DNA from: Anastatus disparis | Taxonomy: Eukaryota; Arthropoda; Insecta; Hymenoptera; Eupelmidae | Length of the DNA stretch: 64,000 nucleotides | Assembly (NCBI GenBank): GCA_017163975.1 | Contig: JAFFSR010000243.1 | Span: 1,488,001-1,552,000 of the forward strand | Direction of reading: 5' to 3' | In this document: positions 1 through 64,000 of the stretch, one piece after another | How the letters are laid out: every line of letters starts with the position of its first letter | Numbering within the stretch: the stretch's first letter is position 1 | Program-made: the position numbers and the translations under genes | Notes under the pieces: model-generated | Told to the model about the DNA's origin: nothing | The model's input: only the letters and a program-made list of their open reading frames with translations | The model's database searches: none

Positions 1-347
1 GAGGACGCTGGATCTCTCTATCCTTTTCTAACTGAAAAATGTAGGTTTTTGGAAAAACTAACGATTATCGATAAAGATTAAAAATTATCCGCAATTTGTA
101 CAGTAAAAAGCAATATTTTTTCTAATGAGGACAAATTAATTTTGATGCTTTGTTTTCAAAAAAAGTTTGATATACTTACAAAATTATAAGTTAGGCTGGA
201 GAATTAATTTGTTCTTATTAGAAAAAAATATTGTTTTCGACTTTCAAAGTTGCGGACAACTATTAATTTCTAGTGATAACTACTAGTTTTTCCAAAAACC
301 TACATTTTTCGATTGGAAAAGGATAAAGAGATACAACGTCCTCTTAA
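1..347. mobile_element. TTAA-type foldback element, left edge at window start
   Basis: The first ~160 bases return as an imperfect inverted copy that ends at 343, followed by TTAA (344-347). The left arm opens with GAGGACGCTGGATCTCTC and the right arm closes with the complement of a similar sequence before CTCTTAA. The unpaired centre is about 40 bp. The same end (TTAAGAG, then a GGTC/GGCC-like block and a TCTCTGTCCTTTTCTAAT-like block) recurs at 16798-17185 and 62277-62665. Nothing codes here. It is probably a non-autonomous element; piggyBac-type mobilisation is inferred only from the TTAA ends. Confidence 0.75.
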
Positions 348-349
348 AT

Positions 350-636
350 ATAACAGATTGTACAACTTGTAATGTTGAGCCTAATTCTGCAGAAAGCAAA
401 CAAAGGGAACACAAATAATTATTTGAGATGAAATATCCATGACTTCAAAATTTGCTTTTGAAGCAGTTGATCGTCTTATTTAAGATTTATGCGATGTTAA
501 TCGACCCTCCGGTGGTAAAACTGTATTTGTATCAGGAGATTTTAGGCAAACATTACCAATTGTACGACATGGAAGCCGTATAAATATTATTAGAAATATA
601 GTTGAATTTAGTTTCTTGTGGCAGAATTTAGAGCCC
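350..636 (+). pseudogene. Helitron Pif1-like helicase fragment
   Basis: Frames of this stretch encode a piece of the Pif1-type helicase that Helitrons carry. Visible in order are a CNVEPNSAESK-like segment, then (after a frame change) the Walker B region III-stop-DEISM, where the expected tryptophan codon is TGA, then GGKTVFVSGDFRQTLPIV (helicase motif III), ending near FLWQNLE. A second stop follows DRLI. The Walker A region and the C-terminal motifs are absent. The reading runs straight into the GGGCCC repeat array, so the gene is truncated on both sides. Helicase identity is secure from the GDFRQTLPI motif; function is lost. Confidence 0.8.
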
Positions 637-639
637 AAA

Positions 640-2440
640 ATATAGAGCCAAGAATACATGAGAATCAAAAATACATAAGATTCAAAGAAATATTGGGCCC
701 GAAATAATATAGAGCTCAAGGAAATATAAGAATCAAAAGAATATAGAGCTCAAGTAAAATAAGAATCAAAAAAATATTGGGATAAAAAAAATAAAAGAAT
801 TAGACACATATTGGGCCCAAAAAATGTAGAGACCGAGAAAATATAATATTTAAAAAAATATTGCACCCAAAAAAATATAAGATTTATAAAAATATTTGGC
901 CCAAAAAAATATAGAGCCCAAGAAAATATAAGAATAAAATAAATATAGAGCCTAAGTAAATATAAGAATCAAAAAAATAACAGGCCAAAAAAATTAAAAG
1001 GATCAAAAGATATTGGGCCCAAATAAATATAGAGACCAAGAAAATATAATGATAAAAAAAATATTGCGCCCAAAAAAATATAAGATTAAAAAAATATAAA
1101 CCAAAAAAAAGTTAAAAAAAAATTAGGCCAAGAAAAATAAATGGCCCAAAAAAATTAGAGGCCAAAAGAAAATAGGACTCGAAAAAAAGTAGGTCCAAAA
1201 AAAGAGAAATATAGGACCGAAAAAAAATATGGAAGCCAAGAAATAAGAGGCCGAAAAAAATGAGGCCCAAAGAAAATAAGACTCAAAAAAATATAGAGCC
1301 CAAAAAGTATAAGGCCCAGAAAAATATAGAGCTAAACAAAATATAGGACTCAAAAAAATCATAGAACCCAAGAAAATATAGATTCAAAAAATATATTTGG
1401 CCCAAAAATATAGGGCACAGGAATATATAAGAATTAAATAAATATTAGGCCAACAAAAATATTGGGCCCAAAAATATAGGACACAGGAGTATATAAGAAT
1501 TAAATAAATATTAGGCCAAAAAAAATATTGGGCCCAAAAAAATTTAGAGCATAAGAATACATAGAAATCGAATAAATATTGGGCCAAAAAAAATATGAGG
1601 CCCAAAGAAAATTGGACTCAAAAAAAATGTAGGGCCTGAAAAATATAAGATCTAGAAAAATAGATCTAAATAAAATACAGTACCTAAAAAAATTATAAAA
1701 CAAAAAAAATATTAATTTCGAATAAATATTGGGCCAAAATAAATATTGGGCCTAAAAGAATATAGAACTCAATAATATATAAAAATCGAAAAAATATTGG
1801 GCCTAAAAAATATAGAGCCTAAGAAAATATAAAGTAAAAAAAAATATAGGGCCCAAAAAAATATAAGACCTAAAAAATATGAAGCCCAAAATATATAAAC
1901 CAAAAAAATATTAGGCCCAAAAAAATATTGGGCCCAAAAGTAAATAGGGCCCAAGAAAATATAAGGCCCAAAAAATATAGAGCCCAAAAAAATATAGACC
2001 AAAAAAATATTGGGCCCAGAAAAATATTGGGCCTAGAAAAATGTAAGGCCCAGAAAAATATAGAGTTAAATAAAATATGGGTTCCTAAAAAATTATAGAA
2101 CCCAAGAAAATATAAATTAAAAAAAAATATCGGGCCCAAAAAAATATAGGGCGCAAAAAAATATAAGTCCCAATAAATATAAAGCCCAAAAAAATATTGG
2201 GGTCAAAAAATTATAGGGCGCAAGAAAATATAAGGCCCAAAAAATATAAAGCCCAAAAAAATATAGGGACCAAAAAAATATTAGGACCAAAGAAATGTAG
2301 GGCGCAAGAAGATATATGGCCCAAAGAAATATTGGGCCCAAAAAAATATAAGACCCAAAAAAACATAAGACCCAAAAAAATATGGCCCAAAAAGATGCTT
2401 ATGACTAATGAGTACTAATTATATAGGGCCCAATAAAAAA
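640..2440. repeat. Degenerate ~20 bp tandem array with GGGCCC
   Basis: About 1.8 kb built from variants of AAAAATATTGGGCCCAAAA, AAAATATAGAGCCCAAG and AAATATAAGRCCCAAAA. Most units keep a GGCCC or GGGCCC core between A-rich and ATATA blocks. Long open frames here read only as runs of F, W, G, P, L and Y on the minus strand and are by-products of the repeat. The array starts inside the helicase relic and ends in a flank (2399-2537) that also accompanies the inverted array at 55390-55830. Confidence 0.9.
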
Positions 2441-2537
2441 TTGCTATTCTTATTACCAAAAGATTAGACACATTTAACAAATGCGGAGAACCAGAGAACC
2501 GGAGAAACGAAAAAAAAGTGGTTTTACTTTAATATGA
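2399..2537 (+). repeat. Conserved flank of GGGCCC array, copy 1
   Basis: Holds GAGTACTAATTATATAGG, AATAAAAAATTGCTA and GCGGAGAACCAGAGAACCGG, then AGTGGTTTTACTTTAATAT. The same order appears in reverse complement at 55388-55535. Array and flank therefore form one dispersed unit; the shared sequence stops at about 2537, a likely element end. The class is unknown. Confidence 0.7.
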
Positions 2538-3156
2538 TATAGGACTTTTTTAGTATTTGTTTCTTGGAACTGCAGTCGAGCTAATTTTAACAACATATTA
2601 TAAAAGTTTTTGAATTATACCGTGAATGATTATGTAGTTTCTTGAGTATAGATTTTACTAGGTTCAATTGTTGTCAATCAATATCGCGACGATATTTTTC
2701 CATATAAAAGCTAAAGCGTTTATTGAAAAATAGATTTTTTTTCTCATTTCTATAAAATAAAAGATAATTAGACTGTGTTAAAAATGATAATTAATCTCGT
2801 ACAGCAATGAATTTGTTGCCTCTGGTAACCAACAATAAATTCATTAAAATAGTAATTTTTAGCACAATAGCATACTTGTATATCACAGAACAACAATCAA
2901 GTCGAAATTTTGCTAAAAATTTAACTTTATGCGAATCAAATGCAAATTAATTATATAAATGTAAATAAGATTAATGTTAAGACAAATGTTAATGTAAAAG
3001 ATATGAATATCACTATATTCATATTAGTTAAGTAAATGAAGAGAGGAAGCTAAATATTATCAATTAATCGTGATTGTAATCATACTAATAAAATATTAAT
3101 GAAAATATAATTTTTTTATTATTGTAATGTAATATCAGAATTATATGTAATTAAGA
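2538..3156. other. AT-rich DNA without recognised features
   Basis: I see no coding frame, RNA gene or strong repeat here, only AT-rich sequence with short ATAATTATAAT motifs. Confidence 0.6.
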
Positions 3157-3769
3157 GAAGAAGTTTTGTATTCTCTATCAGTTATAATTATAATCATGCA
3201 GTATTAATTAGTTATAATTATAATCACAATAATGAAATGTAAATGAAAATGATCAATCTTTCTTATTACAACAGAATATTAAAGTAAGAGAAAGGTGTGA
3301 GATGGTGCCGAGGGGCAAATAAATTTAAATGAGAACAATTATTATAAATTATAATTTAATACCAGTTTTTGAAGTGCTAACACATAATGTAATTTCATAT
3401 CAAATATAATATTTTGTATTTTTACATACAATATGATTCTATAAAAGGAAACTTATTTTATATACATATAGATAGTATCATTTTATCAGTGATTAACAAA
3501 TGATTGTTAAATTTAGTACAACGAACAACATATTTATGATTCCAATTGTTAAAGTTCGAAAAAAAATTAACTACATATTTTATATTAAAATACTATTGTC
3601 CATGAAACTGAAGAAGTTTTGTATTCTCTATCAGTTATAATTATAATCATGCAGTATTAATTAGTTATAATTATAATCACAATAATGAAATGTAAATGAA
3701 AATGATCAATCTTTCTTATTACAACAGAATATTAAAGTAAGAGAAAGGTGTGAGATGGTGCCGAGGGGG
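3157..3769. repeat. 453 bp tandem duplication, 1.35 copies
   Basis: Bases 3157-3315 (from GAAGAAGTTTTGTATTCTC to GGTGCCGAGGGG) return at 3610-3769, an offset of 453 bp, apparently unchanged except for the closing G run. The part between them (3317-3608) is a dispersed repeat that also occurs at 10636-10929. The order suggests that the dispersed sequence was already in place when the block was duplicated. Confidence 0.85.
3317..3608 (+). repeat. Dispersed AT-rich repeat, copy 1
   Basis: Runs from AAATAAATTTAAATGAGAAC to TATTGTCCATGAAACTG and is nearly identical to 10636-10929. It has no coding content. Its neighbour copy continues into a Helitron-like 3' end, so it may be the 3' part of a non-autonomous Helitron. 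Confidence 0.75.
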
Positions 3770-3871
3770 GGCATATAAATCAAAGGAGGTGTGGGTCAGG
3801 TTTCAGGGAGAGGGGCAAAGGGGGGCCTTTTTGTTTCAAATAACGTAAATAACAATGTAGAAAAAGAATTA

Positions 3872-4076
3872 GAGGTCGTCAGTGGCTCATTCGGTAGAGC
3901 GATGGATTGGTAATCTTAAGGCTTCAAATATGATTCATGCTCCCGGCTGAATGATACAGGCACCATTGTACGTTACATGTGCTTTGTTCACAAACACACT
4001 GACGACTATTTGTCACTTATTAGCATCGTAATGATAGCATAAAATACAGCGACGTTAAATAGTGAAAAAAAAGAAG
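3872..4076 (+). mobile_element. tRNA-derived SINE
   Basis: The head carries a pol III A-box-like TGGCTCATTCGGTAGAGC and, about 35 bp on, a B-box-like GCTTCAAATATGATTC. This is tRNA spacing, but the acceptor stem and anticodon arm cannot be folded into a working tRNA. The body ends in GCGACGTTAAATAGTG and an A-rich tail. The 8 bp AAGAATTA occurs just before (3864-3871) and just after (4077-4084), which fits a target-site duplication made by LINE machinery. Confidence 0.7.
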
Positions 4077-4084
4077 AAGAATTA

Positions 4085-4171
4085 CAATTTGATTTGAGGA
4101 GTGCCTATATCGAGGGAGGGCTAGGGGGGCCAAGGGGGAAGTTACTTAAATCCTGATCTTACAACTATATA
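4085..4171. other. Short flank of copia element
   Basis: Contains a G-rich stretch (GGGAGGGCTAGGGGGGCC) and ends in ATATA (4167-4171), the left copy of the copia target duplication. Confidence 0.6.
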
Positions 4172-4546
4172 TGTTGGAATATATACAACGAAATGCACAT
4201 ATTTATTTTAAAGTATTTTATAAGGGACAAACTTTGGGTTTTCCCGATCATTTTTATTGCACCTAAACGTACCTAAGGAAAGACGAGCGTTAGCTTTACC
4301 GCGTCACTTCTCATCAAGGAACCGAGCAGTGCGGTATACGTATAAAGAACAGTTTAAAAAGTTTAAGTTCATTTTCATTCAAGTGTATATTATATTTTTT
4401 TTCTGTGTTAAAGTATTTCTTTATATTACCACTTAACTTCTACTACTTTGTTTTATGTAATAAGATTGTGATTGTATTTGTATTAATAAAGTTCATCTAA
4501 TATAAATTGATCCTATTTATTCCATACACGAATAATAAATCCAACA
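4172..4546 (+). repeat. Copia 5' LTR
   Basis: 375 bp with TGTTGG/CCAACA ends. It should hold the promoter (a TATAAAG-like box sits near 4340) and the RNA end signals (AATAAAG near 4485). It differs from the 3' LTR at one position seen by eye. Confidence 0.95.
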
Positions 4547-4560
4547 GGTTCTGAGCCCAG
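4547..4560 (+). promoter_or_regulatory. Primer binding site
   Basis: GGTTCTGAGCCCAG directly abuts the 5' LTR. It resembles the copia-type site that pairs with an internal part of a cleaved tRNA rather than the tRNA 3' end. The assignment is by position and resemblance; pairing was not computed. Confidence 0.6.
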
Positions 4561-4668
4561 TTCGAAAGTGTGTGTATAAAGGACGCATAAAGTTAATTAA
4601 CACAGTGAAAAAGTAAAGTTTTATCAGTGACTCTTAAAAAGTGAAAGAAAAATAAAAGAATTATAAAA

Positions 4669-5423
4669 ATGGCAGATTATGTTCGTTACGGTGTACAAAA
4701 GCTTGATAATGAAAATTAATCAACATGGAGCTATAAGGTACAGCTTCTGTTGACAAAATATGAACTATGGTCGGTGTTAAAAGAGCCCAAGCCTGCTGAT
4801 GCAAAAGACGATGGGATCAAAAAAGATGATCAAGCAAAGGCAACTATCGGTCTTTTAGTTGAAGATAATCAATTAAGGCATATAAAGAATAAGAATACAG
4901 CACATGAGCAATGGAATGCTCTAAAGGATTATCACCAAAAGTCAACGCTTTGCAGTAAGTTATTTTTATATAAGCGTATATTCCGCACAATATTAGAAAG
5001 AGATGGCAACATGGAGGACGTTACAAATTTTCTAGATTACATCGAGAAGTTATCAAAACTCGGTCAAGATTTATCTGACGATATAATCGCTTCAGTGCTG
5101 TTAGGCAGTCTTCCAGAACCATACGATACTCTCATTACGGCTTTATAGAGCAGACCCGAAAGTCACCTGACGTCAGAATTTGTTAAAACAAAATTAATTA
5201 ACGAATATGATAGACGAAAGGGGGCAAAGGATATGAGAAAAACAGCATGCAGAAAAGACAGCGCTATGAAAGTTGCACATAAGGATATCAGTGCACTTGA
5301 AAAAAGAAAATGTTTCTTTTGCAAAAGAATAGGACATTCTAAACATGAATGTTTAAAATATAAAGCATGGAAAAAGAAGCAGGAAACAGCAAATAACATA
5401 ACAGTCAGTAAAACGGATCAACA
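4669..5423 (+). pseudogene. Copia gag with zinc knuckle
   Basis: The frame opens at an ATG (MADYVRYGVQKLDN) about 120 bp after the LTR, as expected for copia Gag. Gag forms the particle and packages the RNA. The N-terminal part contains the UBN2-like region (STWSYKVQLLL, then AHEQWNALKDYHQKST). The C-terminal part has a CCHC knuckle, CFFCKRIGHSKHEC. A TAA at 4717 and a TAG at 5146 interrupt an otherwise continuous frame. In-frame continuation into protease suggests a single Gag-Pol polyprotein. Confidence 0.9.
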
Positions 5424-7074
5424 AAAAGGTTATTGTTTTATGGCGTCATCAGAAGTAATTGTTGAAAAAGCCCTCCTCGGTATCAAAGCACCAGAAGAGC
5501 ATGAAGGGTCTTGGCTTGTCGATTCAGGCGCGACTAGTCACATGGCAAATTCAACAGATTTTTTCAAAGATTTGGATTCAAATAAAACAGGATTTGTAAG
5601 GCTTGCAGATGATGATAAAGTGGCAGAGGTAAAAGGAATCGGAAAAGGAGACATAAATTGTGTTATTGAAAAGGACAAAATTTCAACAATGCATATACAG
5701 AACGTGCTTTATGTACCGAAACTAGCCTCAAATTTATTGTCGGTGAAAAAGCTTACAAAAGCGGTCATAAGCTTATATTTGAAGATGACGATTGCCTCAT
5801 TACAAAAAATGGAAAAATACAGGCCGTAGCAAAATTGTCACCAGAATTATACGAGGTGAAAACAGTAGAAAGTGCAAACATGACCAGTGAAAGTACAAGC
5901 TACACCCATAATAAAGAGTGTCAGCACATATGGCATAGACGCTTTGGCCATCGGGATCCAAGCGCAATAAAGCAATTAGTCGACAAGGAATTAGCTACAG
6001 GTATATCGATTAAGGACTGCGGTATAAGGGAAACATGCGAGCGCTGTGTAAAAGGAAAAATGGCACGTACACCTTTTCCAAAGGAATCGAAAAATAAAAC
6101 ACAGGCTATTTTAGACCTTATACATACGGATGTTTGCGGACCTATGCATACAGAAACTCCAAGCAAAAAACGGTATATTTTAACCATGATCGACGATTAT
6201 TCCAGGTATTCATTTGTATATTTTTTGAAGTATAAAAGTGAAGCAGCTACCGTCATAAAGGAATTTGTTGAAATGACAAAGACGCAGTTCAATAAAAGGC
6301 CAAAAATTATACGATCGGATCAAGGAAGGGAATATGTTAACGACGATCTTCAAAAATACTTAAAATCTGAAGGTATACGGGTACAATATACAGCAGCATA
6401 TTCACCACAGCAAAACGGAGTAGCTGAAAGGAAAAACCGATCGCTGTTAGAAATGGCTCGATGCATGTTATTAGATGCATCATTAGACAAGAAGTATTGG
6501 GCAGAAGCAGTAAATACTGCAAACTTCCTACAAAACAGATGACCTACAAAAATAAAAGCAAAAACGCCTTATGAACTATGGCATTTAGTAAAGCCAGACG
6601 TTAAGAGTTTGCATGTTTTTGGCAGTCAAGCTCTTATACATATACCCAAAGAACTAAGGAAAAAATTGGATGAAAAGGCAGAAAAATTAGTTTTTGTTGG
6701 CTATTCGGAAGAATCGAAAGCCCTTAGATTTTTGAATATAGAAACTAATCGCATACGGATAAGCCGCGATGTAGTTTTTACAGAAAATCATAGAGAAAAG
6801 AAAAAAGTTAATAAGGAAATTGAAATAACTTTAATAAAAGATAAGGCTCTGAAAAATCCTTCAGATAAAAACCAAATTGAGGTTCAAGAAATTTCTGCAA
6901 ATGAAGATAATCATCAAGAAGATCAAGAAAATCAAGAAAATAGCGATGAAACTAGTGGGTCAGAAGAATTTTTCAGTGAAAGTGAAATTGATATTCAAGA
7001 AGATTCTTCAAATGAATCAATAATTAATGATAATCAGCCGAAAGAAAATAGACGCTCTGAAAGAAATAATAGGG
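5424..7074 (+). pseudogene. Copia protease and integrase
   Basis: The protease shows WLVDSGATSHM, with the DSGA active site, near 5512. The pre-integrase zinc region (HIWHRRFGH ... CERCVKGK) begins near 5925. The integrase core has HTDVCGP, RSDQGREY and NGVAERKNR, which supply the D, D and E metal-binding residues, followed by the C-terminal VFGSQ ... VFVGYS region. One base is missing or extra near 5755, and a TGA lies at 6540-6542 just after NFLQNR. The acidic Gln/Glu/Asn-rich linker toward RT (about 6800-7050) is typical of copia Pol. Confidence 0.92.
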
Positions 7075-8678
7075 GCGTACCGCCTGACAGGTATATGGCA
7101 ACATTAAAATTGGTCAAAGAAGAAAGTGAACCACGAAGCGCGAAAGATGCGTTATCAAGACCAGATAAGGATCACTGGAAAAACGCAATGAATGAAGAAA
7201 TTGAATCTCTAAAAGAAAACAAAACATGGGAGATTGTTCCAAGATCAGAAGGCAAGGACATTATTACTTGTAAATGGGTATTTAAAACAAAAAGGAACGC
7301 CGAAGGAAATATTGAAAGATACAAAGCACGATAAGTAGCACGTGGGTTCTCGCAAAAATACGGTACGGATTATGACGAGGTTTTTGCTCCTGTCGTAAAA
7401 CAAACGACCTTTCGTACACTTTTGACAGTAGTAGGCCATAAAGGTATGATCGTCAAACATTTCGATGCGAAGACTGTATTTTTAAATGGCGAATTAAAAG
7501 AAAGCATTTATATGCAACAACCTAAAGGCTGTATTACTCAAGGCAAAGAAAAAATGGTCTGTCGGCTAAGGAAGGGTATTTATGGCTTAAAACAAGCTGC
7601 GAAAGTTTGGAATGATCAGTTTTATGATTGTTTAAAAGAATATGGTTTTTTACAAAGTAAAGCAGACTTGTGTTTATACATAAAGACTAACGGTCAAGAA
7701 AAAATCTATCTTATTGTATACGTAGATGATTTTTTAATAGCAGCCAAAGATGTAAAAAAGATAAATGAAGTAGCTGACTTTTTAAGTAAAAAATTTCAAC
7801 TCAAGGATCTAGGTGCTTTAAAGCATTATTGAGGAATGGAAGTCAGAAGAGATACAGATGGAATTTTTTACATAAAGCAATCAAAATATATAGATACAAT
7901 TCTAAAAAGATTCAGTCTACAAGATGCCAAAATTTCTAATATACCGATGGATCAAGGATATGTAAAATCAAGAGAAGATCAAGGACCTATGCCGGAAAAT
8001 GAAAAATATTAACAGTTGATTGGGGCACTGCTATATCTTTCAGTAAATACTCGACCCGATATAGCAGCTAGTATAACTATATTGAGCCAGCATAATAAAG
8101 CGGCGCCTAATATGACCGATTGCAATGAAGTAAAAAGGGTCGCCCGATACCTGAAAGGAACTAAGGATTACGAACTCCGACTAGGCAAAAAGGGCATAGC
8201 AGTTAACGCATTAATCGGTTATGCAGATGCAGATTAGGCTGAAAACCGCGTTGACAGAAAATCAAATAGCGGTTATATATTTCAACTATACGGCTCACCA
8301 ATCAGTTGAGGTTGTCGAAAACAACCTTGTGTTTCATTGTCTTCGACAGAAGCTGAGTACGTAGCGCTTGCGAAAGCGACGCAGGAAGGGATTTGGATAC
8401 GTCGCTTATTTGAAGATTTCGAAGGAACAGCGCCAGAAAAAATATTAGTTTACGAAGACAATCAAAGTTGTTTAAAGCTTATAGACCACAAGAAATTTAA
8501 TCATCGGACGAAACATATCGATACAAATATTCATTTCATAAAGGATATCAAAAATAAAGGAATAATGGAATACGAATATTGCCCAACAGCAGAAATGATT
8601 GCCGATATGTTGACTAAACCATTAGGAAGAATAAAGTTAAAGGATTTGGCAGAAAGGTGCGGTTTAATAGAAAAATGA
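7075..8678 (+). pseudogene. Copia reverse transcriptase and RNase H
   Basis: The RT domain starts near HWKNAMNEEIESL and has WVFKTKRN, then ARGFSQKYG, KHFDAKTVFLNGEL (first catalytic Asp, in the normal DVKTAFLNG position), GIYGLKQA and YVDDFLIA (the YVDD catalytic box). RNase H includes TRPDIAA, SSTEAEYVAL, LVYEDNQS and KHIDTNIHFI. Stops sit at 7332, 7830, 8010, 8235 (in place of Trp after DAD) and 8307. Between stops the domains are well preserved and stay in one frame, so the stops look recent compared with drift elsewhere in the window. Confidence 0.95.
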
Positions 8679-8701
8679 TTAAAGTTTTAAATGTGCATCG
8701 T

Positions 8702-8711
8702 TGAGGAAGGG
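8702..8711 (+). promoter_or_regulatory. Polypurine tract
   Basis: A purine-rich run (GAGGAAGGG) immediately precedes the 3' LTR, where plus-strand DNA synthesis is primed. The assignment is by position and composition. Confidence 0.7.
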
Positions 8712-9086
8712 TGTTGGAATATATACAACGAAATGCACATATTTATTTTAAAGTATTTTATAAGGGACAAACTTTGGGTTTTCCCGATCATTTTTATTGC
8801 ACCTAAACGTACCTAAGGAAAGACGAGCGTTAGCTTTACCGCGTCACTTCTCATCAAGGAACCGAGCAGTGCGGTATACGTATAAAGAACAGTTTAAAAA
8901 GTTTAAGTTCATTTTCATTCAAGTGTATATTATATTTTTTTTCTGTGTTAAAGTATTTCTTTATATTATCACTTAACTTCTACTACTTTGTTTTATGTAA
9001 TAAGATTGTGATTGTATTTGTATTAATAAAGTTCATCTAATATAAATTGATCCTATTTATTCCATACACGAATAATAAATCCAACA
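8712..9086 (+). repeat. Copia 3' LTR
   Basis: 375 bp, matching the 5' LTR at an offset of 4540 with one observed difference. It is followed by ATATA, the right target duplication, which merges into a short AT run. Confidence 0.95.
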
Positions 9087-9091
9087 ATATA

Positions 9092-9718
9092 TATATATAT
9101 ATGTTTATTCTGTATATGTGTATAATTATAAAAAAAATAAATATATGAAATAATTATCAATTAAAAATATTTATTATTTTATATCACAAATTATTTTATT
9201 TAAGTTTAATGTGTACGTTATAAAGTTTTTTTAAATAGCCCATCAATTAGGCAATTTCATTCCTTGACAATTGATAAATTAATTTATTAGAACATTCAAA
9301 GATATAACTTTTATTAGTCAATATAAAATAGAGTCAAGATTAAAATTTATTGATTTGGATTTTTAAAAAAGATCATAATTATTTTTTAAACTAAACATCA
9401 GTAATATTTTATAATTATCACGTTTAAATCATTTTTTGAACAATTTTAAAGAAATTGCTTTCTGTTTAAATACAAATACCTACATAAATATATATGATCA
9501 AATATGTATTTATGTAAAGTGATTGTCAACAATCAATTCAATAATTATTTCATATATTAAATAAGAATAGTTATGTTTATTTTGATTGAGACTTTTTTAA
9601 AAATACATCATCCATTGTAATTAATAACCGTTTTCACATAATTCAATTTATTAATATTACCTTTTAACATTATAATATTAAACAAAATTGAATTATAAAT
9701 AGAGTTTAAATGTGTCAT
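9092..9718. other. AT-rich DNA without recognised features
   Basis: Only AT-rich sequence is seen. The absence of long frames and of strong repeats argues for non-coding DNA. Confidence 0.6.
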
Positions 9719-9751
9719 TAGTGTGTGCATGTATGTGTGTGTTTGTGTGTT

Positions 9752-9814
<63 letters not shown>

Positions 9815-10249
9815 GTCAGTGTTTGTGAACGAACATGATGTGTGTAGATGTGTTATGCGTGAAGTGTTTTGTCAGATAATTTGCGTATTGATACGAATTG
9901 TTGTACGTAAATGTTATGGTGTTTTTGTGCATTGGTATAAATTTATCTATCTGTGCTGTGCGCGCATACAATCATTTATGTATATGTGTGTGTGTGTGTA
10001 AGTTTAAGTACAGACGTATATATGTGTATCTTCGTGTCAGCTGAAAAGTGAGTCGTACTGTATTATTATCACGTATGTCTATGTTTTTGTGTATTGGTGT
10101 GTATGTGGGTGTCCGTAAGTATAAGTTCATAGAAGTAAAGAAGTTTATGTTGGTGAATTGCGTATAAGTTGGTATGTGTGCGTGAGTGCGCGTGTTTGTG
10201 TGTGTATGTGTGTGCGTACATGCGTGTAAGTGTATGTGCGTGTGTGCAC

Positions 10250-10296
<47 letters not shown>

Positions 10297-10490
10297 GATA
10301 AGTATGTAAATTACGATAGGTGTGTAAATTTTATCATGAGTCTTTTGTGTATGTGTGTGTATCAGTATATTTCTCTGTGCTTTAGTGAGATTTTCAGTGT
10401 AATTGTCGGTGTATGTATATTTATGTATGTATGAGTGTATGTTTATATATGTGTTTGTATATGGCCGTGTGTGTGTGTGTATGGAATAAA
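9719..10490. repeat. GT/CG microsatellite cluster
   Basis: Runs of (TG)n at about 9719-9815, 9983-10000 and 10150-10300 are separated by TG-rich degenerate DNA. At 10249-10265 a (CG) run abuts (TG)n. Open frames here read as V/C repeats and are not genes. Confidence 0.9.
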
Positions 10491-10635
10491 AAATATATAT
10501 TTAATTAATGGTTTTATTTCAGTTTCCGGAAACGCTCATAGTTCGCATCAATTGATTTTTTTTCATATTAATACATTTACCTATAATTTTGCACATTCTT
10601 CTCGATGGGAATATACATCTTTCAAAATAAGTGCA

Positions 10636-10929
10636 AAATAAATTTAAATGAGAACAATTATTATAAATTATAATTTAATACCAGTTTTTGAAGTGCTAAC
10701 ACATAATATAATTTCATATCAAATATAATATTTTGTATTTTTACATACAATATGATTCTATAAAAGGAAACTTATTTTATATACATATAGATAGTATCAT
10801 TTTATCAGTGATTAACAAATGATTGTTAAATTTAGTACAACGAACAACATATTTATGATTCCAATTGTTAAAGTTCGAAAAAAAATTAACTACATATTTT
10901 ATATTAAAATACTATTGTCCATGAAACTG
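10636..10929 (+). repeat. Dispersed AT-rich repeat, copy 2
   Basis: Nearly identical to 3317-3608 (for example one difference in AACACATAATR). Unlike copy 1 it continues past CATGAAACTG into GGCAAATTTATATACAATAATA and a GC-richer tail ending CTAG at about 11004, so this copy is likely closer to full length at its 3' end. Confidence 0.75.
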
Positions 10930-10964
10930 GCAAATTTATATACAATAATATAATATATGAAAAT

Positions 10965-11004
10965 GCAACCGAGCGACGTTAGGAGCGAGGTAAATTTTGC
11001 TAGT
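10965..11004 (+). other. Helitron-like 3' end motif
   Basis: ACCGAGCGACGTTAGGAGCG is followed by an AT spacer and then CTAG before T. The same 20-mer occurs near 37290 next to other Helitron DNA. CTRR followed by T is the known Helitron 3' rule, but I see no clean hairpin here, so this is tentative. Confidence 0.4.
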
Positions 11005-11074
11005 ATTTATTATTTTTAAGTCATGTATATGTATTCATGACTTTTGGAAACTACAAAGATAGTCTACCAGGGAA

Positions 11075-11660
11075 ATGGAAATCATCATTAACCACAAAAC
11101 AATCAAAAGAGTATTCAACACTAAGTATCTTGGCATTATTTTTGACTCGCATGTAAGGTGGGATGCACACATAGAATATTTGATGAATAAGACTAGATAT
11201 CTTGTTTTCCTATCCAGTAAATTATCTAGATTTATGGATACCGACACCCCAAAAGTAATATATTACGCCTTTTTTATAGTCTGATTGGATATGGTATAAT
11301 TGTTGGGAGCGGTGCCTATCACAATAAACTGCAGTTACTACAATCAGTTTAAACAAGAATATTAAAAATAACTAAGAAAAACACATTTACAAGTTAAATG
11401 CTTCTAAGTCTAGAACAACAACAGTTATTTACATACAAAAGTTTGCGATATGAGTATGAAAATTTAAGAACCATATATGTCAACTCTATTAGTAAAACCG
11501 GGCATAAGTTGATAATTTCACCCAAGTATAACAAAACAGTAAGCACAAAGAGCAGTTACATTAAAGCAATCAGCTTGTTTAACAAATTACCGAATGAACT
11601 TAAAGATTTTGATATTGAAAAAATCTCCAATATTAGGAAGTTAATATATAATGAGTGAAA
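11075..11660 (+). pseudogene. LINE reverse transcriptase 3' fragment
   Basis: The reading carries the region that follows the RT catalytic core in Jockey/CR1-like LINEs: KYLGIIFDSHVRWDAHIEYL, then (after a frame change near 11270) LIGYGIIVGSGAYHNKL, and finally the C-terminal block with SLFNKLPNELKDF and ISNIRKLIYNE. Two TAA stops (about 11349 and 11395) and one frameshift break it. Upstream RT motifs and the endonuclease are missing, as expected from 5' truncation during LINE insertion. The clade cannot be settled from this fragment. Confidence 0.8.
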
Positions 11661-11712
11661 AAATGTCACAATGAACATAAAATGTTAATGGATAAAACTG
11701 AGGCTTAAAAAG

Positions 11713-12533
11713 TTGGATTATCAAAATGAGACAATACTGAATGTAAGAACATACATATGCGCTAATAGCAAATGTAAAATGGTTAATAATTGGTCTAATT
11801 ATCATATGTCCAACTATAACTTAAAAAAAATAGAAAGTATTTACAGCAAAAACAATATAAATCTAGTTACGATTGCAGATGGGCTAATAGAAATCATGTT
11901 GCTAGAAGTAGTAAACGACCGAAATACAACAACACATGAAAAAGAAAATAATAGAATTAAAAAAAAAAACAGACGCATCATCGAACAAACTAAAAAACAG
12001 GAACTTTGTCAACATAAATTTTGTTAGGGCAACAGATGATATTACAAGTAAAGATAAGGATCTAAATGTAGAAAAGTATAGACCTATAGGAACAGTCTTC
12101 ACAGAAATAGATAAAATTGCCGAAGGAAATGCTAAGAAGATGACGGTGATGGAAGCTCCAGGTATGCCTGTGCTGCAACTATCGTAGGATCTACGGAGAT
12201 ATCAACTATATAGACTTGAATAGAGTAGTATTTTATTTTCATAGAGGTATAAGAGGAAAACAAATTTCTACAAACTATATGTATTCTTTGAAACATCAAC
12301 CATCAGATAAGGATATTGTGATTATAAATGATATTGTATTTACATCATCGTGTAAATGTGATTTGTCAAATTAGCATAAAAAAATGTTTCTACATTATAG
12401 AGTAAGTTGTGCTGCGGGTCTGGCATGTCCAGCTAGACTCAGTAGTATGGAAAAAATGCTACATGCAAGAGATAGAAAAGCGTCTCCTGACGTATTAGTA
12501 ACAGCAAGACGAATGCTAGTTAGGTACTGGTAG
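11713..12533 (+). pseudogene. Unidentified coding relic downstream of LINE
   Basis: Three successive open stretches in different frames cover this region. The first (11713-12027) has paired cysteines early (YICANSKCKM) and a Lys-rich end. The second (11936-12187) is Lys-rich and ends EAPGMPVLQLS. The third runs from about 12137 to 12533 with one internal TAG near 12373. It contains RRIYGDINYIDLNR, SSCKCDL, a Cys-rich RVSCAAGLACPARL, and a basic end. The composition is more protein-like than the surrounding AT-rich DNA, and the third frame ends cleanly at RYW-stop. I do not recognise the family. Confidence 0.4.
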
Positions 12534-13140
12534 TGGAATTATTTGGTATGTCGTACAGGTTTCTTTATCAGAGTTTTTCAAATATGAATAAATATTATTT
12601 GTACTAAATCTCTAAACATTACTGTATAATAGAATATTGTGAAACAGAATCAGTGTTATTTTGTATTATTTCTTTTTTTAACATACAGAGTAATAAAATG
12701 TTATAATATAATAATTAAGATACTTTAATATTGTTAAATAAATCATTGTTAAACTGATTAATACATAAATTTATAATTATATTTAATATATTATGCAATG
12801 TACTGGTTTTGGATAGTAACAGAGCTAATCCAAGCCAGAGTGATAGTTTGTGTGAGTTTGAGTAGGCCTGATGGTACGGAGTCGTGCAAGGAAGACCGGC
12901 ATGGATCCGTACTGTCAGTTTTTATAAAAGTGAGTTAGTTTGGTTAGTGGTTATAGCTGTATTGGATACAGTATAGCTAACTGACACCTTATTAATCCAG
13001 ACCTGCGAACAGGAAATATGTTTTTTCTTTGCAGGGTTGCGGCGTTCGAGTGTTTTGTTATATAATAAAACTACTGTGTAATAGCCTATAATAGTTACAT
13101 GTAACTCTGGAATAAATAAATAAATATTTAAAAATTTTGT
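12534..13140 (+). other. Non-coding DNA with possible retroelement tail
   Basis: AT-rich to 12790, then a less AT-rich 300 bp block that ends CTCTGGAATAAATAAATAAATA near 13126. An AATA-type tail is common at LINE 3' ends, so this could be the 3' untranslated end of a retroelement. No coding evidence supports it. Confidence 0.35.
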
Positions 13141-14131
13141 ATCAGGAATCGTAATAAAATAAATGTTTTGTTAAATTGCTTTTAAATATTATAATATTAT
13201 ATAAATATGTATTTAATTATTCAGAAAAGTTTGTTGTCAATGGAACATAAATATTATTAATTTTAGTTATTTCTAATGATTGCATTATTCACAATCATTT
13301 ATATTTGTTCAAAGATATTAACGTTATTTACATTTAAAAACTGTTGAAGATATCAGTACGGATATCAAGCCTGGAAAAAAAATTCAAATGTACTCATAAT
13401 TTTTGTCTCTAATGATGTTGATTCATAGAAATTTTTTTTACCTTAAATAAATATTAAACATGAGACTTTGTTAAAAAACCTCATTCGATCTTGTTTCGTT
13501 ATGTATCTATATATATATATGTATATGTATATAAATTTATGTTATTGTATGTCGTATTCGGCAGAATACCCATGGAGCTAGCTAAATGGGTATTGGGGTG
13601 TCATACCGCCCTGCTTGTAACGAAAGTATATTCAGTTAACAATACACTATACAATGAAGTATACAACTTTCAAATTCTCTATAGTATGGAATATTATTGC
13701 ATACGCCACACTATATTAAAGTCTATTGACAAATATTCTACAGTCTTGTTAAAGAACGTTCGGAGCAAAACACTAAAATATGTTTTTAGAAGGGTAGTAG
13801 AGTCAGCGCGCTGCTACAAGTAGGCAAACCTTCTCCGCTCTGCTATAGTAAGACAAAGACAGATAAGGAAGAGCGCAGTTAAAAGTAAACAAACAAGTTA
13901 AACTCTAAAGATCTATAGTTCTCCGCCGGCGTCGTTAGATCGTTTCTGTAATTCGTCGTCGACACTCTCTGTCACATAGGCAAAAGTATACCGGCACCGC
14001 TCAGTTCTTTGCTCGCATGAGGATTCTTCAAATAAATAATCTGAAAATTTATATTTTATCGTGATGTTTTTTATTTGTATTTAATTTTTTTCTAGCCCCT
14101 CATATGACCTACGATAGCATAAAATCATCTA
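13141..14131. other. No recognised gene
   Basis: A 110-codon frame (13491-13823) exists, but its Y/V-rich start is an ATATGT run and the rest matches nothing I know. A less AT-rich patch near 13810-14000 has no clear structure. Confidence 0.5.
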
Positions 14132-14284
14132 ACCAACTTGGGCTAACAAAGGATACATATGACCTCGACTAATGTTTTATAGCTTGAACAGCATTCAGTC
14201 TCGGGCTGAAGCCCTCGACCGACTACTGCTCAAGAGAAAAACATTAGTCTCGCTCATATAAATCCTTCGTACGCCCAAGTTGGG
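14132..14284. mobile_element. Short palindromic element (MITE-like)
   Basis: CCAACTTGGGCTAACAAAGG at the left is answered by a similar complement ending CCCAAGTTGG. The arms are ~70 bp and meet at a short centre with GGGCTGAAGCCC, so almost the whole element folds back. A (TA)n run follows at 14294-14322. No target duplication is clear. Confidence 0.65.
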
Positions 14285-14291
14285 TATATAA

Positions 14292-14322
<31 letters not shown>

Positions 14323-15729
14323 GGGTGATTCCATGTCAACTGTACATAAAAAAGAAAATTCTCTTTCTTAAACTTTGTCTAAATGTTCGTTTATGTTCCC
14401 TTAGTATCTTTGAATTTTTTCAGATTTTTTTAAGCTAATATTTCCGAGATGCAGGAGCTTAAAGTTGGCCAAAAACGCAATTTCTGCAGAAATAGGGCTA
14501 TTTTAATCTGAAATAATGCGAAAATCCTACTTCTGAACAAAAAAATCATATTACCATTTTTAGGAAATAGGACCAATTTTTGAAAAAAATTGTCATTTGA
14601 CTCTACTATCTTTTTTAAGACCCTGTTCGACACTTTTTTGGACCAAAAACAGTCCTAAATACAACAGAAACATTTTTTTATTCCTTGTAAACATGGAAAT
14701 TGAATTTCTCGGTAAAAAATATCCGCAAAACTAAGGTTTTAGAGTAGTCGAACGAAAATTGTTATCTTTACAGCCTTAATTCCAGAAAATTTCATGATGG
14801 TATGCAAAAACGCAGCTTTTGAAGTTTTTCTGTCATTTTAAAAAATCTGCTGTAACCTGGATTCTTGATATAATATGATGTTTAACCTTGCAACTTAAAG
14901 GTTTCTGCAAGACCTTGCTAGGTCGGAGACTTTTCTAGGGTCTATGGTGATAAATCGAAAGGCCAATCAAAGAAGAAGAGACCTTTCTACGACATTTGAG
15001 GCCAAAGATACAGTAATTTAAAGATTGTCTTTTTTCGAAGTAGACGAATGGTATACAGAGTCGATTACGTAAAAGGAAATTCAACTCCGTAAATCAAAGG
15101 CATGATCGCGAATTCATTATTTATGAAAAAGAGAAATCGTAACTTTTTGCGTTTTTTGTAGATCAAAAATGAGTTTTGGATGATGGAATAATTTTCGAAT
15201 TGATTTATGATTATATTATCGGTGGCTCGATCGGTAGAGTAGTAATTATTTTTTTTTTTTAATTTCATTTTCCAGTAGATCGGTAATAACATAATGCACG
15301 TTGCGCATGCGTCTAATAGGAAGAATTTATTTCATCAGTTAAATTTTGGAATGCAGTGGATGCGCTTCGTGGGAGACCCAACTCTTGCCAATGAAAGATG
15401 GGTACTTGGGTGTCTTAGATAGTCGTTAATTTTTTTAAGTGAATAGTTGAAAAATAGTAGATGACGTAGAAAGTTCTAGCTCTCTAACAGTCTTCTTAAC
15501 AGTTTTTTTTGAGAATAGCTTAGTGATGTCCATATTTAGATGTATAAGATACTCTTGATAATATAACGAAGTTGCATTAAAAAAGCAGTGTTGATTGCTA
15601 TGTTTGTTGATACGAGTTTTCAAAATGAGAATGCTAGAATTTTTAATTTTTCATCGTCCATTCCAAAAATTAGTATGTTTATAATACGTATTGAAACATA
15701 AACTCATAATTTATATTGAAGCAGAAAGT

Positions 15730-16024
15730 TACCTTCACGTAAAGCTATAGAGCCACGTAAAATGTTCCCAAATACTCTTATATTCATGTAAAAATTTAAA
15801 AGAAAATAAAAAATTTTTTATTTCAAGTCCCGTAATCTCTTAACCTCACTAATGCAAAAGAGTAAAGGAAACGTAAAAACTTGAAGACCCGTACACAATA
15901 TGCACGTACTTTTCCTCGATCTAACTTACCGACACGTGAGTAACTAGAACATAAGCTTGTAGCACCTAAAACTTGAAACACGTAAATACCAGCAGGGTAC
16001 TGGCTTATAAGCCCGTAAACTCAA
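15730..16024. repeat. CACGTAAA/CCCGTAA-rich degenerate repeat
   Basis: Short blocks such as CACGTAAAATGTTCCC, CCCGTAATCTC and ACACGTAAATACC recur every 20-60 bp. The pattern resumes at 16413 after the foldback insertion. Confidence 0.5.
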
Positions 16025-16412
16025 GAGGAGGCCGTATAGCTCTGTCCTTGTGTAATCTAAATTCTCGTTATTATTAGTTAATTAAATATTGTTATATAAA
16101 AGTAAGGGTATAGCTCAATAGATTTCAGGACGAGCAAATGATTCTACTCTATGAAAAAATTAAAACTTTTCATCAGTTTTCGAGTGAAGTCTGAAACGGA
16201 AACACAGTTATCAAGTTTAATTGTCTTTCCGTTTCAGACCTCACTCAAAAACTAATGAAAATTTCATATTTTTTAATAGAATAGGATCGTTTGCTCGTCC
16301 TTAAATCTATTGGGCTATGCCCTTGCTTTTATATAACAATATTTGATTTATTAATAATTACGAAAATTTAGATTAGAAAAGGACAGAGATATATGGCTAC
16401 CTCTTAAAGACA
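16025..16412. mobile_element. TTAA-type foldback element
   Basis: Opens (TC)AAGAGGAGGCCGTATAGC and closes with GACAGAGATATATGGC and TACCTCTTAA. The arms include GGTATAGCTCAATAGATTT and GACGAGCAAATGATTCTA, each found in reverse complement on the right. The left TTAA is degraded to TCAA. It belongs with 16798-17185 by its CTGTCCTT and TCTAATCTAA-like inner blocks. Confidence 0.7.
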
Positions 16413-16424
16413 CGTAAAATTTGG

Positions 16425-16590
16425 AAACACGTTAATAGGAAAGAGACTTTGGATTACGGATACGTATACTTAGAGACATGTGAATTGTAAAGGGATAAAA
16501 TTTAGAAACACGTAAATAGAGAAGAGACTTCGGATCACGGACACGTATACTTAGAGATACATAAATTGTAAGGGATCTATAAATTCAAGC
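16425..16590. repeat. Two ~75 bp tandem units
   Basis: AACACGT(T/A)AATAGRRAAGAGACTT, GGAT(T/C)ACGGA(T/C)ACGTATAC and TTAGAGA follow one another twice. They continue the CACGTAAA-type repeat seen left of the foldback. Confidence 0.7.
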
Positions 16591-16797
16591 CTATATATAC
16601 ACTTATAGATGCTTACTTACTATGTAAAGCTTGAATCTATAGTGGACACTTAACACTCAGTACTTGGATCTCTTAGATGTACGGACTCAGCAATAAACTT
16701 TATTTTATAATAACAAAAAATATACCAAAAATTGCTGATTCGTTAACAGGTTTTGCAATTACAAATAAAAAAAACTGCATATTATTATTTTTCCCAC

Positions 16798-17185
16798 TTA
16801 AGAGGAGGTCGAGTATATCTGTCCTTTTCTAATCAAAGAATTGATTTTTTCACAAAAATTAATAATTGTAGCAAAGAATAAGAAGAAAGCCCCATCTCGT
16901 ATAATAAAAAGCAAGATTCTCTTTTATGAGGGAAAATTATTTTTATCGCTTTGTTTTTAAGAAAACTTTGAAAAACTGAATCGTCCATCCTACTTCTATT
17001 TTTCAAGTTTTTCAAGGTTTTCTTCAAAACGAATCGATAAAAATAATTTTTCCTCAATAAAGAAAATCTTGCTTTATATTATACGAGGTGGGGCTATCTC
17101 CTTATTTTTTGCTACAATTATTAGTTTTTGCAAAAAAATTAATTCTTTGATTAGAAAAGGACAGAGATATACGACCTGCTCTTAA
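16798..17185. mobile_element. TTAA-type foldback element
   Basis: TTAAGAGGAGGTCGAGTAT at the left faces ATACGACCTGCTCTTAA at the right. The arms (~180 bp) share AAAGAATTGATTTTTT, CCCCATCTCGTATAATA and AAAATTATTTTTATCG with their complements around a ~35 bp centre. The TTAA at each edge (16798-16801, 17182-17185) fits a TTAA target. It is closely related to 62277-62665 and to the short copy at 41574-41724. Confidence 0.85.
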
Positions 17186-17624
17186 ATAATTTTTATAGCA
17201 TTATGGGGGTAACGGGTTTCAAACAGTATGAACGTTTAAAAATAGAACAAATAACCAATACCAATAGTTTGTAAATTTATTGCAGATTCTGATCATAATT
17301 TTATAATTTTGAAATTCTTGCTGATGAAGCAGTAATTGATAAAAATATTTCATCAGCATCAGTTTTTGCAAGCTGTCTTCGCGGAAACTATGTGTATACA
17401 TGTGCAACTGAAAATGGCGCTAGACAAAGTATTTGAATGTTTAGACTTAGATTGTATGAACATTTATCTACTATCAATCTACTGACCAAGCTACCAATAA
17501 TATAATCATAAAGCTTAAATGACGTGCAATTCATTGCCGTGATCAAAACAAATATAAACTAAATAACTGCTAAATATATCAATTCCAGAATCATTCAAGC
17601 ATCTAAAACTCATTTCCAATCTAC
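17186..17624. other. No recognised gene
   Basis: One plus frame reads a protein-like stretch (LADEAVIDKNISSASVFASC, then LRGNYVYTCATENGARQS) before stops, which could be a worn coding fragment. I cannot assign it. Confidence 0.3.
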
Positions 17625-17879
17625 AAAAAACGCAAAAATTTACAATTTTTCATTTTTATTAATAATAAATTTGTAACAATGCTTTTGATTGACGGAGTTA
17701 AATTTCCTTTTTCATAATTGATCTGTATTTCATTCGTCTATTTCGAAAAAAGACAATCTTTAAATTATCGTATCATCAAACCCAAATGTCGTAGAAAGGT
17801 CTCCGACCTCGCAAATAAAAGGTCTTAAAGAGGCCTTTAAGTTGCAACGTCAAACATCATCTATATATAGTCGTAAGAC

Positions 17880-18245
17880 AAGATTCACCCCCCCCCCCTC
17901 AGCCCCCCCCTCAAATGTCTGTCAGCATAGCCCCCCCTCAAATTACGTTGTAATTCCTCTTATAAATGGCTATTCTAAAATTAACGTAACTTGGGCCCCC
18001 CTCAGCTCCCCCTGGCCCCCCTCAATTTTTGTAGCCCCCCCCCCATCAGCCCCCCTCAAATGTCTGTCGGCATAGCCCCCCCTCAAATTACGTTTTGATT
18101 CCTCTTATAAATGGCTATTCCAAAATTAACGTAACTTAGGCACCCCCTCCCCTCAGCCCACCCCCCTCAATTTTTGTAGCCCCCCCCCTCAATTTGCCCC
18201 CTGCCCCTCACTTTTTATAGCCCCCCTCATTATGCCCTCCCCCCG
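17880..18245 (+). repeat. C-rich tandem unit (~150 bp, 2+ copies)
   Basis: Poly-C tracts alternate with CCCCCTCAAATGTCTGTC, GCATAGCC, TTACGTT and AAATGGCTATTC blocks. Two units are clear (about 17900 and 18050). A short inverted piece with TCAAATGTCTGTCAGCATAG and the flank TATATATAGTCGT recurs at 29930-29995 and 31050-31115 inside the GTCGCTAAAAA array. Confidence 0.8.
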
Positions 18246-18799
18246 ACTATGATATTATGATTAAGTAATTAGTAATAAAAAAATATTCTTATTATTAATA
18301 ATATTCTATTATCATAGTAACAATTATAAGTAATTAAATATTATTATAATTAGTAATATTTTATTATTATGATTGTATCTGTCACTATTTAATAATACAA
18401 AGTTTTTTCGTATTCTAATATTAAATTTCAAAAACGAAAAAAAAAATTATTATTATTAACATTTTATTAATATAATTGCAAATATAATTAATTGATAATG
18501 CAAAGCTTCCTCTCTGCATTTTCTTTATTCAGATAAATATATAATATTTTTATTTATATTCTAATATTTTTATTTCTATATATTGTATCTTTATTTTTAT
18601 TGTTGAAAAAATTTATTAATTACAATAGTAAACTATGAATTACAAAATGAATTTAGCTTAATATCCATAGGTACTTTATTAACAATTATATTTAAATAAA
18701 ACATGTTCTTTTTAAAATTAGATATAAGATATTTACATATTCATCTTAATAAAAGATTTTTGGGCTCGAGACCAGCATAAAAATATATGGCTGCATTAA
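18246..18799. other. AT-rich DNA
   Basis: ATTATTAATAAT-rich sequence with no gene or ordered repeat that I can see. Confidence 0.6.
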
Positions 18800-19396
18800 A
18801 AGTTTATATAAAGCATTGTTTGTTGTCGTTGAAAAAAGCTTAGAAATTCATCTTCATTGTCGCTAAAAGAAGCTTACAAATTCATCTTTATTGTCGCTAA
18901 AAAAAGTTTACAAATTTATTATTGTCGCTGAAGCGATTGTTTGTTGTCGCTAAAAAAACTTTATACAAACATATAAATTTATTGTTTATTGTCGTTAAAA
19001 AAAGCTTACAATTTTATTTTTTATAATCACTAAATGAAACTTATAAATTTATATCTCATTGTCGTTGAAAAAAGCGTACAAATTTATTGTTTACTGTCGC
19101 TAAAAAAGATTACTAATTCATTTATTATTGTTGCTGAAGCGTACAGATTTATTGTTTATTGTCACCAAAAAAAATCTAATATGAGCATACAAATTTATTG
19201 GTTGTTGTCGCTAAAAGAAGCTTACAAATTTATTACTGTCGCTGAAGCGATTGTGTTTTATCGCTAAAAAAATTGTATACAAGTTTAAAAATTTATCGTT
19301 TATTGTCGCTAAAAAAAGCTTACAAATTTATTTTTTATAATAATTAAAAGAAACTTATAAACTTATATCTCATTGTCGTTGAAAAAAGCGTACAAA
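18800..19396 (+). repeat. GTCGCTAAAAA satellite, left part
   Basis: Units of ~45-60 bp alternate TTGTCGCTAAAAAAAGCTTA with CAAATTTATTGTTTA and CTGAAGCGATTGTTTG variants. The array stops in GCGTACAAA at 19396 and resumes at 29507 with TTTATTGTTTACTG in the same orientation. The joined sequence is the normal array sequence seen, for example, at 19077-19096. Confidence 0.9.
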
Positions 19397-20990
19397 GGCT
19401 ATAGCAGAATAAGCATGGTGAATTTGCCCCCTCCTAAATGGCGTATCTAATATGGGTCACTTAAAAAGTTATCAAAAAATATTAAGAAAGCCAAAATTAC
19501 AGACCCCTAAACCCCATGTAGGAGTTATAAAGCTAAAAAACGTGATTTTTCGATTTTATTTTTTTACAGCTAGGCTCTGCATTCCAGAGACTTGTAAAAA
19601 ATCATTAAAGTAGGTTTTTCCTTTCTAAATAATTAAAATTTTTCACGAAACTCATAACCTCAAAATTGGCTCCGAAAAACCTCATTAAAATTTTAAATCA
19701 GTGTTTTTACATCCCAGATTTCGAGGCACTAAACTCAATATAGGTATTTTTTATGTATTTTTTCCTGCTCTTCACGATGCCGTCATTAGTTTACAAAAAA
19801 AAATGGTGGCACACCCAATTTTCGGCCGAAAATTGTTTCTTTTGGCTTTTTTACGGGGTTTTAAGCTTTAATAATGAAATAAATTACTATATTATGGCTC
19901 AAAATAACACTTTTTCTGTATTTTTCTACTTTCTGTTGAGTTCTGAAATCAGATTGAAGATATTTTCAGCTGAACACGCTATCCTACGCTCAGAAACGGT
20001 TTTTCGTGGGGTTATTTAAAGATTTTGTTGTGTGATTTGGCATCTGAGAGATTTGGAAAGACATATTTTGATAATACATACATGTTCTTCACAACTGTAT
20101 ACTCAGATTTCCAATATTTTCATCCATAAACCATGAAAATTTACCAAAATTTAATTTTTTTGAGGTTATGTAATAATTTCATTTGATTATATTTCATTTA
20201 AATAGCTTAAGGTGGCTCAAGCGCTTGGTGCCGTATCAAGCGGGGCCCTGTCTGCGACATCAAAATGTTTTTATTGATAAAGCTATTATAACTAATTAAA
20301 TAGTATTATTGATTATTCCTTATGATAAGAAAACAATTTTAAGTAATCAAAAGTAATAAAAAAGAAAGAAAATTTTTTGTTTTGTTTCTCATTACAAGTT
20401 TTACTATGGTACGTCCCTGCTGTTTTGTTGGTTTTGAGCACTCTGAACGCACGTTAGCTTTACGTATGGCGTCTGTATCTGACGCGCATGCGCAGAAGCT
20501 GCCATTATGTGTAGCAAATTCTATTTCGCATTCTTTTAGATTTATTTTCTCTTGTATTTCTTCGTCAAGTCCTTTTTTTCTTCTTGAAAAATGATCTCCG
20601 TGAAACAAACTATAAGTGTATAATTTTTATTTTAACTTGTACTTTTTTATATTACCGTAAAACCTAATTTATGATTCAGTCCCATAAGAGCACATGTATT
20701 ATTTACAATTATTAAAACATCTTTTTCTTTAAAAATAGTTCGTCAACCTCTATTTTTCAAAATAAATATCGAAATATTACGATATAAAGAATATTTTAAT
20801 ACAAATTTTTGATAGTTTCACTTTTTTAGAAAAAATCGCTTGAGCCACCTTAAATAACAAATATTAGTATTTTTTATGACTTTCAACTATTTTGTCTTAT
20901 TAGATTTACGATATTTTCATTTACACGCTCCAGTATTTGCCAAAAACTGATTTTAGTTTAAGTTTATGCACAAATTGTATTGACTTATGT
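19397..20990 (+). repeat. Left long terminal inverted repeat
   Basis: It matches 28556-29506 in reverse complement except for scattered substitutions and the inserted MITE at 20211-20849. An open frame of ~88-105 codons (19753-20019, and its counterpart 28885-29202) survives in both arms because the arms are nearly identical. Its residues (F/W-rich) and AT bias do not suggest a real protein. Confidence 0.9.
20211..20849. mobile_element. TTAA-flanked MITE inside the left arm
   Basis: A 639 bp insert with ends GGTGGCTCAAGCG and CGCTTGAGCCACC is flanked by TTAA (20207-20210 and 20850-20853). The matching site in the opposite arm (28694-28697) has a single TTAA and no insert, which proves the insertion and its duplication. 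TTAA duplication is the rule for piggyBac transposases. An ~80-codon frame on either strand near 20380-20608 is not recognised and may be incidental. Confidence 0.9.
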
Positions 20991-20995
20991 TAGAA

Positions 20996-21167
20996 GGTCG
21001 GATAGGCCGTTTTCGTGATGCTAAAAAAAAGCGTTAGTTATACCCCTCATAAGGCAGGCGGAGCTATAGTTTCCAAATTCGCGCTTAAGGAGAACATAGC
21101 GCCACCTTCCTCATAGGGGGTATAACTAGCCCTTTTTCTGAGCATCACGAAAATGGCCGATCCAACC
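20996..21167. mobile_element. Short palindromic MITE
   Basis: GGTCGGATAGGCCGTTTTCG and GATGCT at the left, AGCATCACGAAAATGGCC and GATCCAACC at the right. Inner arms include TTAGTTATACCC-like and GGGTATAACTAG blocks. It starts directly at the inner edge of the 951 bp arm. Confidence 0.75.
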
Positions 21168-21947
21168 GACTATAGCTAAAAATAAATTATTCTACATTCC
21201 CTGCTTATGTTATATTTTAAGCCATAATTTTAAAATAGATCACTTTTTCATACCAGTGGCATTTGATGTTTCAATGAATTTCGCAATCTCCGGACTTGTT
21301 TGATAGAGTTGTAAAAAAATAATAAAACCAGCATTGCTTTACTTAGAAAATATTAATTTAATTCTTAATTCATTTAATGAGGTATGAAAAAATGTCGCTG
21401 AAATAAGTTATCGAAAAAGCAAAGTTGATAAAATGATGTCCATATAAAATAGAGTTAAAGCAATATTGAGAGAAAATAAGTTAGCAAAACTAGTTTCTAT
21501 ATGAGTACACAATTCTGTATAATTATTTATTTTTTTTACTTTAGATACTTAAATATATAATATTTCATAATGAATGATTCATATTCTTTATATGTCTTTT
21601 CTACCCATGTGCCACCTATTAACACGTCATGTAAGTATTACCCAGTTTGGATACAGCTGGGATTATGAACGACCTTTCTTTCTTACGCCGTCCTTGAAAA
21701 TGACGTGACTTCCTTAGGGTTGAATTCATGAACATTCTTTGAGTATGAGCTGTTACTTGAATTTTTAAAGTTTGGAACTTTACAGATTCCAGATTTCAAA
21801 ACAAGTATATATACTTGAAAATCGTAACTTTATATACTCAAGTGATGCTTGTAAATTCGGACCTAAGCTAGCTTTGACCCGTATTGTTTGCATTAGTGAG
21901 TAACTGTTTTAGGATCAAATTAATGGACCCAACTCAAATAACACTTG
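21168..21947. other. No recognised feature
   Basis: AT-rich sequence. I see no frame or repeat of note apart from a possible worn relative of the 22089 element near 21840. Confidence 0.5.
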
Positions 21948-21950
21948 TTA

Positions 21951-22085
21951 GGGCCTTTGCACGATAAAAAAATAACGCGAGAAAATAGGAATATGAGGGA
22001 ATAAGGTGGACATAAGGGTACTTATGCACCAATTATTCCTCTTATGCTTGTTAGGTCCATGGACATAGACAGCTTGCAAAGGCCC
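21951..22085. mobile_element. TTA-flanked MITE 1
   Basis: 135 bp with ends GGGCCTTTGCA and TGCAAAGGCCC, flanked by TTA (21948-21950 and 22086-22088). A 3 bp TWA duplication fits PIF/Harbinger-type (Tourist-like) elements. Its right TTA is also the left TTA of the next element. Confidence 0.7.
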
Positions 22086-22088
22086 TTA

Positions 22089-22276
22089 GGCTCGAATTTA
22101 TAGTCGACACTTAATACTCAGCACTCGGATTTCAACCTCAGATCTCAAAGTTTTATTGTTCTGTGTTCCCTATAAAGCATGTCTACGATTATAGGGAACA
22201 CGGAACGATGGACCTTTGAGATCTGAGGGTTGAGATCCGAGTACTGAGTGTTGAGTGTCGACTATAAATTCGAGCC
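22089..22276. mobile_element. TTA-flanked MITE 2
   Basis: 188 bp with ~60 bp arms: GGCTCGAATTTATAGTCGAC on the left and its complement ending CGAGCC on the right, then TTA (22277-22279). The arms share ACACTTAATACTCAGCAC and CAGATCTCAAAG-like blocks. A diverged half-copy lies near 16640-16670. Confidence 0.8.
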
Positions 22277-22440
22277 TTACTCATACCTCATTCTGTCTTT
22301 ATCTGTCTCATGATAAGAAAAAATACAGATATAACCATTACTTAAATGTTTTTAAATTCGAATCTTAAAACAGAAAATTTGTAACGGATAGGATTTTACT
22401 GTTAGGATGCCAGATGCTTCAGCGATCCAGGATTCAGGAT

Positions 22441-22980
22441 TTAAGAGGCGGTCGGAACCATTTGCCGCTTGGTGGCGCTGCGGTCAGGTGAGAGAAAAAT
22501 ATAAAATATTTTTTATATAGCAATTTAAAATTTACTGAAACAATAATATACTCTTAATCTTGTCATTTCCTCTAGCCATATATATGTAGAATAATTATTA
22601 ATATTAATTTTGTTTGAAAAGTCTAAAATATTGTTATAAAGCGAAAAATGCGGCGCGAGGTAGAGTCGACGTAAACATTAGCATACATCATTCTTTAGTA
22701 TTGCTCTCTCTGTCGCACTAAGGGAAGGTGCACGCATGTTTACATCGGTCCTACGTTGCATCGCATTTTTCGCTTTATAACAATATTTCAGACTTTTCAA
22801 ACAAGATAAGTATTAATAATTATTCTACATATAGATGGCTAGAGGAAATGACAACATTAAAAGTATATTGTCGTCTCAGAAAATTGTAAATAGCTGTATA
22901 AAAAATATTTAATAGATTTCTCTCACCTGACCGCAGCGCCACCCTATATGTAGCGGCGAATAGACCCGACCGCCTCTTAA
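22441..22980. mobile_element. TTAA-type foldback element, 540 bp
   Basis: TTAAGAGGCGGTCGG at the left and CCGACCGCCTCTTAA at the right. The arms run ~230 bp each and share GGTGGCGCTGCGGTCAGGTG, TTGTCATTTCCTCTAGCCAT and TTGTTATAAAGCGAAAAATG with their complements. The terminal GAGGCGGTC is close to the GAGGAGGTC of the other TTAA foldbacks, but the interior is unrelated to them. Confidence 0.88.
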
Positions 22981-23250
22981 GGTTTATTCAAATAAGAAAA
23001 ATAATAAATTAATTTAACTACAAATATATTCTTAAATAAAATAATAAAATACAAAAGCAAATATAACAGTAGTTATTTGTATTCGCGAGTCAGCAATCTG
23101 AAACAAATGAAAAATGACGTTCTTAGTTTTCCAATAATTAAACTAATATGGGTTTTGAAATAAACTTAAAACCTAACTAGCGGTATTAAATTTAAGATTT
23201 CGTGAAAGCGCAAACATAATTCTAGAAGGTGCAAAAACCCTTAATTGCCT
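22981..23250. other. AT-rich spacer
   Basis: No gene or clear repeat seen before the motif array that follows. Confidence 0.4.
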
Positions 23251-23745
23251 CCCGACCACGAGCGATCCCATAATACATAGTGGAATTACTGGTTGCCAAG
23301 ATAAATTCGTTTTGCAATCACGTGTAATCACCAGACTACAACCCGACCTAACTTAGTGCAAGAAGGATGTCTTTAACTGAGACTCTCATACGACCACGAG
23401 CAATTCCCTGGACCGCATAACAGTCTTCGGTTATTCTTATATTATCATATAGTCACGTGCAATCACCTGTACCATATGGCAATACTTCCAGACAGGAAGG
23501 ACGGAAATCTAAGTTACCTCACGCATGAGCAGTCCCATGTACTATGATGCAACGATAGACTTGTACTGTACCACCTGCTCCACAATAACGTGCGATCACA
23601 TTTATTATAAAATAGGTTTAACAGCTTCCCTAGGAATTGATTTTGGTCGAAATCATATATCACCAAGTGTGATCCCTTAGCGATGAATATCTCGACCTAT
23701 TGTATTAATTCCCAATAATACTACGTGCGATCACATGAGTATTAT
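23250..23745 (+). repeat. Degenerate ~66 bp array with CACGTGCGATCAC motif
   Basis: Eight variants of a short motif recur every 57-77 bp: CACGAGCGATCCCAT (23257), CACGTGTAATCACCAG (23320), CACGAGCAATTCCCTG (23395), CACGTGCAATCACCTG (23454), ACGCATGAGCAGTCCC (23521), AACGTGCGATCACATT (23587), CAAGTGTGATCCCTTA (23663) and TACGTGCGATCACATG (23722). DNA between motifs is poorly conserved. It lies ~850 bp upstream of the transposase start. Confidence 0.65.
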
Positions 23746-23909
23746 CCGGAATGAATACCCGGAAGACCTCGGAGCAGGACTGACTCACTTTGGTTCACGG
23801 CGCTGCTTATATACGCCTGGTTCGCCATATTCCACTATATTCCTCAGGAACAAGCGAACCTATCCCTACTCTATTACTTTGAACGCTTGGTCTAAGGAAT
23901 TGGACTCAA

Positions 23910-23910
<1 letters not shown>

Positions 23911-23980
<70 letters not shown>
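23911..23980. repeat. (CT)n(TA)n microsatellite
   Basis: A CTCTCT run passes into a long TATATA run. It creates a false L/S/Y-rich reading frame. Confidence 0.95.
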
Positions 23981-23983
<3 letters not shown>

Positions 23984-24597
23984 TACGCATACTCTATGAC
24001 TAACTATATACAATATGAATGATGCTTAAAAAATACTTATACTATTATATTTGATAGCAGACGCATTCTGCTACAAACCATTAAATAATTCGAAATAAAT
24101 CATTTTGTTTTGATTGTTGAAGTTTGTGATGTATATTAATGTGAGTATGATAAAACTTTTTATCAAATAGAAATATCTTTATAACCTATTAAAAAAATGT
24201 AATTTAAAAAATCATTATTAATATTTCTATTGCAGAAAACAGTCATACGTATTCCGACACATAAACATTTTAAATTGTCATGGAAATAGTGGAAAAATTA
24301 TTATTGGTATTGTTATTATACTTTTACTGACTTAGATATGTAATATCCTAAAACATCTGTTTTGCATCAGAATTTATGTGCACATAATCTACTTCATAAG
24401 ATTATATACAATATTCATTGGCTTGTTACAATATTTATATTGAAAGTTTTAGTAATAATATATATTATATATATTCTTAATTGAATCGATAATCATCCAT
24501 TGATGGTGTATAAAATATTATTAATGTAAAGTTTTCAAAGATTAACAATTGATTTTTAAACATTTCTTTTTATGAATTTTATGGAATATTAATAGAT

Positions 24598-27001
24598 ATG
24601 GCATCTTCTAATGAAAATAATGTCACAAATACAAGGCAGCGAGATGATAGGAAATACGCTATGTGTACTATTCATTTACGAAAAACTAGTGGTCAGAAGA
24701 AAATTATTAGTACAGAAATTGAATTGGAATACGCTAAGCAATTGTCAAATATAGAAAATATTAACATCAATGATGTAGTATGTAAATAATGTAGAATCCG
24801 AATGATAAAAGATATGTCACGCTATAACAATATCAATCCTGGTAATACCTCAGAAAATATTTCATCTCAAGAATCATGTTCTAGTACCTGTTCTCAGCTT
24901 AGTACAAGTGGATTATCAGAGTCATTGTCGTATAAAGTAGTTGAAAAAGAAGAACCTAAAACTGTAGAATTATCTATTAAAAGGACAATTGCAACTCATA
25001 AATATTGTTTTACTTGTGGATTCCAAAAACAAAGTAATCTTATTTTAGTGCCTTTAACTGCTCGAGTTCAAACATTCAGTAGAATTAATTTATTTATACC
25101 AAAGGGTAATAGGTGCTATCGTGACCATTTGACTCGAAAAAAAATTTTTGAAGAAGACTTGAATAAGATAAAAATTTTTTCTAACACGAGTGTAATAGAG
25201 GTTACAGAATTACCTGAATTCCTTAATGAAATGTCTGCAAGGGCAAATGAAACTTTGTTAGATAAGACAGCTGATTTTGATATGCCTGAAAAGAAATTAA
25301 AAATATTAACAGGATTAAATTGGGAGAATATTATGAAACAACGAGAGCGGCTTACTTCTCTTAGAAATTCTAATGTAAGAACAGTAACTCAAGCCATAAT
25401 TATATTTTTATTTAAAATGCGCATCGATATCGAAAAAGAACAACAAATATCTGATATTTGTCATTCAGTATTAGTGTCTTTTGAAAATGAAGCGTATAGC
25501 TGCAAAAGTAGTTATCTCCAAAAAATTTTTTTCAAGAAATAACATTTTCTGCTGTACTTATACTTAAAAGTTAGTGTATTTTGCAATACACCATATTTTT
25601 TTCATTTCATAAAAAAAGACTATACCTATATTTTGGTCCTATATGATTTTTTCATGATAAATTTTAATGTTCTGTATACAAAAATGCAATAAAAATGAAT
25701 TCGGAAATAATGGAGATAGCCACCTTTGCAGCTACACGCTTCAAATGATGTATTACTGAATTACTTTGGATTAAAGAATGCTGATAGGGATTACTTGATT
25801 CAAAATGAAACTTCCCAAATGGCAAAACTTTTGCAACCAGGAAAAAAACTTATTTTGATTTGTGATGGAACATACATCAGACACGAAATAAGCTCAAACA
25901 ATGAATATCAAAGAAAATCTTTTTCAGGTCAAAAAAAAGTTCCTTTATTAAAACCATTTACAATTTGTACCAATAATGGCTACGTTATTGATCAGTTAGG
26001 ACCATATCTTGCTAACATGAATGATGCCAGTATTTTAATGAAAATATTAGAAACAGAAAAAGAAGTTTTAACTAAATTGCTTCACAAAGGTGATATTTTC
26101 GTATTGGATAGAGGATTTTGAGATATAAAAAAAAAATAGAAGATATGGGTTTTACTGTTTTGATGCCAGCACTTGAAGGTAAAAAATCACAACTCTCAAC
26201 AGAAGAATCAAATGAAACTCGATTTACAACAAAATTAAGATGGGTTGTAGAAGCAATAGATGGGATTGAAAAGAAAAAAAAAACAAATTATTAGATCGTA
26301 AACTTGATAACAAAATGTTAAAAGATACTGGATCTTACTGTCAAATTGCTTGCTATTTAAATAATTCATTTGGAGTGCGTCTAGATTCTGATAAAGATGT
26401 GCAAGATAAAATATTTAACATCATGCAATCTAAGAAAGAAACTGTAAATACATTAGCAGAGGAAGTAGCTGCAGAAAGGTGGAGCCGTCGAAAACTACCA
26501 TTTGTTACCGTGACTTCAAGTGATTTACCAGATTTTCCTGAATTAACGAAGAAAGACTTAAAAATTCTTTCTACAGGGTCATACCAGCTTAAAGAGAGCA
26601 TATCCTATTTAGCAGAGATATTGGACTCGGATGACAATTTAAAAATAGGGTATGTTAAAGAAAGATCAAATATTCTCAAACTCGAAGTACAATCGAGACA
26701 TGTAAACAGGAAACAATATAAATGTTTCATTCAGTGTCAACCTAATGGCATTGGCTATTCAAGCATTATTAGATATTATTGTGATTGTGCTAATGGTAAG
26801 CGCACTATTGGATGTTGTGCACACATTGCAGCAATTATTTATTACCTTTCTCACGGAAGATACTTATCAAAAATTATAAAACCAGCTGAAATTCTTTCTA
26901 ATATGTTTCTTAAAGATCAAATAGAAGTTTGCATAAATGAAGACAGCGATGAAGATGAATTAAATTGCTTTAATTCTGGGAATAACTATTATTTTTTATG
27001 A
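24598..27001 (+). pseudogene. DDE transposase with SWIM finger, broken
   Basis: The first frame (ATG at 24598, MASSNENNVTNTRQ) covers an N-terminal domain with CFTCGFQ and a basic middle region. The catalytic core follows: LILICDGTYIRHE (first Asp), then KPFTICTNNGYVIDQLGPYL, and FVLDRGF (second Asp). The C-terminal part has RWVVEAIDG, then GSYCQIACYLNN, and a SWIM finger, YYCDCANGKRTIGCCAHIA (CxC...CxH). This is the DDE_Tnp_4 type, related to PIF/Harbinger and ISL2EU. Breaks: TAA at 24787, a damaged stretch at 25540-25725, TGA at 26119 in place of Arg after DRGF, and two frameshifts in A runs (about 26130 and 26285). The third catalytic acid cannot be placed with confidence. Confidence 0.85.
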
Positions 27002-27119
27002 ATATTTACTTCATGAACAATCTTCAATATTTATAATTATTTTTAATAAAGTGAAAAATAATATTTTATTTCAAAGATTTTCATTTGACTTTCACATTTT
27101 AATATTATAATAAAAATTT

Positions 27120-27569
27120 CATAAATGACTATTTGAAGCGTCTCACAACATACGCGGCTAAGTCACAACCAACGCATTTTGAGAAAAATGCAAAAAACCT
27201 TTATCTTTTAAATGATTCTAAATCGCTTGTTAACCAATATACTATTGACTTCACCGATAAAAAATAAGATTTTTGCACATGTTTCGAAAACTCTAAATTG
27301 ATTTTTTAAAGAGAAAAATAATTTTTTAATATGGACTTAGCTAACTTTAATGTGGCTATGGACTTGGCTAGTTTTGAAAAAAAAAATTGAAGGACTTGAC
27401 TGATTTTGATGCAAAATCGGGACTCAGTTATTTTTTATTCAAAAATATTATCCGAACTTAGCAATTTTAGATTTGTAATTTATAGATTTGTCAAATAATA
27501 TAACATAATGTCGAAGCGTCTCACAACAAAAATGAAGTCCATTTTTTTCAAAAATTAAATTATGAAGTC
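27120..27569. repeat. Short direct repeats around GAAGCGTCTCACAAC
   Basis: GAAGCGTCTCACAACATACG (about 27136) and GAAGCGTCTCACAACAAAAA (about 27513) flank a segment with repeated GGACTT(A/G)GCTA-type phrases. No coding content. Confidence 0.5.
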
Positions 27570-28140
27570 ATTTATATTTTCTATCCTATTTTCTACTATA
27601 TTTAATCTTACTATATTAAATTATATATTTACTATATTTAATCCTATTTTTTAATATATTTATTTCTTTTTATAGTAATAAATTCGCAAGGTATATACAC
27701 GATGAAACTTAAGCTTTTAAATTTGATTTTTCAATTTTTTTTTCGTACATCAAAAAACTGCTGCAAATCGAAAAAACGCTAAAGTTTATTCTTGGAAGAT
27801 CGCTGAACATTATTAACAAACATAGACGTACACTCATAAATACGCGTTTATTATTTATAAATAACACATGGTATATTATTATTGCATATGCTTACGAGTG
27901 TGTATTTGTGAGCGTATTATGTTTATGTGTAAGTATATGCGTGTGTATATTCATAAAAATGCACATGTACTCTATTCTTAAAATTAAAATTGGACTTGAC
28001 CATTTTTGATAAGCAAGTTCAATGGACTTAGCGCTTTTTTGATTTGCAGCAGTTTTTTGACATACCAAAAAAATTGAAAAATCAAATTTTTAAAAAATTT
28101 TATAATTAAATATAGTAGAAAATAGGCTAAAAAATATGCT
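27570..28140. mobile_element. Imperfect inverted repeat, possible MITE
   Basis: CTATTTTCTACTATATTTAA and TTTTCAATTTTTTTT ... CAAAAAACTGCTGCAAATCG on the left reappear as complements near 28030-28140. The arms are ~90 bp and more, around a ~230 bp centre with TG-rich sequence. The ends are not sharp. Confidence 0.5.
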
Positions 28141-28555
28141 TTACTTAATAACTCAATTTAAAAAAAAAATGGGCTTGGTCATTTTTGTTGCTCAAGGCTT
28201 TATTTGTCGCTAATCTTGAGTTTTTGTCTTGAGTTACATTTAACATTTTTTTATAATTTATTATATTATACACTACGCAAACTATGAAAATGAGAAAATT
28301 ACTTTTTCTACCAATTCTGTTATAAACTTTATTTAAATAAAAAGTTGCGGTGTTTGAAAAAATGATATTTAAGAAATGATTTAAGTACACTTAAGAGTAA
28401 CTGTTTTCAACTTAGTAAGAATAACATAACTTAGTAAAAGCATTACATTTTCTGAAAATACTATGTTAAGCGCGCATCGCAATATATTGAAAATATGATT
28501 GAAAAATGGTAACATAAAAAAAACTAAAAACCGTTGTTTTAAGCTTTTTAAATGT

Positions 28556-29506
28556 AGTATAAGTTAATACAATTTGTACATAAACTTAAACTAAAATCAG
28601 TTTTTGGCAAATACTGGAACGTGTAAATGAAAATATTGTAAATCTAATAAGACAAAATAATAGAAAGTCATAAAAAATACTGATATTTGTTATTTAAGTT
28701 ATTTAAATAAAATATAATCAAATGAAATTATTACATAACCTCAAAAAAATTAGATTTTGGTAAATTTTCATGGTTTATGGATTAAAATATTGCAAATCTG
28801 AGTATACAGTTGTAAAGAACATATATGGATTATCAAAATATGTCTTTCTAAATCTTTCAGATGCCAAATCACGCAACAAAATCTTTAAATAACCCCACGA
28901 AAAACCGTTTCTGAGCGTAGGATAGCGTGTTCAGCTGAAAATATCTTCAATCTGATTTCAGAACTCAACTGAAAGTAGAAAAATACAGAAAAAGTGTTAT
29001 TTTGAGCCATAATATAGTAATTTATTTCATTATTAAAGCTTAAAACCCCGTAAAAAAGCCAAAAGAAACAATTTTCGGCCGAAAATTGGGTGTGCCACCA
29101 TTTTTTTTTGTAAACTAATGATGGCATCGTGAAGAGCAGGAAAAAATACATAAAAATACCTATATTGAGTTTAGTGCCTCGAAATCTGGGATGTAAAAAC
29201 ACTGATTTAAAATTTTAATGAGGTTTTTCGGAGCCAATTTTGAGGTTATGAGTTTCGTGAAAAATTTTAATTATTTAGAAAGGAAAAACCTACTTTAATG
29301 ATTTTTTACAAGTCTCTGGAATACAGAGCCTAGCTGTAAAAAAATAAAATCGAAAAATCACGTTTTTTAGCTTTATAACTCCTACATGGGGTTTAGGGGT
29401 CTGTAATTTTGGCTTTCTTAATATTTTTTTATAAGCTTTTAAGTGACCTATATCAGATACGCCATTTGGGAGGGGGCAAATTCACCATGCTTATTCTGCT
29501 ATAGCC
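28556..29506 (-). repeat. Right long terminal inverted repeat
   Basis: 951 bp, the reverse complement of 19397-20990 without the MITE. It keeps the empty TTAA at 28694-28697. It ends ATTCTGCTATAGCC, directly followed by TTTATTGTTTACTG of the satellite. Confidence 0.9.
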
Positions 29507-32030
29507 TTTATTGTTTACTGTCGTTAAAAATGATTACAAATTCATTTATTATTATCGCTGAAGCGATTGTTTGTTGTCGCTAAAAAAATTTCAAACAAGC
29601 ATATAAATTTATTGTTTAACATCGCTAAAAAAAGCTTACAAATTTATTTGTCATAATCGCTAAAAGAAACTTACAAATCTATATCTCATTGTTGTTGAAA
29701 AAAGCGTATAGATTTATTGTTTATTGTCGCTAAAAAAGATTACAAATACATTTATTATTGTCGCTGAAGCGTACAGATTTATTGTTTGTTGTCACCAAAA
29801 AAATCTCATATAAGCATACAAATTTATTGTTTGTTGTCGCTAAAAGAAGCTTGCAAATTCATCTTTATTGTCAATGAAGTTATTCAATTACAAATTCATC
29901 TTTATTGTCAATGAATAGTAATGGGCTATGCTGACAGACATTTGAGGGGGAGCTGAGGGGGGGGGGCGGTTGAATTTTGTCTCACGACTATATATAGATA
30001 GATAAATTTTATGCAAGTATATAAATTTATTGTTTATTGTCGCTAAAAAAGCTTACAAATTTATTTTTCATAATAATCAAAAGAAACTTATAAATTTATA
30101 TCTCATTGTCGTTGAAAAAAGCGTACAAATTTAGTGTTTACTGTCGTTAAAAAGGATTACAAATTCATTTATTATTGTTGCTGAAGCGTACAGATCTATT
30201 GTTCGTTGTTACTAAGAATACCTCATATGAGAATACAAATTTATTGTTTGTTGTCGCTAAAAGAAGCTTACCAATTCATCTTTATTGTCGCTAATAAAAT
30301 CTTATAAATTTATTATTGTCGCTGAAGCGATTGTTTGTTGTCGCTAAAAAATTTTATACAAGCATATAAATTTATTGTTTATTGTCGCTAAATAAAGCTT
30401 ACAAATTTATTTTTCATAATCGCTGAAACAAACTTATAAATTTATATCTCATTGTTGTTGAAAAAAGCGTACGAATTTATTGTTTACTGTCGCTAAAAAA
30501 TATTACAAATTCATTTATTATTGTTGTTGAAGCGTACAGATCTATTGTTTGTTGTCACTAAAAAAATTTAATATGAGCATACAAATTCATTAGTTGTCGT
30601 TAAAAGAAGCTTACAAATTTATTTTTGCTGTCGCTAAAAAAAGCGTACAAATTTAGTGTTTATTGTCGCTAAAAAAAGATTATAAAAGCGTACAAATTTA
30701 TTATTTGTTGTCGCTAAAAGAAGCTTACAAAATCATTTTCATTGTCGATAAAAAAAGGTTACATATTTATTCTTCATAATTGCTAAAAGAAACTTATAAA
30801 TTTATATTTTATTGTCGCTGAAAAAAGCGTACAAATTTATTGTTTAGTGTCGTTAAAAAAGATTACAAATACATTTATTATTGTCGCTGAAGCGTACAGA
30901 TTTATTGTTTGTTGTCACCAAAAAAATCTCATATAAGCATACAAATTTATTGTTTGTTGTCGCTAAAAGAAGCTTGCAAATTCATCTTTATTGTCAATGA
31001 AGTTATTCAATTACAAATTCATCTTTATTGTCAATGAATAGTAATGGGCTATGCTGACAGACATTTGAGGGGGAGCTGAGGGGGGCGGTTGAATTTTGTC
31101 TCACGACTATATATAGATAGATAAATTTTATGCAAGTATATAAATTTATTGTTTATTGTCGCTAAAAAAGCTTACAAATTTATTTTTCATAATAATCAAA
31201 AGAAACTTATAAATTTATATCTCATTGTCGTTGAAAAAAGCGTACAAATTTAGTGTTTACTGTCGTTAAAAAGGATTACAAATTCATTTATTATTGTTGC
31301 TGAAGCGTACAGATCTATTGTTCGTTGTTACTAAGAATACCTCATATGAGAATACAAATTTATTGTTTGTTGTCGCTAAAAGAAGCTTACCAATTCATCT
31401 TTATTGTCGCTAATAAAATCTTATAAATTTATTATTGTCGCTGAAGCGATTGTTTGTTGTCGCTAAAAAATTTTATACAAGCATATAAATTTATTGTTTA
31501 TTGTCGCTAAATAAAGCTTACAAATTTATTTTTCATAATCGCTGAAACAAACTTATAAATTTATATCTCATTGTTGTTGAAAAAAGCGTACGAATTTATT
31601 GTTTACTGTCGCTAAAAAATATTACAAATTCATTTATTATTGTTGTTGAAGCGTACAGATCTATTGTTTGTTGTCACTAAAAAAATTTAATATGAGCATA
31701 CAAATTCATTAGTTGTCGTTAAAAGAAGCTTACAAATTTATTTTTGCTGTCGCTAAAAAAAGCGTACAAATTTAGTGTTTATTGTCGCTAAAAAAAGATT
31801 ATAAAAGCGTACAAATTTATTATTTGTTGTCGCTAAAAGAAGCTTACAAAATCATTTTCATTGTCGATAAAAAAAGGTTACATATTTATTCTTCATAATT
31901 GCTAAAAGAAACTTATAAATTTATATTTTATTGTCGCTGAAAAAAGCGTACAAATTTATTGTTTAGTGTCGTTAAAAAATATGTATATCTGTTTTTACTA
32001 TTTTTAAAAATAGTTTACAAATTTATTTTT
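29507..32030 (+). repeat. GTCGCTAAAAA satellite, right part, with 1.12 kb duplication
   Basis: The array continues in the orientation of 18800-19396. A ~1.12 kb segment (about 29732-30854) is repeated directly at about 30855-31976. The copies look identical apart from a G run (10 versus 6 G). Each copy includes one short G-rich insert related to 17880-18245. The array fades near 32030-32170. Confidence 0.9.
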
Positions 32031-32273
32031 ATTGTCGTTGAAAAAAGCATACAGATTTATATTATTTTAAAAATTACAGTTTTCTTTTTTTATTGTTGCT
32101 AAAATTAATTTTATAAACTACTTTTAAACTATCGCTGAAAAAATTTATAAATTCATAAAAATAAAATATATTGTCATTAACAAAATATGAAAAATTATTA
32201 TTGTTATTACATGTAAATATTTTGATTTTTATTTTTTGAAACATTTTAAAGGTGTATATAAATAATTATCATT

Positions 32274-32714
32274 TTAAAAATATAATTCATAGATTATATT
32301 ACTTAATATGAATAAATTTTCATAATAATTTTCATCATTTTTAATACTTTCTATGTCGAAATTGACATTATTTATTAGATATTGAAAAATTTCTTGAACC
32401 TGAAATTGAAAACATTCAGGAACATCTTTCCATTCTTTATAATAATGTATATAATATTTCATATCAAATTTTTGTATTAATTCAGACCACTCAGATAATT
32501 TTTGTTCTTTTACATATTGATAATAATTTTCTTCATCTTCTACTTCTTGAAGATATTCTATTTCTTCATATTCATTAATTTCAGGTTTAAGTTAGACAAT
32601 TCTTCTAATTCTTCGTTGGATACGGGTTCAATATACGTATTATTAATTGGATCCCATTCCATCATTTGCCAATTTGCGTTATTATCAACATTCAATTGTT
32701 CATTTTTTTCCATG
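32274..32714 (-). pseudogene. Small acidic reading frame downstream of Helitron helicase
   Basis: On the minus strand an ATG at 32714 opens MEKNEQLNVDNNANWQMMEW and runs ~43 codons. One frameshift near 32590 joins it to an acidic stretch (EYEEIEYLQEVEDEENYYQY) and then to a ~60-codon end that finishes IIYELYF-stop at 32274. The total is about 145 residues. It lies 136 bp beyond the helicase stop on the same strand. I do not recognise the family. The coding look (Glu/Tyr/Gln-rich with one break) suggests a former gene carried by the Helitron, not chance. Confidence 0.5.
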
Positions 32715-32850
32715 TAATTTTCTATGTTTATCTAATATAAAAATTTATTTTATATTAATTAAATAATAATTCATTTTATGTTTATTTTCTTATAAACTGT
32801 ATTTATTTCTACAATATTTTTAAATTTAATTAAAAATTAAAAATTTCTTT

Positions 32851-34174
32851 TCAAACAATATTTAATATTTCATATTTATTTTCAGATTCATTTTGTATGT
32901 ATATTTTGTTAGGATTTTTACATCTCGACAGTGCAACGTAAAGCTGTCCATGCGAAAATAAAGGTCTTTTAATAAATAATCCAATCTCATCAAAACTTTG
33001 ACCTTGAGATTTGTTAATAGTCATAGCAAAAGCTAATGTTACAGGAAATTGTTTTCTATAAAGTATATAGAGTAAAGACGATGATTCACCAGTATTTAAT
33101 GTTATTCTTGAAATAAAATTTTTATTTCCAATTTTTTCTCCAGTAATGATTTCAGCTTCAAGATTATATTTATATAATTTTATAATTTTTAATTTTGTTC
33201 CATTACATAAACCTACGGCAATACTTGAATTTCTTATTAATATAACTATAGCATTAACTTTTAATTCCAATATGTGTGGTGGTAACCTTCTTTTATTTTA
33301 TTAAGGGTTTCTATTGGATAATTCAATTCGATATTATCATCATTTTGATCGACTCCTTTATGAGTAGCATAATCTATGCTATAATAAGTTGTCGATTCGC
33401 CGTCAAGTGATTTTAATATTCTTTTATTTAAATTATTTATGTCATCGTTATGAGCTGCTAATATTACTCGATTTATGTTGTCATTATTATCAATGTTTTT
33501 ATATATTTTTAAACAAATATCATTAGTTTTCCATTTATCAGGAATTTGAAATGATTCAATTTGACCTTCACCTATTTGTAATGATAAAGAATTAAATGAT
33601 TTATTATTGCAGCGGATATTTTTATTTAATTTTTTAATTTTAAATAACGGCCATAAAAAAGATTGTTTTAAACTATTTTGTACTATTATATCTTTAAAAC
33701 TATTTTTTATAACAGGAAGTATTCGGCGAAAATCACCTCCTAAAATTATTAATTTATCACCAAATGGTAAATCATTACAACATGAATCTTGTAAAGTTTT
33801 ATTAACAGTTTCCAAAGCTTTTTATGATATCATTGAAGCTTCGTCCCATATAATAATAACTGCATCTCTTAATTTTTTTTGTCACTTTCTAATTTAAAGA
33901 ATGTGATGTCTACATTATTTAAATCTAAAGGTAATCTAAAAGATCTGTGACCTGTCATTCCTTTAGGTAATAAAATTGATGCAATTCCAGTCCATGCTAT
34001 TGATAATACTTTTTTACATTTGTAAAAAAAATAATAAATTAATTTTTTATTCAAAAATATTTTTCCAGTACCACCTGGTCCATCAATAAAATATAATTTA
34101 GAGGAATATTTTATTATGTCGTCAAAAATAAATTTTTGATCTTGATTTAATAATAAATACATTTCGTTAAACAT
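32851..34174 (-). pseudogene. Helitron Pif1-like helicase
   Basis: Reads, on the minus strand, FIDGPGGTGKIF (Walker A, with Ile after the Lys), IIIWDEASM (Walker B), GGDFRRILPV (motif III, Arg where Gln is usual), then LAFAMTINKSQGQSFDE and GQLYVALSRC (motifs V/VI). The helicase unwinds DNA during rolling-circle transposition. It is separated from the upstream Rep frame only by one TAA (34184-34186), so Rep and helicase were one protein. Further breaks: a frameshift in an 8-base T run (33873-33880), a stop at 33822-33824, and a frameshift near 33285. Confidence 0.92.
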
Positions 34175-34183
34175 ATGTTTATT

Positions 34184-36120
34184 TTATTCAATAATTTTTG
34201 AATTTTCTTCCTGATTTTCATGGATAATTTTTTCTATTGGTTCTGGTGAACTAAAATTTTTACAAGACATTTCTTCTGTCAATAAAATTTTATTAATTTT
34301 ATTTAATGCTTTATTTTCTTTATCATCTTCAAAATCTTCACTAAAATATTCTTTAAATTTATTCCATATTTCATCACCGTGAATATTTTCTGATAAAAGT
34401 AACCATGCAAAATATTGACGCAACTGACTCGGTAGCATAATGGTATAAGCTTCAGAAAATATATCAAATATTTGCGAAGAACTTTCTATTAACCTCATTG
34501 CAGCTGCTGTTTCTTTAAAAGTATTATACGTTATGTTTTCGAAAGTTCTTAATTCTGTAAATGAAGTTATGCCTTTAACACGATTTAAAATTAATTTTAA
34601 ATGGAATCTTTTAGTATCTTTAGGAGACACAATATTTAATCTTCCAATAGCTTTATGTTTTTTATCACGAGTACGTTTGATCCAACATTTATCTTTATTG
34701 AATACGTAATATTTAGGTATATTACTGTATTTTATTTGTTTTGCAAACTCATCTTTAATATTAAGATTAAACCATGCAGTTAATGTTGTTTTCCATTTGT
34801 CTAAAGCTTTTGATTCTTTATTTTCTTCGAATATAATTTTTTGCTGATTTTCCGTATGAACAGCTAATCTAACAACTGTATGACTTCTTCCACATATCAG
34901 AAATTCAGATAATCTCCAAGCTGCTTCCATAGGACTCATATATCTTCCATCTTTAAATTGTGTAATTTCATCATAAGTCTCTTTTTCGTCTTTATCATCA
35001 TTTTTTTTTATTTTACAAAAAGCTTTATCTCCACCTTTATGAATATAATTATAAACATATTTTATACTGTGTATAGTGGCACATATTTCAAAATTTATAT
35101 GACACAAATATTTTCTGAGTAAATAACTATCGTGAGGTACAACCATTGAATTATCTACTGGAATAATTTGTTTATCATTTTTAATTTTATAACAATGATT
35201 TTCTTCTGAATTATTTATTCGTTTATATTCTGGAAATCCATTTTTTTGAATAATAGTATTATTAACAAAATTTTTTGGATATTTTTTTGTACAAGTATTT
35301 TTATTTTTATCGTAACATGGTGAATTATTGTTATGTGGTCCATGCAACATGTGTTTAATTACTAAATTTTGTAATTCCTTGTCATCACTATTTGGAATTT
35401 CAGCTGAAACATATTTATCTATTTTTTCTTGAGTTATTAATTTATCATCAGAGTGCAGCGTTATAAGAATATGAGCATGTGGTAAACCTCTTTTTTGAAA
35501 TTCAATTGTGTATACACAAGCAATAACTTTACCAAAAATATTTTTTTTAACGATATCATCAAGTAATTTATTAAATTTAGTATAAAATAATCTAACTGTT
35601 ATATTAGGGATATCATTAGGAGTAGTACCTGCTGGAAATTTTTTTAAAACTCTTTTTAATTCTTTCCACCCTAGATTACAAGTCATAGTAATAAAAATGT
35701 CAGGTCTACCAACCTCTCTATAAATGGCCATTGCATCTTGATAATGTCGTTGCATATATTTAGGACTTCCTATATAAGTTGATGGCAATATAAATAGATT
35801 ACCTATTTTTTCTTTTTTCTCAAAATTATTTGATATATTACAAGCGCTATTTAATACATGGTCTAATAAGCCTTGATAACATTTAATTCTCAATTGTCTT
35901 TGATTATTTCTTAGAAAATTCATTCTATTATTTTCAATTTGAATTGCAACATGTAGAAAATATTGTTGCGTTAATCGTCCACAATATAGTAAAGGATTAA
36001 AATTAATAGAATCTGGCCTATAAGCCAATCTATATAAATAATGTTGTAACATCGTTAAATTTTCTAAAAATTTAGGACTTTGAATATGACCAATACTCCA
36101 ACCTAAGTCCCCAGATGTAT
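34184..36120 (-). pseudogene. Helitron Rep endonuclease
   Basis: A 622-codon open frame from ATG at 36052; the same frame extends ~25 codons upstream without a start. It holds the Helitron N-terminal domain (CGRLTQQYFLHVAIQIENNR), the HUH nuclease motif in RGLPHAHILITL, and the two-tyrosine region in IKYVYNYIHKGGDKA (YxxxY, with Asn where Lys is common). Rep nicks and joins single-stranded DNA. Domains that normally precede this part of the protein are missing, so it is 5' truncated. The frame itself is intact for 1.87 kb, the longest in the window. Confidence 0.92.
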
Positions 36121-36429
36121 TGTTCTATTACTCTATTTTTTATTATTCGCTAATAATTTTTATTAAATATTATTATATACAATCATAACTTGAAATTTTA
36201 ATGTTATTTACTATTCTATTTTTAATTTATTTCAAAAATATATAAGTTTGATTCATTGTACACTTTTGAATATCGCGTTAAACCATCTTTTTTTTATTAA
36301 TTCTAATTTTATAACTTCATATCTTATATTTTTATGTATCGATGTTTTCTATTGAACTTTTTTCACATTCACAAATATGAAATTTCAACTCATTATGTCC
36401 TACTCCTCTATTTACTTTGGAATGTGTGT

Positions 36430-36476
36430 ATTTGGGGGGTTGGCGAGCGGAGCGAGCAGGGGCGAACCCCTCCTAG
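36430..36476 (+). mobile_element. Helitron-type 3' terminus
   Basis: GGGGTTGGCGAGCGGAGCG, AGCAGGGGCGAACCCC, TC, then CTAG before T (36473-36477). GGGGTT pairs with AACCCC to form a GC-rich hairpin just before CTAG, the hallmark of a Helitron 3' end inserted before T. It reads on the plus strand, opposite to the Rep gene, so it belongs to another copy. A (TA)n run follows. Confidence 0.65.
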
Positions 36477-36499
36477 TATATATATATATATATATAAAT

Positions 36500-37260
36500 T
36501 TTAAATTACTAATCATTAATTTAAAACTCAAAAGTAACTATTTTAAAACGGAATATGGAAGATAAACATGTATCGTTTTAATCCTTAAATAGCACGAATT
36601 TGAATATTAATTATTAGGAATTTTAAAGTGTTATATATTATGTAAATAATTCTATATTTAATAATTTTCAATTTTAGTAACAAGAAAAACCGCACAAAAA
36701 GAGATTAATAATTGCATTTTCTGCGAAATATTGCCCTTGAATCGAGTAGGTGAAAGATCAGTCTTAGTGTCAAAAAAAAAGACACTAAGCATCGCAAATT
36801 TATGCTATTACTTCATAATATAATAGTACCAACATTGGTCCCTAAAATTCAAGCTATAGTACTAATTGAAATTATATCGTCACTCTTTTTTTAAGTACCT
36901 TAATACATAAATTAGATATACTTGATTTAGAACCTATTTTAATAATACTTTCCTTTCTCTGTGCAGTTGTTAGTTCTAGTAAACGTCAAATACTGTTTTC
37001 GATTATTTCATGGTTCGTGATTGAAACACGTGATTAAAAAGAAAAAATTCCTATTATATTTTTTCATTGATTCTAATGCAATTTAGTAGAACAAATTCTT
37101 AATTCATCATGATATAATTTGTATTTAAACCATTTTTATGTACATTGAAACTTTAATTAATCTTTTTTATAAAAATAGAAAAATTCAATTTAGTACAAAA
37201 CTGCAATATCAAAATTCATAAGTTGCGGCGATTCTTTTTTATTTTAAAATTGGCTAATTC
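36500..37260. other. AT-rich DNA
   Basis: No gene is seen. The last ~140 bp resemble the 3' part of the dispersed repeat at 10830-11004 (AATTTAGTACAA, then the shared 20-mer near 37290). Confidence 0.5.
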
Positions 37261-37279
37261 ATATATAATAATATAATAT

Positions 37280-37326
37280 ATGAAAATTCAACCGAGCGAC
37301 GTTAGGAGCGAGGTATTTTCTGCTGG
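37280..37326 (+). other. Second copy of Helitron-like end motif
   Basis: ATATATGAAAATTCAACCG and GAGCGACGTTAGGAGCGAGG match 10953-10991 almost exactly. The similarity ends shortly afterwards, and the foldback arm at 37327 begins. Confidence 0.5.
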
Positions 37327-38683
37327 TAGAATATTAAGACCATGCACTCTTCCTATAATTATGCTTTTAAACTATTCGTTCACTGTTTTACTTATGAGTA
37401 TATTGTTAGTGTTTGCAAAAACCTTCAGAATGAGCCATCGCTCAACTTTTTTGGTCAATTAGAACAAAAGTTATAGCAATTTTAATTTTAAAAATGTGAT
37501 AAAAAATAAATAATCATTTATTTAGTTTGAATTTCGCACCTGCGAGTGAAATTCAGTTTGAAAGTATTGAATCTGTAAAAACAATTTTTTCATTTTGACC
37601 CATATTCTTAGAACTACTATATTTTTAATATAACGGAGTCTTTGCAGTGTTTGTAATATAACGGAGTTTTTGCAGCGCAAATAATTTGAATTTGAAGATC
37701 CTTCCTATCAAAATTTCTGAAACTCTCAAGGGGTGCCCTCATACCGGCACAGAGATCTACCTTATCTACATTTGAATTATGCATTTTAATATAATTTAAC
37801 TATTTTTGACTGAAATTCAAAGAAGAGGCACATTCTTAACATTCTAAAGAACTTATTGCAACGTTAAAAGACAAAATGAAAGTAAAAATGAAGACAAAAA
37901 CTGCATAATACGATTATTCATAACTACATTGAAAAGTTAATCATATTAAGCAGTTTTCGCCTTTATTTTTACCTTTATACTGTCTTTTAACGTTGCAATA
38001 AATTCTTTGGCATGTTAAGAATGTGCCTCTCCCACGAATTTCAGTCATGAATAGTTAAATTTTTATTAAATCTCATAATTTAAATGTAGATAAGGTAGAA
38101 CTCTATGTCGGTATGAGGATTCCCCTTAATGTGAAGAGACGAAAATCGTATGCCATTCGAAAAAGAAGGCAAGTGAATGATGCATTCGATTTTTAAGTAG
38201 CTAGTAAGATGATGAAATTTTATGATATAACGGATTTGTCTAAATTGAGTAAAAGCATCGAATTAACCCTTGTATCAATTGATTTTTCCAAAGAATATTT
38301 ATCGTCAGCTCTGCCAGGCGTAACTACGTACATGATTGATCAAGCACGCTCACTGGTGAATAATGAAGATGTTTATAAAAAGAATTATAGTGGCCATTCT
38401 TTGGATAGGGAAGCTGTGTTAAAAGTCGAAGAGTATTATTAAACGATGATTATAATTGCTCTCGACAATAATCATTTATTTAAACTGAATGAATTATTAT
38501 TTATTTTTGAACACATTTTTAAAATTAAAATTGCTATAACTTTTGTTCTAATTGACCAAAAAGTTGAGCGATGGCTCATTCTGAAGGTTTTTGCAAACAC
38601 TAACAATACACTCATAAGTAAAACAGTGAACGAATAGTTTGACAGCATAATTATTGGAAGAGTGCATGGTCTTAATATTCTAT
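37327..38683. mobile_element. 1.36 kb nested foldback element
   Basis: Outer arms of ~200 bp (37327-37530 and 38465-38683) share TAGAATATTAAGACCATGC, TTCGTTCACTGTTTTACTTA and TTTGCAAAAACCTTCAGAAT with their complements. Inner arms of ~210 bp (37717-37928 and 37929-38142) meet almost without a loop. The left spacer is 186 bp; the right is ~320 bp and contains a reading frame absent on the left. No target duplication is clear. Confidence 0.8.
38209..38442 (+). CDS. Unrecognised 77-codon frame in foldback
   Basis: ATG to TAA with a balanced, protein-like composition (for example LSKSIELTLVSIDFSKEYLS and a charged C-terminus ending KVEEYY), unlike the F/Y/I-rich chance frames nearby. It lies in the asymmetric part of the palindrome. 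It could be a captured gene fragment. No motif or family is recognised, and no start context supports translation. Confidence 0.25.
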   Translation: MMKFYDITDLSKLSKSIELTLVSIDFSKEYLSSALPGVTTYMIDQARSLVNNEDVYKKNYSGHSLDREAVLKVEEYY

Positions 38684-38689
38684 AATTGG

Positions 38690-40039
38690 AAAAAATTGAA
38701 TAAAATTTAAAAAATTTATCTATTTTAATAAACTTAAAATTGTCATTACTTCGGTCCTAATTGACCCAAAAACTTAATCTGGGATTTATTTTAAAGATTT
38801 TTGTTAATATTCATATCACATTAATAAATAAAAGCATAAATGAATCGTAAAAAGACGTGGTTTTCAGCCAAAAAAAATTTGATCCGTGACAGCCTGCATG
38901 AATCTAAATGGAATCAGCCATATAAATATCATTTCTCTCCGCCCGTAAGTATTCACTTACACGCTGCTTCGGTTCTGTCTTTTTTTACTCTAATATTTTT
39001 TATTTTACTCTGCTGAGTGAATCTTTTTACAGAGAATCATCCAGCTGAGGGTCCATAAGGCTTGGCTTGACTTGCTTGCACTTGTGCATCTGCATCTCTC
39101 GGACCGTGGACGTTTTTCTGTCTTTGTGAATCGCTCCATCCAGCATTGTAATTTTTTTGTTTGTGCTGCTGTTGCTGATGGTTGAAGAATGGCTAGAGTA
39201 TTGCTGGTTGCTGTTTTGACTGTGAAGTGTTGATTTAATGGTGCCGTGAGGGGATTTTGAACAGCTTATTATGCTGCTTTTTCACTATATTCCTTATTCC
39301 TTTTATAGTTATTTCTGAATGTGATACTTAGGCGGAGAGTTTCACAGGCCAGTTTTTGTCTTTATTTTTTTTTTTACTTTTATTATTATTTTTATTTCTC
39401 TGACGCTGTTTTTGCTACTATTTTTTATTCCTTCTTCATAATATCATAAATTCTGCTTCGTGCTTGGTCCCCCCACTTTTCTTGACATTTTAAACAGTTT
39501 AAACCATGTCACAAAATACTATCAAGTACTGCTGGGCCATCTGCAGTTTTCCTGCTAATAATATAAAAGGGTCGATAAAATGAATGCAGTGTTTTACATG
39601 CCGGCAGCGGAGCGGTCGGAGGAGACGCAGCCAACTAGATCTTCAAGAACATCATCTCCTAAAACCTTCAAGTAAGTCATACAATAATTTTAAGCACACA
39701 GCGGAGCAAGCCAAAAATCAAGGCGTGTCTAACTTTCTGTAACATTTTTTTAAAAGTTATTTATGAGACATACATCGTCTCAAGCTGGAGCTCAATAGCA
39801 AGGTGTGTATGTATGTGCCCATCCACGCTTGAGAGGTTGACATATAGGAACATCACCCGCGCATGTATTGTGATTATCATGAAGACGATAACAAAAGCAT
39901 AAGATCGGAGAATACCCTACGATCACCTGCATCCTTCTCTGACTTATCTTATAATTTTTACGATACTGCTGACAGACTGTATAAATTGAAAATATAATTG
40001 GAATCCAATAAAATGGATAGCTTACTAAAAAATTTAAAT
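38690..40039. other. No gene recognised; probable 5' region of gypsy element
   Basis: Less AT-rich than its surroundings between 39000 and 39700. A TATAAAAG box lies near 39560. The LTR of the following gypsy element should be here, but I could not find a matching partner downstream. Confidence 0.35.
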
Positions 40040-40960
40040 CCAATGAAAACACAACGCAATGCGATCAAGAAGAACAACATGAAGTGCAGGAATCACAATG
40101 GCAAAAGGAAAAAGCAGATGCTTTAGAAAAACAATTGATATTGTTGACGGAACAATAAAAAATTTTAACGACTTAAATGACGGCAAAAAAATCCACCGCT
40201 ACTCGCACGGGAATATGACGGATCAACAGATGTTAGGACATTTATTGATCAAATTATTCGCGCTTCTAAACGACTTAGTTTAGAGCAAGAAATATCAACA
40301 CTTATAAGCAAAGAAATAGACGTTAAATAAAAAGAAAACGCACAAAAAGTAGTTGAGAGAAATCAAGTAACCATAGCTGTGCAACTTAAAAAATGTTTGA
40401 ATATACACGTCGAAAAATTGAAACTTGAGTATGACCAATTAGCAGAAATTCTAGGTGGCAGAGAACAAATGAAAAGGTAGCAGACTACATACAAAGATAT
40501 AATAACATAATTCGACGTATACAAATTCCAATAGATAGTTTAAATAACGATTTTAGAGACATGCATAGAATTTATGAAAAGAAAAATGCAATTTCAAAAT
40601 TCATAAGAGAATTATATCGAGAAGGCTAGCGCTTAGCTGTACAACAAAACCGACCACACACTCTACCATCAAGCTTTATACGAAGAATAGCTCCGGAAAG
40701 TAGACAAAGAACTTCGAAAAAGAAGTCACAACAAGTATTATAAGAGATCTAGCAGAGATAGACATGAAAAATATCCAACAGATAAAAGCAATTCTAGATA
40801 TGACTCAAGAAATCGTGAGAAATATTTGACACCTGATAAAAATTACATGCCTGACAGAAGTTCTTCACGTGATTGACGAGAAAATTATCAATCAGATAAA
40901 AAAGAAAATAAACCTACAAGCTCCGATTTTAAGACATACGGCCATGATGAAGAACATTGT
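40040..40960 (+). pseudogene. Gypsy-type gag relic
   Basis: Frames carry EKADALEKQLILLTEQ, then a REYDGSTDVRTFIDQI-like block with RLSLEQEISTLISKEID, typical of the Gag of gypsy/errantivirus elements, followed by a long basic, Arg/Ser/Asp-rich tail. At least three frame changes or stops occur. The order (gag before an LIDTGS protease and RT) supports the assignment. Confidence 0.7.
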
Positions 40961-41079
40961 TTCAAACGTCAAAATGCGTAAAGAGTAAATTTTCGCTTAA
41001 ATCTCTCAAAGAACAAAACTTATCTAGAGGATTCGGTGCCATAGTCGAAGACCCCACCCGACCGTCAGAATTATTATAC

Positions 41080-41573
41080 GGATCAGGATTACACAAGGCA
41101 ATCTTTCCTACAGATGAAAAACACCAGCATCTCTGGATACAACCCTCAAGAACAAAAGGAAAGTCATTGAAATTTCTAATAGACACAGGATCAGAAAAGA
41201 CAAACAATACAAATAGTTAATAGAAATCATACAATGCTTGCTAAATGCTTATTGGGTCTTTTTGGAAGAGACTTTATATATCACGTTTCAAGCAATAAAA
41301 TACCCCTCGATACCGATGGGTTATTGGGCCGAGGCTATAACATAATAAAGCATTAATAAATACAGAAAAACAGAATATAAGAATTTTTGATGCACAAAAT
41401 AACCCTTTACAATTCAGATTCAATGAAAAACCTGTTTACATAAATCAAGGAATCGATCTTATACAAATAGATATAGGCATATTCGATGGGGAATACATAA
41501 TAATCGATGCGAAAGATATAATAACACCTGCAATATATACTGCACAAAATAAAACTACAACGCTTAAGAGCAG
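41080..41573 (+). pseudogene. Gypsy protease region
   Basis: SLKFLIDTGSEKT near 41165 shows the DTG active site of the retroviral-type aspartic protease. The following ~350 bp (for example IFDAQNNPLQFRFNE in part) link it to RT, with frame changes. The frame is interrupted at 41574 by a foldback insert and resumes after it. Confidence 0.7.
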
Positions 41574-41724
41574 GTCGTATATCTCTATCCTTTTCTAATA
41601 AAAAAATTAATTTTTCTGCAAAACCTAATAATTGTAGAAAAAATTGGAAAAAGGCCCCATCTCGTATAATAAAAAGCAATATTTTCTTTTATGAAGAAAA
41701 TTATTTTTATCGCCCTGCTCTTAA
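41574..41724. mobile_element. TTAA foldback deletion derivative within gypsy pol
   Basis: Starts TTAAGAGCAGGTCGTATATC and ends GCCCTGCTCTTAA. It holds one arm of the 16798-type element plus only the last ~15 bp of the other. Removing the insert with one TTAA restores an unbroken reading frame across the junction, so TTAA was duplicated on insertion. Confidence 0.85.
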
Positions 41725-42004
41725 CATAGTTGATAAATCAGAAGAAAAAAATTAAAATAAATACTCAGATAGAGATGGAAAAATTTTAAAAACAGAAACA
41801 AAATATTTATAAAACAATGTTTTTACAGAAACAAGTATTTAATAAACAAACATTTATGACAGAAAAGTATCATCGTGACAAACTTATTATAGACAATGCG
41901 CATACATCATATTTACTAAGAGAATAGCATGAGGAATACAAATATTAGTCAAATAATACAACGATATCTTTCAACTAGAAGGAAATAATGCATCATCGCT
42001 CAAG

Positions 42005-43190
42005 AATATGTATCATTGTATAAATTTAACAATAAATCAACCAATTGTTTCAAAATTATATCGACATCCATTATCGTTACATAAGGAAATAGACAGACAA
42101 ATAATAAAATTTGAAAATAAAGGTATTGTGACAAAGTCAAATTCGCCTTTCGTATCACCCGTTTGGTGTGTTCCAAAGAAAAGAATGGATACATCAGAAA
42201 TACAAAAATATAGAATCGTAATAGACTTTGGAAAATCAAATGAATATACACTTCAAGAAAATTACCCATTGCCGTCAATAAATGAAATCCATGACCAATT
42301 GGGAGATATGAGATACTTTTCAGCATTTAACTTGGTCTTAGGTTTTTATCGAGTACTGGTTTTACCAGAACACAGCAAGCGTACTGTTTACTCGTATAAG
42401 GCATTGGAAATTTCAACAAATGCCAATGGGTCTTAAAAACGCACCTACTATATTTCAAAAGATAATAAATTTAAAATTACAAGGGTTAATAGGCACTATA
42501 TATTTCGTATATTTAGATGACATTATAATATACTCAAAAACCTTTGAAGAACATTTAAAGAACTTACAGGTATTATTTGATGGACTTAGATCTGCAGGCT
42601 TAAAACTGCAAGCCGATAATGCGAGTATGTAAAACCAAAAATAGAATACTTAGGACATCTCATCACAGAGAAAGGAGTGTATCCTAACCCAAATAAATTA
42701 GAATGTATAAGAAATTAGAAACAATCTTCCAATTAAAAGCAAATCAGACTATTTCTAAGATTATGTGGATATTATAAGAAATATATTAAAAATTACGGTA
42801 AAATCGCAGGACCTCTTAACAAATTAATGAGTAAAAATGACACGTTCAACTTTGATGATAAATGCAAAAAAGCATTTAAAATATTAAAGGAGAAAATAAA
42901 ATCATCGCTTACATCGAAATACCCTAATTTGGAAGAGATGTTCATACTGATAACAGATGCAAGCAGGTGATTACAAGAAAGGAAAAAATTTACCATGCAC
43001 CGATGCTTCAAGAACACTCAATCAAACTGAAAAGAATTATACAACCATCAAAAAGGAATTATTAGCGGCTGTATGGTCAATGCGAAATTTAAGACATTTT
43101 TTATATGAAAAACTTTTTATTTTAATAACAGATCATACACTATTAGCAGATCTCATAAAATCAAAATAACCAGAAATTGGATCTAGAATT
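42005..43190 (+). pseudogene. Gypsy reverse transcriptase and RNase H
   Basis: The RT runs from KEIDRQIIKFENKGIVTKS through VWCVPKKRMD and YRIVIDFGKSNEYT to MPMGLKNAPTIFQKI and FVYLDDIIIYSKT, with the YLDD catalytic box. The usual first catalytic Asp position reads FSAFNLV, so it is lost. RNase H traces include LITDASR, KKELLAAVWS and ITDHTLLADL. At least four frameshifts or stops separate the pieces. Confidence 0.9.
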
Positions 43191-43699
43191 TCTTAACTTT
43201 TGTTAAAAATTACAGACTTTCAACCTATAGTAGAATATAAAAAGGGCAAATAAAATACTAATGCTGATGTTCTTAGCCAAGCATTTGTTGAAAAAAGAGA
43301 AAATCCACAAATAAGGTACGTTAATGCTATAGAAGGTGATATAATATATAAAAATACTAATAATCAAGACATAAAACAAGTTATAAAAAAATACTGTCTA
43401 AATACACAGAGGGACAAATATTCGAGCTCAGAGGTTTCGACAGAAAGAAATTCCTCGATGCTACAGATCATTTAAAAATCATAACAGCCAAAGGAGGTGT
43501 AAAGGAAATAACACTTGTATATTTTCGGACAGAGAAAGAACCTAAATATGGAAAGATACAAATGAAGCAAGCATCTTAAGGAGACATTATACCAACTCCA
43601 AATGAAGAGTTAATACAATCACCAATAAATTACTTACGCAGTCATTATTCTAACTTCAAAGAAGAAACTATAGAGTTAAGAAATTTTGAAGATACTCCG

Positions 43700-44420
43700 G
43701 CTCAAGATTTATTATCAAAGCCTGTTCGTTTTCTAAGAAGAATTAGAATCAAGAGTCTAGCACAGACTCACATAGATTGTGAAAAGACTAAGATGACGTT
43801 AATAGATCGAGCCCATAGCGAAGCTCATTGGGCTTATGATAAGACTATGTTCCAGCTGCGTAAAATTTGTTAGAAAACAAAAGCAGAAAAAGCTAAATAT
43901 TGGATCGATATCTGCGAATACTGTGCGGAAAGAAATTTTAATAGCAGATTCAAGGCTTCAGGCACTATTGTAAACGCGTCAAAAGAAATCAACGAATTAT
44001 GGATATATAGATATATAATATAGATCATGCTAAAGAAAAGGGAATAAAATTACTCTTTATTATAGAAGCGCTTTTACGATATGCTTAAGTTTATCAATTG
44101 AAAAATCTATCATTTCACTATTTATTAGAAAAACATAAAATAGAATATATACCAACAACTTCATTACATCCATAATCAAATGGTATAGTAGAAAGGCTTT
44201 TAGGGACTTAAAAGAAAAGGATAATTGGAGTAGTCTCAAACAACAAAAGTTTTTACCCAACTGTTACTGCCTATAATAAAACAATACATCCTATACAACA
44301 AAATATATACATTATGAATTATTCTTTCGACGAATCTTACCTAAAGAAAATTTGAACTAGGACAAGTCAAATTCACTAAATAAGCGACTGAAGGAAAATA
44401 CAAAGAAAGCAAAAGAAACA
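43700..44420 (+). pseudogene. Gypsy integrase relic
   Basis: The zinc-binding region survives as AHSEAHWAYDKTM ... CEYC. The core is heavily worn, but LEKHKIEYIPTTSLHP and SNGIVERLLGT keep the last part of the catalytic domain with its Glu. Several stops are present. The order RT, RNase H, integrase is the Ty3/gypsy order. Confidence 0.75.
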
Positions 44421-44704
44421 AGAGAAAACATACGAAGACGAAAAGAAATGAATAAAAATATAGTTGATAACAGACAAACTTCAAGAACCAACCCACGACC
44501 TAATTTTAGAACATCGTGCGGATTTATAGGGCTAGTAACAATTCTCACAGTTAACAATGGAAGTCATACCGTTCAGCTTTTGTTCAAAACAAATATTCTC
44601 AGGTGACATTTTAATGAACATTTAAAAATCAAACATTGTATATAAAAGAGACCTTCGATTCATTTATAAAGAAGTTCTATTTATTTGAAGAAAATAAAGA
44701 CGAA

Positions 44705-45513
44705 TTAAGAAGAGGCCAAACTATCTGTTTTTGTCTAAGGGTGAAATCAGATGGAGCGGAAAATATGCGACGGAACGTCACAGAATATTCATTTCATCGC
44801 ATTGTTTTCCGTCAAATTTTTTCCCTATATTCACATGGAACAAGGTAGAAATTCTATGACGTTGATTAGCAATGTTATAATTAAAAAATTATGTTGTTAA
44901 TCAAAATATTTGCTTATAATAACAAAAAATATATTTTTTTTACAAGAAAAGAATCTCATTAGAATAACATAACTTTTTTAACATTTTTGTTGTTAATTTG
45001 AAATTTGCGAACACATTTTTAGCCTATTTTAACAGTTTTTTCAGCTGAATTCTGCTCCATGTGAATATAGGGAAAAAATTTAATGGAAAACAATGCGACG
45101 GAATGAATGTTCTGTGACGTTCCGTCGCATATTTTCCGCTCCATCTGATTTCACTCTAATAGTGTTTTTCATCATTTATGTAAACACCATTAGCTGTAAC
45201 ACGAAAAAAATGGCAGCCCTACTAGATACTAGTATATTGGTTAAATTCTATAATTAGAACAAAATAATTTAATCATGTGGTTTTTGAATAATATGAGACT
45301 TACCAAAAAAGAAAGGTTATATTTTAGATTTTCAGTAAGTCTCATATTATTAAAAAAACACGTGATATAATTATTTTGATCTCATTATAAAATTTATCTA
45401 TTATACTAGTATCTAACGGGAGCTGACATTTTTTTAGTGTTACAACTGATAGTGTTTATATAAATGATAAAAAACACTATTAGACAAGGATAGATAGTTC
45501 GGCCTGCTCTTAA
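44705..45513. mobile_element. TTAA foldback element carrying a nested MITE
   Basis: The left end TTAAGAAGAGGCCAAACTAT pairs with the right end ATAGTTCGGCCTGCTCTTAA. The arms continue through AATAGTGTTTTTCATCATTT and TAGATACTAGTATA. The left arm is split at 44739-45156 by another inverted-repeat element. TTAA occurs at both edges, and the surrounding env-like frame is continuous once the element is removed. Confidence 0.85.
44739..45156. mobile_element. TAA-flanked MITE nested in foldback
   Basis: Ends GGGTGAAATCAGATGGAGCG and the complement ...CATCTGATTTCACTC. Arms are ~105 bp and include ATGCGACGGAACGTCACAG. TAA is present at both sides (44736-44738, 45157-45159). The intact opposite arm of the host foldback (near 45478) shows the sequence with a single TAA. 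The 3 bp TAA duplication fits a PIF/Harbinger-type element. Confidence 0.85.
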
Positions 45514-45760
45514 TAAACTGGAGTCTTGGAATATCAGCAATGCTGAACAATTACCAAGACAACCGAATTGTATCACTTACTTTGCGAGAAATTGATGGTT
45601 CGCTAGAGAAGTATGAGGCCTATATAACAGATTTATTCAATTCTATAAATATAGCAAGAAATAGAATATTATCACCTGCATTATTAAAACCTGAAATTTT
45701 AAAAAGGATCTACCAAGTTTATATAAAAAGCAGTAATATGATGATATATTAATAACACTG

Positions 45761-46289
45761 ACAATAAAAACTAATTTTCAATATTGCAAGTTATGAAAAG
45801 TTATACATCATACATTAAAACAGACAAACTCATAATAGTTACTAAATATTCCATTATTCACAATGACCCGTACAAAATCGAAAATCTCTTTTATTCTTCA
45901 TCACTGTCCGAAGACAGTGATTCTTCACTTTATTTTATTTACCCCAGTTACATTTATCATGCAAGTGTTCTGAAACCAGCTATTTGAAAGAAACCATTAG
46001 GTAAAAGTGACTGCTACACTTGCATTACTAATGTCACTTGGGTAAATAAAGTGCGAACCAAATGAAATATTGTATGCGACAGTTTCTAGTATCGTTCGTC
46101 CGAAGAAGCTAATAGCCGAAACTTTGCTAGACGAGGCTTTACAAGACAGATTAATACGAGGAATAGATAGTATGCTAGTTGATTGTGGTACAGAAAAAGA
46201 CGTAGAAAATCTTGACGACCATACAGACGACGATATTGACGAAATTTAATCGTTGACGAGAGCAGAATGATGAGAGCAAGTAAATCCGT
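45761..46289. other. Worn sequence between env and next relic
   Basis: Contains scattered coding-like pieces and two occurrences of a CTGTCCGAAGACAG-type palindrome (about 45905 and 46305). I see no assignable gene. Confidence 0.4.
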
Positions 46290-47560
46290 CAAAAGTGAAA
46301 GAACTGTCTTCGGACAGTGATAAGGAATATGTTCCCATTGGTAAAGAGAAAAGCAAAAAAAAGAACTCTTCAGCTCAACTTAATGACATGTTTAGGTATG
46401 CTGGATTAGCAAAAGATACAGCTGAATTAATGGCTTCTTAATTAAAGTCTTTCAATGTATTAGAAAAAAAAGTAAACGTTAGATTTTATCAAAACCGAGA
46501 AGAAGCGTTTCGAGCATACTTCACTAGCGAATATGACCAAGAGTATTGCACCGATGACTTATTAATGAGTTTAAACCGAATTAATATAAGCCAGAAGAGT
46601 GGAGGTTATTTATCGATTCATCTAAGCAAAGCTTGAAGGCAGTTCTTCTTCACAACACGAATAAGTATGCTCTGTTACCATTGGCTCATTCAACTGTACT
46701 CAAAGAAGAATACTGTAACATCGAATAGGTTTTAAATAAAATAAAGTATAGTGAGCATGAATGGTTAATTTGCGGAGACCTGAAAATATTGTTCATAATA
46801 CTAAGTCAACAATCAGGTTTTACCAAGTATCCATGCTATTCATACATGTTTGACAGTCAAAATAGAGCAAAACACTATAATACAAAAGTGTGGCCAGCGA
46901 GACCATCACTTACTCCAGGTTCCAGCAATGTCATCAAACGTCCTTTTGTCGATCCTAGCAAAATCCTTTTACCATCTTTACATATTAAATTAGGGCTGAT
47001 GAAACAATTCGTTAAAGCTCTCGATAAAGAAGGACGATGCTTCAAATACTCAGAAACCATATTTACGATTATAACTCTGGTTAAATTAAAGGAAGGTATC
47101 TTTGATGGAGCGCGAATTCGCAAAATGTTCAGGGACAAAGAATTCGTCAAAAGTATAAATGATACCGGGAAGGCAGCCTGATTGAGTGTTAAAGCTGTCG
47201 CAACAATATTTAATTTCTTCGTAACAATAAAAATGAGAATTACAAGAGCATCGTAGATACTATGGAACAAAATTTTAAAAAATTAGGTTGCTTAATGAAT
47301 TTAAAACTCCATTTTCTTCATTCGCACATTAATGGATTTCTACCAGTCCTTGGTGACTAAATTGAAGAGCATAATGAAGAATTTTATCAGGATATGAAGA
47401 AATTTGAACGTAGATAGCAAGGGAAATGTAGCGTAAACATGATGGCGGACTATTGCTGGATGCTAAAAAGAGGAGTACAACCTAATAAGAAAAAGAGGTG
47501 GAGGAATCCTTTGCATAGGTCGTTCGAAGACAATCGTATACGCAAGTCTAAGTCAATTTA
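46290..47560 (+). pseudogene. Relic of an uncharacterised arthropod multicopy protein
   Basis: Successive frames give AQLNDMFRYAGLAKDTAEL, a VNVRFYQNREEAFRAYFT stretch, W-LFIDSSKQSLKAVLLHNT, EHEWLICGDLKIL, GFTKYPCYSYMFDSQNR, KILLPSLHIKLGLMKQFVKA, LKEGIFDGARIRKM and, near the end, a VNMMADYCWMLKR block. From memory, this order matches a protein found in many copies in arthropod genomes, without a known function or named domain that I can cite. At least five stops or frameshifts are present (for example TAA near 46440, TAG near 46727, TGA near 47180). The longest piece is 46789-47181. Confidence 0.65.
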
Positions 47561-47579
47561 GCTCTTAAGCAAATTAACT

Positions 47580-48015
47580 TTTGAGTAGTTTTTTAAGGTT
47601 ATCTTCAAAATTAGTCGGTCAAATCTCTATTTCCATAAAAAATTTAAATTAGGCCAGAATACAGAAAAATATAGCGTTTTTGATGGGCTGGAAACAATGC
47701 GTTTTGTTGTTTTCACTTTTTTGCACAGAAACACTGCTTTTCAACAGTTTTTTGAAGTTATGTTCAAAATTAGGCGGTCGACTCTCTTTTCCCATAACAA
47801 TTTCGGATGAAGCAGGGCAAAATGCATAAAAGTAAGCGTTTTTTATGTGCTGGAAACAATGTGTTTTGTTCTTCTCACGTTTTCGCACAGAAACACTGCT
47901 TTTAAAACAGTTTTTTGAAGTTATGTTAAAAATATGCGGCCAATCTCCTGCTTTTGACGCCGCATTTAGATTCAGCAGGAAAAAATACAAAAGAAAAGTA
48001 TAGTCTCCATCCCAG
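47580..48015. repeat. ~165 bp tandem repeat, 2.6 copies
   Basis: Each unit has AGTTTTTTGAAGTTATGTTC, AAAATTAGGCGGTC, GGGCTGGAAACAATG and TTGCACAGAAACACTGCTTT. On the minus strand a frame stays open through the units and repeats a SSVSVxKxENNKTHCFQ-like phrase, so the period is a multiple of three. Confidence 0.85.
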
Positions 48016-48019
48016 AAAC

Positions 48020-48309
48020 GACAACTTGCATGCGTATGTGTGTATGTGCATGTAAACATGCGTATGTGTGTATGTGCATGTAAACATGCGTATGTGTGTA
48101 TGTGTATGTAAGCGCGTGTATGTCTGTATGTGCATGTGTGTATGTGCGTATGTCTATTTAAGCATGTGTATGTGTGTGTGTGTATAGATGTATGTGTATG
48201 TGTGTACGTGTACGTAAGCATGTGTATATGGTAGGATGTGTAAGTGTGTATGTGTGTATGTGAGGATGTGTATGTGTGTATGTGTGTATGTGAGTATGTG
48301 TATGTCCCA

Positions 48310-48363
<54 letters not shown>

Positions 48364-49198
48364 ATGTACGTGTGTGTATGCGTACGTGTGTATGTTTATG
48401 TATAAGTGTATGTGTGTATGTGTGTGTCTGTGAGTATGTTTATGTATAAATGTATGTGTGTATGTGTGTGTATGTGAGTATGTATGAAGGTGTATGTGTG
48501 TATGTGTATGTAAGCATGCGTATGTGTATGTGTGTATATGTGTATGTGTGTATGTGTATGTGCGTATGTGTGTGTATGTGTTTATAAGCATGAGTATGTA
48601 TGTGTATGTATGTATGTGTATGTGTGTATGTGCGTATGTGTATGTAAGCATGTGCATGTGTGTATATTTATGTGTGTATTTTTATGTGTGTATGTGCATG
48701 TGTGTATGCGTATGTGTATGTGTGTATATGTATGTGTGTTTGTGTGTATGTGTGTATATGTATGCGTGTATGTGTATTTGAATGTGTGTATGTGTATGCG
48801 TGTATGTGTATTTGAATGTGTGTATGGGTATCTGTGTATATGTGTATGTAAAGGTGAGTATGTGTATGTGTATGTATGTGTATGTGTATGTATGTGTATG
48901 TGTGTATGTGCGTATATGTGCATGTGTATGTGTGTATTTGCGTGTATGTGTATGTGTATGTGTGTATGTGCGTGTATGTGTATGTGTGTATGTGTGCATG
49001 TGTATGTGTGTATGTGTGTATGTGCATGTTTTCATGTCTATGTATGCATGTGTACGTCTGTATGTGTTTGTCTATGTGTGAATGCGTATGTGTGTATCTG
49101 TGTGTGTTTACGTGTATTTGTTTATGTGTAGGTGCGTATCTATATATGTGTATGTGTATAAGAGTACGTGCATGTATGTGTATGTGTATATACATATA
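48020..49198. repeat. TATGTG-rich minisatellite with TA run
   Basis: Over 1 kb of (TATGTG)/(TGTATG) variants, with a (TA)n run at 48312-48352. Long frames on both strands (C/V/Y and H/T repeats) come from the repeat. Confidence 0.95.
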
Positions 49199-50156
49199 AG
49201 TGAAAAAGTGGCAAATGATATGTGCACAAGAAAAAATATTAATAATGTTCCACTCATATAATAGTAGTAATATAAATTAACAAAGAAATTTTTCTTCGCG
49301 GCTAGAAGCTAGTCAGGTCTAGGGTCTAATTATAATATAATTTTGTCATAAACTATATATGTGTGTGTATGAGTATTCGTATATTTGTATGCGCGTATCT
49401 ATATAAGTGCAAGTGTATGAGAATATCTGTATGAATGCATGTATGTCTATATATAAGTAAAAAAGTTGCAACAGATATGTGCGGAAGAAAAAAGTCTTGA
49501 ATTTTCACTTTAATATAATAGTAGTAATGTTAGTTAACACAGCAATTTTTCTTGTCTAGAAGCTAGTTAATTCTAGGCTTCAATGATAAGAAAATTATGT
49601 CATAAACCATATGTGTGTATGTGTGTGTATGTGTGCATGTGTATGAGAGAACGTGTATGTATGTATGTATATATGTGTATATATATAAGTGAAAAAGTCG
49701 CAAAAGATATGAGCAACAGAGAAAAAAAGTCTTAATAATTTACTTTAATACAATAGTAATAATGTAAGTTAAAGAATTTTTTTTTTGTTTAGAAGCCTTC
49801 ACTCTGGGCTCTAATTATAATATTATGTCATGAATTATATGTGTGTATGTGTATTTCTGTGCGTATTTGTATATGTGTATGAGGTTAGGTGTATGTATGT
49901 ATATGTGTATGTGTGCATAGATACAAGTGATAAAATCGCAAATGATATGTGCGGTAGAAAAAAAAGTCTTAATGTTTACTCTAATATAATAGTAGTAATG
50001 GTTAGTTACCAAAGAAATTTTTTTATGTCTAGAAGCTAGTCAACTCTAGGCTCTAATTATAATAAAATTAAGTTATAAACCATATGTGTGTATGTGTGTG
50101 TATGTATGAGTGTATGTGTGTATGTGTATATGTGTATGTGTGTATGTGTATGCATA

Positions 50157-50187
<31 letters not shown>

Positions 50188-50290
50188 GTATTCATATGCG
50201 TGTATATATAAGTGAAAAATTCGCAAAAAATATGTGCGCGAGAAAAAAAGAAGTCTTAATGTTTAACTTTAATATAATAGTAGTAATTTT
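49199..50290 (+). repeat. ~230-285 bp satellite, 4.3 copies
   Basis: Units start near 49199, 49457, 49690, 49926 and 50211 with AAGTGAAAAAGTCGCAAA and GATATGTGCG. They continue with TTTAATATAATAGTAGTAAT, AAATTTTTCTTGTCTAGAAG and CTAGGCTCTAATTATAA, and close with a TGTGTATG tract of variable length. Unit length varies mainly in that tract. Confidence 0.9.
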
Positions 50291-51179
50291 ATATAACAAA
50301 TACGATACTTATGAATTCAGTAAATCAAATTCAATGTTTCTAGTATAAAAAATTCTAATTCCAATAGTTCAAATATAAATAATTATAATTTCTTTATTTA
50401 AAATACGATAACATTTCATTTAAATTTTTGAAAATGAACGTGTTATATCATATTTATTTTTAAAAATTATACAATACATACAATCTCAATATAACAGTTT
50501 TATTTTTCTAAATTAACGTTTCTTTAAATTCTATTAATTCCTAATGCCTTTAATTTCGGATTAAATTACTTCTAATTTTATGAATATAAAATAATATAAA
50601 AATATTTTAAATTAGAATGATTTCTATCACTTGCAATGAATCATTTATTCATTACAATTTGAATTAAACTTTAGTTGATTTTTTTTTTATTTTAATAATT
50701 TCTTTAGTTACAGTTTTCTTTAAGTTCTGAGGTCTTTAGTTTCTAGTTTCTTAAGTTTCATGTGCTAATAATCGTATCAAATTATAAAAATCCTTATAAA
50801 TTATAATAAATCATTCATCTGGTAACATTCCATCACATTCCTTTATACTAATTTTCTTGATTCCAAAATTCCTTTGATAAAGCTTTTTTGATTCTAAATT
50901 TTATTTATTAATGGTTTTTCCAAATAAAAATGAAATATAACAATTTTTTAATAATTTTAATTATATTTAAATTAATTAATGAATAATAATTTTTATAATT
51001 TTACTGTAAATACTTACAAAAATATATCAAAATTCAATTGAAAACAAATAGAAAATAGAATTTATTTAATTATTTCATTTTAATAAATAAAAAACTATAA
51101 AAAAATCCAAAATATAAATAACAATGAAAATGAAAATGATAAATAAATTAAAAATGAACTTTAACTAAATCATTTAAAT
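50291..51179. other. AT-rich DNA
   Basis: No gene, RNA or ordered repeat seen. Confidence 0.6.
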
Positions 51180-53359
51180 ATTCAATTCACTACTAGATTA
51201 AACTATTATGACCCACATAGCATGAAATGTTTATGAAAGCTTTCAGAAATATTTGCAAGGAAAGAATGAAAGATTTCAAACATCTTTCGATGAAAGATTG
51301 TTGAAAGCCCGCTATGTCCGCCTGATGGACTGCAAATGAATATTTCAATGAGAGTTTTATAAAAGATTTCAACAAGATTTAATAAAATATTTCAAATAAC
51401 TATTTAGGAAATATTTATGCAATATTTCAAAGCAATATTTGAACAATCAAATGAATCTTTCATGAAAAATTTATGAAAGATTTCAGCAATACTTACGGTA
51501 ATATTTCAAGAAAATATTTATAAAAGATTTCTACAATCTCTTATTGCAAGATTATCACAGTTTTCAAAATCTTTCATGAAAGATTTATGAAATATTTCTA
51601 CAATATTTACGAAAATATTTCAAGGAAATCTTTCTGAAAGATTGATGGAATATTTCATTGCAAGATTATCACTAGTATAGAAATCTTTTATGAAAGATTT
51701 ATGAAATATTTCTCCTTTCTTTCAGAAATATATTTACTGTACATATCGATGAAATCTTTCATTAGCCTTTTGTGAAAAGTTTTAAACGGAAAGGTTGTTG
51801 AAAGCCCACTATGTCCACCTGAGAGACTGCAAATAAATATTTCAATGAAAGTTTTCTGAAAGATTCCAACAATATTTTCTAAAATATTTCAAATAAATAT
51901 TTAAGAAATATTCATGCAATATTTCGAAGCAATATTTAATCAATTGAATAAATCTTTCATAAAAGATTTATGAAAGATTTCAGCAATATTTAAAGTAATA
52001 TTTCAAGAAAATCTTTTTGAAAGATTTCTACAATCTTTCATCGCAGGATTATTAACGTCATAGAAATCTTTCATTAAAGATTTATGAATGATTTCAGCAA
52101 TATTTACGATAAAATATTTCAAAAAAATATTTCTGAAAGATTTTTACAATCATTCGGTGATATCGATATATCATACACACACGCGCGCGCGCGCTCGCAC
52201 GCACACACACACACACACACATATTTACCATAATCATAATTTTTATTAACATAATACTATATTATATTTCATCACATTATACTTCTACATGAAATACATA
52301 TCCGCATATATTATTTTACATTCACTTATAAAGTCGCATTTACATTCGATAAGATAAGCGCTGTCCATGCATGCACTAATCAGAGCTTTTGCCTTATATA
52401 GTAAGTGAGGTATCTTCTTACCACTTGAGGACAAAACGCGCATTGAACGCGTGTCCTCCTATCGGCAAAATTAGGAAACTCAATCTTTGCAAAAAAATAA
52501 CTCCTAAAAATATTTCATTGAAAGATTTCTGAAATACTTTAACAAGATTTCAAAATCATTTCGAATAAATATTTACACAATATTTCAAGGCCAGATTTAA
52601 GCAATCGAATAAATCTTTCATTGCAATATTGTAACCATCATAGAAATCTTTCATGAAAGATTTATGAAAGATTTCAGCAATATCAACAGTAATATTTCGG
52701 GAAAATATTTTTGAAATATTTCTACAATCTTTCATTGCAATATTATCAGAGTTACAAAAAATCTTTCATGAAAGATTTATGAAAGATTTCAGCAATATTT
52801 ACGGTAATATTTCAAGAAAATATTTATTAAAAATTTCCACAATCTTTCATTGCAAGATTATCACAGTTTTAAAAATCTTTAATGAAAGATTTATGAAAGA
52901 TTTCAACAATGTTTACGATAATATTTCAAGAAAATATTAATAAAAGATTTCTACAATCTTTTATTGTAAGATTATCACAGCTTGAAAAATCTTTAATGAA
53001 AGATTTATGAAAGATTTTAGCAATATTTACAGTAATATTTCAAGAAAATTTTTATGAAATATTTCTACAATCTTTCATTGCAAGATTATCAGAGTTACAA
53101 AAATCGTTCATGGACGATTTATGAAAGATTTTAGCAATATTGACGGTAATATTTCAAGAAATTATTTATAAAAGATTTCTACAATCTTTCGTTGCAAGAT
53201 TACCACAGTTTTAAAAAACTTTCATGTAGGATTTATGAAAGATAGTGAAGGTTTTTGGCTGAAGCATGGAGAACCCTGGGAAGAAATCTTTTATAAATCT
53301 TTCAAATAGTTTTCCTGAAAAATTTCTATGAAAGCTTTCAGCAATCTTTTATTTTAGTC
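51180..53359. repeat. ~118-122 bp satellite rich in GAAAGATTTC, block 1
   Basis: Phrases such as TCTACAATCTTTCATTGCAA, AAATCTTTCATGAAAGATTT, ATGAAAGATTTCAGCAATAT and GTAATATTTCAAGAAAATAT repeat with a period of ~118-122 bp. Nearly every phrase contains GAAATATTTC, GAAAGATTTC or TTTCATGAAA. A non-array insert with an AC/CG microsatellite occupies about 52150-52500. Confidence 0.9.
52170..52222. repeat. (AC)n/(CG)n microsatellite
   Basis: CACACACGCGCGCGCGCG, then CACGCACACACACACACA, inside the satellite. Confidence 0.95.
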
Positions 53360-53362
53360 TAA

Positions 53363-54027
53363 CTAGGAGAGTATCAGACCTCGGGATCACGGATTTTGCT
53401 CAAACTTTGGGATAAGTTCTTAGATGTCAAAATATGAAAGGAAACAGAATTTTAGATCCCAACGCTCAATATTTCCCTAGTTACAGACAAATAAAGAAAA
53501 TCACTAAAAAAGTTATTAGATTTTCAAACGCTTACAGTTCCTTAGCATTGATACTTAGGAGAATGAAACTTTTTTTAAATCAAAGGCTGAGCTCAAATCC
53601 CTTCGAAATAGTAGTTATAGCATGTCAAAATATTATTTTTTCTCAAAGTTATAGCGTAATAAACATTAGACCCAATTTCAGCTTTTTTTATTAATTAATG
53701 ATTTAAAAAGAAAAATCAGGTCCAATCTTTATCACGCTATAACTTTGGGAAAAAATAATATTTTGACATGCTGTAACTACTATTTCGAAAGGATTTGAGC
53801 TCAGCTTCGATTTAAAAAAAGTTTCATGCTCCTAAGTATTAATGCTAAGGAACTGTAAGCGTTTGAAAATCTAGTAACTTTTTTAGTGATATTCTTTAAT
53901 TGCCTGTAACTAGGGAAATATTGAGCGTTGGGGTCTAAAATTCTGTTTCCTTCCATATTTTGACATCTGAAAACTTATCACAAAGTTTGAGCAAAATCCG
54001 TGATCCGGAGGTCTGATACTCTCCTAG
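53363..54027. mobile_element. TAA-flanked 665 bp MITE in satellite
   Basis: Arms of ~300 bp: CTAGGAGAGTATCAGACCTC at the left and the complement ending CTCCTAG at the right. TAA lies on both sides (53360-53362, 54028-54030). Neighbouring satellite units at 54219, 54461 and 54693 show the uninterrupted site AGTCTAAGTAAA with one TAA, which proves the 3 bp duplication. PIF/Harbinger-type mobilisation is inferred from TAA. It carries no transposase. Confidence 0.9.
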
Positions 54028-54030
54028 TAA

Positions 54031-54955
54031 GTAAACCAAAAATCTCACAGGGAAATATTGTTGAAAGATTTGATGAAATATTCCATGAAGCCTTCTTTGG
54101 AAGATTATTACTATATTTCCTTGCAATATTACATAAAAGATTTATGAAATATTGCGTCAAGATTTTTGGGAACAGCATGGAGAACGCTCAGGAGCAATCT
54201 TTCATCCCAGTCTAAGTAAACCATAAATCTTGCAGAAAAATATTTTCGAAAGATTTCATGAAATATTCCGTGAAGCCTTCTTTGTGAGATTGCTACTACA
54301 TTTCCTTGCAATATTATATTAAAGATTTGTAAAAGATTGCGTGAAAGTTTTGAGCTACAGTAGGGAAAACGTATAAGAGAAATCTTGCATAAATCTTTCA
54401 AACATGTTTCCTGAAAGATTTCTATGAAAGCTTCCAACAATCTTTCATCGCAGTCTAAGTAAACCAAAAATCTTGCAGTGAAATATTGTTGAAAGAATTA
54501 TGAAATATTCCATGAAGCCTTCTCTGTAAGATCGCTAATATATTTCCTTGCAATATTGCATAAAAGATTTATGAAAGATTGCGTGAAGGTTTCGAGGTTC
54601 AGCAAGGAGAACGCCTGTGAGAAATCTTTCATAAATCTTTCAACCATGTTTCGTGAAAACTTTCTTTGAAAGCTTTTAGCAATCTTTCATTGTAGTCTAA
54701 GTAAATCAATAATCTTGCAGAGAAATATTGTTGAAAGATTTATGAAATATTTTTTGTAATGTTTCATCGAGATTTCATGAAACATTTCAATATAAAATTA
54801 CTGCAATATTGCTGAAAGATTTCATTAAAAGATTTTTCATTCGTCCGTTATATCTTACTACTAGATATTTCAACAATATTTATAAAATATTTTTAAGAAA
54901 TCTTTTACTAAAAGATTTTGAAATGTTTCATTGTTTTATTTCATGCTATGTGGGG
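54031..54955. repeat. GAAAGATTTC satellite, block 2
   Basis: Continues after the MITE with a longer period of ~245-250 bp marked by CAGTCTAAGTAAACCAAAAA, AATATTGTTGAAAGATTTAT and ATTCCATGAAGCCTTCTTTG. It ends near 54950 in TTTCATGCTATGTGGGGAAT. Confidence 0.85.
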
Positions 54956-55387
54956 AATTAAATTAATAATCGATAATTTTCTTGTCGTATTTAGTTACGT
55001 GCATATACCCACACGAATGAACATGAAATGAGAATTTAAATAACGCATCAAAATACATTAATCACCCTTGCTCTAATATATTCTAAATTTTTTTTCTAAA
55101 TAAAAAGAAAGGGAAAAAAGAGAGGAAAAGAAAATAAGGTATAATAACAAACTTTTAATACAAATTTACAAAATGTTTAAAAGGCTGACGTTTATGGATG
55201 GTCGATCGCATTTCTCAGTAATTGTAATAATAATAAACACGCACAAATAAACCACATCAATATTTCATATAATAATTTTCTATTTATTTGTTTCAAATTT
55301 TCATAGCAATCACCTTACATTAAATTTATGTAGGTTATGCAAATACATAACACATACAAATATAAATTAAATGTAATAATCTTATAT
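54956..55387. other. AT-rich DNA
   Basis: No recognised feature. Confidence 0.6.
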
Positions 55388-55830
55388 TATATTAAAGTGA
55401 AACCACTTTTTTCCGTTTCTCCGGTTTTCCAGTTCTCCGGTTCTCCGCATTTTTTAAATTGGTCTAATTTTTAGGTGATAAAAGTAGCAATTTTTTATTG
55501 GATCCTATATAATTAGTACTTGTTAGTCAAAAGCTTTTTTTTGGGGCCCTTCTCTTTTTTATTCTTATATTTTCTTGGACACTATATTTTTTTGAGTCTT
55601 ATTTTTTTGGGCCTTATATTTTTTTGGGCTCAATATATTTTTGATTCTTATATCTTTATGGGCTTTATATTTTTCTGGGCCTTATTTTTTTCGGCCTTAA
55701 ATTTTTCCAGATTCTATATTTTTTTGGGCTCGTTATTTCTCTAGGCCTAATATTTTTCAGAGTCCTATTTTCTATGTGCCTTATTTTTTTTAGGCCTCTT
55801 ATTTTTTGGACCAAATATTTATAAATAATT
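55388..55830 (-). repeat. Inverted second copy of GGGCCC array with flank
   Basis: The flank 55388-55535 is the complement of 2399-2537. It is followed by ~290 bp of TTTTTTGGGCCTTATATTTT-type units, the complement of the 640-2440 array but more degraded. Confidence 0.8.
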
Positions 55831-55984
55831 TTATAAATAATTTTATACGTCGTTGTATTTTACCTACTAGTACCAGACAGAGTATATATCCCAAGGCCGA
55901 AAAAAAATGTCTATGTCTATGTCTCTCTCACCCTTTCTTGCTATCTCTCTTCCTTTCTCGCCCTCTCTTGCTCTTTCAACTTAT

Positions 55985-56551
55985 CAGTAACCTTCTTTTT
56001 TCTCTAATTTCATTTTTGTTATCCTAGTATTAATTAATTTTTCTTTATATTTATTTGGTTGTTTTTCTTTAATTTCTATATAAGCTTGTTTCTTACGTAA
56101 AGCCTCATTTGCACTCATTTTTTCTAATTTACCAGTATTTTTTTCCAATTTCATTCTCGTCATCTTATCAATATTTAATATTTTTTCATATTTATATAGT
56201 CAATCTTCTTTTATTTTCATATTATTTTCTTTTACGTAAACATTACGAACACGCCTTAGTTCTAATTTATCACTATTTTTTTTCTGCATTTTCATAATCA
56301 TGTCTTTTTCTAAACTTTCTTTATATTAATTCTATTGTTCTGTTACCATTTTCATATCAAATCCTGGCATACATAAACCTCCTTTGTCGTCTATTTCTTT
56401 TAACTTCATTATCATTATTTAATTTAATTTCATCAGTCTTAATTTTAATATCGTTACAATTTATGTGGATATGATCGAAATCCATTAAATCATCATTTGA
56501 TTTAAAAAAAATTGTATCTGAAATGTCATTGTCAATTTTCATCTGGATCAT
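55985..56551 (-). pseudogene. Lys-rich coding relic with ~125-140 bp repeats
   Basis: On the minus strand an ATG at 56551 opens an acidic 64-codon frame with an Arg-rich end (KRNRRQRRFMYARI). After a frame change, a Lys/Glu-rich reading continues to about 55985 with only two stops and repeats a phrase like KYEKILNIDKMTRMKLEKNT followed by LRKKQAYIEIKE. Such basic repeats precede Helitron Rep proteins in some animals, but the link here is a guess. Confidence 0.35.
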
Positions 56552-56835
56552 TTTAAAATTTGAATTTTTCTATTCACGATACATTTCCATGATATTTTTG
56601 TTATGCTAATACATACATTTGTCAGTTTTTTCAAGAAGTTCAATCTTGGCAATCGCGGTGCTTTAGAGTAAATTTTAATAAAAACTTTATGTCACTTCAA
56701 AATTCCTTTTGAGAATGTTTTCTAGGTCCATTATAAACATTAAGGCATCATTTTTTTATCGGTTCATGTGGCTTATTTGGAGAGAAATAGATAGAAATAA
56801 AGAGAATATTTTGAAGCCAAACAATTTTATTTTAT
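56552..56835. other. No recognised feature
   Basis: AT-rich sequence without an assignable frame. Confidence 0.5.
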
Positions 56836-57040
56836 TTATAAAAAAAAATGCTCAAAAGTGATCGAAACGTAGGTATAATAGTAAAAATATAATAAAATTA
56901 AAGAATATTGGCCTTATGTTCTAAAGCTATTGGGCTCAAATATCGAAAATATTGTCGAAAAATAATTCTATAGAGACTTTCATATGGATATATAGCATTC
57001 AAAGAATGTAAATATTTACATCGATGCCATCTTCTAATAT
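56836..57040 (+). repeat. Dispersed repeat, inverted partner of 62685-62890
   Basis: TTTATAAAAAAAAATGCTC, AATATTGTCGAAAAATA and GAATGTAAATATTTACATCG recur in reverse complement at 62685-62890. The two copies are ~200 bp long and 5.7 kb apart. Confidence 0.75.
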
Positions 57041-57181
57041 ATTCTTCAATTTGTTGAAGATCATATCATATGTCAGATTTTGAACGATTCAGTCGTAATT
57101 TAAAATTTGCTTAACTAACAAGGACAGGTTCTCACCTTTAGGAAACAAACCTGGCTGATACAGCAGGTTCCGATACTTTAT

Positions 57182-57268
57182 TAGAAAAAAAAGAACCCGG
57201 GTTCTTTTTTTTCGTCTAATACCTTTTCGGTCTAGATGAGAAATGGTTAAATACCATTTCGTCTAACC
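57182..57268. other. Two adjacent perfect or near-perfect hairpins
   Basis: AGAAAAAAAAGAACCC faces GGGTTCTTTTTTTTC without a loop (57183-57212). Then TAGATGAGAAATGGT faces ACCATTTCGTCTA around TAAAT (57232-57266). No gene or tail supports a terminator reading in this eukaryotic context. Confidence 0.6.
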
Positions 57269-57439
57269 AGAGACTAAGATGAAAAATCGAATATATACTA
57301 AAAAAAGTACTTATAAAAACTTGATTAACAGAAAAAATAAAACTCTTACAGAAAAATATAAGAAAGATAAATAAGAGTATAAGTTTAATACTTTGATTTA
57401 AGCTTTGTTGCATCAGAAAATCTTGCCTAGTTTAAAAGT

Positions 57440-58315
57440 TATAGCTCACATAGCATAGAAGATTTCAATAAAATATTTTGAAATATTCTATTAGAATGTT
57501 TCAATGGAACCTTTCATGCAGATTCTAGGAAGTCTTTACAGAAGATATCTGAATATTCTACTGGAATTTCCATTGAAAGCTTCCAGGAATATTTATGGGA
57601 TAGTTCAAAGAAATGTTCGAAAAATTTTTTGAAATATTATATGTAATAGTTATCAAATATTCACAAAATATTTCATAGCAAGATTTAAGTAATTCTCGAG
57701 CGGAAAATTTCATGAAAGATTTTTAGGAATTCCAAAAAACTTTAAAATCGCAAGTGATCTTTCAGAAATATTTCACGGAATATTTCACAGAAAGATTTAA
57801 GTAATCCTCCAGAGGAATATTTCATAAAAGATTTGAGGAAGAATTCATTTCGGTGGAAGATTCCGAAAAACTTTCAAATCGTACAGCGCAGTATTTCATA
57901 AATCTTCCAGAAATATTCTACGAAATACTTAACAAAAAGATTGAAGTAATCTTCTAATGGAATATTTCATGAAAGATTTTAGGAAAATTCCATAAATATT
58001 TCGCTAGAAGATTCCGAAAAACTTTATAATCGTACAGTGGAATATTATATAAATCTTCCAGAAATATTTCACGAAATATTTCACAGAAAGATTTATGTAA
58101 TCTTTTACTGAAATATTTCACGAAAGATTTCAAGAAGATTCCATAAACATTTCGCTGAAAGATTCTGAAAAACTTCAAAATCGTCCAGCGGAATATTACA
58201 TAAATCTTCCAGTAATATTCCACGAAATATTTAATAGAAAGATTTAAATAAACTTCTAGTGGAATATTGTATGAAAGATTCTAGAAGGTTTCCATGAAGT
58301 TTTCGTTGGAAGGTT
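57440..58315. repeat. GAAATATTTC-type satellite, block 3
   Basis: Related to blocks 1 and 2 but with a period of ~150 bp marked by GATTCCGAAAAACTTTCAAA, TCGTACAGTGGAATATT and TTCCAGAAATATTTCACGAA. Four units are clear. Confidence 0.85.
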
Positions 58316-58440
58316 GCGCTTAACCATGACCATGACCATGATCATGATGGTCAGCCTTGGTCAAATCGATTTTTTCAAATGATATCCCGTAATTTCGATC
58401 CCGAGAATGGAAAGAGTGGAAAATTTTACGTTCAAGTATG
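58316..58440 (-). repeat. Single inverted unit of the GACCATGATCATGGTC satellite
   Basis: The complement of the 60360-61095 unit, with ACCATGACCATGATCATGAT, then TTCAAATGATATCCCG and TTTTACGTTCAAGTATGACC. Confidence 0.8.
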
Positions 58441-58570
58441 ACCCTAGCCCAGCTGGTTAAGGCAAGACCGGGAGGATTTCAGCCGATTAAGGCAAGAATT
58501 CTGGCCCAGCTGGTTAAAGCAAGACTGGAAGTCTCTTGGTCCAGTTGATAATAGCATAACCAATTTTTCT
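58440..58570. repeat. Short repeat CCAGCTGGTTAAGGCAAGAC
   Basis: Four variants of a ~35 bp phrase (CCCAGCTGGTTAAGGCAAGA, CAGCCGATTAAGGCAAG, CCAGCTGGTTAAAGCAAGAC, CCAGTTGATAATAGCA) stand in a row. Confidence 0.7.
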
Positions 58571-58579
58571 TTTATCTAA

Positions 58580-59690
58580 TTAAATGTTGAACAATACCGC
58601 CATTATTATTAATGCATAGTTCGACTCTTCTTTAAAAGTTTCTGACAGTAGATAAGAGCACATGCTTTGGTATATTTTAGCAAACATTACTAATTCGTTG
58701 AATCGTATTTCCTCTAGTGGTCGGAGCTTCTTCATACACAGTATTTAAAAAAAATCCCCATAGATAGAAATTAGAACTCGTGAGATCTGGAGATCGGGCT
58801 GGCTATTTAAAATGATAGTCACCACGACCCATACCTATCCACTTATTGTGGTATGTTTGGTTTACAAAATCCTGAACTATGTTACTTCTGTGAGCAGGTG
58901 CCCCATCATGATTAAGCCACATACGACCTCTTGTTTCAAGATTAACATTCTCCAATAGATTTGGTAATTCATTAGTCAGAAAATCAAGATAATTATTACC
59001 ATTAACGGCCCCATAAAAAAAATAGGATCTTATTAGGTAACCATTAACGATACCTCACCAAACCGTGAGACTCCACCTATTTTGGTGATCGATTGACATT
59101 CGCCAATGAAGATTGTGAATAGAATAATAGTGACAATTGTGTCGGTTAAGTTCACCTGTGTTATGAAACGTTGCTTCGTCCGAAAACATGACGTAATGAA
59201 AAAATTGTGGATCGTTTTGCAATCTTTCCCGTGCCCATTCACAAAATCGTAGCCTTCTCTGAAAATCATGTTCCATTAATTCTTGATGAAAAGTTATGTG
59301 GTACGGATGAAACCGATCCAATTATAAATTTGTCTTACAGTTTCTCTTGGAATTCCAGATTGTACAGCTATCTTTCTAATTGAAATGTGGGGGTTTAATT
59401 CAACCAAAGCAAGTACTACCAGGACTCGAGGGTATTCTTCTCGATCGTCATAGTTCTTCTACGTTGTCTTGCGGCATACTTAGTGATGCCTCCCATTCAC
59501 GCTGTTCAATTCTAGGAATTATTTTACGGTCTGTATGATGATTTCCATTGGGGAATCGCTCCTGATATATTCGTGCAGCTGTACGATAATTTATTTTGCA
59601 TTCTCCCGAAATTAATAGGATATCTACAATTTCGCTTCTTGTATAATCAGGCTTTTGATTTGTAAACCGATATACAAAGAGTCAATAAAA
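58580..59690 (-). pseudogene. Tc1/mariner-like transposase relic
   Basis: Minus strand, in order: an N-terminal helix-turn-helix region (RSEIVDILLISGECKINYRT, then RIYQERFPNGNHHTD), a middle with PYHITFHQELMEHDFQRRLR, MFSDEATFHN (first Asp), the HDGAPAHRSN block (second Asp) and ARSPDLTSSNFYLWGFF, where Asn stands near the usual third acid. Stops occur after the LTVW and YHFK phrases, and frameshifts near 59335, 59455 and 58750. This fits the DDE_3/IS630-Tc1-mariner group, in a form common in insects. Terminal repeats were not found. Confidence 0.85.
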
Positions 59691-60355
59691 TAAACGAAAG
59701 AAGAATATTGTGAGAAATTTTCTGGAATAAAAATAATTGACGTTCTCGTATTGCGATGTTATATCGCGTCTGCCAGCAAAAACAATTATAGTAAAACATT
59801 CACCACAAAAAATGTTTAATTCCTATGAAGTTGTCAAAAATATAATTTCCAGGAAACTGCGGGGAAAAAAATGATAATCGAATAATGTATAAAAACAATT
59901 ATTTTCGCCGCATATATGCAGAACCTAATTTTTTTCTTATTCAAATTTAAAACTTTTTTTTTGCGGTGAATTTTGTGGACTAATTTTTTTCGAAGCTCCT
60001 TATTGTACATATATTGGAATATTTTTCAGACATTTTTAATTTTGTTCCTGGAGACAAAATAAAGAGAAAGTAAAAAAAAATTGAAAAAATAGCGAAAAAT
60101 TAAAACACGGTCAGTGTACGCAATTTTTAGTCTAATGAACTGAAATATTGAGGAAATTAGTTTTTCAATTTAGACAAACAAGTGTGCAAAGTTTGTCGTT
60201 GAAATATCGTAGAATTACCAAATATTAGTTTATACAAATTTTAACGAAAATAACTTTACAGTCAATCAACATTTTTTATTTAAGTTTAGATTAACTTTAG
60301 TTTATTATCTTTCATTTACGAGACCAAAATTAGGCACTCCCGATTGAAAATTTGA
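59691..60355. other. AT-rich DNA
   Basis: No recognised gene. A CATTCACCACAAAAAATG / GGTGAATTTTGTGG pair (59800, 59965) is a weak inverted repeat. Confidence 0.5.
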
Positions 60356-60359
60356 TTTG

Positions 60360-61095
60360 TGCTTGAATTGCCTTTAAGGTCATGGTCTAGGTCATATACA
60401 GACGTAGAAGATACTTCTCTTTTTCAGGGTCAAAACTAGGCTTTCCTATTAGAAAAAATCAACTTGACCCATACTGACCATGATAGTCATGGTAATGGTC
60501 TTGGGTTATACTTGGACGTTAAATTTTCCACTATTTCCATTACCGGTGTCAAAATTACAGGTTTTCATTTTAATAAATTGATTTGACCAATGCTGACCAT
60601 CATAATCATGGTCAGGATCATGGTTAAGGACATACTTGGACGTAAAATTTTCCGCTCTTTTTATTTCTGGAGTCAAAGTTAGGGGTTCCCATTTGAAAAA
60701 ATTAACTTGACATATGCTGACCATAATGATCATGGTCATGGTTAAGGACATACTTGGACGTAAAATTTTTCGCTCTTACTATTTCCGGGCTCGAAATTAC
60801 AGGTTTTCATTTAAAAAAATCGATTTGACCAATGCTGACCATCATGATCATGGTCATGGTTAAGGACATACTTGAACGTAAAATTTTCCGCTTTTTTCAT
60901 TTCCGGAGTCAAAGTTAGGGGTTCCTATTTGAAAAAATTAACTTGACCCATGCTGACCATGATGATCATGGTCATGGTCAAGGTCATGGTCATGATTAAG
61001 GGCATACTTAGACGTAAAATTTTTCGCTCTCACCATTTCCGGGGTCAAAATTAGGGGTTCTCATTTGAAAAAATCGATTTTACCAATGTTGACCC
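60360..61095 (+). repeat. ~120 bp satellite with GACCATGATCATGGTC
   Basis: About six units. Each has ATGCTGACCATCATGATCAT, GGTCATGGTTAAGGACATAC, TTGGACGTAAAATTTTCCGC, then TATTTCCGGAGTCAAA-like and CATTTGAAAAAATTAACTTG blocks. Copy number of the inner GGTCAT phrase varies. Confidence 0.92.
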
Positions 61096-61189
61096 CTTCT
61101 TAACCTTACAACTTTTGTCTAAAAAGTTTTTCTCAGAAATGCTTTCTATTTTAAATATTTGGATGGAGCATCTAAAAAGGGTCACCTTG

Positions 61190-61875
61190 TGTATACTATC
61201 CCCTTACAGCATTTTAAAATCTTTCATGAAATATGCCAGAAATATTTTGTAGTAGGTCTGAAACTCTAGTTCCCTCATTAAAATCTTCCAAAAATCTTCC
61301 AGGAACATTTCATGAAAGATGAGAGATTACCTGAACCATACATTGGAATATTCTTGAAATCTTTCTAGAATGTTCCATGGAATATCTCGAAGTAAGAAGA
61401 ATCAAGGACATACGAATCTTAGAGGAATATTTTATGGAAGATTTCTGAAATGTTCCAAATATTCCATGCTGACATTCTACGAATCTTTCATGAATATTCC
61501 ATGGAATATTTTACGATGGATTTCTAAAATCTTCCATGCATATTCCATAAAAGGTTCGTGAAATGTTTCAAATCTTCCGTTTTAATATCCCGAAAATCTT
61601 CTATGAATGTTTTAACGAAATACTTTATGAAATATTCCTGCAAGATCTCTGAAATGTCTTAATGAAAGATCTGAGATGACCCTAATCTTCTAATGAAATG
61701 TTCTTGGAATCTTCCAACAATATTTCATGAAATATTCCGATCTAAGAAGAATCAAGGACATACAAATATTACAAGAATATTCCGTGGAAGATTCCTAAAA
61801 TATTTCGAATCTTCCGTGCAAAGATTCCACGAAGTTTCCATAAATATTCCATGCTGTGTGAGAGGTGATCAAAAT
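61190..61875. repeat. GAAATATTCC-type satellite, block 4
   Basis: ATTCCATGGAATATTTTA and AATCTTCCATGCATATTCC variants. A longer unit with AAGAAGAATCAAGGACATAC occurs at 61397 and 61745, an offset of ~348 bp. A false frame opens twice at the same phase. Confidence 0.85.
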
Positions 61876-62276
61876 ATGCTAATTAAGTGGTGTAAAAATT
61901 TATTATGTGTTACATGCTCAAAATTTTAAAAAAATGTGTAGTTATATTCAATTCAGCATAACTTCTGAACCACAAAAACTTTTCTAACTCAATAAGCTTT
62001 AAAGTAAAGTGTTTTACTTGTACTTTTTTTATCTTCCATGCACTTTTTTGTTTAGTTTTAGTTTTTTGGTTATTAAAGTTCTTATAAACACTTCTTGTTA
62101 TTATATTTAAAAAAAAAAAATAACCTAATCTTTGTCTCTGGGCTTATTAAAGTAAAAGAAACGACATGAATTCATTCTTTTTATCAAAGAATCATAACCT
62201 GCAGTATCAGCCAAATCTGTTTTCTAGAGGTGAGGAGACCTCTACTTATTAGTTGTGCAAGTTTCATATTACTACT
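61876..62276. other. AT-rich DNA
   Basis: No recognised feature. Confidence 0.6.
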
Positions 62277-62665
62277 TTAAGAGGAGGTCACGTATCTCTG
62301 TCCTTTTCTAATCAAAGAATTTAGTTTTTTACAGAAACTAATAACTTTAGCAAAAAATGAAGAGAAAGCCGCATCTCGTAATAAAAAAAGCAATATTTTC
62401 TCTGATAAGAAAGAATTAATTTTATTGCTTCGTTTTCAAGAAAACCTTGAAAAACTTAAATCATAGAGGTTAGGGTGGACAATTTGGTTTTTCAAGGTTT
62501 TCTTGAGAACGAAGCAATAAAATTAATTTTTTCTTATCAAAGAAAATATTGCTTTTTTTGATACAAGATGCGGCTTTCTCTTCATTTTTTGATAAAGTTA
62601 TTAGTTTTTGTGAAAAAATCATTTCTTTGATTAGAAAAGGACAGAGATACGTGACCTCCTCTTAA
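62277..62665. mobile_element. TTAA-type foldback element
   Basis: TTAAGAGGAGGTCACGTATC at the left and GATACGTGACCTCCTCTTAA at the right, with arms of ~170 bp (CTGTCCTTTTCTAATCAAAG, AAAGCCGCATCTCGTA, GAAAACCTTGAAAAAC). It is closest to 16798-17185 and the best preserved of the family. TTAA stands at both edges. Confidence 0.9.
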
Positions 62666-62684
62666 GTGTATATTAACAAATGTC

Positions 62685-62890
62685 ATCGATGTAAATATTT
62701 ACATTCTTTAAATACTATGTATCTATACGTAAATAGCTATTGAACTATTTTTCGACATTCATTTTAATATTTGAGCTCAATAGCTTCATAACATGAGGCA
62801 GATATTCTTCAATTTTATTATATTTTTACTATCATACCTCCGTTCTAAACACTTTTGAGCATTTTTATTTATAAATAAAATGAAATTGTT
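62685..62890 (-). repeat. Inverted partner of 56836-57040
   Basis: The complement of that repeat. It begins just after the foldback and ends in ATTTATAAATAAAATG. Confidence 0.75.
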
Positions 62891-63020
62891 TGCTTTTGAA
62901 TTTTTTTGCTTTCCCATAGAGAAAGCATTGTATCGATACAAAAATTTTTTTTCCATTTTTTCATTAATTTGTACATATTTGAACTCCGGGAGTCGAAAAA
63001 AGTGGTTTCTAGATAATGTC

Positions 63021-63259
<239 letters not shown>

Positions 63260-63269
63260 CTGTTTGATG

Positions 63270-64000
63270 TCAGTTAGTAAATTGTTTCTGGAAAACTGCC
63301 AGATGGATTTTCTTCTAATCTTACATGAAATTTATTTTTCTGACTAACTTGCTGGGAAGCTATTGATAATTGGTTCTTCTAGCGTAGTTTTAATTTTAGA
63401 GTCGTTTAAAAAAAAAAATTGGATTTTTCATTTTTTTTTTTTTTTTTACTACTCGATGAATTTGCTTCAAAATTTGCATGGAAATTATTTGCGATTGCTC
63501 AAATAAAATAAATTTGAAAAAACTGATTTTCTTAGCTTAGTTTTAATTTTAGAGTATTTTGAAATTTTTGAAAAAAATGTTTCTATTTATTAAGCCAATA
63601 AAATCTTAAAAACTACTCCATGGATTCACTTCAAATTTTCCATATAATTCAATTTTTCGATCAACTGGTGCGGAAGCTATTGAGAATTGGTTTTCTTAGC
63701 GTAGTTTTTTTTAGTCATTTTAAGAATTTTAAAAAAATTTCGATCTTTCATTTTTTTTGTATTTTACGTAAACTACTCGAAGAATTTGTTTGAAAATTTG
63801 TATGTTACTCATTTTCGACTGCCAAAAGTAGAAAAACTTTTGAAAACTGATTTTCTTAGCGCACTTTTAATTTTAGAGCATTTTTAAAATTTTTTTAAAA
63901 ATTTGTATTTTTCATTTTTTTTTATATTTTACGAAAGCTATTCGATAGATTGGCTCCAAAATTTCTATGCAAGATATTTGCTACTGTCTGAAAAAAACAA
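63270..64000 (+). repeat. ~160 bp satellite, 4+ copies, running off the window
   Basis: GATTTTCTTAGCGTAGTTTT and TTTTAGAG occur near 63370, 63527, 63690 and 63851. Each is followed by an A/T tract, ACTACTCGATGAATTTGCTT and CAAAATTTGCATG-like blocks. Units are well aligned but diverged. Confidence 0.85.

Follow-up and report, generated by a model that had tools for sequence, protein, structure and literature searches.

The 64,000-nucleotide stretch of Anastatus disparis DNA analysed here (the window) contains a decayed DNA transposon with 954-bp terminal inverted repeats, inserted between AAA and TTT without target duplication, which is very probably an oversized cut-and-paste Spy element of the PHIS superfamily. 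The element spans positions 19397–29506 (10,110 bp); it starts with GGCTATAGCAGAATAAGC, and the inverse of this sequence closes it at 29506. The left arm consists of an outer part of 814 bp (19397–20210, plus strand) and an inner part (20850–20994, plus strand), and the right arm is an unbroken repeat of 954 bp (28553–29506, minus strand). Alignment of arm against arm gave 97.4% identity over an 814-bp block and 95.0% over a 140-bp block, adding up to 954 aligned columns once an insert in the left arm was skipped. This insert (insertion 1, 20211–20849, 639 bp) is MITE-like, has the ends GGTGGCTCAAGCG and CGCTTGAGCCACC, is bordered by TTAA at 20207–20210 and 20850–20853, and is missing from the right arm and from a second copy of the element, C223. 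Two more later insertions, also missing from C223, were found: a 532-bp MITE-like sequence with inverted-repeat structure (insertion 2, 22445–22976), bordered by TTAA at 22441–22444 and 22977–22980, and a 258-bp sequence within the transposase gene (insertion 3, 25485–25742). With the three inserts removed, and with C223 for comparison, the uninterrupted length is about 8.67 kb; the coordinates given for inserts and residues in the window come from hand counts on the sequence and the alignment. The preliminary description had given arms of 951 bp, which is right to within 3 bp, and had subtracted a single later MITE, where there are three later insertions. The unusual size that it remarked on is partly secondary, because these insertions enlarge the window copy to 10.1 kb, but the uninterrupted length still exceeds the published Spy range.

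Most cut-and-paste transposons duplicate their target, whereas Spy elements do not. The element is flanked by AAA (19394–19396) and TTT (29507–29509), and the surrounding satellite provides unoccupied counterparts of the site. The joined flanks aligned without gaps to the satellite at 18963–19141 (179 columns through the junction, 91% identity), an empty-site paralogue with AAATTT unbroken, and at 93% identity to the stretches 30011–30188 and 31130–31307, with a single-base gap some 85 columns ahead of the junction; the junction reads AAATTT in all three. Moreover, the satellite phrase GCGTACAAATTTATTGTTTA is intact at 19074, 30827 and 31946, and as the unbroken phrase persists nearby, the insertion neither duplicated nor removed any target base. 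More diverged satellite stretches that also align differ at the junction (for example GAATTT in 30356–30595), which is ordinary satellite variation.

Across the genome, all seven copies read at both ends showed AAA before the element and TTT after it, with no AT or any other direct repeat of 2–12 bp flanking them. Another copy lies inside a Pif1-type helicase gene, and its joined flanks aligned gap-free over 220 columns with three empty paralogues. Empty sites support zero duplication at the window satellite and at copy C135, and at copy C275 there is a one-base difference from the two empty paralogues, in a run beside the site. The earlier claims of an AAA/TTT insertion without duplication, in which the host gained or lost no base, are thus borne out by the comparison of insertion sites with empty sites, and the consistent target duplication in other copies that would have told against them was seen at none of the seven two-ended sites.

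The exact 24-base end of the element occurs 167 times genome-wide and its reversed control never, which argues against chance. AAA directly precedes 161 of these ends; of the other six, two were read, as CAA and GAA. End pairs were matched by hand among 100 of the 167 end places, using 43 of the 68 listed transposase rows, all from the own subfamily (the rows of the window, second pieces of a gene and sister rows being set aside), and the window's own pair was counted in at the end; pairs more than about 20 kb apart may not be true partners. With 40 of 300 candidates for the arm and 62 of 1,964 for the transposase scored, 11 of 30 facing end pairs, including that of the window, enclose a scored transposase match, which in seven of the 11 begins 4.0–5.2 kb from the upstream end. 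The arms therefore do accompany the transposase. Arms alone at many loci, which the preliminary description had named as a sign of accidental pairing, were seen in part: 19 of the 30 pairs enclose no scored transposase, some of them just 0.5–6 kb apart, the picture that non-autonomous copies would give. These 19 pairs are what speaks for unrelated inverted repeats having come to lie on both sides of a fossil transposase in repeat-rich surroundings, an explanation with almost no chance of being right, given the 11 gene-holding pairs and their spacing, the AAA and TTT on either side of seven out of seven copies, and a sister copy of identical layout. Accidental pairing was therefore rejected, the layout being consistent family-wide. 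The sister subfamily, whose layout was established from the two ends of a single copy (about 7.17 kb, with arms of 667 bp), has 156 exact ends in the genome, and the left interior measures about 3.1 kb in both subfamilies. Two related subfamilies are thus at hand, each with more than 150 exact ends, and with usable empty sites.

Comparison with C223 and sister copies delimited a transposase pseudogene at 24598–27001 on the plus strand. It carries in-frame stops at 24787–24789 and 26119–26121, a 33-bp loss at 25423/25424, insertion 3, and frame shifts in A runs, and it no longer has the stop codon that ends the gene in C223 and the sister copies; the two MITE-like insertions lie elsewhere in the element, outside this gene. 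With its stops, frame shifts, deletion and later insertion in the gene, the window copy is decayed and very likely dead. Nevertheless, the DDE transposase reported earlier is present: the piece at 25726–26118 matches Pfam DDE_Tnp_4 (E 4.5e-6), and other copies hold single open ORFs of 712 and 715 aa that both score above the DDE_Tnp_4 cut-off. Judged by its sequence, the enzyme is a PHIS-type DDE_Tnp_4 transposase. In an alignment of 71 sequences (the two proteins from this genome and 69, for the most part nearly full-length, of 120 listed homologues), the predicted catalytic residues on the plus strand are a first Asp in CDGTY (D351 of the sister protein; 25864–25866), conserved in at least 90%, and a second Asp in LDRGF (D432; 26107–26109) and a Glu in RWVVE (E480; 26250–26252), both invariant. 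Spy transposases have a helix-turn-helix ahead of the DDE core; here a weak HTH_Tnp_4 match at residues 269–306 of the sister protein (E 0.0036, scoring 17.3 bits where the cut-off is 27), at which a predicted structure model places helices, was not listed for the C223 protein. A PDB sequence search gave nothing convincing (best E 0.081), and none of 43 pattern matches in viral contigs was confirmed as a relative. In the sister element no other stop-to-stop frame exceeds 108 aa, and 10 of the 11 listed non-transposase frames of at least 50 aa in its left interior, when scanned, gave no match over a Pfam cut-off, the best being Hjc (E 0.0066, 16.8 against 21.1 bits).

Near its C-terminus the transposase has a predicted SWIM-type CxCx9CxH motif (CDCANGKRTIGCCAH, 26780–26824, plus strand), of which C656, C658, C668 and H670 are invariant in the 71 aligned sequences, an invariance that holds within the chosen set since the six listed homologues without the motif (P0106, P0108, P0109, P0113, P0116 and P0117) are absent from that alignment. 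The SWIM finger noted earlier thus stands as a conserved motif with a weak profile score: the C-terminal piece of the window reached 12.6 bits (E 0.11) against the Pfam SWIM cut-off of 19.6, and SWIM was listed for seven of 12 proteins scanned, one of which (P0092) reached the cut-off, the sister protein remaining below it and the C223 protein being unlisted. Nor is the motif special to the window element, being present in 114 of 120 listed homologues. Among seven other DDE_Tnp_4 enzymes of the same genome, chosen from 150 listed matches, none has a C-terminal SWIM finger, although they were read as single open frames, so that any further exon encoding the C-terminal part would escape this count.

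Long inverted repeats are frequent in Mutator-like elements (MULEs), which make target duplications of 8–11 bp. The long arms, and a CxC...CxH motif C-terminal to the catalytic core that recalls the SWIM zinc fingers of MULE-derived proteins as described in PMC8616336, could therefore suggest a Mutator-like element. This is very improbable, since neither of the two own-genome proteins nor any of 10 homologues has a Pfam MULE domain, all being DDE_Tnp_4, and no 8–11-bp duplication is present at the seven two-ended sites. A Mutator-like origin was rejected on these two grounds, catalytic domain and target site.

Spy elements, in the accounts of Han et al. 2014 given in PMC4482050 and PMC11304231, insert between AAA and TTT without duplication and encode, in one ORF, a DDE-core protein of about 700 aa, features that the window family shares. 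The element is therefore most likely a Spy member, as judged by published criteria. It differs from the lengths of 1,165–5,910 bp and arms of 5–691 bp listed for Spy in PMC11304231, both of which it exceeds, and in its SWIM-type motif, for which the main text of PMC4482050 and PMC11304231 has no mention in connection with Spy; the sister copy is also longer than published Spy elements, with arms inside their range. The family thus broadens the known Spy size and arm range. A close described parallel is cgSpy of Colletes gigas, compared here by description, which has a single ORF, long arms (467 bp against 954 bp) and no duplication, and which in human cells placed about 60% of its insertions at AAWTT; an active Spy element has been proposed as a gene-transfer tool (PMC11304231).

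The excess size and arms, together with the unmentioned motif, could also point to a distinct PHIS group that lost target duplication independently. This is unlikely, as Spy itself is marked by AAATTT, zero duplication and a single ORF of roughly 700 aa, and a homologue from the flea Ctenocephalides felis, in which Spy has been reported, has the same architecture throughout, including the SWIM-type motif. Among the 120 homologues listed per search, most without a name, C. felis was the only carrier from PMC11304231 found by name, and a search started from the flea homologue listed no other named carrier among its matches.

ISL2EU, the sister group of Spy, is an improbable identity too, even though its DDE catalytic domain belongs to the same superfamily and its ends usually begin with GG, as here. 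A profile comparison with the seven other DDE_Tnp_4 proteins of the genome gave 98.9% probability over 268 columns, and these proteins bear D[RK]GF where the window family's enzyme has DRGF. However, ISL2EU elements duplicate AT within A|AT|T and have a THAP domain as well as a second ORF with YqaJ (PMC4482050). None of the seven two-ended sites has an AT repeat, the flanks are AAA and TTT with AAATTT at the empty sites, THAP matched none of 12 proteins scanned, and the left interior of the sister element showed no second ORF with YqaJ. ISL2EU identity was rejected because the expected duplication is missing. PIF/Harbinger elements belong to the same superfamily but differ in a TWA duplication, which was found at none of the seven two-ended sites, and, in most, in a second Myb/SANT ORF; their arms reach 1,042 bp (PMC4482050), so 954-bp arms are no PHIS record.

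As a Spy element, an intact copy of about 8.7 kb would run from one 954-bp arm to the other through some 3.1 kb of left interior, with no recognised second gene (going by the scan of the sister element), a single transposase gene (about 712 codons) and some 1.5 kb of right interior. Binding of the long arms would likely fall to the N-terminal Cys/His clusters of the transposase, its weak helix-turn-helix and its C-terminal SWIM-type motif, and a predicted RNase H-fold DDE core would cut and join the DNA. We infer that the palindrome AAATTT is cut flush at its midpoint, both target strands being joined at the same position; this would leave no gap to fill, and hence no duplication. It is possible, and we suggest it tentatively, that the Spy lineage is marked by an undescribed architecture, in which a flush-cutting DDE core stands between two zinc-type Cys/His clusters at the N-terminus and a SWIM finger at the C-terminus. 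This architecture would serve very long arms, and the SWIM extension would be what enables a PHIS enzyme to grip AAATTT and make the flush cut, giving zero-duplication insertion in elements of up to about 9 kb. The predicted, conserved C-terminal finger is a candidate part to probe for flush target cutting.

Two smaller features of the interior recur in other copies. An internal inverted repeat of about 190 bp (22088–22277) is also present in C223, and a (TA)n tract upstream of the transposase (23927–23983) has a counterpart upstream of the transposase gene in the sister copy C350.

The Spy-like element spans 19397 to 29506 of the window (10,110 bp), with arms 97.4% identical over 814 bp and 95.0% over 140 bp; the 951 bp terminal inverted repeats claimed in the preliminary description correspond to 954 aligned columns, an insert in the left arm being skipped. 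Its host site is a satellite of approximately 35-bp units, as given by a repeat finder, split at AAA|TTT. When the flanks of the element were joined, the satellite at 18963-19141 aligned with them ungapped across the junction, and the stretches at 30011-30188 and 31130-31307 matched across it with a single-base gap well away from that point. Moreover, a 20-base satellite phrase crossing the junction was present unbroken three times, and this phrase and the aligned stretches bear out the proposed insertion between AAA and TTT without target duplication. The junction position varied in more diverged satellite stretches, as is ordinary for satellites. Within the satellite at 30004-32060, the repeat-finder rows at 30004 and 31123, 1,119 bp apart, were identical, which suggests that about 1.1 kb was recently duplicated in tandem there.

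Target choice was then followed in the 939 Mb genome assembly, where the arm gave 300 candidate places, 40 of them scored (97-100% identity, the window's own two included). The exact 24-base element end occurred 167 times (83 and 84 per strand) and its reversed control 0 times. AAA directly preceded 161 of these 167 ends, compared with about 4.7% expected from base composition; six lacked it, and the two of these that were read followed CAA and GAA. Both ends were read in seven copies, the window's among them, and all seven had the form AAA|...|TTT, with no direct repeat of 2-12 bp at any of them; the target first described for a single copy was found in every copy read in this way. Five more single ends also fitted the pattern. 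Among the 100 ends listed of the 167, 30 facing pairs were found, with spans of 517 to 26,370 bp; a scored transposase match lay within 11 of the 30 (the window's included). The shortest pair, L067 (G000:C205:3809104-3809620, 517 bp), is a MITE of this family consisting of arm sequence only (87 bp plus about 426 bp). Because of this range of spans, the 11 pairs with transposase and the arm-only copy, the family comprises large, shortened and MITE-like forms. AAA and TTT still stand on the two sides of L067.

Empty paralogues outside the satellite agreed with the absence of duplication. Copy C135 interrupts a Pif1-type helicase gene, and its flanks, once joined, can be read as a single open frame that includes the whole Pif1_2B domain (E 1.1e-19). 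With these flanks as query, 38 of 40 scored matches covered the junction at 96-98% identity, the matched stretch equalling the query stretch in length in 35 of the 38 and being 1-3 bases shorter in three; three empty paralogues that were compared were ungapped over 220 columns. The gene interrupted by copy C275 was judged Helitron-like by eye, and its short pieces gave no Pfam match. Two empty paralogues differed from the joined C275 flanks by one base, in a run beside the site, which is not a duplication, yet not an exact restoration of the site either.

The 10.1 kb size stood as a measurement, but is partly due to three later inserts, absent from C223, a copy of the same subfamily; the stretch of C223 compared was incomplete, excluding the outer 280 bp on the left and containing no right arm. 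Two of the inserts are MITE-like, with TTAA on both sides (20211-20849, 639 bp; 22445-22976, 532 bp), and the third, of 258 bp, lies in the transposase gene. We take the TTAA flanks to point to putative piggyBac-type mobilisation. The two MITE-like elements, both nested in the Spy-like element, differ from each other. Without the three inserts the element measures about 8.67 kb. Published intact Spy elements measure 1,165-5,910 bp and have arms of 5-691 bp (PMC11304231), and PIF/Harbinger arms are given as up to 1,042 bp (PMC4482050).

Where testable, the window family shares the features that define Spy in PMC4482050 and PMC11304231: the AAATTT target, no duplication of it, a single ORF of about 700 aa and a PHIS DDE core. 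Named transposase relatives were mostly from Hymenoptera, which makes an insect host likely. One homologue came from Ctenocephalides felis, a species with reported Spy (PMC11304231, in the part available); none of the other carriers named in that part was among the named homologues listed in two protein searches. The window element very probably belongs to Spy, our confidence being slightly lowered because the second protein search gave no further named carrier. The Spy-like interpretation was largely right and the underlying observation was confirmed: the family adds an outsized new member to a group already known.

A sister subfamily is represented by C350 (about 7.17 kb, 667-bp arms), again between AAA and TTT, whose protein is 68% identical to that of C223. 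Its exact end was found 156 times in the genome (control, 0). Beyond the gene, blastn between the two subfamily elements aligned nothing, (TA)n tracts aside. Such a tract lies upstream of the transposase gene in both subfamilies (window 23927-23983; L051:3950-4000 with L029:1-81).

The most useful lead is the conserved C-terminal finger of the transposase, a predicted SWIM finger. One relative is named SWIM-type domain-containing protein in UniProt. The word SWIM is absent from the main text of PMC4482050 and PMC11304231, and no report of it in Spy appeared in the titles and abstracts searched, although the founding 2014 Spy paper may say more. In two papers that hold "swim" together with Spy or ISL2EU, the passages in question deal with MULE-derived proteins and with the name of a fish virus.

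Insertion site, zero duplication and coding content were read directly from the DNA. As to the movement itself, the Cys/His clusters, the HTH and the SWIM region of the transposase would bind the arms, and the enzyme would then excise the element; the palindromic AAATTT would be cut flush at its middle, and therefore no single-strand gap would be filled. Shortened and MITE-like copies may be mobilised in trans.

Other elements in the window were recognised by eye. A Copia-type retrotransposon coding region (5149-7832, forward strand) has zinc knuckle, integrase and reverse transcriptase motifs in consecutive frames, and a gypsy-like reverse transcriptase fragment lies at 41957-42436 (forward strand). 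Helitron-like Rep/helicase fragments occupy 33261-36124 on the reverse strand (frames of 646 and 186 aa), the larger of which resembles the gene interrupted elsewhere by C275.
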